A stretch of DNA of 64,000 nucleotides from an uncultured Roseibium sp. GTDB taxonomy: Bacteria > Pseudomonadota > Alphaproteobacteria > Rhizobiales > Stappiaceae. This document shows positions 1 through 64,000 of the stretch, in pieces. A program made the position numbers and the translations under genes. The notes beneath the pieces are model-generated. The model had not been told where the DNA came from, did not search any database, and saw only the letters and a list, made by a program, of their open reading frames with translations. Every line of letters starts with the position of its first letter. Within the stretch, counting starts at the first letter, position 1. Location of the stretch: assembly GCF_947499295.1 (NCBI RefSeq), contig NZ_CANMNP010000010.1, positions 1-64,000 of the forward strand. The letters run 5' to 3'.

Positions 1-1373
1 GCAACAGTCACGACACCGTTGCCATCCACAGTGAACCGGCTGTCGTCAACGGAATAGGAAACGGAATCAGACACATCGGCATCTGTGGCGAGAGCAGTAA
101 TGCCAACCTGCGTACCTTCACCGGCGTTCTCGGCAATCGAATTCGCAGAAGCATCTGCATCTGAAACGGCAGACACGTCTGACTCGTTAACATCGGATAC
201 CGTCAAGTTGAAGGTTTCCGAAGATGACGAACCATCCGTGGATGTCGCTGTGATTGTTATTGAGACACTGCCTTCGTTTTCCGCATCGAATACGGCATCT
301 TCAGCTATCGTAACAATTCCGTTTTCATCGATTTCAAATCTATGATCGTCGACCGAATAGGAAACCTTGTCCGTGGCATCGCGATCGGATGCTGACGCGG
401 TGATACCTACGTGGGAACCTTCGCTGGCATCCTCTGTGAGGGCATTGACCGATAGGTCCGTGTCGGAAACTGACGAAGTGTCGCTCTCGTTCACGTCACG
501 AATAGAAATTGTGAACACTTCAGACCGTGTTGCACCGTCCGGTGCAGTGGCGACCACAGTAATTTGATGACTGGCTGCTGTTTCAGCATCCAATTGACCG
601 GCAACCGAAACGATCCCTGTTTCTGGGTCTATAGAAAACAGGCCATTTGCATCATCTAACAAACTGTAGGCAACAACAGCATCCTGGCCAGCGGTCGCCG
701 AAGCCTGAATTCCTGTTGACGTTCCAATCGCTGAGTTTTCGTCCAGTGCATTGGCAGACGCATCAACATCAATGACTTCAGACAAGGACGAGTTTTGGGT
801 TGTTTCATCCTGTGTAAGTGTTTCCGCTCTTTCCTCACGAGACCGTCCATCCGAAATTGTCCGATTGTCAGGCTTGTCTGCTCCCTCGGCGCGGTCTGTT
901 TCAGGAACATCGAATTGAAGCGGCTCACGCGTCAATATGGCCGTCGGATCGGATGTAGCGGACCCGCTGGCGCCGGCCTCGTGACCGAACTTTTCATCAG
1001 CGATCTCCGCAGGGAATGCAACGGAAATTGAGGCGTCACTCTCAGCAGGAGTGAGATCCAAGGAATTAGACTGTAGAAGCTCGACAGTCGGATCTGCTGC
1101 TACTTCACCAATGGATTGATGTTCGCTTTGCTCGTTGTAAACGGGCTCCGGTGTCCGACTTCCAAGATGCAGGTTTGCGTTTACCTGCTCCATGGAGTCG
1201 CCCATATCTTGGTCGAGATGATAATCGTGCGCTTTGTCGAGATGTTTGTCGCGAGGATCGAGCATACCCGAATGCAGCATGCTGTCAGAATTTACTGTTG
1301 TCCTGCTTTCACCTGACCCAGCATTTGAAGACTCGCTGTGTTTCGGGTCCCGGTTTTCAGTGTCGCTTGCCAT
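1..1373 (-). CDS. Large repetitive cadherin/VCBS-like adhesin, N-terminal part (runs off the left edge; absent from the ORF track because it has no stop in the window)
   Basis: Reverse-strand reading from ATG (CAT at 1371-1373) is open to base 1: MASDTENRDPKHSESSNAGSGESR...; then ~110-aa repeats such as DVNESDTSSVSDTDLSVNALTEDASEGSHVGITASASDRDATDKVSYSVDDHRFEIDENGIVTI and DVNESDVSAVSDADASANSIAENAGEGTQVGITALATDADVSDSVSYSVDDSRFTVDGNGVVTV. Confidence 0.85.
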   Translation of the reverse strand, partial: MASDTENRDPKHSESSNAGSGESRTTVNSDSMLHSGMLDPRDKHLDKAHDYHLDQDMGDSMEQVNANLHLGSRTPEPVYNEQSEHQSIGEVAADPTVELLQSNSLDLTPAESDASISVAFPAEIADEKFGHEAGASGSATSDPTAILTREPLQFDVPETDRAEGADKPDNRTISDGRSREERAETLTQDETTQNSSLSEVIDVDASANALDENSAIGTSTGIQASATAGQDAVVAYSLLDDANGLFSIDPETGIVSVAGQLDAETAASHQITVVATAPDGATRSEVFTISIRDVNESDTSSVSDTDLSVNALTEDASEGSHVGITASASDRDATDKVSYSVDDHRFEIDENGIVTIAEDAVFDAENEGSVSITITATSTDGSSSSETFNLTVSDVNESDVSAVSDADASANSIAENAGEGTQVGITALATDADVSDSVSYSVDDSRFTVDGNGVVTV

Positions 1374-1532
1374 AACGGTCGCACATCCGCACAATTTCCG
1401 ATTATGGCAATCAACTTGAAGCGTCTTAAAAAACAGCAAAAATCGCCCTAAAATCTTCAAGTTAGCGCCGATCTTGCTTGTTAAAAAGCGCCTTAAGGTA
1501 AACGCTTTTTAAACCTGATCAGCACAGTTTGA

Positions 1533-3296
1533 ATGTGTAGCTACTCGACCCGCGTCAAACCAATGCTGAAATCTGTGTTCTCATCATTCTTTTTGCCCCG
1601 GCTAAGGGTGAAACATTCCCCAACCGGCAAATGGATTTCCTCGCCCGGATTGCCGAGGGAAGTCGTCGTTGCGTCGATTTTTGCGAATATATTTGGGCTG
1701 GCGATGCCGCTGGCAATCCTGCAGGTATATGACCGGGTACTTCCAAACGCTTCCACCGATACGCTGCTGGTGCTTATGCTTGGCGTTTCTGGCGTCCTGA
1801 TAGTCGATGCCTTTTTCAAGATCGCACGCGCAGCAGTCGTCGGCCGTCTTGGAGCAGGTTTCAACCATCAGGCACACACAGAACTGTTCCGCCGCGTCCT
1901 CGATGCGGACCCAGCCGATTTCTCAAAGACGCCCGTATCGGTGCAAGTTCATAAGCTTAGGTCTCTCCAGTCTATCGCGGACCATTACGGTGATCAGGGA
2001 AGGTTGCTTGCAATTGATTTGCCCGCTGGCGGAATTTTTCTTGCAGTACTCGTGTTTATCGGTGGCCCGCTGGCGCTCGTGCCTGTCACGTTACTCGGGC
2101 TTTTTTTGCTCTTTGCGTTGAAGCGGAACAAATATCTGCAACAAGTTGTTGCCGAAAGGGCAGAACAAGACGATCGAAAGTCAGACTTTGTCCTGGAAGT
2201 ACTTTCCGGCGCTAAAACCGTGAAGTCACAAGCCATGGAAGCGCTGATCATGCGCCGGTTTGAACGGCTACAGCGCACAACTGCCAATCTCAGTGCCAAA
2301 TATATGCGGCTTTCTGGACAGGCGAGGGATGCCTCGGCTCTCTTCGGCACCTTCACCACAGTTTTGGTCGTGATCTTTGGAGCTTTGATGGTCATCCATG
2401 GCACTTTCAGCATCGGTGGTGTTGCCGCCAGCACTCTGCTGTCTGGCCAGTTCATACAACCGTTTATGAGGGCGATTAATCAACTCACCGACATGCAGCG
2501 TCTGAAACATGACTATTCCCAGGTGCATGAGTTGTTTTCGTTGTCCGAAGTAAAGATACAAGAAGCGATCAGCAGTGAAACCGACGGATCGATCAATCTG
2601 GTCAATGTCGACGTCGACAAGGGCGATACCGGACGTCAGGTCTTCTCCAAATTGAACCTGACGGTCGAAACGGGCCAGTTCGTCGGGTTTCGCGGTGCGG
2701 ACGGAAGCGGCAAATCTACACTGATGAAGATTCTGACGGGCGAGCTGAAACCCACTTCAGGTCACGTTCTGATTGGTGGCCTTGACTATGACGGTCCCTA
2801 TGAGCACGCGCTTCGTCGGACCGTGGCATATGTCGACAATCAATCGGCGATCTTCAACGGCACAATACTTGAAAACATCACCATGTTCGGAGCTGTTGCC
2901 GACATCGCTCATGCTCGCATGGCGGCAAAGCTGATTGGTCTGGAAAAGGAAATCCACCTTCTGCCGAAGGGCTATGAAACACTGTTGGGATCAGATCTTG
3001 GCGGGAAGGTTCCAACGTCGACACTTCAGCGCATCTGTATTGCACGTGCATTGGCGGGTGAACCCAAAATTCTGATCCTGGATGAGGCCAATGCCCAATT
3101 GGATCAACTCGCTGAAAAAAGTCTCATCAAGGCCCTGATGCGTCTGAAAGGTTATTTGACGGTTGTCATTATCAGTCACCGGCCATCCATGCTTGCAGTA
3201 GCTGATCATCAGTTCGAGTTGAGAGACGGGCAGATCCATGCATTGGAAGCTTCGTTTGACGCTGATCGTCAGCTGGCGGAGGGCCGCCCGGCATGA
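1533..3296 (+). CDS. ABC transporter permease/ATP-binding fusion, type I secretion-like
   Basis: TM segments plus NBD: Walker A GADGSGKST, Walker B ILILDEA, H-loop ISHR. Alternative start at 1563. Confidence 0.85.
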   Translation: MCSYSTRVKPMLKSVFSSFFLPRLRVKHSPTGKWISSPGLPREVVVASIFANIFGLAMPLAILQVYDRVLPNASTDTLLVLMLGVSGVLIVDAFFKIARAAVVGRLGAGFNHQAHTELFRRVLDADPADFSKTPVSVQVHKLRSLQSIADHYGDQGRLLAIDLPAGGIFLAVLVFIGGPLALVPVTLLGLFLLFALKRNKYLQQVVAERAEQDDRKSDFVLEVLSGAKTVKSQAMEALIMRRFERLQRTTANLSAKYMRLSGQARDASALFGTFTTVLVVIFGALMVIHGTFSIGGVAASTLLSGQFIQPFMRAINQLTDMQRLKHDYSQVHELFSLSEVKIQEAISSETDGSINLVNVDVDKGDTGRQVFSKLNLTVETGQFVGFRGADGSGKSTLMKILTGELKPTSGHVLIGGLDYDGPYEHALRRTVAYVDNQSAIFNGTILENITMFGAVADIAHARMAAKLIGLEKEIHLLPKGYETLLGSDLGGKVPTSTLQRICIARALAGEPKILILDEANAQLDQLAEKSLIKALMRLKGYLTVVIISHRPSMLAVADHQFELRDGQIHALEASFDADRQLAEGRPA

Positions 3297-5506
3297 GTAG
3301 AAACCTATTTGACCTTGACGACATTGAGTTCACGGACAACGCGGTTCACCGGCAATGGCAGGACCTTTCCGCCGAACTGTCTTCAGCCACGAAGCAGGAA
3401 TACCAATCCGGTTCAACGCGAAAAGGTGCTCCAGCCGCTGAAAACTGCCTGGTTCCATTGCTTCGCGAGATGCGCTGGCAAGGCAATGATCGATTGCTCT
3501 TCGAGGCGTTACCGCATTTCGACAAGATTGAAACCATCCAGGATTTGCGGGTGGTTTTGAACCGGTTGAACGTCAACACCGTCCTTTACAAGGGCAGCGC
3601 CAAAGATCTGTCCCAATCCCAGTTTCCCTGTTTGCTGGTAACTTCAGGCGATGTTCTGGTAATTGTCGGTTGTGCAGACACAGGTGCCTTTCGAGCTTAC
3701 TCCGGCACAAATGCCTCAGCCGTTGAAATCGCGCCGGATGCAATCCAGAAAGACACTATCTATCTGATCAGCGAAGACGATACAGCAGATCAGACGCCTG
3801 GCAACAGGACCTGGTTTTCAGGGGTCTCAAAACGATTCCGTACGAGCATTGTTGCCATCTTGGCTCTCGGCTTCGTTTTAAACCTGCTGGCTCTGGGGCC
3901 GCCACTTTTCATCATGGCCATTTACGACAAGGCTATGGGCGCCAAATCGGTCAATGTGCTTCTGACCATGGCCGTTGGTATTGCAATCATTTTGCTGAGT
4001 GAAGTTGCGCTCAGAAAAACAAAGACTTGGCTCCAATCCTATCTTGGTGGCCGTATAGACGCGATCGTGGGAAACAAGACTTTTGAGCGCATCCTGCATC
4101 TTCCTTATTCGATGTTGTCCGAGGCGCCGATTGGGACGCAGGTCATGCGTCTACGATATTTCGACAGTGTACGGGACATTTTTCAAAGCTCGCTCTTTAA
4201 CGCGATGGTGGATATTCCTTTCAGTCTGATATTCATTACAGCCATCTTCCTGATTGGCGGACCTGTTGCGTTGCCACCACTGGCACTGTTTGTGATCTAT
4301 GGTCTCCTGGCGGTCTATGTTCTCCCAAAGGTCCAGCGTGAAGTTGCGTCAGTTGGCGACCAAAAGTCCAAGCTGAACAGTTTCATGATCGAAACCTTCC
4401 GCAATCAGAGGGCCTTGCGCAATCTGTCCGTGGAAGACATCTGGCTTGATCGGTTTTCAACCATGTCCACGGCGTTCAACAAGTTGAACCTGCATGCTCG
4501 AACTCTGACCCTGGTTCTTCAGACCGTTTCGCAGACGTTGATGACCATCTGCGGAGTGCTTGTGCTTGGAATTGGTGCCATGCAAGTCATGAACGGCGAT
4601 ATGAGCATGGGTGCACTTATCGCAACAATGGCATTAGCCTGGCGAGTGCTAAATCCCATGAACCAGGCATTCCTGAGTATCACTCAGCTGGCTCAAAGCC
4701 GCACCGTGATTGAACAGATCAACAACTTGATGCAGGTACCCCTCGAGCGGGAACCCGGTCATCTACCCAAGATCACTCGCGACATACGCGGTGATTTGAA
4801 AATTGCGTCTCTGGTTCTGAGATATCCAGGTGCTACAGAAGCCGCGTTGAAAGGAATGGAACTGACTGTAAAGCAGGGCGAGATGATCGCTTTTACTGGT
4901 CCCAGCGGATCCGGCAAAACGGCTCTTTTTCAGTCCATTACCGGATTGTTCCAACCTCAGGTCGGCTCAATTTTGTTTGATGGTCTGGATGTTCGGCAGC
5001 TTGATGCGGCGGAATGGCGCTCTGCCATCGGCTATGCTCCGGACGATCTTGACTTCTTTTATGGCACGGTAAAGCAGAACCTGCTTCTTTCAGATCCGGG
5101 AGCCAGCGATCAGAGACTGTTTGAAATTACTGATGATTTGGGACTGTTGTCTTTCCTTGAAGAAAATTTTGAAGGCCTCGAAACCAGGTTGAACAATGAA
5201 AGCCTGGCTCAGATCCCGGACAACATGAAACAGCGGATTGTCCTTGCACGTGCCCTGGTCAAATCGGTGCCGCTTTATCTCTTCGACAATCCGGGAACGC
5301 ATCTCGATTTTGAAGGTGACAAGAAGTTTATGGCAATGATTGCAGACCTCAAGGGTAAGGCAACGGTCCTCGTCAACACTCAACGCCCGAGCCACATGAA
5401 AATTGCGGATCGTGTGGTGGTCATGAAATCGGGACAAATTGCCATGATGGGAACACCTGACAAAGTTGTGCCCGTGCTTATGGGGCAAACCGCGAAGGCC
5501 AGTTGA
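3293..5506 (+). CDS. ABC transporter permease/ATP-binding fusion, type I secretion-like partner with N-terminal extension and degenerate NBD
   Basis: ATGA overlap with the upstream ABC gene; Walker A GPSGSGKT; LFDNPG in place of Walker B LDE; NTQRPS in place of the H-loop. Confidence 0.85.
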   Translation: MSRNLFDLDDIEFTDNAVHRQWQDLSAELSSATKQEYQSGSTRKGAPAAENCLVPLLREMRWQGNDRLLFEALPHFDKIETIQDLRVVLNRLNVNTVLYKGSAKDLSQSQFPCLLVTSGDVLVIVGCADTGAFRAYSGTNASAVEIAPDAIQKDTIYLISEDDTADQTPGNRTWFSGVSKRFRTSIVAILALGFVLNLLALGPPLFIMAIYDKAMGAKSVNVLLTMAVGIAIILLSEVALRKTKTWLQSYLGGRIDAIVGNKTFERILHLPYSMLSEAPIGTQVMRLRYFDSVRDIFQSSLFNAMVDIPFSLIFITAIFLIGGPVALPPLALFVIYGLLAVYVLPKVQREVASVGDQKSKLNSFMIETFRNQRALRNLSVEDIWLDRFSTMSTAFNKLNLHARTLTLVLQTVSQTLMTICGVLVLGIGAMQVMNGDMSMGALIATMALAWRVLNPMNQAFLSITQLAQSRTVIEQINNLMQVPLEREPGHLPKITRDIRGDLKIASLVLRYPGATEAALKGMELTVKQGEMIAFTGPSGSGKTALFQSITGLFQPQVGSILFDGLDVRQLDAAEWRSAIGYAPDDLDFFYGTVKQNLLLSDPGASDQRLFEITDDLGLLSFLEENFEGLETRLNNESLAQIPDNMKQRIVLARALVKSVPLYLFDNPGTHLDFEGDKKFMAMIADLKGKATVLVNTQRPSHMKIADRVVVMKSGQIAMMGTPDKVVPVLMGQTAKAS

Positions 5507-5514
5507 ACAACGTA

Positions 5515-6801
5515 TCAGGTGGGGTTTAAAGCCTTTAAGGAAGACCCAAGCTTCTTCCTTTGCTCGATACGCGCTTGCTGCCTAAGTTTTGAAACGGAAT
5601 TCAACACCAATTTCCAGGCTTCATTTTTCCGATTTGAACCATGGTTTGAACTGTTTTCGAACTGTGACTTGCCGAGTGCATAAAGAGTGTCGTCAACGCT
5701 GGTCATATCAAGCGATGCACAATGTCGACCAATCCTTTCCTTCCAGCCGGCAATTGCCATTAGTGTGCCCGGATAATCACGGCTGCGAACCGAGTGCCTG
5801 AGCATTCGATAAGCATGAAACTCAGAGAGTTTGTATCCGTTTAGACGGTTTTTGATCCACCTCAGTAAGGGGTGTCCGTACACCTTGATGAAGAGAACAA
5901 AAAAGGCTGCAACAACCATAATCGCCAACACTCCAGAAAGAAGTGATCTGGTGTTGAAACTCTCCGATACCGGTTCATTGGCAGGTACGGTTCCAGCTAC
6001 GTCAAACTCAATCGCCGGAACAGTACTCGTCTCGAATTTGCCGCTTTCAAGATTGTACCAGGACATCGAGAATTCACCGATCCGGTAGCTTCCGGCATTC
6101 TCCAGCATTACGGTTACTTCTTCTGACCTTATGCCCTCGACAATGCCCCGGTTTTCCCCCTCTTCCAGAACAGGTTCTTTGGGATAGAAGACCAGCCCGG
6201 AAACGGTTTCGTCTGGAGTAAGCGGGGGAACGAACATGGGCAAAACACCGCTTACGCTGACAGAGGTGCTAAGCGAAAGCGAATCTCCGGCTCTGAGTTC
6301 GTTTGTGAGCCCGTCAATAGTTCGGTCTAGTGTCAGTTTACGTGCTGCTAGAAACGGTTTCAGGGTATCCGCGCCTTGCGGTAACTTGCCGATTATCTCA
6401 AAAGCCTCGGTTTGCGCGTCGACGACGACTGGCTGGCTGGTTTGCGGGTCGGCATAGGTGACTTTCAACAGTCCAGCCGGTATTTCAAATCGGCCAACCG
6501 TCATCGGATACAGTCGATAGGACCGCGCAACACCAGACCAGGTTTCTCCATCGATCGTATCACTGATCGGTCCACTGGCTCTTGGAGGCAAACGGACTGC
6601 GACATTTGGCACTTCAATACTCGGAAACACCGGAAGCGAGGGCAACCAGGTCGGTACAAGAACACTGATGCGATAGATCAGCGGTTGCCCGGGTATTGCC
6701 GTATTTTGTTCAAGCGATGATCGCACGATCGGTGACGTGTCGTCTTGTGCGAGCACTGGGCCTGCAAAGGTCAAAATGAGCAGCGTCAGCCAATGTCTCA
6801 T
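5515..6801 (-). CDS. BatD-like membrane protein
   Basis: Signal peptide, C-terminal TM, last gene of a MoxR-DUF58-vWA operon; overlaps the next gene by 4 nt. Confidence 0.7.
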   Translation of the reverse strand: MRHWLTLLILTFAGPVLAQDDTSPIVRSSLEQNTAIPGQPLIYRISVLVPTWLPSLPVFPSIEVPNVAVRLPPRASGPISDTIDGETWSGVARSYRLYPMTVGRFEIPAGLLKVTYADPQTSQPVVVDAQTEAFEIIGKLPQGADTLKPFLAARKLTLDRTIDGLTNELRAGDSLSLSTSVSVSGVLPMFVPPLTPDETVSGLVFYPKEPVLEEGENRGIVEGIRSEEVTVMLENAGSYRIGEFSMSWYNLESGKFETSTVPAIEFDVAGTVPANEPVSESFNTRSLLSGVLAIMVVAAFFVLFIKVYGHPLLRWIKNRLNGYKLSEFHAYRMLRHSVRSRDYPGTLMAIAGWKERIGRHCASLDMTSVDDTLYALGKSQFENSSNHGSNRKNEAWKLVLNSVSKLRQQARIEQRKKLGSSLKALNPT

Positions 6802-8327
6802 TGTGCGCCCCTTGCAGCTTCCAATGCAAAACGGGTCTTCAAAAAATCTCCCGTTCGCGTATCAACTGTTCGCATCCATTGCTCGGCTGTTTCAGGCAGA
6901 GCTTCGCCGGTTGGCTGTTGCGTTTGGGTGCCGCGCCCCGCCTCGTTGTCAAAGGCAACATCGTCTGCGCCGATCCCACTTTCACCGGTATCGGATTGTT
7001 CGCGTGTTGTTTCGACATATTCAAGTATGTACCGCGCAAGCTCCAGATTGTGCTGTGCAGCCTTGTTGTTGGGATCGCGCGCAACAGCCTTTTCAAACGC
7101 TGCAATTGCTGGTCTGTAGGCCCGTGATCGGAGCAACGACATGCCTTCTCCCATGGCAGCGTCCGCGCTTTCCTGCCAGGAGTACAGCTCAGCAGCATCT
7201 TCATATTTTCCGAGCCTGTAGAGTGAAAAAGCCTTCCACATCGGGTTTTGAAACAAATCTGCGGCCTTTTCATATTGCTTGTCTTCAAAGGCCATTCGCC
7301 CCAGTTGATCAGGTGTGAAAAACCAGTCTTTCCACCCGTCAGCACGCACTTCGGAAGACTGCAGAAAAACCCCGGCTGATAGCAGTACAACAGCCCACTG
7401 CATCGTCCATCCTCTGCGGAACCAAAAGAGCATGATCAATACCGCCGGAAATGCCAAGAAGCGCCCCTGGTCTCTCCATTTCTGACGTTCATCATTCGCG
7501 AGAGCTGCTTCATATACCGCGTTGATGTTTCGAGATACTTGAACAACGTCTTTGCTGTCCGGTGTCATTTCGACCACCTGGTACCCTGACAAAGCGCTCA
7601 GTTTTGACCTCGACTCTTGATCACGGGAGGCAAACCAGAACAAAACAGGCGAATTGGCACCTTGAGCATGTTGTGACAAAACCGCTGTATCCGCATCCGC
7701 GATCTCATCGGCCATGAACAGGATTGCACCGGGAACATCCTGCGAAGACAAGATGTCCTGAGCCAGTTTGAGAGCGGCCTGCAAGCTGGTGCCGTTCTTC
7801 GGCATGATCGACGGATCCAACCCTTCCAGAAACGGTTTCAGGACGGCCGGATCTTCCGTTAGCGGCACAACCTGGTGTGCGGTTCCGGCATATGCGACCA
7901 GTGCGGTCTTTGCACCGGATCTTTCAGTCAAAAGATCAAGGACCTTTTGTTTCGAGCGCTCAAGTCGGCTTGGAGCTATGTCGACTTGCATCATCGACTT
8001 TGTGACCTTCAGCGCCACAACAAGAGGGGCAGTGTCCGAAACAAGTGGGTTTGGAATTCGTGACCAGGTTGGACCGGCAGCTGCCAACACGAGAAGTGAA
8101 AGAACAAGAACCGCGCTATCAACCGGTCGAATGCTTTGCTTGCTTTGTGAACCCACCTGTAGTGCCCTTGCCAGGTGCGGCGCAATTGAAGATGGAATTG
8201 ATGCAGACCGACCAGCAGCACCCCGAACCAACCACCACAGCATTCCGACTGGAAGCAAAAACAAGAGCCACCAAGGACGGATAAAATGAAACACGGAAAG
8301 GCTGTCGAAAAATCCGTCCGGTATCAT
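6798..8327 (-). CDS. vWA domain + TPR protein (BatB/BatC-like fusion)
   Basis: vWA-like region followed by TPR repeats (YRPAIAAFEKAVARDPNNKAAQHNLELA). Confidence 0.8.
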   Translation of the reverse strand: MIPDGFFDSLSVFHFIRPWWLLFLLPVGMLWWLVRGAAGRSASIPSSIAPHLARALQVGSQSKQSIRPVDSAVLVLSLLVLAAAGPTWSRIPNPLVSDTAPLVVALKVTKSMMQVDIAPSRLERSKQKVLDLLTERSGAKTALVAYAGTAHQVVPLTEDPAVLKPFLEGLDPSIMPKNGTSLQAALKLAQDILSSQDVPGAILFMADEIADADTAVLSQHAQGANSPVLFWFASRDQESRSKLSALSGYQVVEMTPDSKDVVQVSRNINAVYEAALANDERQKWRDQGRFLAFPAVLIMLFWFRRGWTMQWAVVLLSAGVFLQSSEVRADGWKDWFFTPDQLGRMAFEDKQYEKAADLFQNPMWKAFSLYRLGKYEDAAELYSWQESADAAMGEGMSLLRSRAYRPAIAAFEKAVARDPNNKAAQHNLELARYILEYVETTREQSDTGESGIGADDVAFDNEAGRGTQTQQPTGEALPETAEQWMRTVDTRTGDFLKTRFALEAARGAQ

Positions 8328-9307
8328 GCAAGCCTCCGGCGTTCTTTTAGAACATGCAGAAGAAGCAAGGCGAAAAAACCTGTAGATGCTGCAAGCGCCA
8401 GCAGGACATATCCGAGACTTTCTCTCGGCCGGTATGTTGACGTCTCGACCGCGCGAGGCTCTTGAGCGTCAATGCGCGTGTAAATGTCGGAAAGTGCTGC
8501 CTCGTCTCCAGCAAAGTAATAGGAACCATTAGCCTGTTCAGCGATATCTTTCAGACTTGCCTCGTCGAGCTTTTGTTCACCGCTTCCTGCCGGATCACCG
8601 ACACCGATCGTTATGATGTCAATTCCGTCCTTTGCTGCGATCGCCGCTGCATTGATTGGTGTCATTCGGCTGCCGGTGTCCGCACCGTCGCTCAAAACTA
8701 TCAACAACTTGTCGGCAATCTCACTTCCTTGAAACGTCTTGATTGCCAGACCGATAGAATCGCCGAGTACGGTGTGCGGTCCTGCCATGCCAACCTCGGT
8801 TTGATCAAGAAGCGCTCGCACACTCTCCAGGTCTTCGGTGAAGGGGGCTTGCACAAACGCTTTTGCGCCAAACACGATCAACGCAATGCGATCGCCATCC
8901 CGCTCAGCAACAAAATTTCCAACCACCCGTTGGACAGCCGCCAGTCTTTGCGTCTTTTCCCCATTGGTTGCCACAAAGTCTCTCTGATCCATCGAGCCGG
9001 AAATGTCTATTGCGAGCATTACATCCCGCGCTGCCTTTTCGAGTACGACGGGGTCTCCGACTTTTTCAGGGCCGGCAAGGGCACAAACTGCAAACGTCCA
9101 GACCAGTCCAGCAGCAACAACTTGAACGACCGATCGTGAAAAAACGACTGAGCCAGGTTTGGGCTCTTTCCCCACAGCAGCTGCCAGTCGCCTGAAGAAT
9201 GGCAGGCGCAGGGCCGACACTCTTTCACGGTGCGCTGGAACCAGGAAATAGACGGCAAAAGGCAGAGGCAGAAGCAGAAGCAAAATGGGCGCGTTGAACT
9301 CGATCAT
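8324..9307 (-). CDS. vWA domain membrane protein (BatA-like)
   Basis: MIDAS-type DISGSMDQRD, VLSDGADTGSR; N- and C-terminal TMs. Confidence 0.85.
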   Translation of the reverse strand: MIEFNAPILLLLLPLPFAVYFLVPAHRERVSALRLPFFRRLAAAVGKEPKPGSVVFSRSVVQVVAAGLVWTFAVCALAGPEKVGDPVVLEKAARDVMLAIDISGSMDQRDFVATNGEKTQRLAAVQRVVGNFVAERDGDRIALIVFGAKAFVQAPFTEDLESVRALLDQTEVGMAGPHTVLGDSIGLAIKTFQGSEIADKLLIVLSDGADTGSRMTPINAAAIAAKDGIDIITIGVGDPAGSGEQKLDEASLKDIAEQANGSYYFAGDEAALSDIYTRIDAQEPRAVETSTYRPRESLGYVLLALAASTGFFALLLLHVLKERRRLA

Positions 9308-9774
9308 GACAAATTCGCCTGATGCGTAGAGATCCAGGTCCGCGCAACATCATAAAGATCGGAGGATGTGTCTTGCTGTTTGTATGGTGCGTGCGCGATT
9401 TGCCGCCCGGGGCCTGCAGAAAACCCAGATCCATTATAGCTTCGGTCTAAAAACGCAAGCCAGTCGGCACCATGAAGAGAAGCAACTTCGGTGCGCGGAT
9501 AGGCGGTGAGGGCTGTCCGTCTCACGATTTCCGCAATCCGTGCCGCGTCATTCGAAAACGTCTCAAGCTCTCTAAGTGCCTGTTTGCGATAGGCGTTTTT
9601 GCGACGGTGTCTGATCGCCATCCAGACAGATGCAAGCACAATCGCCAGAAGAAGCAATCCGAGCAATATCCAGCCGGCCGTTTGAGGCGCCATTGAAACT
9701 GGTTGGGGGACCGGCACTGGCTCCAGCAACTCGAAAAGCTCAGGTAGCGTAAGGCCTTTCCAGTTTTCTTTCAA
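9304..9774 (-). CDS. DUF4381-like membrane protein
   Basis: Single TM, operon position between the vWA and DUF58 genes, 4-nt overlaps. Confidence 0.65.
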   Translation of the reverse strand: MKENWKGLTLPELFELLEPVPVPQPVSMAPQTAGWILLGLLLLAIVLASVWMAIRHRRKNAYRKQALRELETFSNDAARIAEIVRRTALTAYPRTEVASLHGADWLAFLDRSYNGSGFSAGPGRQIAHAPYKQQDTSSDLYDVARTWISTHQANLS

Positions 9775-10778
9775 AGATCAGTCCCCCGGTTTTCAGGTGC
9801 TCCGCCGGCGAGTATTCGCAGTTGAGAAAGTGTGTCTTTTCCTGCGCTCAGTGGAAGGACAACCAAACCGAGACGTTTTTGCCAATGAAGCAGATCAGCA
9901 AGTCGGCCTTTGGAAAACGTTTCAAGGCGCTTTCGCACTTCGCCGTGAGTTGTGTCGAGTTCGACCTGTAACTCGCCATCGGAAACGACGATTTTCAAGT
10001 CGTTTGGAATCTCCTGGGATATGGGATCCGTGATCGGGCACAGAATTACGTCGTTTCGGCGTGCAATACCGGCAATCAAGGTCTCGGTACGGTCGTCGAT
10101 ACCATCGAAGTCGCTCAAGATGACAACCAGATGATCGCGCCTTGCGCTACGTGCGACCAAAGAAAGCGGTTGGTTGAGACCCATCGGTTTCTGATCGGAT
10201 GGTGCATACGCATTTAACATCCGGTTAGCGCGTTCCAGCGCGGAAAGGAGACGATGGCAAGCTTTTCTGCTGTTTCTCGGTCTCACTTCACTCAGCAACT
10301 CATCTCCGAAGACAATACCTCCGATACGATCGCCCTGATCCAGCACTCTGAAAACAATAAGCGCCGCAGCTTCTGCAGCCGTTACGGATTTCATAGCGTG
10401 CCGGGTTCCAAAGAACATGGACATGCGTTGATCAACAACAACAAGAGTGGGGCGGTCGCGCTCTTCGCTGTAAACCCGAACATGAGGCTCGCCCGTTCTC
10501 GCGGTCACTTTCCAATCGATTGTGCGCGGGTCATCTCCGGGCAGATATCCGCGTAATTCTTCGAAATTCAGCCCCCTTCCGCGAAGGCGCGATGCATGTC
10601 GGCCGTTCAAGACACTCGAGGATGGTTGATTTGAGGGAAGAAGCCTCAATGACCTGACACGTCCCTCTAGGGATTTCAGGTGATCCAAAGTGACATGGAT
10701 GCGCAGGTCGCCCTGGTTCGACTTGGCCGGGCTTGACCTGACCAGTCCCGTTCGAACTCTTGCGGCGCGATCCCTCAT
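9771..10778 (-). CDS. DUF58 domain protein
   Basis: GRGLNFEELRGYLPGDDPRTIDWKVTARTGEPHVRVYSEERDRP typical of DUF58. Confidence 0.9.
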   Translation of the reverse strand: MRDRAARVRTGLVRSSPAKSNQGDLRIHVTLDHLKSLEGRVRSLRLLPSNQPSSSVLNGRHASRLRGRGLNFEELRGYLPGDDPRTIDWKVTARTGEPHVRVYSEERDRPTLVVVDQRMSMFFGTRHAMKSVTAAEAAALIVFRVLDQGDRIGGIVFGDELLSEVRPRNSRKACHRLLSALERANRMLNAYAPSDQKPMGLNQPLSLVARSARRDHLVVILSDFDGIDDRTETLIAGIARRNDVILCPITDPISQEIPNDLKIVVSDGELQVELDTTHGEVRKRLETFSKGRLADLLHWQKRLGLVVLPLSAGKDTLSQLRILAGGAPENRGTDL

Positions 10779-10808
10779 GTGGATTGGTCCTGCCTTGTTG
10801 AAGCTCGC

Positions 10809-11813
10809 CTATGACAAGGCAACGTTCTTGATGATCTCTTTCACGACTTCGTCTGGCGTCACGCCATCTCCCTCAGCTTCAAAGCTGATGGTCAATCGGT
10901 GTCGAAGCACATCGTAAGCGATAGCTTGGACATCCAGAGGATCAACATAGTCGCGACCGGCGAGCCAGGCGTGTGTACGCCCGCACTTGTCGAGCGCAAT
11001 CGATGCACGCGGACTGGCTCCCAGTTCGATCCAATTAGCCAGGTCGTTTGAAAACCTGTCCGGATTGCGCGTTGCGTGGACGAGATCGGCCATATAACGC
11101 TCAATTGCCGGCGACACCGCGATGGCTCCGATTTCCGCACGTGCCGAAAAGACGGTTTCCAGAGAGACCTGAGTATTTTGTTCCTCGCGAGGTATCTTTG
11201 TTTTGTCGTTTTGGCTCGCAGCGACAGCCTTTTTTTCTTCGTCTCGCACCAATTGGACGACTTTCACCTCATCTTCGACAGGAGGGTAACTGATCAGCAC
11301 ATGCATCAAGAACCTGTCCATCTGGGCCTCTGGCAGTGGATAGGTGCCTTCCTGCTCAACAGGGTTCTGAGTGGCCATAACCATGAAAAGAGGTGCCATT
11401 TCATGCGTTTTACCCGAAACGGTTACTTGCCGTTCTTCCATGGCTTCCAACAATGCTGCCTGCACTTTGGCTGGAGCGCGATTGATCTCGTCTGCCAGTA
11501 CTATGTTTGCGAAAATGGGGCCCTTCTCGAAGCGAAATGTTCCCGCACCTCCCGACTGGTGATAAACCTCCGTCCCGGTCACGTCCGAAGGAAGAAGATC
11601 CGGTGTAAACTGGATACGACTGAAGTCAGCTTGCAAGTTTTTCGCGAGCGCCTTTATCGCCCTTGTCTTCGCCAGACCAGGCAGGCCTTCGATCAGCAGG
11701 TTTCCATTCGCAAGCAGTCCGATAATCAAGCGATCAATGACATCGACTTGACCGATTATCGACTGTTGCATTCGTTCTTTCAGCTCATTGATCTGATCTC
11801 GGGTGCCGCGCAT
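10809..11813 (-). CDS. MoxR family AAA+ ATPase
   Basis: EGLPGLAKTRAIK Walker A, LADEINRAPAKVQAALLEAMEERQVTV, ATQNPVEQEGTYPLPEAQMDRF. Confidence 0.95.
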   Translation of the reverse strand: MRGTRDQINELKERMQQSIIGQVDVIDRLIIGLLANGNLLIEGLPGLAKTRAIKALAKNLQADFSRIQFTPDLLPSDVTGTEVYHQSGGAGTFRFEKGPIFANIVLADEINRAPAKVQAALLEAMEERQVTVSGKTHEMAPLFMVMATQNPVEQEGTYPLPEAQMDRFLMHVLISYPPVEDEVKVVQLVRDEEKKAVAASQNDKTKIPREEQNTQVSLETVFSARAEIGAIAVSPAIERYMADLVHATRNPDRFSNDLANWIELGASPRASIALDKCGRTHAWLAGRDYVDPLDVQAIAYDVLRHRLTISFEAEGDGVTPDEVVKEIIKNVALS

Positions 11814-11861
11814 GAAGGTTTCCAGTCGAACAAAGAGGCAAGGAATTATGGCTAATAGGCC

Positions 11862-12899
11862 TCAATTTGGAGAGCCGCTCCACACACGGTTCCAGTCTTT
11901 CGCCATATCAACAAGCAACCAACCGCGATCCGGTCCCTCATGCAGTCCTCTGACAAGCTTGCCAACATGACTGTTCCGGTCATAAGCCCATTCACGTTCT
12001 GCATCCGTGTGATGAACGATGAGCCCAAACCTGGGACCGTCGCCTGACGTCGCCCATTCCAGCATCTCAAAATCGCCGTCCGAATTGCCGCCCACGAAAA
12101 TCGGTTTTTTACCGATCTTGTTGTCGATCCCCACCGGTTTGCCGGCCTTGTCATCGATAAACGCAATTCCGGGATCCTTTAAAATCGTCGGAACGCCTTC
12201 AACCACGGCATATCGTGTCACTCCTGCACTGCCGATTACCTTTTCCGGAGGAATGCCATAAGCCTTTTCGACGAAAGCCCGCATAAAATGGATGCCACCG
12301 CCGGACACGATATACGTGTCAAAGCCTTCGTCCCTGAGGAAACGCAACAACTCCAGCATCGGCTGATAAGTCATGTCTGTATAAGGCACATTTTTTGTAG
12401 GGTGTTTTGCGCTCTCTATCCAGTTGGCAACGTCTTGTGTGAATTCATCTACTGAAAGCCCAGCATGGGACGCCATGACTATTTCCAGCAGGCCCTCTTC
12501 ACCTGACTTTGCCACTGCCTCCATATCGCCAGCCGCCGCAGCTTCCAACGTTGCACTGGTCAATATTTCAGGATTGGCGGCCGCCTTTTGTTTCAGTTTG
12601 TCGAGGGCGTAAAGCAGTTGGAAATAGACAGGTTTTTCGGCCCAAAGTGTCCCGTCATTGTCGAATACAGCGATCCTGTGGCTCTGGGTAACGTATTCAG
12701 GCGAGGCAGGGTCGGTAACAGACCCGACGAAATCAATAATCTGTGCCTTAGCTGCTCCATCGTTCCACGAGGGCAGGGGATCGGCGAGTGCACTTCCCGT
12801 TACCATCAGAACAACAGCAATCGAACAGAACAGGCGCATGTGAGCCTCCCGAAAATTTCTAAAGTGCAATGAAAAACCGCGATGGACCCTGAAGTCCAC
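11862..12899 (-). CDS. Secreted HAD-superfamily phosphatase-like protein
   Basis: DNDGTLW motif, YIVSGGG, GNSDGDFEML; N-terminal signal peptide. Confidence 0.8.
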   Translation of the reverse strand: MDFRVHRGFSLHFRNFREAHMRLFCSIAVVLMVTGSALADPLPSWNDGAAKAQIIDFVGSVTDPASPEYVTQSHRIAVFDNDGTLWAEKPVYFQLLYALDKLKQKAAANPEILTSATLEAAAAGDMEAVAKSGEEGLLEIVMASHAGLSVDEFTQDVANWIESAKHPTKNVPYTDMTYQPMLELLRFLRDEGFDTYIVSGGGIHFMRAFVEKAYGIPPEKVIGSAGVTRYAVVEGVPTILKDPGIAFIDDKAGKPVGIDNKIGKKPIFVGGNSDGDFEMLEWATSGDGPRFGLIVHHTDAEREWAYDRNSHVGKLVRGLHEGPDRGWLLVDMAKDWNRVWSGSPN

Positions 12900-12919
12900 C
12901 GCGGTTGCGCAATCAGCTT

Positions 12920-14524
12920 TTACTGCGCGCCGCCTGGCGTGCTGAGTTTATCCATGACCTGGTCGAGGGAGAAACTCGCAGCTTTCTGGCGCGGCGGAAA
13001 TTCCTGGAAAGTGGCAAGGAAATTCCCGACATACTGCTGCGCGGGTACAAGCATATAGGCCCGGTCGATCAACCAATCGTAATAGGTATTGGAGGTCTGA
13101 TAGGACCGCTCGTATGGATCGCGGCGCAGATTGAAGATAAGCGGAAGACGCAGAACCGTGAAGGGTTCGATCCATGCCCGCAAAGTCTTGTATTGTTTCT
13201 GCTCCATGAAGATCAATTTCCAGTCGTTCCAGCGCAATGCCGTCAGATCGCCGTCATCAGAGAAATAGAAGATCTCCGCTCTTGGTCCGGTGTCTTCTTC
13301 ACCCAGAAGTACCGGCAGGAAGTTGTAGCCGTCGAGATGAACTTTGTATTCGCGCCCAATCGCTTGAACGCCACCGTCTTTCAGTTGTTCCTTTATTTCC
13401 GGAGCGCCAGCGGCAGCCAGGTAAGTCGGCAACCAGTCCATGTGATGCATGATCTCATTGGAAACAGCGCCTGCTTCAATCTTGCCAGGCCAACGGACCA
13501 TCGACGGAACACGCCATCCACCTTCATAGTTGGTGTTCTTCTCACCAAAAAACGGTGTCGAAGCAGCGTCAGGCCAGGTGTTGTAGTGCGGGCCGTTATC
13601 CGTTGAGTAATGGACGATTGTATTGTCAGCTATGCCAAGCTCATCGATCAAATCAAGAAGCTGGCCGACATGCAGATCATGCTCGAGCATGCCTGCTGAA
13701 TATTCATCAAGATTTCTGCCGGCGAGCTCATTTGCTCTTTCGCGCATTTCCGGCTTCACGTGGGTTCGGAAATGCATCCGGGTACCATTCCACCAGACAT
13801 AAAAGGGTTGCCCCTGATCATTTGCCCGTTTGATGAAGTCGATAGCGGCGGTTACCGTCTCGTCATCGACAGTTTCCATACGTTTTTTAGTGAGAGGGCC
13901 TGTGTCTTCAATCGTACCATCAGCGGAAGACTTGATGACGCCACGAGGACCGAACGCCTCACGGAAAGTTCTGCCGTCTGCCAGCGTCATGTTTCCGGGA
14001 TAGTCCTCGTTCTCTGGCTCTTCCTCGGCATTCAGGTGATAAAGATTGCCAAAAAACTCGTCGAACCCATGATTGGTCGGGAGATGTTCATCCTTGTCGC
14101 CGAGATGGTTTTTACCAAACTGTCAGGTCACATACCCTTGTGCTTTCAGGAGACCGGCAATTGTCGGGTCTTCCTCCTGCATGCCGAGATCGGCACCTGG
14201 CAAACCAACTTTCGACAGGCCCGTTCTGAAAACGCTTTGTCCAGTGATGTAGGAAGACCGGCCTGCCGTGCATGACTGCTCGCCATAATAGTCGGTGAAC
14301 ATCATGCCTTCTTTGGCAATCCGGTCGATATTAGGCGTGTTGTATCCCATTAAACCGAATGTATAGGCTGATATGTTGGATTGTCCGACATCGTCACCCC
14401 AGATGACGAGAATGTTGGGCTTACCTTCTGATTGTGCCAGCGCAGCCCCCCCTCCGGCGAGACTGCAGGCTCCAATGGCACAGGCCGCAAACATTGCGGC
14501 TCTGAAGTTATACTGAAATGGCAT
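12920..14524 (-). pseudogene. Arylsulfatase interrupted by a single in-frame TGA (14123-14125)
   Basis: ORFs 14123-14548 and 12920-13990 are in the same frame (offset 1203 nt = 401 codons). Read-through gives ...[57 protein letters not shown].... Sulfatase motif CTAGR present. Start MPFQYNF at 14524 has a GGAGG-like RBS. Confidence 0.8.
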
Positions 14525-14748
14525 GTTTGATAATCCTCCCATGTACACTGGTACTGACTAAAATTGTTATTAGTACCAATGCGTTGGACGTCGGTTCATC
14601 AATCAGATGTCGAATTTTCCCTTGCGTCAATACAGAAAGCGAAATTTAATTTTCTAAAGGTCATAAGCCTCGTAAAGAATGCCAAGGCCCATTCATTCTT
14701 CGACCCGAAAATACAGCTAAAAGTGGAAATTCGGCGCCAGTCGACTGG

Positions 14749-16716
14749 TCAACGGCCTTGCAAAAGACGCTCAAAGTCAGCGAGCCTCGTGTCATCCGGG
14801 ATCAGTTTTTTCGCTCGTTGAAGGGTCATTTGTGCGTTGGTGTAGTCTTGAAGCGCCATAAAAAGACGGATCTGCATAATCCAGGCATCTGCCAATTGCG
14901 GGTCGAGCTGCGTGGCTTCTTGAAACGCCCTGATGGCGGCCTTCGGATTTCGCAAAGTCAGGGCCGTACCCGCGATAACCATATGTGTTTCTGGATAATC
15001 CAGCTTGGAAGAAAGGGCGGCACGCCACTCGTCGTTTGCATTCTGGGCGGCACGTTGAGTTCTTTGGTCTTCCACCCCAATTGAGGCTCCCAGAAGCTGC
15101 CTAGCTGCGGCAATACGAACAGTCTTGAGAGGGTCTTCCAACAATTTGGATAACAGTCGAACCCGGGTACTGGCTGACTGAGAAGCCGTCAATGAAACGG
15201 CGGCAGCCCGCACAAGGGGATCGGTATCATTCAAGAGCGAAAAAACATCACTGTGTGCCTCACGTCCTGAGTGTTGTGCGTACAAATTGATTGCCGAAGC
15301 GCGCACGATCCCGGGCAACGTCTCTTGCCGTGCAATTTTGAGCAATTGTTCTCCAAGTCCCGTCACACCTCCGCGTGCCGGGGCAAATACTGAAGCAAAA
15401 TGAGGTGAACGATGGGCACTATCAGGAAAACGCGCTTTTAATTCTTCCGCAGCCCAGGACGCTGGCTTGTCCGTGTGACAATCCGTGCAGGCATTCGGCG
15501 TTCCAAGAGACGCACTGAGATCCGGCCGCGGAACCCTGAAGGAATGGTCGCGGCGGCCGTCAATTCCCATATAGGTGCGTTCGATCATGTGACAGGAAAC
15601 GCATTGCGCTCCTGCGGTTCCTGTTTCGTGGAAGTGATGGTCGGAGCTGTCATACCTTTTAAGCGTCAAGGAGGAGAACTTGTTGTTACCCGCTTCAGAG
15701 TGACATTGAGTGCAAACCCCGTTTCCCACGGCCTTTAGTTGGCCGGAGTGGGGCTCATGACAGTCCGAGCATCGGACACCTTCAGCATACATTTTTGATT
15801 GAAGAAAAGACCCGTAGACATAGACTTCGTCCCGGATCTGACCGTCAGCGTGATAAAGTCCATCCCGCAGCAGCGCCAAGCGATAACTGTCGTGAAAGGG
15901 TGTGCCGGGAAGCGGATTGCCGTCTTGGTTCGGCTCTCGCCTTGAATGGCAAGCCGCACACTGTTCGATTTCCGTATGCGCAAATGCGTCTTTGAAATTG
16001 ACGCTAAGGCCTTGATCGTCTGTTCCTTCAAAGACGGAAAGTTCTGACGAAGAAGCACCATTCGCCCAGGCAACGTGTGCTTCCCCCGGCCCATGACAAG
16101 CTTCACATCCTACACCGATCTCAGACTGAGTACTGGAGTAGCGTCGCGTTCTTGGATCATAGTTCTTTTGAAACCCGGTTGCGTGGCATTCTGCGCAGCG
16201 CGAATTCCAGTTCTTGTATGGTCCGGACCAATGATACCCATCATTGGGTGCCAGCACCTGATCCGGGTAAAGGTGATACCAGCGTTCGTTTTCCTGGTCC
16301 CACGCGATATCTAGTGATTGCAAGCGCCCTGGTTCAGTCTCAATCAGGTATTGCTGCAAGGGTGTGATGCCGGCAACCCCTTTGACTTCAAGGACCTTAT
16401 TGCCTCCAAGAATGTCGGATGTCTCGATGAAGTAACGATCACCGTCCTTAAAGAACCGCGTCTTGCGACCTCGATGCTCAAATGTGGAATTGTTGAAGTC
16501 GCCATCAACGTTCTCATCATCAACGGGGAGCCAGGCCAAGGCGTGGTGACTGGATTGCCAGTCTTGATAAGCCCCTTCGTGGCAGGACTGACAAATGGAG
16601 CTGCCTTGAAAGTCAGGAACTTTATCGTTTGCACTCGCATGCACTTGGAAAAGCATGAAAGAAATCATGGACCAGCATAGAAAAGATCCAATTTGCATCT
16701 GGCCCCACAGGTTCAA
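14749..16716 (-). CDS. Multiheme cytochrome c with HEAT/TPR-like C-terminus
   Basis: Eight CxxCH motifs (CQSCH, CAECH, CEACH, CAACH, CSDCH, CTQCH, CVSCH, CTDCH), signal peptide, TPR-like C-term. Confidence 0.9.
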   Translation of the reverse strand: MNLWGQMQIGSFLCWSMISFMLFQVHASANDKVPDFQGSSICQSCHEGAYQDWQSSHHALAWLPVDDENVDGDFNNSTFEHRGRKTRFFKDGDRYFIETSDILGGNKVLEVKGVAGITPLQQYLIETEPGRLQSLDIAWDQENERWYHLYPDQVLAPNDGYHWSGPYKNWNSRCAECHATGFQKNYDPRTRRYSSTQSEIGVGCEACHGPGEAHVAWANGASSSELSVFEGTDDQGLSVNFKDAFAHTEIEQCAACHSRREPNQDGNPLPGTPFHDSYRLALLRDGLYHADGQIRDEVYVYGSFLQSKMYAEGVRCSDCHEPHSGQLKAVGNGVCTQCHSEAGNNKFSSLTLKRYDSSDHHFHETGTAGAQCVSCHMIERTYMGIDGRRDHSFRVPRPDLSASLGTPNACTDCHTDKPASWAAEELKARFPDSAHRSPHFASVFAPARGGVTGLGEQLLKIARQETLPGIVRASAINLYAQHSGREAHSDVFSLLNDTDPLVRAAAVSLTASQSASTRVRLLSKLLEDPLKTVRIAAARQLLGASIGVEDQRTQRAAQNANDEWRAALSSKLDYPETHMVIAGTALTLRNPKAAIRAFQEATQLDPQLADAWIMQIRLFMALQDYTNAQMTLQRAKKLIPDDTRLADFERLLQGR

Positions 16717-17209
16717 CAGCTTGCCAAAGGAGAATTCGAAGCAAGCAATCGCTTCAGAGCTTAACGAGGCACCGGCAACCCAACAAGTGATGGAACTGAC
16801 GATGATATCCTTTTGGCCACAGTTCGAAAGGCACTTTGCCTAGGGAAAAATATGGCTGGAAAAATTGGAGTCTCAGCCAGAATACGTAAGCCTCTTGCAA
16901 CAAACGAAGATTGACCTTCAATACACTCTTCCAAGAATGGTTCGTGGCCAAGTTTCGGATGTCAGTCTGGATAGGCTCAGGAAACACCAATTCTGACCAG
17001 ATCGAACTGAGGCAACCGGCATGGTTTAAACGACCAGGAAGCCATGTCCGGTGGTACTAGGCGTTCTGCAAGCAAAACGGCAGCAAGGAAAAAACGCTAT
17101 CATTGCCGGGCATTCGCTCACAGTTTGCTGTGATGACTCCGCGCCCCCGTTTGACAATCCGATAGAGATTGGTGATTGGCGACTTTTGAGTGACACCGAG
17201 GATGGAAAC

Positions 17210-17662
17210 TCAGGTCCTGCGCTGTTCTTTTTCTGGCTGGGCTCCCCCTAAAGCATTTCGGAGCTTCGTGGAAAGGACCGTAAGTGTCTCTGCCTGATCG
17301 TCACCGAGTGTCGAGGTTATCAGGAACGTTGCCTCTTGCCAGACGATCCACACTTTCTCCAGAACGTCGCGGCCGTCGGGTGTCAGGTCAAGAATATCAC
17401 TGCGGCGGTTTTCGGGGTTTGTGTTTTGCGTGATGAACCCGAGCGCTACCAGCCGTTCCGTCATCGAACTCATGCTGCCCGCCGAGATATCGAACTGTTT
17501 TGCCAGATGCCTCTGTGAGGTCGGTCCGATCTGCGCCAAGGCATCCAGGATGAGAGCCTGTCGGTGACGGATCCCAGTTGGTCTTAGCAGGACTTCAATC
17601 CGCTTTTCCAACAAGGTGGCTGAATGCAAAACGGGGTGGATGGATATCAGTGCCTGTTTCAT
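17210..17662 (-). CDS. MarR family transcriptional regulator
   Basis: GPTSQRHLAKQFDISAGSMSSMTERLVALGFITQNTNPENRRSDILDLTPDGRDVL winged HTH. Confidence 0.9.
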   Translation of the reverse strand: MKQALISIHPVLHSATLLEKRIEVLLRPTGIRHRQALILDALAQIGPTSQRHLAKQFDISAGSMSSMTERLVALGFITQNTNPENRRSDILDLTPDGRDVLEKVWIVWQEATFLITSTLGDDQAETLTVLSTKLRNALGGAQPEKEQRRT

Positions 17663-17795
17663 GACCTGACAACGCTATCGAACAAATTCATGATCCTGGC
17701 ACATTACGGTCACAAAGTTCTGATGTAAATTGTTTGTATTAGAACATTTGAGTGGCAGCGAATTGCGCCATCAAAGGCACTCAAGGGGTATCATC

Positions 17796-18341
17796 ATGAA
17801 ATCGTTCACCGGGATAGCGCTAGCATTCCTTGGCCTGGCCACGCAGGCCTTACCAGCCCAATCAGCTGGAAACCTGGTTGAAGTTCAGTTGACTGACAGG
17901 CTGGACGACGCGCGCGGCTACTGCCTTGATATCGCTGGCGGGCGGGGCAAGAACGCGCCGCTGGACAAGGGTCTTCAGGCTCACACTTGCTACAACTACA
18001 CGGGAGATATCCTGGAAGATCAGGGCTTTGATGAGGAGCTCATCGGCAAGGGAGAGTTTCGCATTCCTTATTTTGACGTCTGTATGACTGTCCCGTCTGT
18101 TGAAACCGGTGCGCCGATTATGCTCGACCAATGCGGTGACACCGACACACAGAAGTTCACGTTGAATGACAATGGTCAGTTGGTCGCCCAAGCCGATCCG
18201 AAGTTATGCGTAACAGTGAGCAGTACGGAGAAGCGGGAAGGGCGCGGCGGCTCTCCAATCCATGTGATGCGGCCCCTGTCCCTCCAGCCCTGCGAAGAAG
18301 CCAGAAAATCCTACCAGACCTGGACACTTTTTGAATTGTAG
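17796..18341 (+). CDS. Secreted Cys-containing protein, possible ricin-type lectin fold
   Basis: Signal peptide MKSFTGIALAFLGLATQALPAQSA; start at 17796 preceded by AAGGGG; QKFTLNDNGQLVAQADPKLCVTV resembles a QxW repeat. Confidence 0.65.
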   Translation: MKSFTGIALAFLGLATQALPAQSAGNLVEVQLTDRLDDARGYCLDIAGGRGKNAPLDKGLQAHTCYNYTGDILEDQGFDEELIGKGEFRIPYFDVCMTVPSVETGAPIMLDQCGDTDTQKFTLNDNGQLVAQADPKLCVTVSSTEKREGRGGSPIHVMRPLSLQPCEEARKSYQTWTLFEL

Positions 18342-18350
18342 GAGCATTGG

Positions 18351-18899
18351 ATGAGTGCCAACCTCTCGAGAACAGCCTCATATGATGGCATTTCGCGGTT
18401 CAATCACTGGATCATCGCTGCTGCAATAATCGGGATGATCTGCTTCGGTTTTTACCTGTCGGAATTCGTTGAAAGTGGTCCAGGCAAAGGACAAATGATT
18501 GGAATTCACAAGGCAGTCGGAGTGCTCATCCTCATTTTTGGGCTGTGGCGCGTTGGCTACCGGTTGAAGCAAGGTTTTCTGGACGAAGCTTCCGTAATGC
18601 CTGACTGGCAGCGTCTCACGGCCAAGCTGGTCCACATCGTCCTGCTTGCTGGGATCATAGTTATGCCGATCTCAGGCATAATCGGATCCTACTTTGGCGG
18701 CAGAACTACCAACGTGTTTGGCCTGTTCACAATACCTGCTGGCAGGGAAATAGAAGCGCTCTCCGGAATGGGGCACTGGCTCCACGGCGCCTACGGCTGG
18801 CTAATGGTAGGAGCACTGGCGCTGCATGTTGCCGGCGCGTTGAAGCACCATCTTGTTGACCATGACTCAACTTTGACCCGCATGATACGCCAGCAATAA
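18351..18899 (+). CDS. Cytochrome b561
   Basis: Four TMs, RFNHWIIAAAI, HKAVGVLILIFGLWR, GHWLHGAYGWLMVGALALHVAGALKHHLVD. Confidence 0.9.
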   Translation: MSANLSRTASYDGISRFNHWIIAAAIIGMICFGFYLSEFVESGPGKGQMIGIHKAVGVLILIFGLWRVGYRLKQGFLDEASVMPDWQRLTAKLVHIVLLAGIIVMPISGIIGSYFGGRTTNVFGLFTIPAGREIEALSGMGHWLHGAYGWLMVGALALHVAGALKHHLVDHDSTLTRMIRQQ

Positions 18900-19021
18900 G
18901 TGACCGGTGTGCCGTATGTGGGATGCAAACAACCGAAAAAGAACTTCAATTGCCAGGAATGCCGAGATCAGCCGATCCGGGAGACGATCGAACGGCTCAA
19001 AATCATTGATCCAGTGAAGGG

Positions 19022-19044
19022 TTGGCTGGGGAACCTGGATTCGA
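19022..19044. repeat. Distal att site (duplicated tRNA-Gln 3' end)
   Basis: Identical to 37218-37240. Confidence 0.92.
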
Positions 19045-19574
19045 CTGGGGAATTCCAAGGGAGCCATATATTTCAATCACTTAACTCGTATCGCGGCGAC
19101 ACTGTGGGGGGAGCCTGCGGGGTTGTCAACAATTCATCGCGCATGTGACCGGGGAGGGCGTCACTGCTTAACATAGTGTCACATTAATTACAGACGGCCC
19201 TAATCCGTTCCTTACCATAGACGAATTCCGTCTGCCGCCATGTGGGTGGCCATTTCGCGCGACCAAACCTGACATCCCAATTCCATGACGGACTGGCCGA
19301 ATCCCTTCGCTGGGACGGTCCCCACGCGAATCCTTACACGAGTCCTTGCGCGCACTTCGAGACCGGACGTCGCCGCGCATTGAGTCCTTTGCCGTCGCCA
19401 ATCAAAACCTTAAATAAAAAAACCAATACTGAATGTATTCATCGAATCCTTATCGACATGATGATGGTGGTGTTAATTGTTGACAAATCGAAATGAAGCA
19501 AAAAGTTGCTATCATCTAAATAAAATAACTATGGGTACTTGACTGGCTATTGTGGATCCGGGATACACTGAGAT

Positions 19575-19602
19575 CAGTCGCACGAAAATGTCAGTGCGAC
19601 TG
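19575..19602. promoter_or_regulatory. Perfect 9-bp inverted repeat upstream of the small-gene pair
   Basis: CAGTCGCAC-N10-GTGCGACTG. Confidence 0.45.
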
Positions 19603-19637
19603 GTTTCCACGTCTCATGGGAAAGCAAAGGGGAGTTC

Positions 19638-19880
19638 ATGAAACTTGACTGGGAAATGGTCGTAAGCACGAAAACCCGCGTCGGCGGGCTGTGGGTCAAA
19701 GCCCTGATTACCGTCGAGGAAGACGGCTCATACGTATGGAACGCGTACTGCGGTCAGCGCCTACAGTCTTCGTTAAAAGGGGGCGCGACAGCAACATTGA
19801 CCGATGCTGTCTCCGCCGCCGAAATCGCAGTGCGGGAAATCGCGGCGATGATCGAGACCGAGCTGGAGGTCAACGCATGA
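19638..19880 (+). CDS. Hypothetical small protein (80 aa)
   Basis: ATG start with GGGGAG RBS; ATGA overlap with the next ORF. Confidence 0.6.
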   Translation: MKLDWEMVVSTKTRVGGLWVKALITVEEDGSYVWNAYCGQRLQSSLKGGATATLTDAVSAAEIAVREIAAMIETELEVNA

Positions 19881-20119
19881 CGGTGCCACGCTGGGAAGTC
19901 GTAGACATCGGCGAGGGCGAGACGATGCTGATTTCACACCTCGAGTCCGGCGACCGGATCGTAGAGATAAGCGTCGTCCAGCGCGGCACCGACGGCGATT
20001 TCCTGTACGATGTCTTCGACGACAACAAAGAGTACGAGAAAAAGTATGCAGACACTCTGTCGGAAGCGCAGCGCGAAGCCGAAAACATAGCTCGGCGCGC
20101 GCTATGGGGATGTCTATAG
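19877..20119 (+). CDS. Hypothetical small protein (80 aa)
   Basis: MTVPRWEVVDIGEGETMLISHLESGDRIVEISVVQ..., translationally coupled to the preceding ORF. The track's 19691 start overlaps the upstream gene and is less likely. Confidence 0.6.
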   Translation: MTVPRWEVVDIGEGETMLISHLESGDRIVEISVVQRGTDGDFLYDVFDDNKEYEKKYADTLSEAQREAENIARRALWGCL

Positions 20120-20266
20120 AACGCGAAGGAACAATGACATCAGAGCTGCCGAGATATTCTGCCACCTAAACGGGTACGACGGACAGGGCGAATGCCGGAC
20201 TTGCAGATACCGGGCCGGAGTGGAAGAGACATACGGCCCTGGAAATTTCTCTCACCCGCTCTAAAC

Positions 20267-20300
20267 AAAAGCCCCCGGAGACACAAACTCCGGGGGCTTT
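20267..20300 (+). terminator. Rho-independent terminator
   Basis: AAAGCCCCCGGAG-acacaaa-CTCCGGGGGCTTT. Confidence 0.75.
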
Positions 20301-20425
20301 CGTGTTGAGGCACTGAAGAGGCCTCCGGGAGCGGAGCGCGCCCCCCACAAGGCGCCGTAGCGAGCGCCCGGAGGCCGTGCGGCGTTTCGTGAGTCACGAA
20401 ATGATCAAACATCCTGTGTTCGACG

Positions 20426-20791
20426 TCAGGGACCAGGAGGGGGTGCCCCAGCACCATCGCTGCTGTCGTCGTCACCGTCCGGCGGAGGCGGCACGTAATT
20501 CGGATCGAGATCCCGAAAATCGCGATCCCGTCCGCGCCTCCAATGCTCAAAATAATCCTGGTCGGTTTTCGGCGCCGGGGCGCCTCTCAGTCTCCAAGGT
20601 TCTCGGAGGTCGTACAGAACGCGCACCAAGTAACTTCTCAAATGCTCCGGAGTCCTGTGCCAGAGTTCTTCGGTTTCCGGAAGGCTCATGAAATCCGTTT
20701 TTAAACCCGCCGCCGAAATCCGCTTCACGAGTTGCTGTATGGTCATGCCTCGTCCTCCTATTCTGGAATCGCGGGATAGGCATCCCCGCAA
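20426..20791 (-). CDS. Hypothetical protein downstream of the relaxase (Pro-rich C-terminus); likely start at MTIQQL
   Basis: Same strand as the mob genes; MTIQQLVKRISAAGLKTDFMSLPETEELWHRTPEHLRSYLVRVLYDL. Confidence 0.5.
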   Translation of the reverse strand: MRGCLSRDSRIGGRGMTIQQLVKRISAAGLKTDFMSLPETEELWHRTPEHLRSYLVRVLYDLREPWRLRGAPAPKTDQDYFEHWRRGRDRDFRDLDPNYVPPPPDGDDDSSDGAGAPPPGP

Positions 20792-20940
20792 AAATCGTCG
20801 TGATCATCAGGATAAACCAGGATGCGAGGCCCGGCTTTCGCCGGCGGCGGCGTCGTATCAATAGCTGATGCCGAAGTCGGTCCCCGCAGTTGCGACGCGG
20901 CGTTTCCCGACTTCGAGCCACGGGAGTTTTCCGCTCGAAT

Positions 20941-23298
20941 TCAAAGCCCAAAGCTGCCTCCAGTGTATCCGTTCTCATCTGCCCTATTCTGTGCCGACAA
21001 GCGCGCGGTCTGCCGTTCTTTCGCCGCTTTCGCCAACCCCTTAGCGCCAGCATAGGCAATCGTCGGATCTTCCTTCAGCGCGGCGCGGGCGTCATGAAGG
21101 AGCTCTTCCTGATGCCTTAATTGGAGCAACCGGTGCCGTCGATCTTCATCGTGAACGACCTGCCGGGTTTCCTGAGCGGTTTGTAAAATACGAAGCGCTC
21201 GGGTCGCCTCAGCTTTCGCGCGGCGCAACGGTTCGCGATCGTCAAAAAGCGCGGCCAGTTCACACGATGCTTGATCCCAGCGGGCAGTTGCCCCTGACAC
21301 CCAGGCGAGTACGCCGGTAGGACGCTCTCCGCCAGTTCGAAGCCGCAGATCAGTGATACGGCTGCCGTGGCGGTCATCCCAAGATGCGTGCTCACAGGCG
21401 GCAGCGGACAGGTGGCGTCGGGCATCGGTCAGTTCCTTCGGCTCCGGGAGCTTGTCCGGATGACCAAGATCAGTGATCTTGCTCCGAAGGGCGGCGTCAA
21501 GTCGGTCGAGGAAGCGCTCGGCGGCGGCGAGGGCTTCTTGCGGGGAGCGGCGCGGACGGCGTTTGCCGGATGATGGATCACCCGCGACCGTTCCGGAATC
21601 GCGCTGTACGGGCTTCCTAGAGGGTTGATAGTTCTCGGAAGTGCGCGCCTGAGGTGATTTTAGGGAATTTTCGGCACCCGAAACCGAGGAAGAGCGTTTT
21701 CGGGCGCCCGACTGCCAGCCCTCCGGTTCGGCGTCCAGGAGGTCCACCTGCGCACGGGAGCGTGCGGCGTCGAGGTCACCCGAGACAACGGCCTGTTCGA
21801 CCATCATCCGGACGTCGACAGGCTTCTCGCCGATCAGGCGGTGAAGAGTACCGAGCGGCACGCCGTTGCGGAGGACGCTCCAGGCGCCGTCGCGGCCGGG
21901 CGCAATCTCGTAACCAGCGTTCCGGAGCGCGGCGACGCCTCCGGACTCCAATGCGGTCCGGATCTCGTCGCGGACAGCCCCCGTGCGCTTGGCATGCAGG
22001 CGCCGGGCGGCGCCCATAAGCACCTTTTCGCCACCATAGGCAAGGGTGGGGTCGGCCCGGAGGGCGTCAACCGCGGCGTCGAGAACTGCGAGCTCGCGGC
22101 GGCTCCGAGCGACCTCGCGGCGGGCGCCGGTGTCGTCGGGAGACTGCGAGGATTCGAGGATCTCACCTTTCAGGCCCGCGCGGCGATCCTTTAACCAGTG
22201 GTGCGCGGCGGCGACTGTACGGCGGTCGTCGTGACGGGCGCGGAAGGCATCGCTAAACTGCCGTGCCTGGTCGGCAGCAGCCTCGGAAACCTGCTCGGCT
22301 CCGGTCTTCTTTTTATCGTGAGGGAGGGCGCTCGTCGGGCCTAATCCGGATCGTTCCGCCCGGAATTTTGCAGACTTTTCGGATGATGGATCACCCACGG
22401 CAGGATGAGAATCGCGCTGTACGGGCTTCCTAGAGCGTTGAGCGTTCTCGGTTCTGCTCTCTTTACGCGAAATCTGATCCGGAGCGGCTTCCATCGCGTT
22501 CCGGATGTCGGCGCGTTTCTCACCGACGATCCGGTCCAGCGAGCCGATTTCGACGCCTTCGCGAGCGACAATCCAGACGCCCGATTTTCGGCCGGGCTCG
22601 ATGTCGTACCCGGTGGAGCGTATGGCCTCGGCACCGCCGTCCTTCCAGGCGTCGCGAATTTCGGCGCGGGCGTCGGAAAGGTCGATACCCCGGCGGGCAA
22701 GGGCTTGCCGTTTTTCGGGAGAGGCTGCGGACGTCGGCTTGTCTGGATCAGGACCGTACGCCCCTTCCAGCCAATCGGCGACGTCCTCGCGGCCGTTGTT
22801 CCGGAGCCAGCGGACGGCGGATTTGTGATGTCGGCCAAGAACGGGCGCCTCGCCGAGTTCAAATTCAATGAGCCGGGAAGCAGTTTCAAGTTTGATTTTC
22901 GAGAAGCCGGATTCGAGCACTTTGCCGGACGGTGAGACGCGACCGAGGACAAGGTGAGCGTGGGAATGGCCTTCGCCCGCCGGACGTTCCTTGTCATGAA
23001 CGACGAATGCGACGGGATGGTCGGCCGCGCCGAAGTGATCGCGGACGATTTCGGCGGCACGGGCAAGTTCGTCGTCGGTCAGCGCGCGGGAGGGACTGAG
23101 GTGAATATGCAGAGCTGCTGCCTCGGCGGATGTCGAATCCCGCAAGCGTTCCATGTCCCGAACGGCACCGGGAAGGTCGGTCGCGAGCGTCCCGCCGAGA
23201 ATCCGAACGCGCGGCTCGTTCTCGGGCTTGAGCAAATGCCCGACCAGCGCCCTCGTATCGCGCTGGGTCCGGACGTGGCGAGTGACGCCCGCGATCAC
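20941..23298 (-). CDS. Relaxase / mobilization nuclease (MobA-like)
   Basis: Histidine motif GEGHSHAHLVLGRVSPSGKV; partner MobC overlaps by ATGA. Confidence 0.85.
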   Translation of the reverse strand: MIAGVTRHVRTQRDTRALVGHLLKPENEPRVRILGGTLATDLPGAVRDMERLRDSTSAEAAALHIHLSPSRALTDDELARAAEIVRDHFGAADHPVAFVVHDKERPAGEGHSHAHLVLGRVSPSGKVLESGFSKIKLETASRLIEFELGEAPVLGRHHKSAVRWLRNNGREDVADWLEGAYGPDPDKPTSAASPEKRQALARRGIDLSDARAEIRDAWKDGGAEAIRSTGYDIEPGRKSGVWIVAREGVEIGSLDRIVGEKRADIRNAMEAAPDQISRKESRTENAQRSRKPVQRDSHPAVGDPSSEKSAKFRAERSGLGPTSALPHDKKKTGAEQVSEAAADQARQFSDAFRARHDDRRTVAAAHHWLKDRRAGLKGEILESSQSPDDTGARREVARSRRELAVLDAAVDALRADPTLAYGGEKVLMGAARRLHAKRTGAVRDEIRTALESGGVAALRNAGYEIAPGRDGAWSVLRNGVPLGTLHRLIGEKPVDVRMMVEQAVVSGDLDAARSRAQVDLLDAEPEGWQSGARKRSSSVSGAENSLKSPQARTSENYQPSRKPVQRDSGTVAGDPSSGKRRPRRSPQEALAAAERFLDRLDAALRSKITDLGHPDKLPEPKELTDARRHLSAAACEHASWDDRHGSRITDLRLRTGGERPTGVLAWVSGATARWDQASCELAALFDDREPLRRAKAEATRALRILQTAQETRQVVHDEDRRHRLLQLRHQEELLHDARAALKEDPTIAYAGAKGLAKAAKERQTARLSAQNRADENGYTGGSFGL

Positions 23299-23717
23299 GA
23301 CGCGCTCGCTTCACCGCCTCCGGTTTCGTGAGCGGTGACGGCTGAATGAAGGCCGCGGACGGCGGCGGTCAGGCGGTCAAGCGCGTCCGGATCAACGCGG
23401 CCGCCCTCGTGGGCATAGCGAGTGAGCTGGTTGATGTTGTTTCCGATCTGCCCGACGGCACCGGTCCACTTTCCGACGGCACGGGCGAGGTCGGTACGTG
23501 CGGCCCGGCGCGCAGGAATTGGCAGACCGGCGGCCCGGGTCAGGACTTCGCGCGCCCACGTGCCTGGGCCACATCCGGCCGCTTCGGACGCGGCATCGAT
23601 CGCCCGCCGCTCGGCAGGCAGGAGGCGGGCACTCACGCTCGCCGTCCGCTGCCGAGTCTCGGAGCGGCGCCGGGGAGCGGTAGTCGTCTCGGCGGATGTG
23701 TTGTCGGGTTCGGTCAC
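23295..23717 (-). CDS. MobC-like relaxosome accessory protein
   Basis: SARLLPAERRAIDAASEAAGCGPGTWAREVLTRAAG... AVGQIGNNINQLTRYAHEGGRV; GTG start at 23715-23717 with AAGGAG RBS (track start at 23942 is too far upstream). Confidence 0.85.
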   Translation of the reverse strand: MTEPDNTSAETTTAPRRRSETRQRTASVSARLLPAERRAIDAASEAAGCGPGTWAREVLTRAAGLPIPARRAARTDLARAVGKWTGAVGQIGNNINQLTRYAHEGGRVDPDALDRLTAAVRGLHSAVTAHETGGGEASAS

Positions 23718-23947
23718 AGCGGCTCCTTTTCTTGGCGCCCGTAAGGGTGCGGTGGGGGTCAACGGGGGAGGCTTGCCCACCCCTTGCCAGATCGGGTGGT
23801 AACGGAGTTGCCGCCCGCTGCTGGCTCCCTTCCAAAAGTGAAGGGCCTTGCTCAACGATGATTGTGCTGGAAGGGACTGACCAGGGCAAACTGCCGGCGA
23901 AAACACCGAGGGTGTTGAAGCCCACTCCCGTAACTCAGGCAATGGCG

Positions 23948-25447
23948 TCAGGAGTTCTGGGATTTTCCCTTTGTGGTCTTTCTGACCGTCGGAATCTGTT
24001 CGATTGTTCTCCGCTTCTTGAGCGGCTGATCCGCAAGATGCTTTAAGCTCCTCCTTTGTCCGTACGTGTTGTCTTCAGGGAACAGAAAGGCTGGCCTTGG
24101 AACGGGTCGCCGAGGCCGCTGAACCGAGACCGTATTGGGTTCTTGTACAGACCGTATGACTGTATCTTCACGTGCCGAACGCGTAGGATCCAACAGAGCA
24201 AATGCCGAACCAGAAGAAACCCCAGCACCAGAAGGCTTGGCAGATAGACCCGTATTTCCGGAAGGAACCGTAGTCTCAAGATCCCTACCAGCAGATTGAT
24301 CATTGGCCGTAGGTCTGATGGACACGCCGCCACTGTCCCCTTGGGTCCCAGCTGCCATATGTGGGTCAGTTTTTCGATAACCCATTGACGTAGTTGTTTT
24401 AATCCCGGCGTTGCTTGTGACTCTGGAATAGGCCTTATCCATCTCTTCCATCAACCTGTCCTTCTGGTCTTGCCGTACAATGAATGAATCATGGATCGGC
24501 AGGGCGGTAATGCCGTTCTTAACGGTCATTTCTCGTAGGACGCTCTTGGCAATTTCCGCATCAACGTTCTGAAGCCGCAACCCTGCTCCCGAATGGAAGA
24601 AGCGCTCGATCCGCCTATGCCGCTGCTTGATGGCTTTCACCAATTGTCTGGCGGTCGATTTGTCGCCGCCTACATGGGGCTGGATTGCACCGACGGCGCT
24701 CTCGTAGCTGCCTGCGTTCAGCAGGATGTTGAACGCCCGTTTACACGAGCTACGATCCCACCCATCGATCGTATATGCATCGCTTTCGAGTGAATGACCT
24801 GACATGGCATAAACAAGGCGCGGGTGGAGCATTTCGAAATCAAGTTCGCAAGTGGGTGCCCCATCAATCAGGAAGTGGATCCGGTCGCATGAGCGAACCT
24901 GTTGCCACCATCCACCGTAAAACCTTCCACCAGATGACCAGCCGCCGTTATAAACTCGATAGAGCTCATCAAAATCAGGATAGACCGCGTGCCCAGGAAA
25001 GCGGATCATCCGGCCGTCTGGCACGCCTGCGTTCAAGCGGATGTCCGCTTCGGCAATATGTCTGTTGAATTTCTCCAGAAACTTTCGTTCCCTGGCAATC
25101 CGATCAGTCTCTCGATAGGAAACCAGCTTTCCGTCGGCATCCTTCAATCGCATCAATTCGCCGACCTTGCAGTCCGCTTCTGGAAGATCGAGGTCGCGAA
25201 GGAAGGGAGCAGGCATGTAGGAACTCTGGATGCCGTTTCCATTCGGTTTGGGCGGCCTCCTGTCGTGTTCAACCAGCAGACCAGCCTCTACCAATGCATC
25301 GACCGAATGCACGACGGTGGAGTAGCCATACTCCGTCCCCCAATATCGGCTTACAGGTTCGTAGAACTTCTTCCGGCGGCTGTACGATGTGCGCTGGAAA
25401 GGTGCTTCCTTGGCAGCAAGCGCGGCATCATAGGCGATGGATGCCAT
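23948..25447 (-). CDS. Family-A DNA polymerase-like protein, possibly a replication protein with N-terminal winged-helix-like region
   Basis: Motif A CELDFEMLHPRLVYAMSG; motif B DRSSCKRAFNILLNAGS (Rx3K); LQNVDAEIAKSVLREM resembling the PolI MQGTAADIIKRAM segment; motif C ALPIHDSFIV; no exonuclease domain. Confidence 0.6.
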   Translation of the reverse strand: MASIAYDAALAAKEAPFQRTSYSRRKKFYEPVSRYWGTEYGYSTVVHSVDALVEAGLLVEHDRRPPKPNGNGIQSSYMPAPFLRDLDLPEADCKVGELMRLKDADGKLVSYRETDRIARERKFLEKFNRHIAEADIRLNAGVPDGRMIRFPGHAVYPDFDELYRVYNGGWSSGGRFYGGWWQQVRSCDRIHFLIDGAPTCELDFEMLHPRLVYAMSGHSLESDAYTIDGWDRSSCKRAFNILLNAGSYESAVGAIQPHVGGDKSTARQLVKAIKQRHRRIERFFHSGAGLRLQNVDAEIAKSVLREMTVKNGITALPIHDSFIVRQDQKDRLMEEMDKAYSRVTSNAGIKTTTSMGYRKTDPHMAAGTQGDSGGVSIRPTANDQSAGRDLETTVPSGNTGLSAKPSGAGVSSGSAFALLDPTRSAREDTVIRSVQEPNTVSVQRPRRPVPRPAFLFPEDNTYGQRRSLKHLADQPLKKRRTIEQIPTVRKTTKGKSQNS

Positions 25448-25620
25448 GGCCTTTTCGGCTCTGCGGTTTGGGCACTTCGGAAGATCGAGAACATCTGAAA
25501 GCTACTTGTAGTCCGCTTTCCACCGGAAGCTCAGAGGACGGTCACGATCGTATCCGACGTGCTCATCGGTCTCTGGCTCATCTAATTGTTGACAATTTTT
25601 TTTCAGATCGGTGCTGGTTT

Positions 25621-25641
25621 GGCTTGGCTTTATGCCAAGCC
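25621..25641. promoter_or_regulatory. Perfect 8-bp hairpin in the 450-bp gap upstream of the polymerase-like gene
   Basis: GGCTTGGC-TTTAT-GCCAAGCC. Confidence 0.5.
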
Positions 25642-25899
25642 TCGGGCTCAACCAGCGTCAACCTTCAACAGCAGGTCAACGGCCATGTTTTCGCAATTGA
25701 AAATCATTCCGTCCTCGTTGCCCGGCGCGTGCTCCAAGTGCCGCAAATGTCGGGTGTATGCCCTTATGGTGATTGCCGGCGGCGATACCGTCAACGCGTA
25801 CCGCAGAGTACGGTGCGTTGTGGTTAAAGCAAAGTGGAAACGCCTGATTTTCGGAGCCCTTCGGCACGATTCAAAGCTGCCTTTTAGTGGGCCGCAGAA

Positions 25900-26751
25900 T
25901 TACTCATTATGTATGTGCTCGCGCACTTCGTCTTCGATCTCGTCCACCAGATCGGTAACCTGCGACTCCTCAAAAATCTCCGGCTGAAATGGTGAGCCAC
26001 GTAAGATCTCCAAGGCATTCTGATATGCTGGCATCAACTGATTGTTTTCAGGAGCGCCGACAAGAAAATGCAGCTTCAAGGGTTCCGTCGTATCCTCAGC
26101 GACAGCGGCGAGGTGGCCGCGCCAGCGCCGTACCTTGTCCTTGATGCCTTCTGCGTCAGCGAGGTCCAATGATAGCGGCTCATACGCATGCCAACGTCCA
26201 TTTTTCCAAGCATGCTTGAACTCGATGCTATCTGTCTTGCCGGAAACGGTTTTTTTCTCCAAAGAGATATTCAGGTTACGCTCGGCCAAGAGAGTCCGTA
26301 CTGGGCGCCAGATGTCTTCATCCGTCTTCCGGGAACGTTGATTGACGTCGTAACGGCCAACAAATCGTTCGTAAATCCGCTCGAAAGTCTTCTCCGGATT
26401 ATCCGTGAGACCAGATCCGACCGATGACCATTGGAGCGAGCTATCGTCATGAGGGATGACGGACTTCGCGTATACCGAAACCACGTTCTTCTGCTGGAAC
26501 AGCGCTTCTTTTTGAATGTCCTTCGCCGCGAGCTTCATTCCGCGCTCAACGGTTCTCATCGCCGAGACAAATGCCTCTCGGTCGAGATCTGGAAACACAC
26601 TCTTGATCCGACCAATCGTCTTCCGGGTTCGCCACTTCAACGCACCATGGGAGGGGACGTGCAGGATCACTCCGACATTGACGAATTCGCTCGTCATGAC
26701 GTCGTGAACATATCGCAGAACGATAAAGCTATATGGCTGGCGGTCACTCAT
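25900..26751 (-). CDS. DUF3037-like protein
   Basis: MSDRQPYSFIVLRYVHDVMTSEFVNVGVILH typical of DUF3037; ATGA overlap with the HipA-like gene. Confidence 0.8.
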   Translation of the reverse strand: MSDRQPYSFIVLRYVHDVMTSEFVNVGVILHVPSHGALKWRTRKTIGRIKSVFPDLDREAFVSAMRTVERGMKLAAKDIQKEALFQQKNVVSVYAKSVIPHDDSSLQWSSVGSGLTDNPEKTFERIYERFVGRYDVNQRSRKTDEDIWRPVRTLLAERNLNISLEKKTVSGKTDSIEFKHAWKNGRWHAYEPLSLDLADAEGIKDKVRRWRGHLAAVAEDTTEPLKLHFLVGAPENNQLMPAYQNALEILRGSPFQPEIFEESQVTDLVDEIEDEVREHIHNE

Positions 26752-27542
26752 GCCAAAACCCTCCGCATTTCATTCAAGCAGCCATCGATATTATCTCGCG
26801 CACCCCTGATGAGCTGCAACGCTGCATCGACTGCGGGCCCCACTCCGGCCCAGACATTCGGAACAGCATCCCGATACTCCAGAATCCTCTCATCAGACAA
26901 GCTACTCCAGCAATCCTTGATAGGTTTATAATCTATAGCCCGTCCTTTGAGGCCCTGAAGGAAAATATGGGCACCCGGTCTATCAATCCAATTTAAGCCA
27001 CCTGGGTTCCAAGGCGGAACCCAGCCGATTATCAGACCGGCATTAAACGCGAGTTCATGATCGAAAATCCGAAGATCCGTACCGCGAACCATACAGTTGG
27101 GATTCCCGTCGCGCCTGTCAGGATTCTGAATGATGGCGTCGAACATGAATATGGCGGCAGCTTCTGGCACCATTATGTCCGGAATCGTATTTCCTTTGGC
27201 CCAGGCGGCAAATTGATTTGGAACTTTCAACGAACCAAATCCGATCTCGGAACTGTTGTTCAACTTCGTCCGGAAGCGATCGTCGGTAACCACAGCCGCG
27301 AAATCTCTCGATATTTCCACGCGGTACGGACGAGGGATCGGAAGCCTCAGATCGGCAGCCAGGCAGGCGCCAACAACTTCACGGGCCAAGCTGGATACGC
27401 CTTGATCGCAGCCTGCGGATACCTTGCAGAACAGATCAACGGATTCCCCTGCTTGATCCTCACAAATCAGGAGACCAGGCTCGGTTCTACCGCTTAATAC
27501 CGGTCGGACAAATTCGGTCGCTATCGCAAGTTCCAGCAACAA
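26748..27542 (-). CDS. HipA-like kinase
   Basis: LFCKVS lysine, catalytic-loop-like NPDRRDGNPN, metal-binding FDHE. Confidence 0.8.
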   Translation of the reverse strand: MLLELAIATEFVRPVLSGRTEPGLLICEDQAGESVDLFCKVSAGCDQGVSSLAREVVGACLAADLRLPIPRPYRVEISRDFAAVVTDDRFRTKLNNSSEIGFGSLKVPNQFAAWAKGNTIPDIMVPEAAAIFMFDAIIQNPDRRDGNPNCMVRGTDLRIFDHELAFNAGLIIGWVPPWNPGGLNWIDRPGAHIFLQGLKGRAIDYKPIKDCWSSLSDERILEYRDAVPNVWAGVGPAVDAALQLIRGARDNIDGCLNEMRRVLA

Positions 27543-27589
27543 ATCCCCCCTTCAACGCCAGTTCGAGTTTGGCGCCACCATCATTTTGA

Positions 27590-30283
27590 TCAGTCGAGCA
27601 GCTCTCCGGCCTGCGAATATGATGCCGCGAGCGATGTCAGCGTTGCGCTGGGTTGAACCGCGTCATGCGGGATAAGGACGTAGGTCCATGGCTTCCCGCC
27701 AGTCTCTTTCGCGTGATTGTTGGCATGGTAGACCCACTTCCGGGCCGCCTTGGCCTTGGCTTGAACAACCGGGTCGGCCATTTCGTTCTTCGCCTTGATC
27801 TCGACAATGAATTTTTCCTTGTCGGTCTCGACGACGAAGTCGGGTTCGTATGACTGTCCTGCGGCGTATTCGATCCGGAACTGGCCGACGCCCGGTTTCA
27901 TCCATCGTTGAACGGCCGTTTCGCTCGGAGCCTCAAGGATAACGGCAAATTCCCGTTCCTGGTCGGAATGGAATTTCTGATATGGATAGCAGCACTTGGA
28001 GAACCCTTCGAAGACGTATTTGGGCATGTCCTTCAACGGGTTCACAGACGTTCGGAAATTTCGAACGAATGCAGTACTCGGGACGTTGTAGGCTTGCGGT
28101 TTGAGCATTACGAAGCCGCGAGACACGCTCGCGCGGTAATCGGTCGGGCTTTCCCAGTAGTGCGTTTTCATCTGCTCGAATATGAAGCGGGCAAGGTCCT
28201 TTCCGTGGACCACCAACACGTTCTCAACATCGTCAGATGAGGGGAGGTAGGACTCCAGGCGTCGCACCATTTGTCCAGCCAGTTTGAAAAGAAGCTCGCT
28301 CTGGGTCTCGTAGTCGATCTGCGGCAAGTCCATCAGGTGCCGCACCAGATAGTTTTCGGGACGGTCTTCCTTGGCATTCTCGACCGTCCTTGCAAGAAAT
28401 GCGCGGGACTCGTCGCGAAGCCTCTGAACCATGATCTGATCTGCCAACGGTTGCTTGGCGATTGTTTCGAGATTCGAAAGATCGAAGTCGTGATATCCGA
28501 AGTTCACTTCGCTTGTCGGGAGAACCACGATTTCCGGAATTGAAATCGTATAGGTGACGAGTTGTTTCGTCACCTTGGCGACAGTGGCGGCCACGTCGGT
28601 TTTTTGTTCGAATGTTTCGAACGTTCCCTGTTCCGGAGCCATCACCTCTTTGACAATACGCGTGATTTCGGCCTGAACTTCGGGCGTGTCGAGCTTGTCG
28701 ATCCCCGTCTTGATTTTCCGCTCGAACTCTCGCTCGATGACGTCCCAGGTGACGCGGGCGACCTGCCGTTCTTCGTCGCTGTCGAACGTATAGGGTGTTT
28801 GTTCGGATTCTCCGAACGTACCAGCCCCTCCGGTCAACATCGTTTCGACATTCGAAGGAGCGGCGACGACATGGGCGCCTTCGTCGGAGACATCGCCGCT
28901 GCCGCCAACGATAACGGTCTTGCGGATCGAAATCAGCGATTCTGGATCGCGCGCGGCCTTGATGACGTCGTCAAAACGATCATGGGCAATGACCGTCAGG
29001 CGGTCCACCGCCTCCACTCCGGTTCGGCGGCCATAAGGAAGACGAAGACCACGTCCCAATGTTTGTTCCGTAAGGATGTCCGACGCAGAAGCGCGGAGGG
29101 GCACGATCGTATATAGGTTCGTGACGTCCCATCCTTCTTTCAGCTTGTTGACGTGAATGACGATGTCGGTTTCCGCGTCATGTTCCAAGGCGACGAGTTT
29201 GGTGGTCGCTTCCTCCGTCTCTTCGCCGCGCGTGCCGGAATGCACTTCAATGACGCGTCCGCGGTATCGTCCCTGAAAAAACTCGTCGGACTCCACGTAC
29301 TTCCGGATCTCTCCGGCATGGGCCGTGTCTTGGGCGACAACGAGCATGAAGGGATGGACTAGCTTGCGGCCAGTCTGTTGGGAATAGATTGCAAGTTCAG
29401 CCTTCGTATGCTCGTGGCAATGGATGCCGTCTTCCAGTTTCATCCGTTCGAGCTGTTCCGGACTGATGCTGTCAGCCCGGAATCCTTCACGGGTGGCGAC
29501 GGCAGGGTCTTTGACGTAGCCATCCTCCATCGCCTGTCCCAAGGGGTAGTCGTAGATCACATTCTTGAACAGAGCGGATCGGGCGCCGACAGAACGCGGC
29601 GTCGCGGTCAATTCGAGGCCTATAACGGGTTTGAGTTCGGCGATCGCCGTCATTCCGGCTTTGGCTCGGTACCGATGAGCCTCGTCCATCAAGAGCACGA
29701 GATCGGGAAGACCTGAAAGATAGTCGAAATAGCTCTCGCCGATATATTCGTGCAGCTTTCGAATCCGGCCGGCTTCCTTGTTGATCTTGTCGACATTGAA
29801 AATGAAGACGATTGCCGTGTCGCCCAGCAGGTCCCCACGCACGGCGTAGCCTCGTTCCCAGTTGTCTCCTGTCTCGACAAGGGGAGGGACTTGGGCGAAT
29901 TCGGCTATGCCCCGGAACACATATTTCGGCGAATTCTGTTGGCTGAAATCGGCAACCAGTTTCTCGTAGATCGTTGTGTTGGGGGCGAGGATAAAAAAGT
30001 GCTTTGAACGTCCTGTGAGATACAAGTAGGCGATGAAGGCGCCCATCAATCGGGTTTTGCCGACGCCCGTTGCCAGCGCGAAACACAGGGACGGAAACTC
30101 CCGTTCAAAATCGGATAGGCTCGGATAGGTCGCCCTGATGGCATCCAAGGTTGTGACGAGATCGACGTCTTTCGAAAATTCGATGGTATCCAGCACGTCA
30201 GCGAGAATATCGAGTGCCTCGGCCTGCGGTGTCCGTAGGGAAAGACGCGCCTTGATCTGGCTTAGCTGTCTCTGCAACATCAT
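27590..30283 (-). CDS. Type III restriction Res-like helicase/endonuclease
   Basis: ATGVGKTRLMGA Walker A, LLMDEAHRYRA, ELTATPR, C-terminal PD-(D/E)xK (YEPDFVVETDKEKFIVEIKAK). Confidence 0.9.
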   Translation of the reverse strand: MMLQRQLSQIKARLSLRTPQAEALDILADVLDTIEFSKDVDLVTTLDAIRATYPSLSDFEREFPSLCFALATGVGKTRLMGAFIAYLYLTGRSKHFFILAPNTTIYEKLVADFSQQNSPKYVFRGIAEFAQVPPLVETGDNWERGYAVRGDLLGDTAIVFIFNVDKINKEAGRIRKLHEYIGESYFDYLSGLPDLVLLMDEAHRYRAKAGMTAIAELKPVIGLELTATPRSVGARSALFKNVIYDYPLGQAMEDGYVKDPAVATREGFRADSISPEQLERMKLEDGIHCHEHTKAELAIYSQQTGRKLVHPFMLVVAQDTAHAGEIRKYVESDEFFQGRYRGRVIEVHSGTRGEETEEATTKLVALEHDAETDIVIHVNKLKEGWDVTNLYTIVPLRASASDILTEQTLGRGLRLPYGRRTGVEAVDRLTVIAHDRFDDVIKAARDPESLISIRKTVIVGGSGDVSDEGAHVVAAPSNVETMLTGGAGTFGESEQTPYTFDSDEERQVARVTWDVIEREFERKIKTGIDKLDTPEVQAEITRIVKEVMAPEQGTFETFEQKTDVAATVAKVTKQLVTYTISIPEIVVLPTSEVNFGYHDFDLSNLETIAKQPLADQIMVQRLRDESRAFLARTVENAKEDRPENYLVRHLMDLPQIDYETQSELLFKLAGQMVRRLESYLPSSDDVENVLVVHGKDLARFIFEQMKTHYWESPTDYRASVSRGFVMLKPQAYNVPSTAFVRNFRTSVNPLKDMPKYVFEGFSKCCYPYQKFHSDQEREFAVILEAPSETAVQRWMKPGVGQFRIEYAAGQSYEPDFVVETDKEKFIVEIKAKNEMADPVVQAKAKAARKWVYHANNHAKETGGKPWTYVLIPHDAVQPSATLTSLAASYSQAGELLD

Positions 30284-32067
30284 TCTTCACCTCCCAATTC
30301 GAAGAGGGGTAGTGCCGTCTTTGGTTCCTTATGATCGCTGTAGGGTACGTCGTCCTCCGTTACCTCCATTGCGTCTTCGCTTTCAATCAATGGAAGGTCT
30401 GCAATCCGGAGAGAATAATCGTCACGGCCCCATTCGCACTTCGCGAGGATCGAATGCGGAATTTTCTTGATCGTTAGATTTGGAAAACTGTCCTCGTTCG
30501 CATTGAATGCCTTGCAACAGACAAGGAGGGTTCGCTTCGGCCCCAATTCTTCAGACAGTTTTTTAAGAGCGTCGTAGGTTAGAGACTGGGTTGTGACATA
30601 GATGAAGTCGGTCTCGGTGGAGTGTCCATGCCTCCAATATTCCCCGGGGTCTTGACTAGGGGCATAGGTAAATCCGAGATGCTTACACAACGCCTCTGCT
30701 AACATGGCTGGATTATACTCTTGGGATATGATCCAGTTTCCAAAGCGGTCTTTTGTAAGTAAAGACGGCGCAAGGTGATAGAACCTAAATCCTCCACCAC
30801 CTTTCCAATTAGCGGCTGCGGTTATCCCGCTGGCGTCCTTTCCGTCGATGACAGATTGTATACGAGGAATGATGTGCGTCGTTGCATGATCGCCCAACTC
30901 AACCATGATCCATCTTCGACCCATTTTATGGGCAACGGCGCCTGTCGTTCCTGAACCGGCAAAGGAGTCGAGCACAATGTCTCCCGGAGAGGAAGCAAGT
31001 TCAATGCATCTTTTTAACAATGCTTCGGGTTTCTTGCCTTTTGGAAATTTGACCCCACCCTCGTTATGGAGATTGTTCGAAAGCAAATCATCCCAGATTG
31101 TCGTCAGGGGCTCACCGGCTATGTATTCTCCGTCGATTAACTTGAGTTTTGTAGTATAAAAAAGTATTCTCTCTCCATTAAAAAAATACATATCGGAAAG
31201 ATTGTCGCGTTCGAGCAATTTAACTTCGTTGCGCTTGCTTTTCGTTTCGTCAATTAGCGTACGTGCGGCAGCGCTCACCGCGTTGTAGTCTGGTCTTGCG
31301 AGGCGAACTACTGACTTTGCATTTTTGTGTACGAAGTCGGTGACTTTTTCCTCAAAGTCAGAACCTAGAGCTTTTTTCAGGCCACGCTCTGGAAGATCAA
31401 GCGATTGCGCGAAAGCTCGCGTGAGCGTAATAAAACGCCATGTTGAATAATGGTCGTCTATATTCTCAATAAACTGATTGTATCTCTTGTCTCGATCTGA
31501 ACGAGCAGTAAAAATGCGATTTGGCGTCCATTTAGATTTATCTTTTGAATAAATTAGAACGAAGTTCGAATTCGTTACTACGCCCGGATTGATCGATTTG
31601 TGTCCAGTTGCCGCGCCTTGTTTAAATGTTACGATTGAAATCCGATTGCTTCTTCCAAAAATTTCATCTGCGACAGCTATAATGTAAGCAAGCTCATTAT
31701 CGTCGATGTGAAGAAAAAGCGTCCCATCATCAGACAACAATCTATGAATTAATTGCAAGCGATCCCGCATGAGCGAAAGCCACAAGGAATGCTCGAGGCC
31801 ATCTTCGTAATGCTCAAATGCCTGCTGTGTATTGAACGGAGGGTCGATATATACGCACTTAATCTGTCTTTCGAAGTCGGCTTCAAGGGCCTTCAAGGCA
31901 AGTAAGTTATCTGCGTGAATGAGTAAGTTCTGAAACTGGTCGAATTCGGAATGCCGAACAGCAGCATGGTAGGAGAGGGTTTCATCTTCTACTAGAATTC
32001 GAGGTTCAAGCTTGTGAGCGTCGTTCTTTCCGATCCAGGTCAGCTCAAGACGCGTCTTCTTACTCAT
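30280..32067 (-). CDS. Type III Mod-like DNA methyltransferase
   Basis: YIDPPFNT (motif IV) preceding DSFAGSGTTG (motif I), beta-class order. Confidence 0.92.
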   Translation of the reverse strand: MSKKTRLELTWIGKNDAHKLEPRILVEDETLSYHAAVRHSEFDQFQNLLIHADNLLALKALEADFERQIKCVYIDPPFNTQQAFEHYEDGLEHSLWLSLMRDRLQLIHRLLSDDGTLFLHIDDNELAYIIAVADEIFGRSNRISIVTFKQGAATGHKSINPGVVTNSNFVLIYSKDKSKWTPNRIFTARSDRDKRYNQFIENIDDHYSTWRFITLTRAFAQSLDLPERGLKKALGSDFEEKVTDFVHKNAKSVVRLARPDYNAVSAAARTLIDETKSKRNEVKLLERDNLSDMYFFNGERILFYTTKLKLIDGEYIAGEPLTTIWDDLLSNNLHNEGGVKFPKGKKPEALLKRCIELASSPGDIVLDSFAGSGTTGAVAHKMGRRWIMVELGDHATTHIIPRIQSVIDGKDASGITAAANWKGGGGFRFYHLAPSLLTKDRFGNWIISQEYNPAMLAEALCKHLGFTYAPSQDPGEYWRHGHSTETDFIYVTTQSLTYDALKKLSEELGPKRTLLVCCKAFNANEDSFPNLTIKKIPHSILAKCEWGRDDYSLRIADLPLIESEDAMEVTEDDVPYSDHKEPKTALPLFELGGEE

Positions 32068-34949
32068 GCTTCAATCTCCCACCGGATCGTCATCACCGGT
32101 GTAACATTCGGGGTGATCGCCAGCTTGGCGGCGACCTCGTCCAGCTTGGTGTCGACTTCTTGGCGGATCTCACGGAGGGTCTTGAACGTGGACAGTTTGA
32201 GTTCGTCCCGTTCCTCCTCGAGCTTCTTGATCCGCCGTTCCTCGGTCAATTTCTCGCCCAGGGGAATAGCTTGATTACTTCGTAGGGCCTTGCGGGCCGC
32301 GCGCGCTTCGATGTCCAATTCCTTGACCCGGAGATCGTTGGCCCTTTCAAGATCCTCGGCATAAGCCTCGAGCTTCTCCGTTTCCTCATCGAGCCACTTC
32401 CGGTTCTCCTCCTCGGCAAGCTTTTCCGCCTCGGCGAGGGCGATCCGGTCAATTGCCGCCATCTGGTCAGCCGGATAGGTGTTGTCGATGTCGCCAACGA
32501 ACGCGGGCAGCTGGAACAGCCGTTCAGCCGTATCCTGCGCCACGATGGAGCCGTCATCTGTAACAGCGGCGAGAACCACGCTATCGCGCGATCCCATGGC
32601 CGTTTCAGCCTTCAACAGGGATACTCGCAACCAACCCGCTTTCCCGAGATAAGCTTCCAGATCGGACAGCCTCGGCTGGCCCTCATCGCGATAACCCTGA
32701 TAGTTGAAAGTAAGCTTCGCGTCCGGAAGGGAGCGAGCCATCGTTTCCCGAACAAGTTCGTCGGCGAGCGTGCCGTCGCCTAGGCGAAAGAATTGCCAGC
32801 CGCGTTGATCTGCCTCAGGCCAAACGGTCGACCAAGTCTTTCCCCCATGATCAAAGCTCGGAATGTCATCGTTTCGGAATGTCGATCCCGGCAATTCGGC
32901 GCGGGCGAGAAGCCACAGTCTCCTTTCGAACTCCGACATGGTTCGTTCGATTTCGCCGCCCCTCTGCCGGAGCATGTCGACGATCGAGGCGTCAAATAGA
33001 TCGAAGAGCTGTTGTCGGGTCTCCGCCATGTCGGCCTTGATCTGATCTTCCAGTTCGACTTCCAGCCGCTGGAACGCCTCGTTCACTTCGGTCTCGGTTC
33101 GACATGCCTGAACGACGGAAAGGATCTTCTTCTCGAAGTCGATCCCGGACTCAATAGCGCCAAGGACTTGGTCACTTGCACCGAACAGGCCTTCGAACAA
33201 TCTGAACTTGTTGCTCAGCAGCTCGTAGATCCGCTGTTCCGCGCGGTTCTTGCGGTTCAGCATGTTCACGACGGTGACGTCGATCTTCTGTCCATACCGA
33301 TGGCAACGTCCGATCCGCTGTTCAACACGCTGAGGGTTCCACGGAAGATCGAAGTTGATGAGAAGGGAGCAGAACTGGAGGTTGATGCCTTCGGCGCCGG
33401 ACTCTGTCGCAATCAGGATCGTTTTCTTGTCTGACTTGAAGGCGTGGACAATCGCACTCTTCATGTCGGCGGCTTTTGATCCGGAAACAGCGTCGGTGCC
33501 AGCCTTTTCCGTCAGCCATTCCTTGTAGATTTTTTGGCTTTCCGGATCGCTGTTGGAGCCATTCATAAGAACAACTTCGCCAGCGTAGCCATTCTGGGAG
33601 AGGATTTCAGCAAGGTATTTTTGGGTGCGAACGGACTCGGTGAAGATTACAGCCTTTCGCTGGCCGCCACGAGCGACGACCTCATCGAGCACTTCCGGAA
33701 GACGCTTGAGGAGCTTGTCGCCCTTGGAGTTGTTTCCGATCGACCTGGCGAGGTCGAGATATCCCTCAAGTTCCGCGATTTCCGCCGCCAGTTTGGCCTG
33801 ATCGACAACGGGCGTCTCGTCAGCGTCTTCCTGCTGGCCCGAATTATTGTCGTCCCCGGCAAGAGCGGCGTCATCTGCGATCTCTTCCGCAACCTCAGCG
33901 GTATCGTCAATGTCTTCGACGACACATTCATCTGCGACCAGATTGCGCTTCAAGCGGGCGATGACGTTCTCGAGGAAAAGTATGATCGCGGCAACAGACG
34001 ATCCAAGCGTCTTCCGAGCGCCGATTAAGACCAACTGGTTCGGTTTTGACCCGAAAGCGATAGATTCTGGGTTCTGGAGGTATGCGGAAACACCTTCGTA
34101 GAGTCGCTCTTCGAGACTGTAAGGTTCGAAATCGAACGTGACGGCCAGCCGGTTCGTGTAGTTCACGTGACCTGCCGCCTGAACGTCGCGCCTCAGGTGT
34201 CTCTTATAAAGCGGCGCCATCCGGCGACGAAGGGAGAGCAGCGACGCCTTGTCTGTCGCTCTTCCGTACATAACCCTGAAAGACTGCTCGTCTCCAAAGA
34301 AGTGGTCATCAATCATGGAAACGAGGCCGTAGAGTTCCATGAGCGTGTTCTGCAACGGGGTGGCAGTCAGTAAAACCTTGAAGCGTGATGACAGCGCTTC
34401 CTTAAGACGCTTAGCCTGAGCCGCAACGTTGCGTTTGTAGACATTCCGGAGGCGGTGGGCTTCGTCGATCACGACCAGATCCCAGCCGATACGATGAACC
34501 TCATCCGCGTTGCGCGCGGCGTATTGGTACGAAGTAATGATAATGGCAGAGGAATTTTCGAAAGGGCGCTGTTGTCCACCCTTGACCGCGTCCCGGTATG
34601 TCTTTGAATCAAGGATCACACTCGGGAGAGAGAACTTTTCCTGCAATTCCTGTTGCCATTGGGTCCGCAATGATGCCGGAGCAATCAGCAGTATGTTGCG
34701 TTTCCGCTCAGCCCATTTTTGAGCAATTACGAGGCAGGCTTCGATGGTCTTTCCGAGGCCGACCTCGTCGGCGAGGATGACGCCCTTGGATAGCGGCGAG
34801 TGCAAAGCAAACCGCGCGGCTTCAACCTGATGAGGCTTCATCTCCACCCGCGCCGTGGACAATGACTTCGCAAACGCTTCGTCGCTTCTTCCTTCAAGCG
34901 TAATGCGATTGGCGAAGAACTTACTGTGATAATGCGTGTAACCTGTCAT
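32064..34949 (-). CDS. SNF2/HepA(RapA)-like helicase
   Basis: GVILADEVGLGKTIEA, VVIDEAHRLRN, LLTATPLQNTLMELYGLVSMID, QRVEQRIGRCHRYGQ. Confidence 0.93.
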   Translation of the reverse strand: MTGYTHYHSKFFANRITLEGRSDEAFAKSLSTARVEMKPHQVEAARFALHSPLSKGVILADEVGLGKTIEACLVIAQKWAERKRNILLIAPASLRTQWQQELQEKFSLPSVILDSKTYRDAVKGGQQRPFENSSAIIITSYQYAARNADEVHRIGWDLVVIDEAHRLRNVYKRNVAAQAKRLKEALSSRFKVLLTATPLQNTLMELYGLVSMIDDHFFGDEQSFRVMYGRATDKASLLSLRRRMAPLYKRHLRRDVQAAGHVNYTNRLAVTFDFEPYSLEERLYEGVSAYLQNPESIAFGSKPNQLVLIGARKTLGSSVAAIILFLENVIARLKRNLVADECVVEDIDDTAEVAEEIADDAALAGDDNNSGQQEDADETPVVDQAKLAAEIAELEGYLDLARSIGNNSKGDKLLKRLPEVLDEVVARGGQRKAVIFTESVRTQKYLAEILSQNGYAGEVVLMNGSNSDPESQKIYKEWLTEKAGTDAVSGSKAADMKSAIVHAFKSDKKTILIATESGAEGINLQFCSLLINFDLPWNPQRVEQRIGRCHRYGQKIDVTVVNMLNRKNRAEQRIYELLSNKFRLFEGLFGASDQVLGAIESGIDFEKKILSVVQACRTETEVNEAFQRLEVELEDQIKADMAETRQQLFDLFDASIVDMLRQRGGEIERTMSEFERRLWLLARAELPGSTFRNDDIPSFDHGGKTWSTVWPEADQRGWQFFRLGDGTLADELVRETMARSLPDAKLTFNYQGYRDEGQPRLSDLEAYLGKAGWLRVSLLKAETAMGSRDSVVLAAVTDDGSIVAQDTAERLFQLPAFVGDIDNTYPADQMAAIDRIALAEAEKLAEEENRKWLDEETEKLEAYAEDLERANDLRVKELDIEARAARKALRSNQAIPLGEKLTEERRIKKLEEERDELKLSTFKTLREIRQEVDTKLDEVAAKLAITPNVTPVMTIRWEIEA

Positions 34950-35061
34950 GGATGCCCCGACTCAAACCGTGGGAATGAGACCAGAACGGGCGCCCATCTA
35001 CAAGTTTAACTTGTGAAAACTCCAACTAGGTGTGGAACATCGGAAAGGCGATGGAGGGCGC

Positions 35062-35370
35062 TTATTGCTCCGCAGCTTCGTCACGGATCAATTGCGTGAA
35101 ATCTTCGATTTCAGAAATAAGTCGCGGTCCATACCGGGCCATAAATTTCCCGGCGTTCGTCAAGTCCTTGCGTTGAGGTCCGCCGAAAAGCTGGACGCCG
35201 AGGAACGTTTCGATCCTTTTGACTCGATCAGTAATGACCGATTTCTGTATCCCGTTGCGCGCAGCTATTCGGTCGCGCGCGCCGTCGACATTTGTCGATG
35301 CCTCAACCATCAGATCGACGGTCAGGCTCAAGTCGGTCAAACGCATTTGATCTTGGATTTCACGCGGCAC
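35062..35370 (-). CDS. Standalone LysR-type HTH domain protein (102 aa)
   Basis: ARDRIAARNGIQKSVITDRVKRIETFLGVQLFGGPQRKDLTNAG resembles a LysR N-terminal HTH; no effector domain. Confidence 0.6.
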   Translation of the reverse strand: MPREIQDQMRLTDLSLTVDLMVEASTNVDGARDRIAARNGIQKSVITDRVKRIETFLGVQLFGGPQRKDLTNAGKFMARYGPRLISEIEDFTQLIRDEAAEQ

Positions 35371-35427
35371 AGTTTGTTCCCTTTGTAATCACTTCTCTGG
35401 CTCGCTCTGGTGCGTGCGTTCAAGAAT

Positions 35428-37134
35428 TCAGGCACGCGCTTCCGTCCGACGTCGCCGCGAACGAAGAGAGCGTGGGGAAGGAATAGACCCGGAAGGGTCG
35501 GAATGGCTTTTCAGGAAATCGAGGGGAAGGGGGCTTTCAAAACCCTCAACGACTTCCTTGAGCTTGGATACCGTCATCCTTTTTTCGTAGGTCGCACCTT
35601 CCCCCCGAAGCCCCTCATGGCCCATGACCGAGTTAATGTGGCGTTCTAGATAGTCAGATGATGCCAGAACGGTCTTGAAGGTATGCCTGAAGGAGTGAAA
35701 GACTACTTTCCGGCCGAAACCGAGGCCGGTTTTCAGTCGAGAAAATTCACGACTGAATTCGGCACCAAGTTTATTATCTCTGTTCGGTACCATGCCGGGA
35801 AAAAGTCTGTTTGAGTTCTCCTGAAGGCGCTTTTCTACAAGCTCAAGAAGACCGTGTTCGATAAGCCAAGAATGGATCGGAATTCTGCGCTCACCGGCTT
35901 CTGTTTTAGGATCCCAACCGTCCGGATGCCGCTGAATGACAAAGCAGGGGATGCCGTTCAGCGTAGCAATGTCATGGCTGGGTCGTAGGCGGCAGATTTC
36001 CTCCAATCTCATTCCTGAATGTAAAGAAATCAAAGGAAGCCAATGCAACGCGCTGTCTGCTGATGCTGTCCTGTAATCCCCCGATCTGAACAATCGATCG
36101 AGGCCTTCCGCTGACCAGTCATCCCGATCTCGGCTGCTTGATTTCGTACCCGGGAATGAATGTCCTGAGAAAGGGCTTTCTCCGTACGGAAGATGGCGTT
36201 GGTGCGTCAACCATGCCCAATAACCGTTCATGGCCGTCATATGCCGTTTGACGGTTTTCATGGTTGCGCGATCCGCGCCAGTTTTATCGGCTTGCTCGAT
36301 TGCTTTGAGGGCATGAACAGCCCGTCCTTTGCCATGTGTCGAAGGTAGCCGGAGGAGCTGCGAACGGAAAATGGCGGCGTCCTCGCGAGAAACTGCACCG
36401 ACACGTTTGTTGCCGATAATCTCGCTGAACAGACGCACGGCTACACCGTACTGCCGGGCTGAATGAGAGCTGATTGCTTTCCGGTCACCCCAGCCCATGG
36501 TTAGTGCGTTCTGCCATTCGGTCGAGTACTTCAGCACCTCTGGGGTATTCAATTGGACGGTTGACTGAGTGGACTGTTGTTTCGGATCAGATGGAGAAGA
36601 CGATGCCTCGATCTCTTCGGGACGGAAAACCTCTTGAATGCGTCGTTCCACCCTCTCGGTGAGCATGGAGACGAGCACCTCGAGAGTTCGAGCAATCGTC
36701 TGATTGTCGAATGGTCCTGGATAACCGGCCGATGAAAGCGCCGCGTACGCCTCGTGGTCCCATTCTTGTTCCGCGGTCCAACCTTCGTTTCCCTGAGTCA
36801 GAAGGCGATAGGGAACGTCTTCGCTCTCGTAACGCAATTCTGCGGGCGTCATTTGATCCAGGACCGCTGTAATATTTCTCTGCCAACTGGGCTTCGATAA
36901 CCAGTGGCGAGCTGATGCGCGGATGTCTTCATCCGTCAGAGAAAAATCCTCGGCCAAGTCGAAAAGCCTTTCAGAAACAAGGTAAAGAGCCGCTGCTCGT
37001 CTTCTTGCTTCACTACGCACGGAAGTTTTTAAAGTGCGGTAAATTTCCTTGAGGCCAATTCGAGGTTGCAGTCGCTCTGGAACCCTTCTGCGGAATGAAA
37101 AACCGGAGCCTTCCCGGAAGAAATAATCGGGCAT
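35428..37134 (-). CDS. Tyrosine recombinase/integrase
   Basis: SGMRLEEICRL (Arg box), HSFRHTF, VMGHEGLRGEGATYEKRM; adjacent to tRNA-Gln. Confidence 0.93.
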   Translation of the reverse strand: MPDYFFREGSGFSFRRRVPERLQPRIGLKEIYRTLKTSVRSEARRRAAALYLVSERLFDLAEDFSLTDEDIRASARHWLSKPSWQRNITAVLDQMTPAELRYESEDVPYRLLTQGNEGWTAEQEWDHEAYAALSSAGYPGPFDNQTIARTLEVLVSMLTERVERRIQEVFRPEEIEASSSPSDPKQQSTQSTVQLNTPEVLKYSTEWQNALTMGWGDRKAISSHSARQYGVAVRLFSEIIGNKRVGAVSREDAAIFRSQLLRLPSTHGKGRAVHALKAIEQADKTGADRATMKTVKRHMTAMNGYWAWLTHQRHLPYGESPFSGHSFPGTKSSSRDRDDWSAEGLDRLFRSGDYRTASADSALHWLPLISLHSGMRLEEICRLRPSHDIATLNGIPCFVIQRHPDGWDPKTEAGERRIPIHSWLIEHGLLELVEKRLQENSNRLFPGMVPNRDNKLGAEFSREFSRLKTGLGFGRKVVFHSFRHTFKTVLASSDYLERHINSVMGHEGLRGEGATYEKRMTVSKLKEVVEGFESPLPLDFLKSHSDPSGSIPSPRSLRSRRRRTEARA

Positions 37135-37217
37135 CAGCCACCCTCTGTGGGGGTACTGCGTGGGGGGATTCCCGAAGCAGGCGAATGCGCGCTAAATCAT
37201 TGAAATATTTGAATGGT

Positions 37218-37240
37218 TTGGCTGGGGAACCTGGATTCGA
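37218..37240. repeat. Proximal att site inside the intact tRNA-Gln
   Basis: Identical to 19022-19044; covers the 3' half of the T-arm, acceptor stem and CCA. Confidence 0.92.
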
Positions 37241-37292
37241 ACCAGGACTAACGGAGTCAGAGTCCGTGGGTCTACCGTTAACCTATTCCCCA
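37219..37292 (-). tRNA. tRNA-Gln(CTG)
   Basis: TGGGGAATAGGTTAACGGTAGACCCACGGACTCTGACTCCGTTAGTCCTGGTTCGAATCCAGGTTCCCCAGCCA; paired acceptor stem, anticodon loop CTCTGAC, encoded CCA. Confidence 0.95.
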
Positions 37293-37575
37293 ATCGGGCT
37301 CACTTTGTGAGCAATGTGTTTCGAGTGGAACACGTTTCCACCTCGAACAGGTGAGCCGCATATACATCCATCATATTCTTTATTGCAAGGCCCGTTTTTG
37401 ACTTTTTTGAAAATTCGACCGGACCATGGTCTCGGAGACATTCCGATAGGTTCCGGTCTCGTAAGTGCTTTTCCATCCGCCATCAACCTGTTACAGTTTT
37501 TGCAACGAAAGATACGGTTGCGAACCGCGCCAATGGAAACCATGTCGGCTGCGGCGGCGACCTGAAAGGCAAAAA

Positions 37576-39303
37576 GTGACTCAGTCAGGTCAGGAACCGC
37601 CCGATTCCGGGCGTGGTATCCCTGATGAGTCCGGGAACAGCGGAGCTTCGTCGGAGCTCCGGACCACGGGTAGAAGGCGTCGAAAGCGCCGTTCTGGCAG
37701 TGGTGCAAAAGGCTCTCCCGTCACACAAAACGGTGTGGCGGCTGCGTCATTTGAAGGGAAGGGACAAAACCCGACCCTTGCTGTCTCCGGATCCATCAGT
37801 ACATCGCATGACAATCAGGCGCGGCCATCGACCGATGGTGAAGACTCGGCATCGACACAAAAACGGCGCAGAAAGCGTCGACGCGGTCGTGCAAAATCTC
37901 AAACCGAACAGGCCTCCGGCACACACCAGCAACAACACGCTCTCAACCCGCATTCTTCGTCGCAACCGCAACCTGGTGCGGAAGGGGTCACCAGTCCAAA
38001 AGGCAAGAAAGCGGCGAGGCGGCGTGGCCGTAAACGGTGGCAGGCGCGCAACAATCAAGGTGTTGAGCAACAGGCAGTCAGCGGCAATCGTGCCAGCAAC
38101 GTAACCTCGCAAAATGTCTCAGGTCCAACCGAGGAAAGTCTGAAGCCACAATCAAGGCAGAGATCTGAGGCAAAATCCGACAATTGGGCCACATCGGCAA
38201 CCGGTGAGTTTCAGAAACCCAAAAGGCCTCAGGGATATCGTCCCAAAGCACCTCATGGACAAAACAGCAGCCCTCTTTATGCAGCGCTGGATCTCGGCAC
38301 AAACAATTGTCGGCTCTTGATTGCCAGGCCGGAAGAACGTGGATTTCGTGTTGTCGATGCCTATTCAAGAATAGTTCGACTGGGTGAAGGCGTCGATTCG
38401 CAGAAGCGACTGAGCGATGCGGCGATGGACCGGGCAATTGAGGCACTCGCGAATTGTCATCGCAAACTCTCTGACCGCGGTGTTGCACGCTCAAGATTGA
38501 TTGCCACTGAGGCGTGCCGGGCGGCAGAAAACGGATCCGAATTCATTGACCGGGTGAAGACCGAAACCGGCCTTGCTCTGGAGGTGGTCAACAGGGAAAC
38601 GGAGGCGCGTCTGGCAGTTGCCGGATGTGCGTCGCTTGTCGACCATGAGGCCGATGGTGTCATCTTGTTCGATATCGGAGGAGGATCTTCCGAAATTGTC
38701 TGGCTCGATCTTCGCAATCGGTGCGGTGCTCGTGGCTATGCGCTGACACGGTTCATCCGGTCCTGGATTTCACTACCGGTTGGAGTGGTGAATTTGGCGG
38801 AACGGCACGGTGGTGTTCATGTCACGCCAGATATATTCGAAGCGATGGTTGAAGACGCAGCCGACCACCTTGCTGCGTTCAATCTTGCTAACAATCTCAC
38901 TGAAGCAATCGCTTCCGGCCGTGTTCATATGCTCGGCACCTCTGGCACGGTGACGACGCTGGCCGGTGTCCATCTCGGGCTCAAACGCTATGACCGGCGC
39001 CGGGTCGACGGAACGTGGCTCGATGACAGTGATGTTTCCAGAATGATTGATGAGCTGCGCGACATGCCTTATGAGGCGCGCATGGAGAACCCTTGCATCG
39101 GTGCAGATCGCGCAGATCTTGTGCTGGCAGGCTGTGCAATTTTAGAAGCAATTCGACGTCGTTGGACCTGCCCGAGGCTCCGAGTTGCCGACCGGGGCCT
39201 GCGCGAAGGTATCCTGACCGAGTTGATGGCGGCCGACGGAGTTTGGGCGCGTCGCAGATCGAGGTCGCGTTTCGACCGTGGCCGCCAAGGAAACAGAGCA
39301 TGA
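37576..39303 (+). CDS. Ppx/GppA family phosphatase with basic low-complexity N-terminal extension
   Basis: [34 protein letters not shown] start at 37576 likely. Confidence 0.9.
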
Positions 39304-40010
39304 GCCGTTCAAAAAAAGGATCCGGAGATCGCGGGCTCCACGTCAAGGTGAAAACCGCAGCTGGCCGTCGGGAGTCGTCCACGCGCTGGTTGGAGCGTCA
39401 ATTGAACGATCCCTACGTTCGTCGCGCCAAGATCGACGGCTACAGATCCCGAGCTGCCTATAAGCTGATTGAAATTGACGATAAACATAAGCTGCTTAAG
39501 CCTGGATACCGCGTCGTTGACCTTGGGTCTGCGCCTGGAGGCTGGTGTCAAGTTGCGGCTCAGCGGGTGCAATCAAGCATCGAGGCTCCCAAAGTCGTTG
39601 GGATCGATTACCTGGACATGGACCATGTTCGCGGTGCGACGTTCCTGAAGAAAGACTTCCTGGATGATGATGCACCGGCAGTGCTCATGGAAGCTCTTGG
39701 GGGGCAAAAACCCGATGTCGTTCTTTCGGATATGGCAGCTCCGACAACAGGTCACAAGCAAACCGATCACCTGCGTACAACACACCTGTTCGAGATCGCT
39801 GTCGATTTTGCGAGGCAAAATCTGGTTCCAGGGGGATCATTTCTGGCGAAAGTGTTCAGGGGCGGCACTGAAAATGCGCTCCTGCGAGATCTGAAAAGAG
39901 ACTTCAAGACTGTCGCGCATTTGAAACCACCTGCTAGCCGCAAGGAAAGTCCGGAGCTATATGTGATTGCAAAAGGATTTAGGGGTACGGAACCCGAGCC
40001 CCAATCTTGA
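39300..40010 (+). CDS. rlmE: 23S rRNA (uridine-2'-O-)-methyltransferase RlmE/FtsJ
   Basis: [29 protein letters not shown] overlaps the ppx-like stop. Confidence 0.92.
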
Positions 40011-40083
40011 TGCGTTGCTTAGAATGACCGAATTTTGAAGCGCAGACAGGTATGACTTGAATGCTCGTACGGGGTTCATATCA

Positions 40084-40458
40084 ATGGCAAATACAGAGGA
40101 CTTCAAAAGGGCCCTTCAAAAGTCATGGAGCCTTGAATCCAGTACCCTCTGGTCAGTGGATGTACCTGCCGCCGGTCAATGTGGTGTTACGGCCCTTGTT
40201 GCAAATGACATCTTGAACGCCCGGATTGTCAAAACCCGCTTTGGCCTCTCTTGGCACTTTTACAACTTGATCGACGGGCACCGATACGACTTTACGCAAA
40301 GCCAGTTCGAGTATCCGATCGTCTATGATGACATTCCAGCCTCGAGGGAAGAGGCTCTGGCCGACACGAACGCCCAGCAATATGATTATTTGCGCGAGGC
40401 AGTGATTGCTGCCCTTTTGACAGAACTGGATGGGGATAATTCTTCGGATCCAGTATGA
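40084..40458 (+). CDS. YunG-like family protein
   Basis: KSWSLESSTLWS...GQCGVTALVANDI. Confidence 0.6.
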   Translation: MANTEDFKRALQKSWSLESSTLWSVDVPAAGQCGVTALVANDILNARIVKTRFGLSWHFYNLIDGHRYDFTQSQFEYPIVYDDIPASREEALADTNAQQYDYLREAVIAALLTELDGDNSSDPV

Positions 40459-40490
40459 CCCTTTTCATTCTGTCACCTGCGTGTTATTGA

Positions 40491-42095
<1,605 letters not shown>

Positions 42096-42143
42096 GCGAG
42101 CCTATCAGCTCGATAAGAGTTTTAAGAACTACAAAGGATTTGC

Positions 42144-43436
42144 ATGAAAGACGGTGGACGCCTGGCGGCTGCAATTGAAGTGTTGCAGGAAGTCGAAACG
42201 CGGCATCGCCCCGTTCAAGCCGCACTAAGAGACTGGGGAACAGCCCACAGGTTTGCGGGGTCTGGAGACCGTACGGTGATCGGGAACCTTGTTTTTGACG
42301 CGTTACGCAACAAGGCGTCGCTCAGCGCCGTGATGCAATCAGGCGACCCGCGAGGGCTTGTCCTGGCAACCTATGTCAAATCCTGGGAAAAAGGAGTTGT
42401 CGCTCTCGAAGAGGCACTTGCCCAGGACAGACACGCGCCCGAGCCTTTGTCGGAACCTGAAAAACAACGGCTTTCAGAAGATGCAGAATTGAGCTTGTCA
42501 CCTGCCGAAGCTGCAGACATACCAAATTGGTTGTGGTCCCGGTTCGAGGACAGCCTAGGTGAAAATGCCATTGCTGAAGGAAAGGCATTGGCGAGACGCG
42601 CTCCTGTCGATCTTCGCGTCAACACATTGAAATCGAACCGCGACAAGCTTCTGAAGCGTTTGGCCCATACGGGTGCAAAATCCTCGTCTTTGTCACCACT
42701 TGGCATCCGAATTGAAGCAAAACCCGGTCTGGGCCGTATGCCGCATGTCCAGGCTGAGGAAGGCTATCAAAAAGGGTGGTTTGAGTTGCAGGACGAGGCC
42801 AGCCAACTGGCCGCGTATTTGGCGAAGGCAGCGCCCGGCGAACAGGTTCTTGACTATTGTGCAGGTGGCGGCGGCAAGACGCTCGCCTTGGCTGCGAGTA
42901 TGCAGAACAAGGGTCAACTCTACGCTTTTGACGCTGATCGGCTTCGGCTCGCCCCAATACATGAACGGTTGAAGCGGGCAGGCGTACACAATATCCAGGT
43001 CCGAGATCCGGCGAGCACGGATTTGACTGATCTTGAAGACCTAATGGATCTTGTGTTTATAGATGCCCCTTGCACCGGAACAGGCGTTTGGCGCAGGCGC
43101 CCTGATTCAAAATGGAAATTGTCGGAAAGAGCACTTGAAGACCGCATAAAAGATCAGCGGCATGTGCTTGAAAACGCAAAGAAATATGTCAAAACTGGCG
43201 GCCGGTTGGTATATGCGACTTGTTCTGTTCTACGCGAGGAAAATCAGTCTCAATCGGAGTGGTTCCTGAAACAGAACCCCGAATTTCAGCCTGTTTCAGC
43301 GCTCGAAATCTGGAAAGAACTGTTGCCGGAAAAGGCCTTGCCAGACCACGTGTCTGAAACCGGCTCACTCTTGCTGTCACCGCATTCGACAGGTACCGAC
43401 GGTTTTTTCATTTCCGTGTTTCAGAAGCGGGCCTAG
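42144..43436 (+). CDS. RsmB/NOP family RNA m5C methyltransferase
   Basis: VLDYCAGGGGKTLALAA, DAPCTGTGVWRRRPD, YATCSVLREEN. Confidence 0.9.
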   Translation: MKDGGRLAAAIEVLQEVETRHRPVQAALRDWGTAHRFAGSGDRTVIGNLVFDALRNKASLSAVMQSGDPRGLVLATYVKSWEKGVVALEEALAQDRHAPEPLSEPEKQRLSEDAELSLSPAEAADIPNWLWSRFEDSLGENAIAEGKALARRAPVDLRVNTLKSNRDKLLKRLAHTGAKSSSLSPLGIRIEAKPGLGRMPHVQAEEGYQKGWFELQDEASQLAAYLAKAAPGEQVLDYCAGGGGKTLALAASMQNKGQLYAFDADRLRLAPIHERLKRAGVHNIQVRDPASTDLTDLEDLMDLVFIDAPCTGTGVWRRRPDSKWKLSERALEDRIKDQRHVLENAKKYVKTGGRLVYATCSVLREENQSQSEWFLKQNPEFQPVSALEIWKELLPEKALPDHVSETGSLLLSPHSTGTDGFFISVFQKRA

Positions 43437-43462
43437 GTTCGCAACTGGAGCGCCCAAGGTTG

Positions 43463-44602
43463 TCATGATCGATCCTGCCGATTGAGGCCAAGAACATTTG
43501 GCATTCCATCGCCGACCGGGTTCAAGCGCGAAGTCTCTGAATTCTGCGGAGTATCGCGGCTCATATCAACGCTTTTGCTAGGAAGCCCGGATTGAGTTGC
43601 AGAGTTTTCCCGCGAAGTCTCGGGAACAACTTTTTCGGCGATCAAAGCTTCAATCAACTGCCGAACACCTGGTTCCAGCTGTTTGTTCGACGCGTGACCG
43701 GTCAACACCGATCTTGCTTCCGTTGCGTATTTTAGCGAGGCAAGTGCTGATCCCAATGCATTGAGGGGCTCTGCTGCGTCTGTATCCTCGTCATGTGCTG
43801 CCAGTGCGTAACGAAGTGCGGCAACGGGATCTCCGAGCTTTCGCGAAAGCACGCTCAGTTGCACCATGACTGGGAAGGAATGCGGATCCAGGTCCAATGC
43901 CGCTTCCGAGGCTTCTCTTGCGTCCTCGAGGGCACCTTTTCCGGAAAGCGCATCAGAAAGCACTGATAAAGGATAGGCATCGGTTTTGGAAAGCTGACTG
44001 GCCCGAACGGCTAGTTCAATGACTTCATCATAACGCTTTCTGAGCAGGAGGGTCTCCGATAGGCCGATCAAAGCGGGCACATGTTCCGGATCGACCTTCA
44101 AAGCTTTGCGATAGGCCGCGATAGACGCAGGGATGTGGCCGGTTTTGTCTTGGGTCTCAGCAAACAGGGTCAAAACAGCTGGCGTGTCAGGCAACAGTTC
44201 AACAAGCTTTCTCGCAAGTCCCTCTGCTTCCGCGGCCCGGCCTTCTTTCAACAACACCGTGGCCAGACCAAAAAGTGCGTTTCGATTGTCTTGGGCCTGT
44301 TCAAGTACGTCACGAAAATTCTGTTGTGCGTTTTCAAGATCACCCTGCAAAAGCTGGCAACTTCCAAGGCTGCCGCGCGCACCTAAATGCTCCGGTTCGG
44401 CAAACACAATTCTGCGAAGTTGCGATTGCGCTTCTTCCAGATATCCGGCTTGCAAGAGCGCAGAGGCTGTTCGATATGCGATTTCAGTATCTTGCGGCGC
44501 AAGTTCCTGTGCCTTGAGATAAGATACAAGAGCCTTGTCCAGGTTTCCAGATTGTTCAAGTGCAACAGCGTCATCAAACGCTTTACGGGCAGCTGCGGTC
44601 AT
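43463..44602 (-). CDS. TPR repeat protein
   Basis: Multiple TPR motifs. Confidence 0.85.
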   Translation of the reverse strand: MTAAARKAFDDAVALEQSGNLDKALVSYLKAQELAPQDTEIAYRTASALLQAGYLEEAQSQLRRIVFAEPEHLGARGSLGSCQLLQGDLENAQQNFRDVLEQAQDNRNALFGLATVLLKEGRAAEAEGLARKLVELLPDTPAVLTLFAETQDKTGHIPASIAAYRKALKVDPEHVPALIGLSETLLLRKRYDEVIELAVRASQLSKTDAYPLSVLSDALSGKGALEDAREASEAALDLDPHSFPVMVQLSVLSRKLGDPVAALRYALAAHDEDTDAAEPLNALGSALASLKYATEARSVLTGHASNKQLEPGVRQLIEALIAEKVVPETSRENSATQSGLPSKSVDMSRDTPQNSETSRLNPVGDGMPNVLGLNRQDRS

Positions 44603-44863
44603 ATGGGTCCGGCATCCTTGAGCACCGTTTCACCACCCGGCATTGGACAGTAATGGCACGATCACTGTCCAGACTAAGTAGCCAACAGACAGGCGTCAAA
44701 ACCGAATTTCAGCCGTACACAGCTTGTAGGAAGACATCGAACTTGACCTCAGGCGAAAACTCTGGCGCAGCTGTTGACGGAGGCGTCAAAAAATACTGTG
44801 AGGGATCATTTCATCCGCCGAATACGGGTTCATTTTGGAGAAAAGACCGGTTAGAAGCTGGCC

Positions 44864-46438
44864 ATGACCCATCATCACGACCGCCTCCTCATAATCGACT
44901 TCGGTTCTCAGGTGACCCAGCTTATTGCGCGGCGCTTGCGTGAACTCAGCGTTTATTGCGAAATTCACCCTTATCAGAATGTAAGCGAGAGCTTTCTTGA
45001 GGAATTTCGCCCGAAGGCAGTGATCTTCTCCGGGGGGCCGGATTCAGTGGTAAGGGAAGGGGCTCCCCGACCACCAAGCGCGGTCTATGAGCTTGGTGTC
45101 CCGATCCTGGGCATCTGTTACGGCCAACAGGTCATGATGCAGGACCTTGGCGGCAAGGTCGAAGGTGGCAAGATTTCAGGAGGTGGCGGCACCGCTGAAT
45201 TTGGTCGCGCCTTTGTCACGCCCACAAGCAGTCCACTGCCAATCCTGAAAGGCTGGTTTGCCAGTGGAAAAGAACAGGTGTGGATGAGCCACGGCGATCA
45301 CGTCAGTGAACTGGCCCCAGGCTTTGAAGTGTTTGGTGTCTCGCCAAATGCGCCATTTGCCGTGACCGCCGATCAGAACCGCAACTTCTTTGCCGTGCAA
45401 TTTCATCCGGAAGTTCATCACACGCCCAACGGCAAAACGCTTTATGAGAACTTCGTTCGCCTGGCAGGGTTTACCGGCGACTGGACGATGGGCGCTTACA
45501 AAGACGATGCCATCGACAAAATTCGTGAACAGGTCGGGGATAAAAAGGTCATTTGTGGGCTGTCGGGCGGTGTAGACAGTTCTGTGGCAGCAGTCCTCAT
45601 TCATGAGGCGATCGGGGACCAGCTGACATGCGTCTTTGTCGACCACGGGCTCTTGCGCCAGAACGAAGCGGACGAAGTCGTTTCCATGTTCCGCGATCAT
45701 TACAACATACCGCTCATACATGCAGACGAAACCGAATTGTTCCTGGGTGAGCTGGATGGCGTTTCCGATCCAGAAACAAAACGCAAGATTATTGGCAAGC
45801 TATTCATCGATGTTTTTCAAAAACACGCCAACGAGATTGAGGGCGCTGACTTTCTTGCGCAAGGGACCCTATATCCGGATGTCATCGAAAGTGTGAGTTT
45901 TTCCGGAGGCCCCTCGGTCACCATCAAGTCCCATCACAATGTCGGTGGTTTACCGGAAAAAATGGGTCTTAAACTCGTTGAGCCTTTGCGTGAACTTTTC
46001 AAGGATGAGGTGAGGGAACTCGGTCGCGAACTTGGACTTCCTGAAAGTTTTATCGGTCGTCACCCCTTCCCGGGACCAGGACTTGCAATCCGTTGCCCCG
46101 GTGAAATCACGCGCGAAAAACTGGAAATCCTGCGGAAGGCTGATGCAGTTTACATCGATCAAATCAGAAAACACGGGCTCTATGACGAAATCTGGCAGGC
46201 GTTTGTTGCCATTCTGCCGGTGCGCACAGTCGGTGTCATGGGCGACGGTCGAACCTACGATTATGCCTGTGCGCTTCGGGCCGTAACGTCGGTCGACGGA
46301 ATGACGGCAGACTACTACCCGTTTGAGCATGAATTCCTTGGTGAAACCGCAACCCGTATCATCAATGAAGTCCAGGGCATAAATCGCGTAACCTATGACA
46401 TCACATCGAAGCCTCCCGGAACGATCGAGTGGGAGTAA
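44864..46438 (+). CDS. guaA: GMP synthase (glutamine-hydrolysing)
   Basis: [39 protein letters not shown]-terminus. Confidence 0.97.
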
Positions 46439-46505
46439 CGTGCCTCAAAGCATTGAGCTGTGCATGACGGCTCTCCAAAGGCCCTGAAAACCTGAAAGCA
46501 AAGTC

Positions 46506-47039
46506 TTGGCGTCAAGTTGCTTGAACAGTGTTGATCAAATTGACCTCAATCCCGATTGCTCAGCGTGTGCTGCTCTTTGCTGTGTTGTGTTTGCATTCGA
46601 TAAATCCGAATCCTTTGCAATAGACAAGGCCGCCGGAGAAGAGTGTCCCAACCTCGGCACCCAAGACAAATGCAGGATTTTCGACAGCAGGACAAAGCTC
46701 GGATTTGCCGGTTGTGTTTCCTACAACTGTTTTGGTGCCGGTCAGCGCGTCACCCAGGAAATCTTCAATGGAAAGTCGTGGCGGGAAAACAGCCAGTTGA
46801 AACAACAGATGGGGTCAGCTCTTTCCGTTTTGCGTCGTATCCACGAACAGCTCTCTCTATTGCGCTCCTCAAAGACGCTTCCGCTTAGCTTGGAAGAACG
46901 CAATTCAGTAGAGGCTTTGGAAAATGAGCTTTCTCGAAACGAAAAATGGACTGAGGAAGACCTGCATCTATTTCCGATTGAGCAAAGAGAAAAGGAAGTC
47001 TTCGCTTTTTTGAGCGGGCTTCGACGTCATGTCGTTTAA
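46506..47039 (+). CDS. Cys-rich hypothetical protein
   Basis: CSACAALCC...CPNLGTQDKCRI...GCVSYNCFGAGQ; long in-frame ORF. Confidence 0.6.
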   Translation: MASSCLNSVDQIDLNPDCSACAALCCVVFAFDKSESFAIDKAAGEECPNLGTQDKCRIFDSRTKLGFAGCVSYNCFGAGQRVTQEIFNGKSWRENSQLKQQMGSALSVLRRIHEQLSLLRSSKTLPLSLEERNSVEALENELSRNEKWTEEDLHLFPIEQREKEVFAFLSGLRRHVV

Positions 47040-47383
47040 CTGGCGCATTTGATGCAAAACGCTGCCGCTGGATCAACCGCAAGTCGCTTGGGCGAAATGT
47101 CTTCGCCGCAATCAACACAGAACCCGTAGTCGCCAACGTCCAGACGATGCAGCGCGGCGTCGATACTTTGTATTTGCGCACGCCGCTGACGCTCGGAAGC
47201 CTGCGCCATTGCTTGTCCCTGAAGTGCATCCATGCGCGACAACCGGCCAACTGATTGTTGATCCAGTGTTACCGGCGCACGTGCCTCTTCTGAGATTTCG
47301 CTAAGTGCTTCCAGTTCAGCTTTCAGCGACTGCAGTTTGGCACGCACGGCGCTTTCATCAATCGGCATCGTCATCCTCCGCAA
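47036..47383 (-). CDS. DksA/TraR-type zinc finger protein
   Basis: YGFCVDCGEDISPKRLAVDPAAAFCIKC. Confidence 0.88.
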   Translation of the reverse strand: MRRMTMPIDESAVRAKLQSLKAELEALSEISEEARAPVTLDQQSVGRLSRMDALQGQAMAQASERQRRAQIQSIDAALHRLDVGDYGFCVDCGEDISPKRLAVDPAAAFCIKCAS

Positions 47384-47431
47384 ATGAGGATGACGAATGC
47401 GATTGTTGTTCGCAAGGTCGAAGGGGCGTTG

Positions 47432-48445
47432 TCAGAAATCTTCGAGAACGATTTTACCAACGGTCTTTTGGCTCTCGATCTGTTGATGCGCTTTTCGCAA
47501 ATTTTCTGCACTAATTGGTGAAACAGCGTCTGACAAAGTGGTGCGAACACGTCCCTGATCGACAAGATCAGCAACTTTGGTCAGCAACTTCCCTTGTGCA
47601 TCCATGTCCGCCGTCTGAAACATCGACCGTGTAAACATGAACTCCCAATGGATCGAAACCGCCTTTTGCTTGAAAGGCATAATGCTGAAAGTCTCCGGAT
47701 CGTCTATCAGCAGGAACCTGCCTTGTGGAGCAATCGTTTCAGCGAGATCTTCAAGATGTTGCTCAGTGTGCGTTGTTGAAAAAACCAGGCCAGGTGCATC
47801 TAGTCCCAACTCTTCAAACTGAGGCGCCAGTTTCTGAGAATGGTCTAAGACGTGATGAGCACCCAGTGTCTTGACCCAGGATTGGCTTGCTGAACGTGAA
47901 GCTGTTGCGATCACGTTCAAATCCGTTAACTGGCGCGCGAGCTGGATTGCGATTGATCCGACGCCACCAGCACCGCCTACAATAAGGAGACTTCCTGCGC
48001 CATTGCCGACTTTATCCTGCACCTTAAGGCGATCGAACAAGGCTTCCCACGCAGTAATGGTCGTTAATGGCAAAGCCGCCGCTTCGGCAAAGCCAAGAGA
48101 CTTCGGCTTTCTGCCAACGATCCGCTCGTCAACGAGATGAAACTCCGAATTTGTGCCCGGCCGTGTAATATCACCAGCGTAGTAGACCTCGTCACCGGGC
48201 GAAAAGTCATTAACGTCCGAACCGACTTCGGCAACCACACCTGCAGCGTCGTAACCCAACACGATCGGTTCACCGTTTTCAGATTGCCGCCGCATACGCA
48301 CTTTGGTGTCGACAGGGTTGATTGCGACAGCCCTGATTTCGACCAGCAAATCTCGTCCTTGGGCAGTTGGCTTTGGCAGATTGAATTCTTCCAATGACTT
48401 TTGATCATTCACTGGCAGCGAAGTTGTGTAGCCGATGGCACGCAT
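47432..48445 (-). CDS. Zinc-type alcohol dehydrogenase/quinone oxidoreductase family
   Basis: MDR-family GYDAAGVVAEVGSDV, GGAGGVGSIAIQLAR; start MRAIGYTTSL at 48445. Confidence 0.9.
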   Translation of the reverse strand: MRAIGYTTSLPVNDQKSLEEFNLPKPTAQGRDLLVEIRAVAINPVDTKVRMRRQSENGEPIVLGYDAAGVVAEVGSDVNDFSPGDEVYYAGDITRPGTNSEFHLVDERIVGRKPKSLGFAEAAALPLTTITAWEALFDRLKVQDKVGNGAGSLLIVGGAGGVGSIAIQLARQLTDLNVIATASRSASQSWVKTLGAHHVLDHSQKLAPQFEELGLDAPGLVFSTTHTEQHLEDLAETIAPQGRFLLIDDPETFSIMPFKQKAVSIHWEFMFTRSMFQTADMDAQGKLLTKVADLVDQGRVRTTLSDAVSPISAENLRKAHQQIESQKTVGKIVLEDF

Positions 48446-48501
48446 GTCGTTTTCTCCATATTTGCGTACCGGCCAAATTGGACATAATCTAAACTCACGC
48501 A

Positions 48502-48526
48502 AGTATGTACAATTTGGACACATACT
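48502..48526. promoter_or_regulatory. Candidate HxlR operator
   Basis: AGTATGT-N11-ACATACT perfect inverted repeat between divergent MDR and HxlR genes. Confidence 0.55.
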
Positions 48527-48551
48527 GACCGGAACAGTAGATAGTGACAAA

Positions 48552-48956
48552 ATGGATACTATAAACAAGCCGAAAGATAATGGGTCGAAAAGCAGCTATG
48601 ACTGTCACCCGGGATGTGCAGTCGAGGCAGCACTTAGCCTCATCGACGGAAAGTGGAAAGGTGTGATCCTTTTCCTGCTGCTTGATCGGGACGTCATGCG
48701 TTTCAACGAATTCCAAAAGGCATTGCCAAACATCACGCAAAGAGTACTTACATCGCAACTGCGAAGCATGGAGGCAGATGGTCTGATCGATCGTACGGTC
48801 TACCCGGTGGTGCCGCCAAAGGTAGAGTACCGCCTGACCGAACTCGGCCTGTCGCTTGAACCTGTTGTCAAATCACTCGCGGAATGGGGGAACGGTCACA
48901 AAGAGCTTTGGCCATTGGGGTTCAAGCGCGACAGCCATTTGCAAAACACGAGATAG
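48552..48956 (+). CDS. HxlR family transcriptional regulator
   Basis: CAVEAALSLIDGKWKGVILFLLLDRDVMRFNEFQKALPNITQRVLTSQLRSMEADGLI. Confidence 0.92.
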   Translation: MDTINKPKDNGSKSSYDCHPGCAVEAALSLIDGKWKGVILFLLLDRDVMRFNEFQKALPNITQRVLTSQLRSMEADGLIDRTVYPVVPPKVEYRLTELGLSLEPVVKSLAEWGNGHKELWPLGFKRDSHLQNTR

Positions 48957-49128
48957 TTTTTCTGAATATGCAGGTTTGAATATATCGCACGAGCTTTCGT
49001 GCCGTAAAAAATGGGAGCCACTGAGGGGCTCACACTTCAACATTGCCTATGACGCAATCTTTATTTTGTCTCAGCGAAAAACCGTTGCAAGGATGGCGGT
49101 CAAAGATCTGTTTTCGGAGTACAAAGTC

Positions 49129-49506
49129 ATGCAAAAAAGCTTGAAACCACTGTCATGTGCGGCACTTGTGCTTGCATCCTTGATGGCTGGCAATGCTGTT
49201 GCAGGTGACGTGAAGATCGTTGGAGCTGAAGCAAGGGCGTCGGGTGACAGCTGGACCTTTTCCGTCACACTAGAGCATGATGACACGGGCTGGGATCACT
49301 ATGCCGATCTTTGGCAGGTATTCACACCGGACGGCGACCTTCTGGGAGAACGTGTTCTCCATCATCCCCATGTGGATGAGCAACCCTTCACCAGATCATT
49401 GTCAGGTGTCAAAGTCCCTGAGGGTATCAACGAAGTCGTCATCAAGGCGAGGGATAGCGTTCATGGTGTTTCAGCTCAGGAATTCAGGATCACACTCAAG
49501 CCATGA
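49129..49506 (+). CDS. Secreted hypothetical protein
   Basis: Signal peptide MQKSLKPLSCAALVLASLMAGNAVAG. Confidence 0.75.
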   Translation: MQKSLKPLSCAALVLASLMAGNAVAGDVKIVGAEARASGDSWTFSVTLEHDDTGWDHYADLWQVFTPDGDLLGERVLHHPHVDEQPFTRSLSGVKVPEGINEVVIKARDSVHGVSAQEFRITLKP

Positions 49507-49518
49507 ACCGTCTAACTG

Positions 49519-50172
49519 CTAACCCTGAATAAATGCGAGAATACCGTCGGCAACGAATTGAACGGACAATGCAGCAAGCAATACCCCGAGCAGCCGTGTG
49601 ATAACCAACTGTGCGGTGTCCCCTAAAAGGCGTTCAATTTTGTCAGCCAGCAGGAAAGCGCCCAGACAGCTCAACAAAATAATGGCTATGACACCGCCAA
49701 GGCCTGCATAAGTCAGTGTGTCCGGTGCCTGACTGGACAACAGAATAATCGCAGATATTGCAGCAGGTCCGGCAATCAGTGGTATGGCAAGCGGAAAAAT
49801 TGCCAGCTCGTGGATGGAACCCTGATGCGTCTCCGCCTCCATGGCCTTTTCGGCAGTTTCCGATTTGCGCTGCTGCCTTTTGCCAAAAATCATCTCAATT
49901 GCGATCAGGAACAACAAGATACCACCTGCAACGCGGAATGCGGAAACAGAAATGCCAAGTACATTGAGAACAGTTTGACCTGACGCATAAAACACCAGCA
50001 GGATTGCTGCCGCGGTAAGTGTTGCTCTGATGGCAACCCTGCGCCTGTCCGCTTGGCTCATACCGGCAGTGATTGCCAGAAACATCGGGGCCAAACCTAC
50101 CGGGTCAATGGTGACGAACAAGGTCGCAAAAGCATTGATATAATAGTCCATCATTCCCCATTCCCCGGACAT
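49519..50172 (-). CDS. MarC family integral membrane protein
   Basis: FATLFVTIDPVGLAPMFLAITAGMSQADRRRVA; six-TM pattern. Confidence 0.9.
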   Translation of the reverse strand: MSGEWGMMDYYINAFATLFVTIDPVGLAPMFLAITAGMSQADRRRVAIRATLTAAAILLVFYASGQTVLNVLGISVSAFRVAGGILLFLIAIEMIFGKRQQRKSETAEKAMEAETHQGSIHELAIFPLAIPLIAGPAAISAIILLSSQAPDTLTYAGLGGVIAIILLSCLGAFLLADKIERLLGDTAQLVITRLLGVLLAALSVQFVADGILAFIQG

Positions 50173-50372
50173 TCAATCTGGCCTGATTTCTGTCTTACTA
50201 CAGGGGATTGGTGACCGCGACGACCCACATCGGCGAAATCATTTTTCGACCCTGTGTATACTGTCTGTAAGTAACTGTTTTTGTTGCTTTTTAACTCTGA
50301 CGCAAAACAGTCATTTATTTGGTTCTGATGATTGAATCGGATATAAAAGACGCAGCAATAACAATTAAATGA

Positions 50373-53198
50373 GTGTCTTCCTTGGCCGACCAGGACAACA
50401 GCACCCCTTCGGACGGATTTTCGTCCGATATCAAACCGGTTTCCATTGTCGACGAAATGAAGAGCAGCTACCTCGATTACGCGATGAGCGTGATCGTATC
50501 GCGTGCGCTTCCTGATGTCAGAGACGGACTAAAGCCGGTGCATCGGCGCATCCTCTATTCGATGCACGAGAATGGCTATGAGTGGAACAAGCCATACCGC
50601 AAGTCGGCGCGCGTGGTCGGTGACGTCATGGGTAAATATCACCCACATGGCGACAGCGCGATTTACGATGCATTGGTTCGCATGGCGCAGAATTTTTCTC
50701 TGCGCCTGCCGTTGATAGACGGACAAGGCAACTTCGGATCGATTGACGGCGACCCGGCGGCAGCTATGCGCTACACGGAATGCCGGCTGGAAAAGGTGGC
50801 CCACAGACTCCTTGACGATATCGACAAGGAAACCGTCGACTTTCAGGAAAACTATGACAATTCCGAAAGCGAACCGGTTGTCCTGCCGGCAAAATTTCCA
50901 AACCTTCTTGTCAACGGTGCCGGCGGTATTGCAGTCGGCATGGCCACGAACATTCCACCGCACAACCTGGGAGAAGTCATCGACGCTGCCATTGCCATAA
51001 TGGAAAATCCGGCGATGTCGCTGGAGGAGTTGATGCAGATCGTGCCCGGCCCGGACTTCCCGACTGGCGGTATGATTCTTGGGCGTTCAGGTATCCGCAA
51101 TGCCTATGAAAGTGGGCGCGGCTCTGTCGTCATGCGGGCAAAGGTGGATATCGAGGAGGTCCGCAAGGACCGCAACGCTTTGATCGTCACGGAAATTCCG
51201 TATCAGGTCAACAAATCGACCATGATTGAGAAGATTGCTGAGCTCGTGCGCGACAAGCGCATTGAGGGCATTTCCGATATCCGGGACGAAAGCGACCGCT
51301 CCGGCATGCGGGTCGTTATTGAACTCAAGCGAGATGCGGTCCCGGATGTTGTCCTGAACCAGCTCTATCGCTTCAGTCAGCTGCAAACGTCCTTTGGCGC
51401 CAATATGGTGGCACTCAATGGCGGCAAGCCGGAGCAGATGAACCTGTCCGACATGTTGCATGCCTTTGTCGCTTTCCGCGAAGAGGTCATACAGCGCAGG
51501 ACGCGTTATCTCCTCAAGAAAGCGCGCGATCGTGCGCATATCTTGGTTGGTCTGGGTATCGCTGTTGAAAACATCGACGAGGTCATCAAGCTGATCCGGG
51601 CTGCACCCGATCCGGCGACTGCTCGGGCCCAGTTGATGGAACGAAACTGGCCGGCACGTGACGTGGAAGCGTTGATCCGCTTGATCGATGATCCCCGCCA
51701 CATGGTTCAGGAAGATGGTACCTACAAACTGTCTGAAGAACAGGCCAGAGCCATTCTCGAGCTCAGACTCCAGCGCCTGACGGCAATGGGCCGCGACGAA
51801 ATTGAGGAAGAGCTGAACAAGATTGGTGCAGAAATTTCCGATTTTCTCGACATCCTGCGCTCGCGTGCGCGTATTCAGGATATCGTCAGAACGGAAATGC
51901 TTGAGATCAAGGAAGAATTCGCGACGCCGCGACGGACGGAAATTGTCGAAGGCGGCGCGGATTTCGACGACGAAGACCTGATCCAACGCGAAGATATGGT
52001 CGTGACCGTTTCTCACAGCGGATATATCAAGCGAGTTCCTTTGGCCACCTATCGTGCACAACGACGCGGCGGCAAAGGCCGATCCGGAATGGCAACAAAG
52101 GAAGAGGATTTCGTCACCCGTCTTTTCGTTGCGAACACCCATACACCGGTGCTCTTCTTCTCGTCACGCGGCATTTGTTACAAGATGAAGGTCTGGCGAC
52201 TACCTCTTGGAAGCCCAACCTCGCGAGGCAAGGCACTCGTCAATATGCTGCCTCTCGCGCAGGGCGAACAGATTACGTCGATACTTCCATTGCCAGAGGA
52301 CGAAGACAGCTGGGCCAATCTTGATGTTATGTTTGCAACGGTGCGAGGCACCGTCCGGCGTAACAAGCTTTCTGACTTCGTCAACATCAACCGAAATGGC
52401 AAGATTGCCATGAAGCTGGAGGACGGCGACGGTATTGTCGGTGTCGACACCTGTTCCGAACACGACGATGTCATGCTGACCACCAATTATGGCCAGTGCA
52501 TCCGTTTCCCGGCTACTGACGTGCGCGTCTTTGCCGGCAGAAACTCAGTTGGTGTTCGAGGCATCAGGCTTGCGGATGGCGACTGCGTCATATCAATGCA
52601 GATCCTGCACCATATCGATGTCGATGCGGAAGAGCGCGCCGCCTATCTCAAGCTTTCTCGCGCTATGCGCGGTGAAGCGGACGAAAATGCGAATGGAGCG
52701 GATGAGGACGGTGTTGTCGCCGGTGAGCTGCCTCAAGAACGGTACGCTCAAATGAGCGCAGCTGAACAGATCATTCTAACCATTTCCGAAAACGGCTACG
52801 GCAAACGGACTTCGTCATTTGAATACCGCGTTACCGGCCGTGGCGGCAAGGGCATCACGGCGATGGCCGTCAACAACAGAAATGGTGGATTGATCGCATC
52901 CTTCCCGGTGGAGGAAAGCCATCAGATAATGCTTGTCACAGATGGCGGTCAGTTGATCCGGTGTCCTGTAGATGGCATTCGCATCGCGGGCAGGGCAACA
53001 CAAGGTGTCATTGTCTTCAAGACCGCTGACGATGAAAAGGTAGTGGCTGTTGAAGGGATTTCGGAAGTCGATGAAGAAGACGTCATCGAAGAAGAAGTAG
53101 AAGGCGCCGAAAACGGAGAAAACAGCGAAGACAGTGCTAAATCCGCGGACACTGATGACAGCTCTCCAGATCCGGAAGGAACTCCGCCGGAAAGCTGA
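50373..53198 (+). CDS. gyrA: DNA gyrase subunit A (GTG start)
   Basis: [53 protein letters not shown]; acidic C-terminal tail. Confidence 0.97.
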
Positions 53199-53225
53199 TA
53201 GAGCCAAACAATCGCCTAAAACGAC

Positions 53226-53258
53226 AACAGCGGCCAGGGTGGAACCTGAGCCGCTGTT
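53226..53258 (+). terminator. Probable gyrA terminator
   Basis: AACAGCGGC-N15-GCCGCTGTT. Confidence 0.5.
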
Positions 53259-53289
53259 TGCCGTAGGGGAGGGAGGTCTTTGGTAAGAC

Positions 53290-53706
53290 TTAGTTTGCCG
53301 TCGGGTAACGGGCCAAAATTGTTTCGTTTACGGATGGTGTCTGTTTCTCAACAGTAACGAAAGAAACGTTGCGGACCTTGCTTGCGCCGGTCAATTCCGC
53401 CGCGCAGTCTTCTGTCCAGGCACCCCATGCCTGAGTTTCACAGCCATTGGCTGATTGGGTAATTGCTGCACGATCACCTTTCGTGGCCATCATGCCTTGA
53501 GTTGCCAGGCTGTTCAGGTCCTGAGCCTGCGAGGCATTGCTCGGGTGCATCGTCATTACGCCCGCTGCAATCATCGTCAGCAACGCCAGCGTAAAGATGG
53601 CAACCATTTTGAAGTTGGCCACCGGATCAACGGCCCTGGCCTGAATAATAAATGACTTTGCCGCGCTATGGTCTGCGGTTCGGTCAATTGTTTCGTAGCT
53701 CCTCAT
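53290..53706 (-). CDS. Hypothetical single-TM protein
   Basis: FKMVAIFTLALLTMIAAGVMTM TM; conserved-looking C-terminal Cys pair. Confidence 0.6.
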   Translation of the reverse strand: MRSYETIDRTADHSAAKSFIIQARAVDPVANFKMVAIFTLALLTMIAAGVMTMHPSNASQAQDLNSLATQGMMATKGDRAAITQSANGCETQAWGAWTEDCAAELTGASKVRNVSFVTVEKQTPSVNETILARYPTAN

Positions 53707-53871
53707 TGTCTTGGCTCCTGCTCACGCCATCTGTTTTCGATGAAGCCACTTTGCCTCATGGAAGAAAAGACGGATGTGATGACCGTCACAAAATGTCAGT
53801 TGCCCGCAAAAATTCGAATGTACTTGGGCTTTGGCTTGTGAGCGGAGAATTGGCGGAGTATTGAAGATGCC

Positions 53872-54378
53872 ATGACTCGTATAGCGCTTTATCCCGGTTC
53901 GTTTGATCCGGTCACAAACGGCCACATGGATATTCTACGCCAGGCACTCGCCTTGGCCGACAAGGTGGTGGTGGCTATTGGGATCCATCCCGGCAAAACC
54001 CCTCTTTTCTCTTTCGAAGAACGCGTTGAGCTGCTCCATGCGTCTGCAAGAGTTGAATTCAGTCCCGAGGAAACGGCGCGGATTGAAGTGATTTCATTTT
54101 CCGATCTGGTGATTAACACTGCAAGAACGCAAGGCGCGGCCTATCTTGTGCGTGGTCTTCGAGACGGAACCGACCTTGACTATGAGATGCAAATGGCAGG
54201 CATGAACGGCACGCTTGAGCCGGGGATCAAGACGGTCTTTTTGCCTGCATCACCGGCAGTGCGCCACATCACGGCCACGTTAGTGCGTCAAATCGCAAAA
54301 ATGGGCGGAGAAATCTCCGCGTTTGTACCGGAGCCTGTTGCCGAGCCTCTCAGACATCGGGCATTACCCGGTTCATGA
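53872..54378 (+). CDS. coaD: Phosphopantetheine adenylyltransferase
   Basis: [40 protein letters not shown]. Confidence 0.96.
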
Positions 54379-54414
54379 TTGAAATTTCTCTGACCTGAAC
54401 CTTAGGAGTCTCCA

Positions 54415-54951
54415 GTGTCACGATTGTTTACAGTTTTCGCCGTTCTGGCGTCGTTTCTGATCCTGCCGGTTTTCGGTGCCCAGGCGGCAGATCCCGAGAA
54501 CACCCTTTACCTCGACCTGAAAGATGGACGGGTTACGATCGAGCTTCGGCCGGACGTTGCCCCCAACCACGTTGAGCGCATCAAGCAATTGACACGCGAT
54601 GGTTTCTACGACGGCATCGTCTTTCACAGGGTGATTGATGGGTTCATGGCCCAAACCGGTGATCCGACTGGAACCGGAAGTGGGGGATCGAATCTTCCCG
54701 ACATAGCAGCTGAATTCAGCAATGCATCTTTCAAACGCGGCACGCTTGGCATGGCTCGTGCCTCAGATCCAAACAGCGCCAACTCGCAATTCTTCATCAT
54801 GTTCAACGATGGCGGCTGGTTGAACGGACAATACACCGTATTCGGTGAAGTCGTTGATGGCATGGATGTCGTTGACAAGATCACCCGCGGCGAACCGCCC
54901 GCAAACCCGGATAAAATCATCAAAATGCAGGTCGCCGCTGACGCCGGCTAG
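54415..54951 (+). CDS. Exported peptidyl-prolyl isomerase (cyclophilin); GTG start
   Basis: Signal peptide; FYDGIVFHRVIDGFMAQTGDPTGTG. Confidence 0.93.
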   Translation: MSRLFTVFAVLASFLILPVFGAQAADPENTLYLDLKDGRVTIELRPDVAPNHVERIKQLTRDGFYDGIVFHRVIDGFMAQTGDPTGTGSGGSNLPDIAAEFSNASFKRGTLGMARASDPNSANSQFFIMFNDGGWLNGQYTVFGEVVDGMDVVDKITRGEPPANPDKIIKMQVAADAG

Positions 54952-54993
54952 CCTTCTCAACAACGCCTTTTTAGGACTCAAGGAGCGAATTAA

Positions 54994-55467
54994 ATGGCTG
55001 AAATCAAAGATGCCGAAAACACGTTGATCATGGAAACCAACCAGGGTCAGGTTGTTATAGAACTGAAACCCGACCTTGCACCGACACATGTCGCTCGGAT
55101 CAAGGAACTTGTCCGCGAAGGCTTTTATGACGGCATCGTGTTTCACCGTGTCATTGATGGTTTCATGGCCCAGACCGGTTGTCCGCAAGGAACAGGAACT
55201 GGCGGTTCAGGTCAAAAACTGAAGGCCGAGTTCAGCCAGGAAAAACACATCCGCGGCACATGTTCCATGGCACGTGCCATGGATCCCAACTCCGGCGACA
55301 GCCAGTTTTTCATCTGCTTTACCGACGCACCCTGGCTTGATGGTCAGTACACGGTTTGGGGTGTCGTGATCGACGGTATGGACAATGTCGACAAGATCAA
55401 GCGCGGCGAACCTGTGGTCGATCCCGACAATATCGTTTCTTTGAAGGTCGCGGCCGACGCGGCCTGA
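54994..55467 (+). CDS. Cytosolic peptidyl-prolyl isomerase (cyclophilin)
   Basis: FYDGIVFHRVIDGFMAQTGCPQGTGTGGSGQ. Confidence 0.93.
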   Translation: MAEIKDAENTLIMETNQGQVVIELKPDLAPTHVARIKELVREGFYDGIVFHRVIDGFMAQTGCPQGTGTGGSGQKLKAEFSQEKHIRGTCSMARAMDPNSGDSQFFICFTDAPWLDGQYTVWGVVIDGMDNVDKIKRGEPVVDPDNIVSLKVAADAA

Positions 55468-55494
55468 CTCAAAATTTTCCAGGTATAGCGATCG

Positions 55495-55525
55495 AAACGG
55501 CGCGGCAAAATTTGTCGCGCCGTTT
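55495..55525 (+). terminator. Rho-independent terminator
   Basis: AAACGGCGCG-gcaaaatttgt-CGCGCCGTTTT. Confidence 0.8.
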
Positions 55526-55669
55526 TGGGTGGTGCCGTATTTGGGCTCCTTGAGTTGACCGGATCCCGATCGCCCTTTATGAGCCGCTGACCTGATCCTG
55601 TCCCGTTCACTTCAATCAGAGCTGTTCTCGTATTTCGGCAGCTTAATACCAGCGAAAAACCTGAGCGTT

Positions 55670-56743
55670 ATGCGTGTTGATACTTTTGATTTTGACCTCC
55701 CAAACGAGCGGATCGCATTGCGCCCGGCAAGGCCACGAGATTCAGCGCGTATGCTCGTAGTCAAGCCAGGTGAGTACGATCCGCTAACCGACAAGGGTAT
55801 AAGGGATCTGACCAGTATTTTAGAGCCCGGTGATGCCCTCGTGTTCAACGATACCCGGGTCATTCCTGCGCAACTTGAAGGAACGCGCTTGCGTGGTGAT
55901 ATCAGCGCTGGAGTGGGTGCAACGCTTCACATGCGGACCGGTTCAAGCAGCTGGAAGGCTTTTGTCCGTCCTGCAAAGAAGCTTCAGGTTGGCGACACCA
56001 TCCTATTCGAAGGATTTGGAGCAAGACTGACTGCTGAAGTCGCTGAAAAATCTGATGGTGGCGAAGTTCTTTTGGTTTTTGACCAAGATGGCCCCGCACT
56101 TGATGCGGCAATCGCAGCTGTCGGGCACATTCCTCTTCCACCTTACATCGCACAAAAACGTGGCGAAGATGAACAGGATCGCAAGGACTACCAGACAATT
56201 TTTGCCGAAAAGGATGGCGCCGTTGCGGCCCCGACGGCCGGCCTGCATTTTACTTCGGACCTTCTTCAGGCTTTGACACAGCATGGGGTGGAACAGCACT
56301 GCGTAACGCTGCATGTCGGTGCAGGAACGTTTCTTCCAGTTAAGGCAGAGGACACCAACGACCACAAGATGCACGCCGAGTGGGGAGAAATCTCAGAAGA
56401 TACCGCAGAGGCGCTAAGGGCGGTGAAAGCACGCGGCAACAAGGTCGTAAGTGTCGGAACAACATCACTGCGGATTCTGGAGAGCTCTGCTCAAATCACT
56501 GGTGAAATCACGGCGTTTGCCGGCGAAACAGCAATCTTTATCACTCCGGGTTATCGCTTCCTCGCAATTGATGCTCTCATGACCAATTTCCATCTTCCGC
56601 GATCCACGTTGTTCATGCTTGTGTCAGCGTTTTCCGGACTTGAGACAATGCGCGCTGCATATCAACACGCGATCGAACATGAATACCGCTTCTATAGCTA
56701 TGGCGACGCCTCACTGCTGTTCCCACAGCACGGCGCGGTTTAG
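55670..56743 (+). CDS. queA: S-adenosylmethionine:tRNA ribosyltransferase-isomerase
   Basis: [36 protein letters not shown]; followed by tgt. Confidence 0.95.
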
Positions 56744-56750
56744 GAAAATC

Positions 56751-57902
56751 ATGACCGAGCAGAACAAAAAGTTTGGTTTCAAGCTGATCTCAACCGACGG
56801 GATGGCACGCCGGGGAGAAATAACAACGCCCCATGGAGTGGTTCGCACACCCGCCTTTATGCCCGTTGGCACACAGGCAACGGTGAAGGCAATGTATCCT
56901 GAACAGGTTCGCGAAACCGGTTCGGATGTTGTTCTTGGCAACACCTATCACTTGATGCTTCGACCATCGGCCGAGCGGGTCGAAAGACTTGGTGGATTGC
57001 ACAAGTTCATGAACTGGCCGCACACCATCCTGACAGACAGTGGCGGATTTCAGGTGATGTCTCTCGCACAATTGCGCAAACTGGATGAGGATGGTGTCCG
57101 GTTTCAAAGCCACATTGATGGTTCCAGGCATCACCTGACACCGGAGCGCTCGGTCGAGATACAGGGCTTGCTTGGTTCAGATATTCAGATGCAGCTTGAT
57201 GAGTGCATCAAGCTTCCAAGCCCGAAAGAAGAAGTTCAGCGCGCCATGGAACTGTCTCTGAGATGGGCAGAACGTTCTCGCAGGCAATTTGAAGACATGA
57301 ACGGTCCACACAAGGGGCAAGGGCTGTACGGGATCGTGCAAGGTGGTGACCAACCTGACCTGCGTATCCGGTCCGCGCAGGAACTGGGAAAAATACCGTT
57401 TGAAGGGTTTTCCGTTGGCGGACTTGCTGTAGGAGAGCCACAAGAAGTCATGTTGAGCATGCTCGACATTACAACACCAGTCATGCCGATTGATAAGCCT
57501 CGGTACCTCATGGGTGTGGGCACGCCTGATGATCTTCTTGAAAGTGTCAAACGCGGTATCGATCAGTTCGATTGCGTCATGCCAACACGGGCAGGCCGAC
57601 ATGGCTTGGCCTATACCCGTTTCGGCAAGGTCAATCTGAAAAACGCGCGTCACCAAGACGACCCGAGACCCCTAGATGAAGAGAGCAGCTGTCCTGCATC
57701 AAGCACTTACAGCAGGGCCTATCTGCATCACCTTGTTCGCTCTGGCGAGGGGCTCGCGGGCATGCTGTTGACCTGGAACAACATTGCTTACTACCAACAG
57801 CTTATGCAGGGCATGCGCGATGCCATTGAATCTGGACGTTTTGACGACTTTTATTCAAAAACCAAAGAGGATTGGGCACGGGGAGATATTCCCGCACTCT
57901 AG
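56751..57902 (+). CDS. tgt: tRNA-guanine transglycosylase
   Basis: [17 protein letters not shown]; start MTEQNKKF at 56751. Confidence 0.96.
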
Positions 57903-57947
57903 AGCGGCGTTTTTGGAACGACAGTAAAGCGCTTTTATCAAACGAGG

Positions 57948-58382
57948 CTAAGCCGAAATACCGTCAGATTTGGTCAGGTAGCAGCCTGATATGCGCCAAG
58001 AGCCGTCATCCTGTTTTTCGAAACTATACAGCGCGAGCCAGTTTTTGCCCTTGGGCCCAGTTACATAGACCTCCTGGGTCGGTCCCAACTTCGTCATCTT
58101 GGATTGTCCGAAAGTAACACTCTTGGGTCGATACACCGGTTGATATCCCTGACGTACCATTTCCATGAAAAATTCAGGTGTCTGGAATTGTTGCTGAAGG
58201 GAATTTGTCGCGAAAGAGAACGCCGCTTTGGCATTTCCGGAGGCAAAGGCTGTCATCTGGTTCTTGATGATTTTTTGCAATATGCCACTGTCTGGCGCTT
58301 CCTCGGCCTGCGCGCCACCCAGACACAAAAAAACGCCAAGACCCGCAGCTGCAACTGTCTTCCAGAAATGAGTTTGAGCCAT
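57948..58382 (-). CDS. DUF4864-like exported protein
   Basis: Signal peptide; IIKNQMTAFASGNAKAAFSFATNSLQQQFQTPEFFMEMVRQGY. Confidence 0.75.
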   Translation of the reverse strand: MAQTHFWKTVAAAGLGVFLCLGGAQAEEAPDSGILQKIIKNQMTAFASGNAKAAFSFATNSLQQQFQTPEFFMEMVRQGYQPVYRPKSVTFGQSKMTKLGPTQEVYVTGPKGKNWLALYSFEKQDDGSWRISGCYLTKSDGISA

Positions 58383-58565
58383 GATCGGTGTCTCCTTTTC
58401 TGAACCCGATCAGTATACGGCGCATTTGTTTAACCAGATCGCAAAATGAGAGTAATCCCCGACGTCAACAGGCAGACTTCTTTTGCCAAAAACGAAACAA
58501 TAGTCATACAAGTGTCAATAAATTACAGATTTTACTCAGTTTCTGATCTAAAAAAGCTTGAAAAA

Positions 58566-59903
58566 TCAAAGACGCCACAGCGTGACGTTGTCGGGCACGG
58601 TTTCGCGATCAAGAACAGCCGGTATGTCCGCCACAAGGCCACTGCCGTTCATAAGAACTGAAGTGGCCATTTGCCAGCTGCCATCACCTTGTAAAAATTG
58701 ACTATGCGGAACTGCCAGAACCACCACGTGTGATTCTCGTAACTGCTCAAGATCGCTCAAGTTGATCCCATACTCCTCTTTAACCTGATCATGGTCGGCA
58801 AGCGGATCGTGGACGAGGACCTCGGCGCCGAACTTCTCAAACTCGTGGATCAGGTCGACCACCTTTGAGTTTCGAGTATCTGGAACATCAGCCTTGTAGG
58901 TAATTCCGAGAACGGCAATTTTCAGCGGCATTGGCTGACCAAGTTTAACGCTTTCCTGAATAACTTTCCCGGCAACAAATCCAGGCATCGCTTCATTGGT
59001 GCCTCGACCGGCCAGGATCACTTGCGGTGTCATGCCGATTTCATGTGCTTTGTGGGTCAGGTAATAGGGGTCAACCCCAATACAGTGACCACCGACCAGT
59101 CCAGGCTGAAACGGCAGAAAGTTCCATTTCGTTGCGGACCCAGCCAACACATCTCGAGTGTCGATCCCTATCTGGTGAAACATCATCGACAATTCATTCA
59201 TCAATGCGATGTTCAAATCGCGCTGAGTGTTTTCGATCACCTTTGATGCTTCCGCCACCTTGATGGAAGGAGCTTTGTGAATGCCGGCGCTGACGACGCT
59301 GCCATAGAGGTCTGCAAGCAGCTCTGTTGCTGCTTCTGAAGATGCGGAAACGATCTTGGTTATGTCAGCAAATCCACGCTGGCCGTCGCCGGGGTTTATT
59401 CGTTCGGGAGAATAACCAACTTCAAATCCGTCACGCACTGTCAGCTTTGAAACGCGTTCGAGCAGGGGCACGGCAACCTCTTCGGTTGCTCCAGGAAAAA
59501 CTGTCGATTCAAAAACGACTATTGAGCCGCGTTTCATGTTGCGACCGACCGTTTCCGCTGCACTCTTGAAAGGTGTCAAATCCGGTCGTTTTGCGTCATC
59601 CACCGGTGTGGGGACTGCAACAATGAAGACTTCGCAGTGTTTCAGTGAATTCTCGTCTGAGGAAAAAGACAGGCAGTCTTGATTGAGTTCTTCTGCAGAA
59701 ACCGAGGCTGTACTGTCGTGTCCGGCTATCAACTCATCAAGCCTGCTCTGGCTGATATCAAATCCAAGAACATCATAGCCTTTCCCAGCAAAGGCAACTG
59801 CCACCGGTAGGCCGACATATCCGAGACCGATCACGGCTATCTTGAGCTGGGAAAGATTACTACTGGTCATGGAGGTTCCTGAACAAGGGAAGAGCCGAAC
59901 CAC
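58566..59903 (-). CDS. Nucleotide sugar dehydrogenase (UDP-sugar 6-dehydrogenase)
   Basis: IGLGYVGLPVAVAFAGKGYDVLGFDI; GGHCIGVDPYYLT. Confidence 0.93.
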   Translation of the reverse strand: MVRLFPCSGTSMTSSNLSQLKIAVIGLGYVGLPVAVAFAGKGYDVLGFDISQSRLDELIAGHDSTASVSAEELNQDCLSFSSDENSLKHCEVFIVAVPTPVDDAKRPDLTPFKSAAETVGRNMKRGSIVVFESTVFPGATEEVAVPLLERVSKLTVRDGFEVGYSPERINPGDGQRGFADITKIVSASSEAATELLADLYGSVVSAGIHKAPSIKVAEASKVIENTQRDLNIALMNELSMMFHQIGIDTRDVLAGSATKWNFLPFQPGLVGGHCIGVDPYYLTHKAHEIGMTPQVILAGRGTNEAMPGFVAGKVIQESVKLGQPMPLKIAVLGITYKADVPDTRNSKVVDLIHEFEKFGAEVLVHDPLADHDQVKEEYGINLSDLEQLRESHVVVLAVPHSQFLQGDGSWQMATSVLMNGSGLVADIPAVLDRETVPDNVTLWRL

Positions 59904-59975
59904 CTGTTGGTGATCCGGCTCTGTCCTAATCCGTTCTTCGAAGTCTTTTCAAGCCCACTGGCAATCAGGAAGCTA

Positions 59976-60869
59976 TTATTCGGCGGCCAGAGGTTGCTGG
60001 ATCATTTCCTTCATGAATGGAACCAACTCTTCCGCAAGAGCCGGGTCGTCCATTCCGAAGGCGATGTTAGCCGACAGAAAGCCGGGTTTGCTGCCGCAAT
60101 CGTAGCTGCGGCCTTCAAACTTCAGCGAAGCAAAGGACTGCTCTTTCATCATTGAAAGCATACTATCTGTCAGCTGAATCTCGCCACCTGCACCTTTGGT
60201 CTGATTTGACAAGAGTTCAAAAATCTCAGGCTGCAGAATGTATCTTCCGGTGATCATCAAATTTGAAGGTGCGGTACCTGGTGCCGGTTTTTCAACCATG
60301 TTTGAGATCTTGCTGGCATTGTCGTTGATTTTTGCGGCGAGCTCGACAATTCCGTATTGATGGGTCTGATCATCCGGCACTTCTTCAACGGCAATGACGT
60401 TGCCGCCCGTCTGATCGTAGAGATCAACCATCTGCCTGAGGCAACTGACTTGCGATTTGATGATTACGTCAGGCAACAGGATCGCAAACGGCTCATCACC
60501 GATAATATCTCGTGCGCACCAAATCGCATGCCCCAGACCGAGTGGCGCTTGCTGGCGGGTGAAACTTGTAGAACCGGGCTCAGGCCGGTGCTTTTCCAAA
60601 AGTTCGAGCGCAGCGTCCTTGTTACGGGACCGGAGAGTATCTTCAAGCTCGTATGCCACGTCGAAATGATCTTCGATGACATGCTTGTTGCGACCAGTCA
60701 CAAAAACAATGTGCTCAATTCCAGCCGCCCTTGCTTCATCGACAACGTACTGGATGATCGGCCGGTCAACAATTGTGAGCATTTCCTTCGGCACGGCTTT
60801 CGTAGCCGGCAGAAATCTTGTCCCGAGTCCGGCCACAGGCAGCACGGCCTTGCGAATTGGCTTTTTCAT
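59976..60869 (-). CDS. galU: UTP-glucose-1-phosphate uridylyltransferase
   Basis: AVLPVAGLGTRFLPATKAVPKEMLTIVDRPIIQYVVDEA; start MKKPIRKAV at 60869. Confidence 0.95.
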   Translation of the reverse strand: MKKPIRKAVLPVAGLGTRFLPATKAVPKEMLTIVDRPIIQYVVDEARAAGIEHIVFVTGRNKHVIEDHFDVAYELEDTLRSRNKDAALELLEKHRPEPGSTSFTRQQAPLGLGHAIWCARDIIGDEPFAILLPDVIIKSQVSCLRQMVDLYDQTGGNVIAVEEVPDDQTHQYGIVELAAKINDNASKISNMVEKPAPGTAPSNLMITGRYILQPEIFELLSNQTKGAGGEIQLTDSMLSMMKEQSFASLKFEGRSYDCGSKPGFLSANIAFGMDDPALAEELVPFMKEMIQQPLAAE

Positions 60870-61256
60870 TTTTGCCTTCCAATGCTTTGCGTCAGCTGTT
60901 TTTGAAGCGGAGAGGCCGGTGCACGACCCCATTGTTCAAACTACGGATCTAAAATCGCTAACAAAGGGTTATCTACTGAATGTCGATCTTTGCGATTAAG
61001 AGAATATGACCGCATGAGACATTTGTCGATTTCATTTTGTGCAACGCAATATTTTTGCTGGTTGTAAATTTGTCCGCAGGCTTGGAAATGTCGGCATTGC
61101 CGGGTTCTCGTTTCATTACATCTTCCAGGCGTTGGCATGTGCGAACCGCAGTTGCAGCAGACGCAAAAGAAGGCTATGCAATGCCGGAATCCTGTCCGAG
61201 GCCAACGTTTGCTAAGACAGGCGCGAACCGCGCCTTCTTATGCTAAAAAATGGTGA

Positions 61257-62108
61257 TTGATGTCCGAGCCTAATCGCGAAGTATCTGTTGGAAACGTAAC
61301 TTTCAGCAATTCTGCTCCATTCAGTCTGATTGCCGGGCCATGTGCAATGGAAAGCCGTGATCACGCCATGGAATGTGCAGAGGCAATCAAAGGAATTGCC
61401 GATGGCCTCGGTATTGGACTGGTCTATAAGAGTTCCTTTGACAAAGCCAACAGGACCTCACTCTCTGGAGGTAGAGGCGTCGGACTGAAAGACGCTTTGC
61501 CAATCTTTGCCGAAGTCAAAGAGAAATTTGGGCTTCCGGTTATTACAGACGTTCATTCCGCCGATCAATGCGCTTCAGTCGCTGAGGTGATCGACGTGCT
61601 TCAGATCCCAGCGTTCCTATGCCGGCAAACGGATCTTCTGGTTGCAGCAGCCAAGACCGGTAAGGCCGTCAATGTTAAGAAGGGACAGTTTCTCGCGCCC
61701 TGGGACATGAAAAATGTCCTGGCCAAGGTCACAGGCTCGGGCAATCCCAATGTTCTCCTGACCGAACGGGGTGCCAGTTTCGGATACAACACTCTTGTGA
61801 CCGACATGAGATCCCTGCCGATCATGGCGCAGACAGGGGCGCCCGTCGTATTCGATGCCACTCACTCAGTGCAGCAACCGGGCGGGCAGGGAGCATCCAC
61901 TGGTGGCGACAGAACAATGGTTCCCGTTCTCGCCCGTGCAGCGGTTGCCGTTGGCGTTGGCGCCTTGTTCATTGAAACGCATCCCGATCCGGACAAGGCA
62001 CCATCAGACGGACCGAACATGGTGCCGCTCAACAAGTTGGAAGCGTTGTTAAAACAGCTGCAGGCGATTGATGCCGTCGTGAAATCCCAGGCTGATGCAG
62101 CCGAGTAA
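61257..62108 (+). CDS. kdsA: 3-deoxy-8-phosphooctulonate synthase
   Basis: [43 protein letters not shown]. Confidence 0.96.
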
Positions 62109-62114
62109 TGTTTG

Positions 62115-62140
62115 GGCCGCACCGAAAAGTGCGGCCTTAT
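62115..62140 (+). terminator. Terminator after kdsA
   Basis: GGCCGCAC-CGAAAA-GTGCGGCC-TTATCTTT. Confidence 0.7.
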
Positions 62141-62199
62141 CTTTGGAGCGTCGTTCCGACCCTTAAGCCTTTTATCAGGCGTCCAGCAGTGCCGGTTAA

Positions 62200-63525
<1,326 letters not shown>

Positions 63526-63556
63526 GCCAATTAGGCCAGTTACGAACTCAAGAAAC

Positions 63557-63585
63557 AAAAAGCCCCGCTTGATCGCGGGGCTTTT
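63557..63585 (+). terminator. Terminator after eno
   Basis: AAAAGCCCCGC-ttgatc-GCGGGGCTTTT. Confidence 0.85.
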
Positions 63586-63601
63586 TACGTCTTGCCGTAG
63601 A

Positions 63602-64000
63602 TCAGTTTACCGTTTCGGTTTCCGGAAACGTGCGGGTTTCTTCCGCATGCTTCAACGCTGCGGCAATCGTTTCAGCCTTTTCTGCCCCGGCCAACACGAA
63701 CCGCCCATCAATGATGAAACACGGAACGCCTGTAATCCCGGACTCTTGCGCCTTGCCGATTTGAGCGATGGTCTTGTCGAGATCGGAATCCGTTTCAAAC
63801 AGCTGTTCAACCAGATCAGATTCCATACCTGCCTCGTCGGAAATCCTAACGAGAGTTTCGGATTTCGTTAGATCTTCTCCATCAAGGAAATAAGCTTTGA
63901 AAAGCCGCTCGACGACTTCGTCCTGCAGATCATCCGCTCTCGACCAGAGAATGAGTCGATGGCAGTCCAGTGTATTTGGCGACAATTTGATGGCATCGAA
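63602..64000 (-). CDS. DsbA/FrnE-like oxidoreductase (truncated by the right edge)
   Basis: LFKAYFLDGEDLTKSETLVRI...GITGVPCFIIDGRFVLAGAE. Confidence 0.85.
   Translation of the reverse strand, partial: FDAIKLSPNTLDCHRLILWSRADDLQDEVVERLFKAYFLDGEDLTKSETLVRISDEAGMESDLVEQLFETDSDLDKTIAQIGKAQESGITGVPCFIIDGRFVLAGAEKAETIAAALKHAEETRTFPETETVN

Follow-up and report, generated by a model that had tools for sequence, protein, structure and literature searches.

DivPolA2, a family of compact polymerases named from barbaviruses and related phages (Yutin et al. 2024, Virol J, PMC11348598), recurs in Alphaproteobacteria on small elements targeted to tRNA genes, accompanied by a tyrosine integrase, and it also occurs in satellite-like contigs. 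We came to this family through one gene in the window, that is, the whole stretch of 64,000 nucleotides analysed here, which encodes a 499-aa protein. As judged from its sequence and predicted structure, this protein is a polymerase of the family-A fold and belongs to divPolA2 rather than to a new family. The novelty lies in the setting, namely integrative elements of bacteria that carry integrases and defence cargo, and no report of divPolA2 outside phages was found in the literature searched.

The polymerase gene of the window and its family

The open reading frame under study is present at 23948..25447 on the minus strand, as given in a preliminary description that had read it as a compact polymerase, and the polymerase region is single-copy in its own genome. 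The four polymerase motifs proposed there lie where they had been placed, and because they are conserved over 58 homologues they are not chance resemblances (conservation counts refer throughout to the alignment of these 58 homologous sequences). Invariant in 58/58 are G174, R175, R189, E201, D203, D223, R232, K236, L316, H319 and D320, and nearly so are N244 (57/58), S321 (57/58) and H208 (54/58); thus D203, R232, K236 and H319-D320, the residues singled out earlier as decisive for the assignment, are kept in every homologue. On the minus strand, motif A covers residues 201-209 with E201, D203 and H208 (24821..24847), motif B or O-helix residues 232-245 with R232, K236 and N244 (24713..24754), and motif C, reading HDS, residues 319-321 (24485..24493). 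The GRFYGGWWQQ block, residues 174-183 (24899..24928, minus strand), which takes the T/DxxGR position of family A, is likewise conserved and had been missed before. Together, the invariant GR174-175, E201, D203, R232, K236, H319 and D320 make up the set expected for a family-A active site. Departures from typical family A are also family-wide: the His in place of the steric-gate Glu of motif A and the Ser after the motif C Asp, both already pointed out in the window protein, and an Asn at what we take, from knowledge of the family, to be the O-helix Tyr position. With pN 0.29 and pS 0.78 between the window copy and its relative L005, the polymerase core is evidently under purifying selection over its history.

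Regarding family identity, PHROG 4756 (phrog_4756, function unassigned) matches the window protein at 1.4e-44 and also Barba18A gp034 (3e-64) and AUR84708 (1.8e-91). There are tblastn matches on both the barbavirus and the AUR84708 records, and AUR84708, the example modelled by Yutin et al., falls under one homologue match of the present search; a structural match in BFVD is a Barba31A protein (E 1.5e-20). Vibrio phage ICP1 gp100 (L103 23114-24781; NC_015157 53113-54780), annotated as hypothetical, is a divPolA2 member as well by its match to PHROG 4756 (2.5e-163). Pfam and NCBIfam leave the window protein unrecognised, PF00476 (DNA_pol_A), which finds one polA only in the same genome, on contig C16, gives no match to it, nor does PF00940, and PDB sequence searches return chance matches or none. 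PF00940 weakly matches 4/24 relatives (best E 0.0014), a T7 RNAP profile aligns in register at motif C (hhalign, E 0.03, weak), and profile-profile comparisons with T7 DNAP, T7 RNAP and bacterial PolA yield matches too weak to separate DNA from RNA polymerase.

With the 58-sequence alignment as input, AlphaFold models residues 1-345 confidently (pLDDT mostly >90, core near 97), and Foldseek against the PDB finds 93 chains at E<=1e-3 (best E 3.6e-5, probability 1.00), the best 50 of the 93 being family-A DNA polymerases, so that model and structural matches agree with the compact palm and fingers proposed earlier. In a viral structure library the divPolA2 family itself ranks first (1.7e-23 to 7.5e-19), followed by proteins of DNA polymerase I type from about 4e-6, and viral RNA polymerases rank lower (E 0.027-0.16). 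According to sequence and model, the palm carries the active site, the classical thumb is absent and a separate globular N-terminal domain precedes the core; the lack of an exonuclease domain, claimed before, is borne out by both. The N-terminal domain, residues 2-79 (25211..25444, minus strand), has when folded alone the secondary structure H2-14, E20-22, H26-29, H42-54, E58-62 and E75-79. This predicted topology supports the winged-helix-like character suggested earlier, and Foldseek pairs the domain mostly with winged-helix proteins (linker histone, PadR, forkhead, replication terminator protein), none of these matches being significant (best E 0.24). A point now added is the C-terminal tail, residues 346-499 (23951..24412, minus strand), which is predicted to be largely disordered, with pLDDT <50 over most of it; the disorder sets in after residue 366 and affects the C-terminal ~150 residues.

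An in-frame TAG lies at 25502..25504 on the minus strand, 19 codons upstream of the ATG, in a stretch homologous to the N-terminal extension that relatives have. The upstream frame reads DRPLSFRWKADYK-stop-LSDVLDLPKCPNRRAEKA, and the homologous frame of L005 has no stop; in the alignment, DRPLSFRWKADYK*LSDVL (asterisk for the stop) stands against DRPLSFRWKADYKALASVL of L005. The window copy thus lacks the conserved N-terminal RPL segment, and it may be translated from the ATG or be truncated or decaying. That it is a non-functional remnant, which would be compatible with the readings on the family given below, seems unlikely to us: the amber codon cutting the extension, the predicted disorder of the tail and an apparent frameshift at the palm end of L005, where the open frame stops and tblastn similarity goes on, are set against a 499-aa frame that is open with all catalytic residues intact, a Met at the position of the window ATG in L005 and L034 too, and the purifying selection on the core.

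Integrative elements and satellite-like contigs

The element that carries the window polymerase is integrative and mobilizable, 18.2 kb long and inserted at tRNA-Gln(ctg) (37219..37292, minus strand; by tRNA prediction and Rfam, which recognises nothing but the tRNA). A 23-bp direct repeat of the tRNA 3' end, TTGGCTGGGGAACCTGGATTCGA, forms the distal att copy at 19022..19044 (+), and the proximal copy lies in the tRNA-Gln 3' end at 37218..37240 (+). When the outer flanks are joined into 665 nt, they match the same-genus genome G005 unbroken over 1-664 at 83%, and this intact empty site proves the insertion and the borders of the element. The remaining genes are all on the minus strand. Those for mobility encode a MobA/VirD2-like relaxase (20941..23298; PF03432, 1.1e-9), a MobC/NikA-like mobilisation protein (23295..23942; PF05713 6e-8, PF21983 9e-8), and a tyrosine integrase (35428..37134; PF00589 8.5e-10, PF20172). 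Together with the att repeats and the empty site they establish the mobilizable island of the preliminary description; a general Pfam search found no T4SS families among the large island ORFs. As cargo the element has a type III restriction system, with restriction enzyme subunit (27590..30283; PDLC03648, 2e-246) and DNA methyltransferase (30280..32067; PDLC03636, 7e-193), a DrmD-like SNF2 helicase (32064..34949; PDLC02619, 1e-179), and two candidate defence genes from profile searches, for a DUF3037 protein, PDC-M66B (25900..26751), and a HipA_2-like kinase, PDC-M66A (26748..27542). The run from 25900 to 34949, with type III restriction-modification, the helicase and the PDC-M66 pair, is a possible combined defence operon. 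A 72-bp direct repeat of 85% lies within the relaxase gene (21567-21638 and 22380-22451).

Homologues of the polymerase are present in 230 phage records, in 58 viral contigs and, in a species-level genome collection, at 29 loci mostly of Rhodobacterales. DivPolA2 occurs in 30/385 alphaproteobacterial genomes (8%) and in 16/299 genomes drawn from the phylum, 15 of these 16 in Alphaproteobacteria. When a region of about 10 kb on each side was fetched, a related tyrosine integrase was present near the polymerase at 18/29 loci versus 1/20 control regions of the same genomes (Fisher p = 6e-5). The linkage to mobC and relaxase, to which attention had been drawn before, is not general: no relaxase resembling that of the window was found within about 10 kb at any of the 29 alphaproteobacterial loci with a single-sequence model, and one is present in a single viral contig, L050; the conserved partner is the integrase. 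Terminase was absent from all 29 loci with the models used. In addition, 20 att-bounded elements enclose the polymerase, 19/20 with the integrase inside too; they measure 6.7-17.3 kb (median 9.1 kb), and the tRNA genes targeted by these 20 direct-att elements are those for Gln, Ser, Gly, Cys, Val, Glu, Tyr, Ala and Arg. Defence genes make up most of the cargo tested (restriction-modification of type I and type II, Old/GajA-like ATPase, PDC-S60). Of the cargo proteins put to the test, none was recognised as a replication initiator or as any further replication protein, and several are without family match. From element to element the cargo differs, with integrase and polymerase kept.

Some loci hold two or three copies of the gene, and a stand-alone transposon was considered and dropped, the copies of L072 lying in near-identical multi-kb units that are maybe an assembly product. 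In that contig (1-11746), three near-identical units of several kb carry one divPolA2 gene each, by tandem amplification or as an assembly artefact.

The closest branch to the window protein in the tree is L005, from an Aminobacter locus that has an integrase, and L034, L035 and L036 from viral contigs come after it. A further clade, L037-L048, includes short contigs on which the polymerase lies beside genes for capsid, prohead protease, portal, connector and terminase. On well-supported branches, the tree calls for no fewer than six switches from a chromosomal to a viral setting or back. With its 127-bp terminal repeat, L044 (1-9932) would close into a 9.8-kb circle; it encodes capsid, protease, portal, head completion protein and terminase, with the polymerase as sole recognised replication-type gene, and from its gene content looks like a minimal capsid-encoding satellite. 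L042, a circular contig with terminal repeats, has RepA beside the polymerase, plus ParA, which indicates that the polymerase need not be the initiator. In L041 and L038 AlpA or integrase is directly upstream of the polymerase.

A further att layout is seen in Rhodobacterales elements at tRNA-Gln(TTG), namely L010, L012, L016, L018, L020 and L023, where the 17-nt tRNA end recurs inverted, with long and nearly identical arms. L018 is the clearest case, with cores at 9291-9307 (+), 12741-12757 (-) and 17745-17761 (+) and inverted repeats of 351 bp and 296 bp at 100% identity. Where the inverted core is exact and both genes are annotated, it lies between polymerase and integrase, as is the case in eight elements (L006, L010, L012, L016, L018, L020, L136, L144); outside this count are L023, which has an inverted core with the integrase beyond the fetched stretch, and L160, with several inexact cores and three integrases. 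The window element has no inverted att core at <=2 mismatches. Such a layout would result if a circle bearing two inverted att sites used one of these for integration. A tRNA-primed reverse-transcriptase-like element, considered on account of the inverted repeats, was rejected, for the repeats are att cores plus arms fitting integrase sites, and direct copies of these cores bound the elements. The att arms contain a conserved non-coding motif, AATAGGTATAAGTAATGG (L010 9016, 11097; L012 9404, 11066; L020 9470, 16513; L023 9463, 14236), which in the A arms is confined to the Rhodobacterales tRNA-Gln lineage and absent from the window. Spaced TGCCCC repeats occur near the tRNA in L010, L012, L020 and L023, and TATAAGTA is reminiscent of the yeast mitochondrial promoter. 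In L006, the integrase gene lies between the arms of a 93-bp inverted repeat (4352-4444 and 5591-5683) that takes in the tRNA-Phe 3' end.

Proposed function of the polymerase

That divPolA2 is the element's own replication or priming polymerase is the reading we favour, with about an even chance of being correct on the sequence, the model and analogy. By sequence and model, the gene product is a minimal family-A palm and fingers in which the winged-helix-like N-terminal domain replaces the usual thumb. The integrase would excise the element as a circle, the winged-helix domain may recognise a site on it, and the polymerase might start or extend DNA synthesis at the bound site, so that the element would be copied before reinsertion, transfer or packaging. 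Such a role would parallel that of piPolB in pipolins and that of the A-family CcPol-MP primase in SCCmec elements. Several lines argue for this: the fold and catalytic residues; the nearest folds, which are DNA polymerases (about 4e-6) rather than RNA polymerases (0.027-0.16); the integrase association (18/29 versus 1/20) and the att-bounded elements around the polymerase, with borders proven for the window by the empty site of G005; the lack of another replication protein among the cargo tested and in L044; the AlpA or integrase genes of L041 and L038; and the purifying selection between window and L005. Counted against it are the RepA of L042, which speaks against a sole replication gene, the cargo proteins without family match, among which another initiator is possible, the separate PolB that barbaviruses encode for replication (PMC11348598), and the TAG of the window copy as a possible sign of decay.

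The main rival is a single-subunit RNA polymerase, which would transcribe element or satellite genes or make RNA primers, with the winged helix binding a promoter. We hold this to be less likely. Motif C reads HDS, not HDE, and the GRFY block, we assume, resembles the GR-V/T-Y of T7-like RNA polymerases; these features, together with the weak PF00940 matches in 4/24 relatives, weigh against DNA replication. The T7 RNAP profile in register at motif C and the position of the polymerase gene just upstream of head and terminase genes in several satellite-like contigs also favour transcription. Structure points the other way, ranking DNA polymerases well above RNA polymerases; the Tyr by which T7 RNAP chooses rNTPs presumably corresponds to Asn in divPolA2, the position being placed from family knowledge, and no promoter common to all members was found. 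Yutin et al. considered both a repair DNA polymerase and an RNA polymerase (PMC11348598). In the same report, phages with their own replicative polymerase carry up to three divPolA2 paralogues in varying neighbourhoods, which would suit an accessory enzyme for repair, gap filling or recombination, or for defence or counter-defence, unconnected with element replication. Defence genes are indeed frequent cargo on the bacterial elements, but integrase and polymerase stay while the cargo changes and the polymerase itself matches no defence family, so that an accessory role appears quite improbable.

Meaning and known systems

The recurring integrase partnership on compact bacterial elements gives a likely job to a polymerase known before from phages only, and elements of about 8 kb offer simple test systems. 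One polymerase links phages, ICP1 included, with capsid-encoding satellites and defence islands; should divPolA2 initiate synthesis alone, mobile elements would have a second A-family way to replicate autonomously, and the protein would be of use as a small tool enzyme. More tentatively, divPolA2 and tyrosine integrase may possibly mark a widespread and so far undescribed class of integrative elements and satellites that replicate themselves and carry defence genes from one bacterium to another. Part of this class would have two inverted att sites separating a polymerase from an integrase chamber, where the integrase would reverse the direction of replication and amplify the element in the manner of the 2-micron plasmid. 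In the yeast 2-micron plasmid, two inverted recombination sites split the circle into two chambers, and this is the layout suggested for several Rhodobacterales tRNA-Gln elements; the likeness is one of layout only, the present elements being bacterial and integrative with att sites in tRNA genes.

With family-A DNA polymerases the window protein shares the right-hand palm and fingers, the motif A Asp, the R...K of motif B and the HD of motif C, and it differs in having neither the Glu steric gate (His in 54/58) nor an HDE motif C (Ser in 57/58). With T7-like single-subunit RNA polymerases (PF00940) it has in common the right-hand fold, motif C HDS and a GR-aromatic block, whereas it is far smaller, has no T7-type N-terminal promoter-binding domain and no PF00940 match, and resembles them less in structure than DNA polymerases. 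Pipolins are also integrative elements with their own polymerase, but piPolB is of the B family, with another fold lineage and other motifs (PMC7385651). The CcPol-MP primases, which SCCmec and related elements of Bacillota encode, are also reduced A-family polymerases on mobile elements and likely serve replication; CcPol works with the small OB-fold partner MP (Rice 2023, PMC10061031), while no conserved small partner gene was noticed beside divPolA2. The phage divPolA2 proteins (PMC11348598) are the same family, with a thumb-less, exonuclease-free palm; they were described from phages only, whereas the present members come from integrative elements of bacteria, accompanied by integrases and defence cargo, and their N-terminal domain is here recognised as winged-helix-like.
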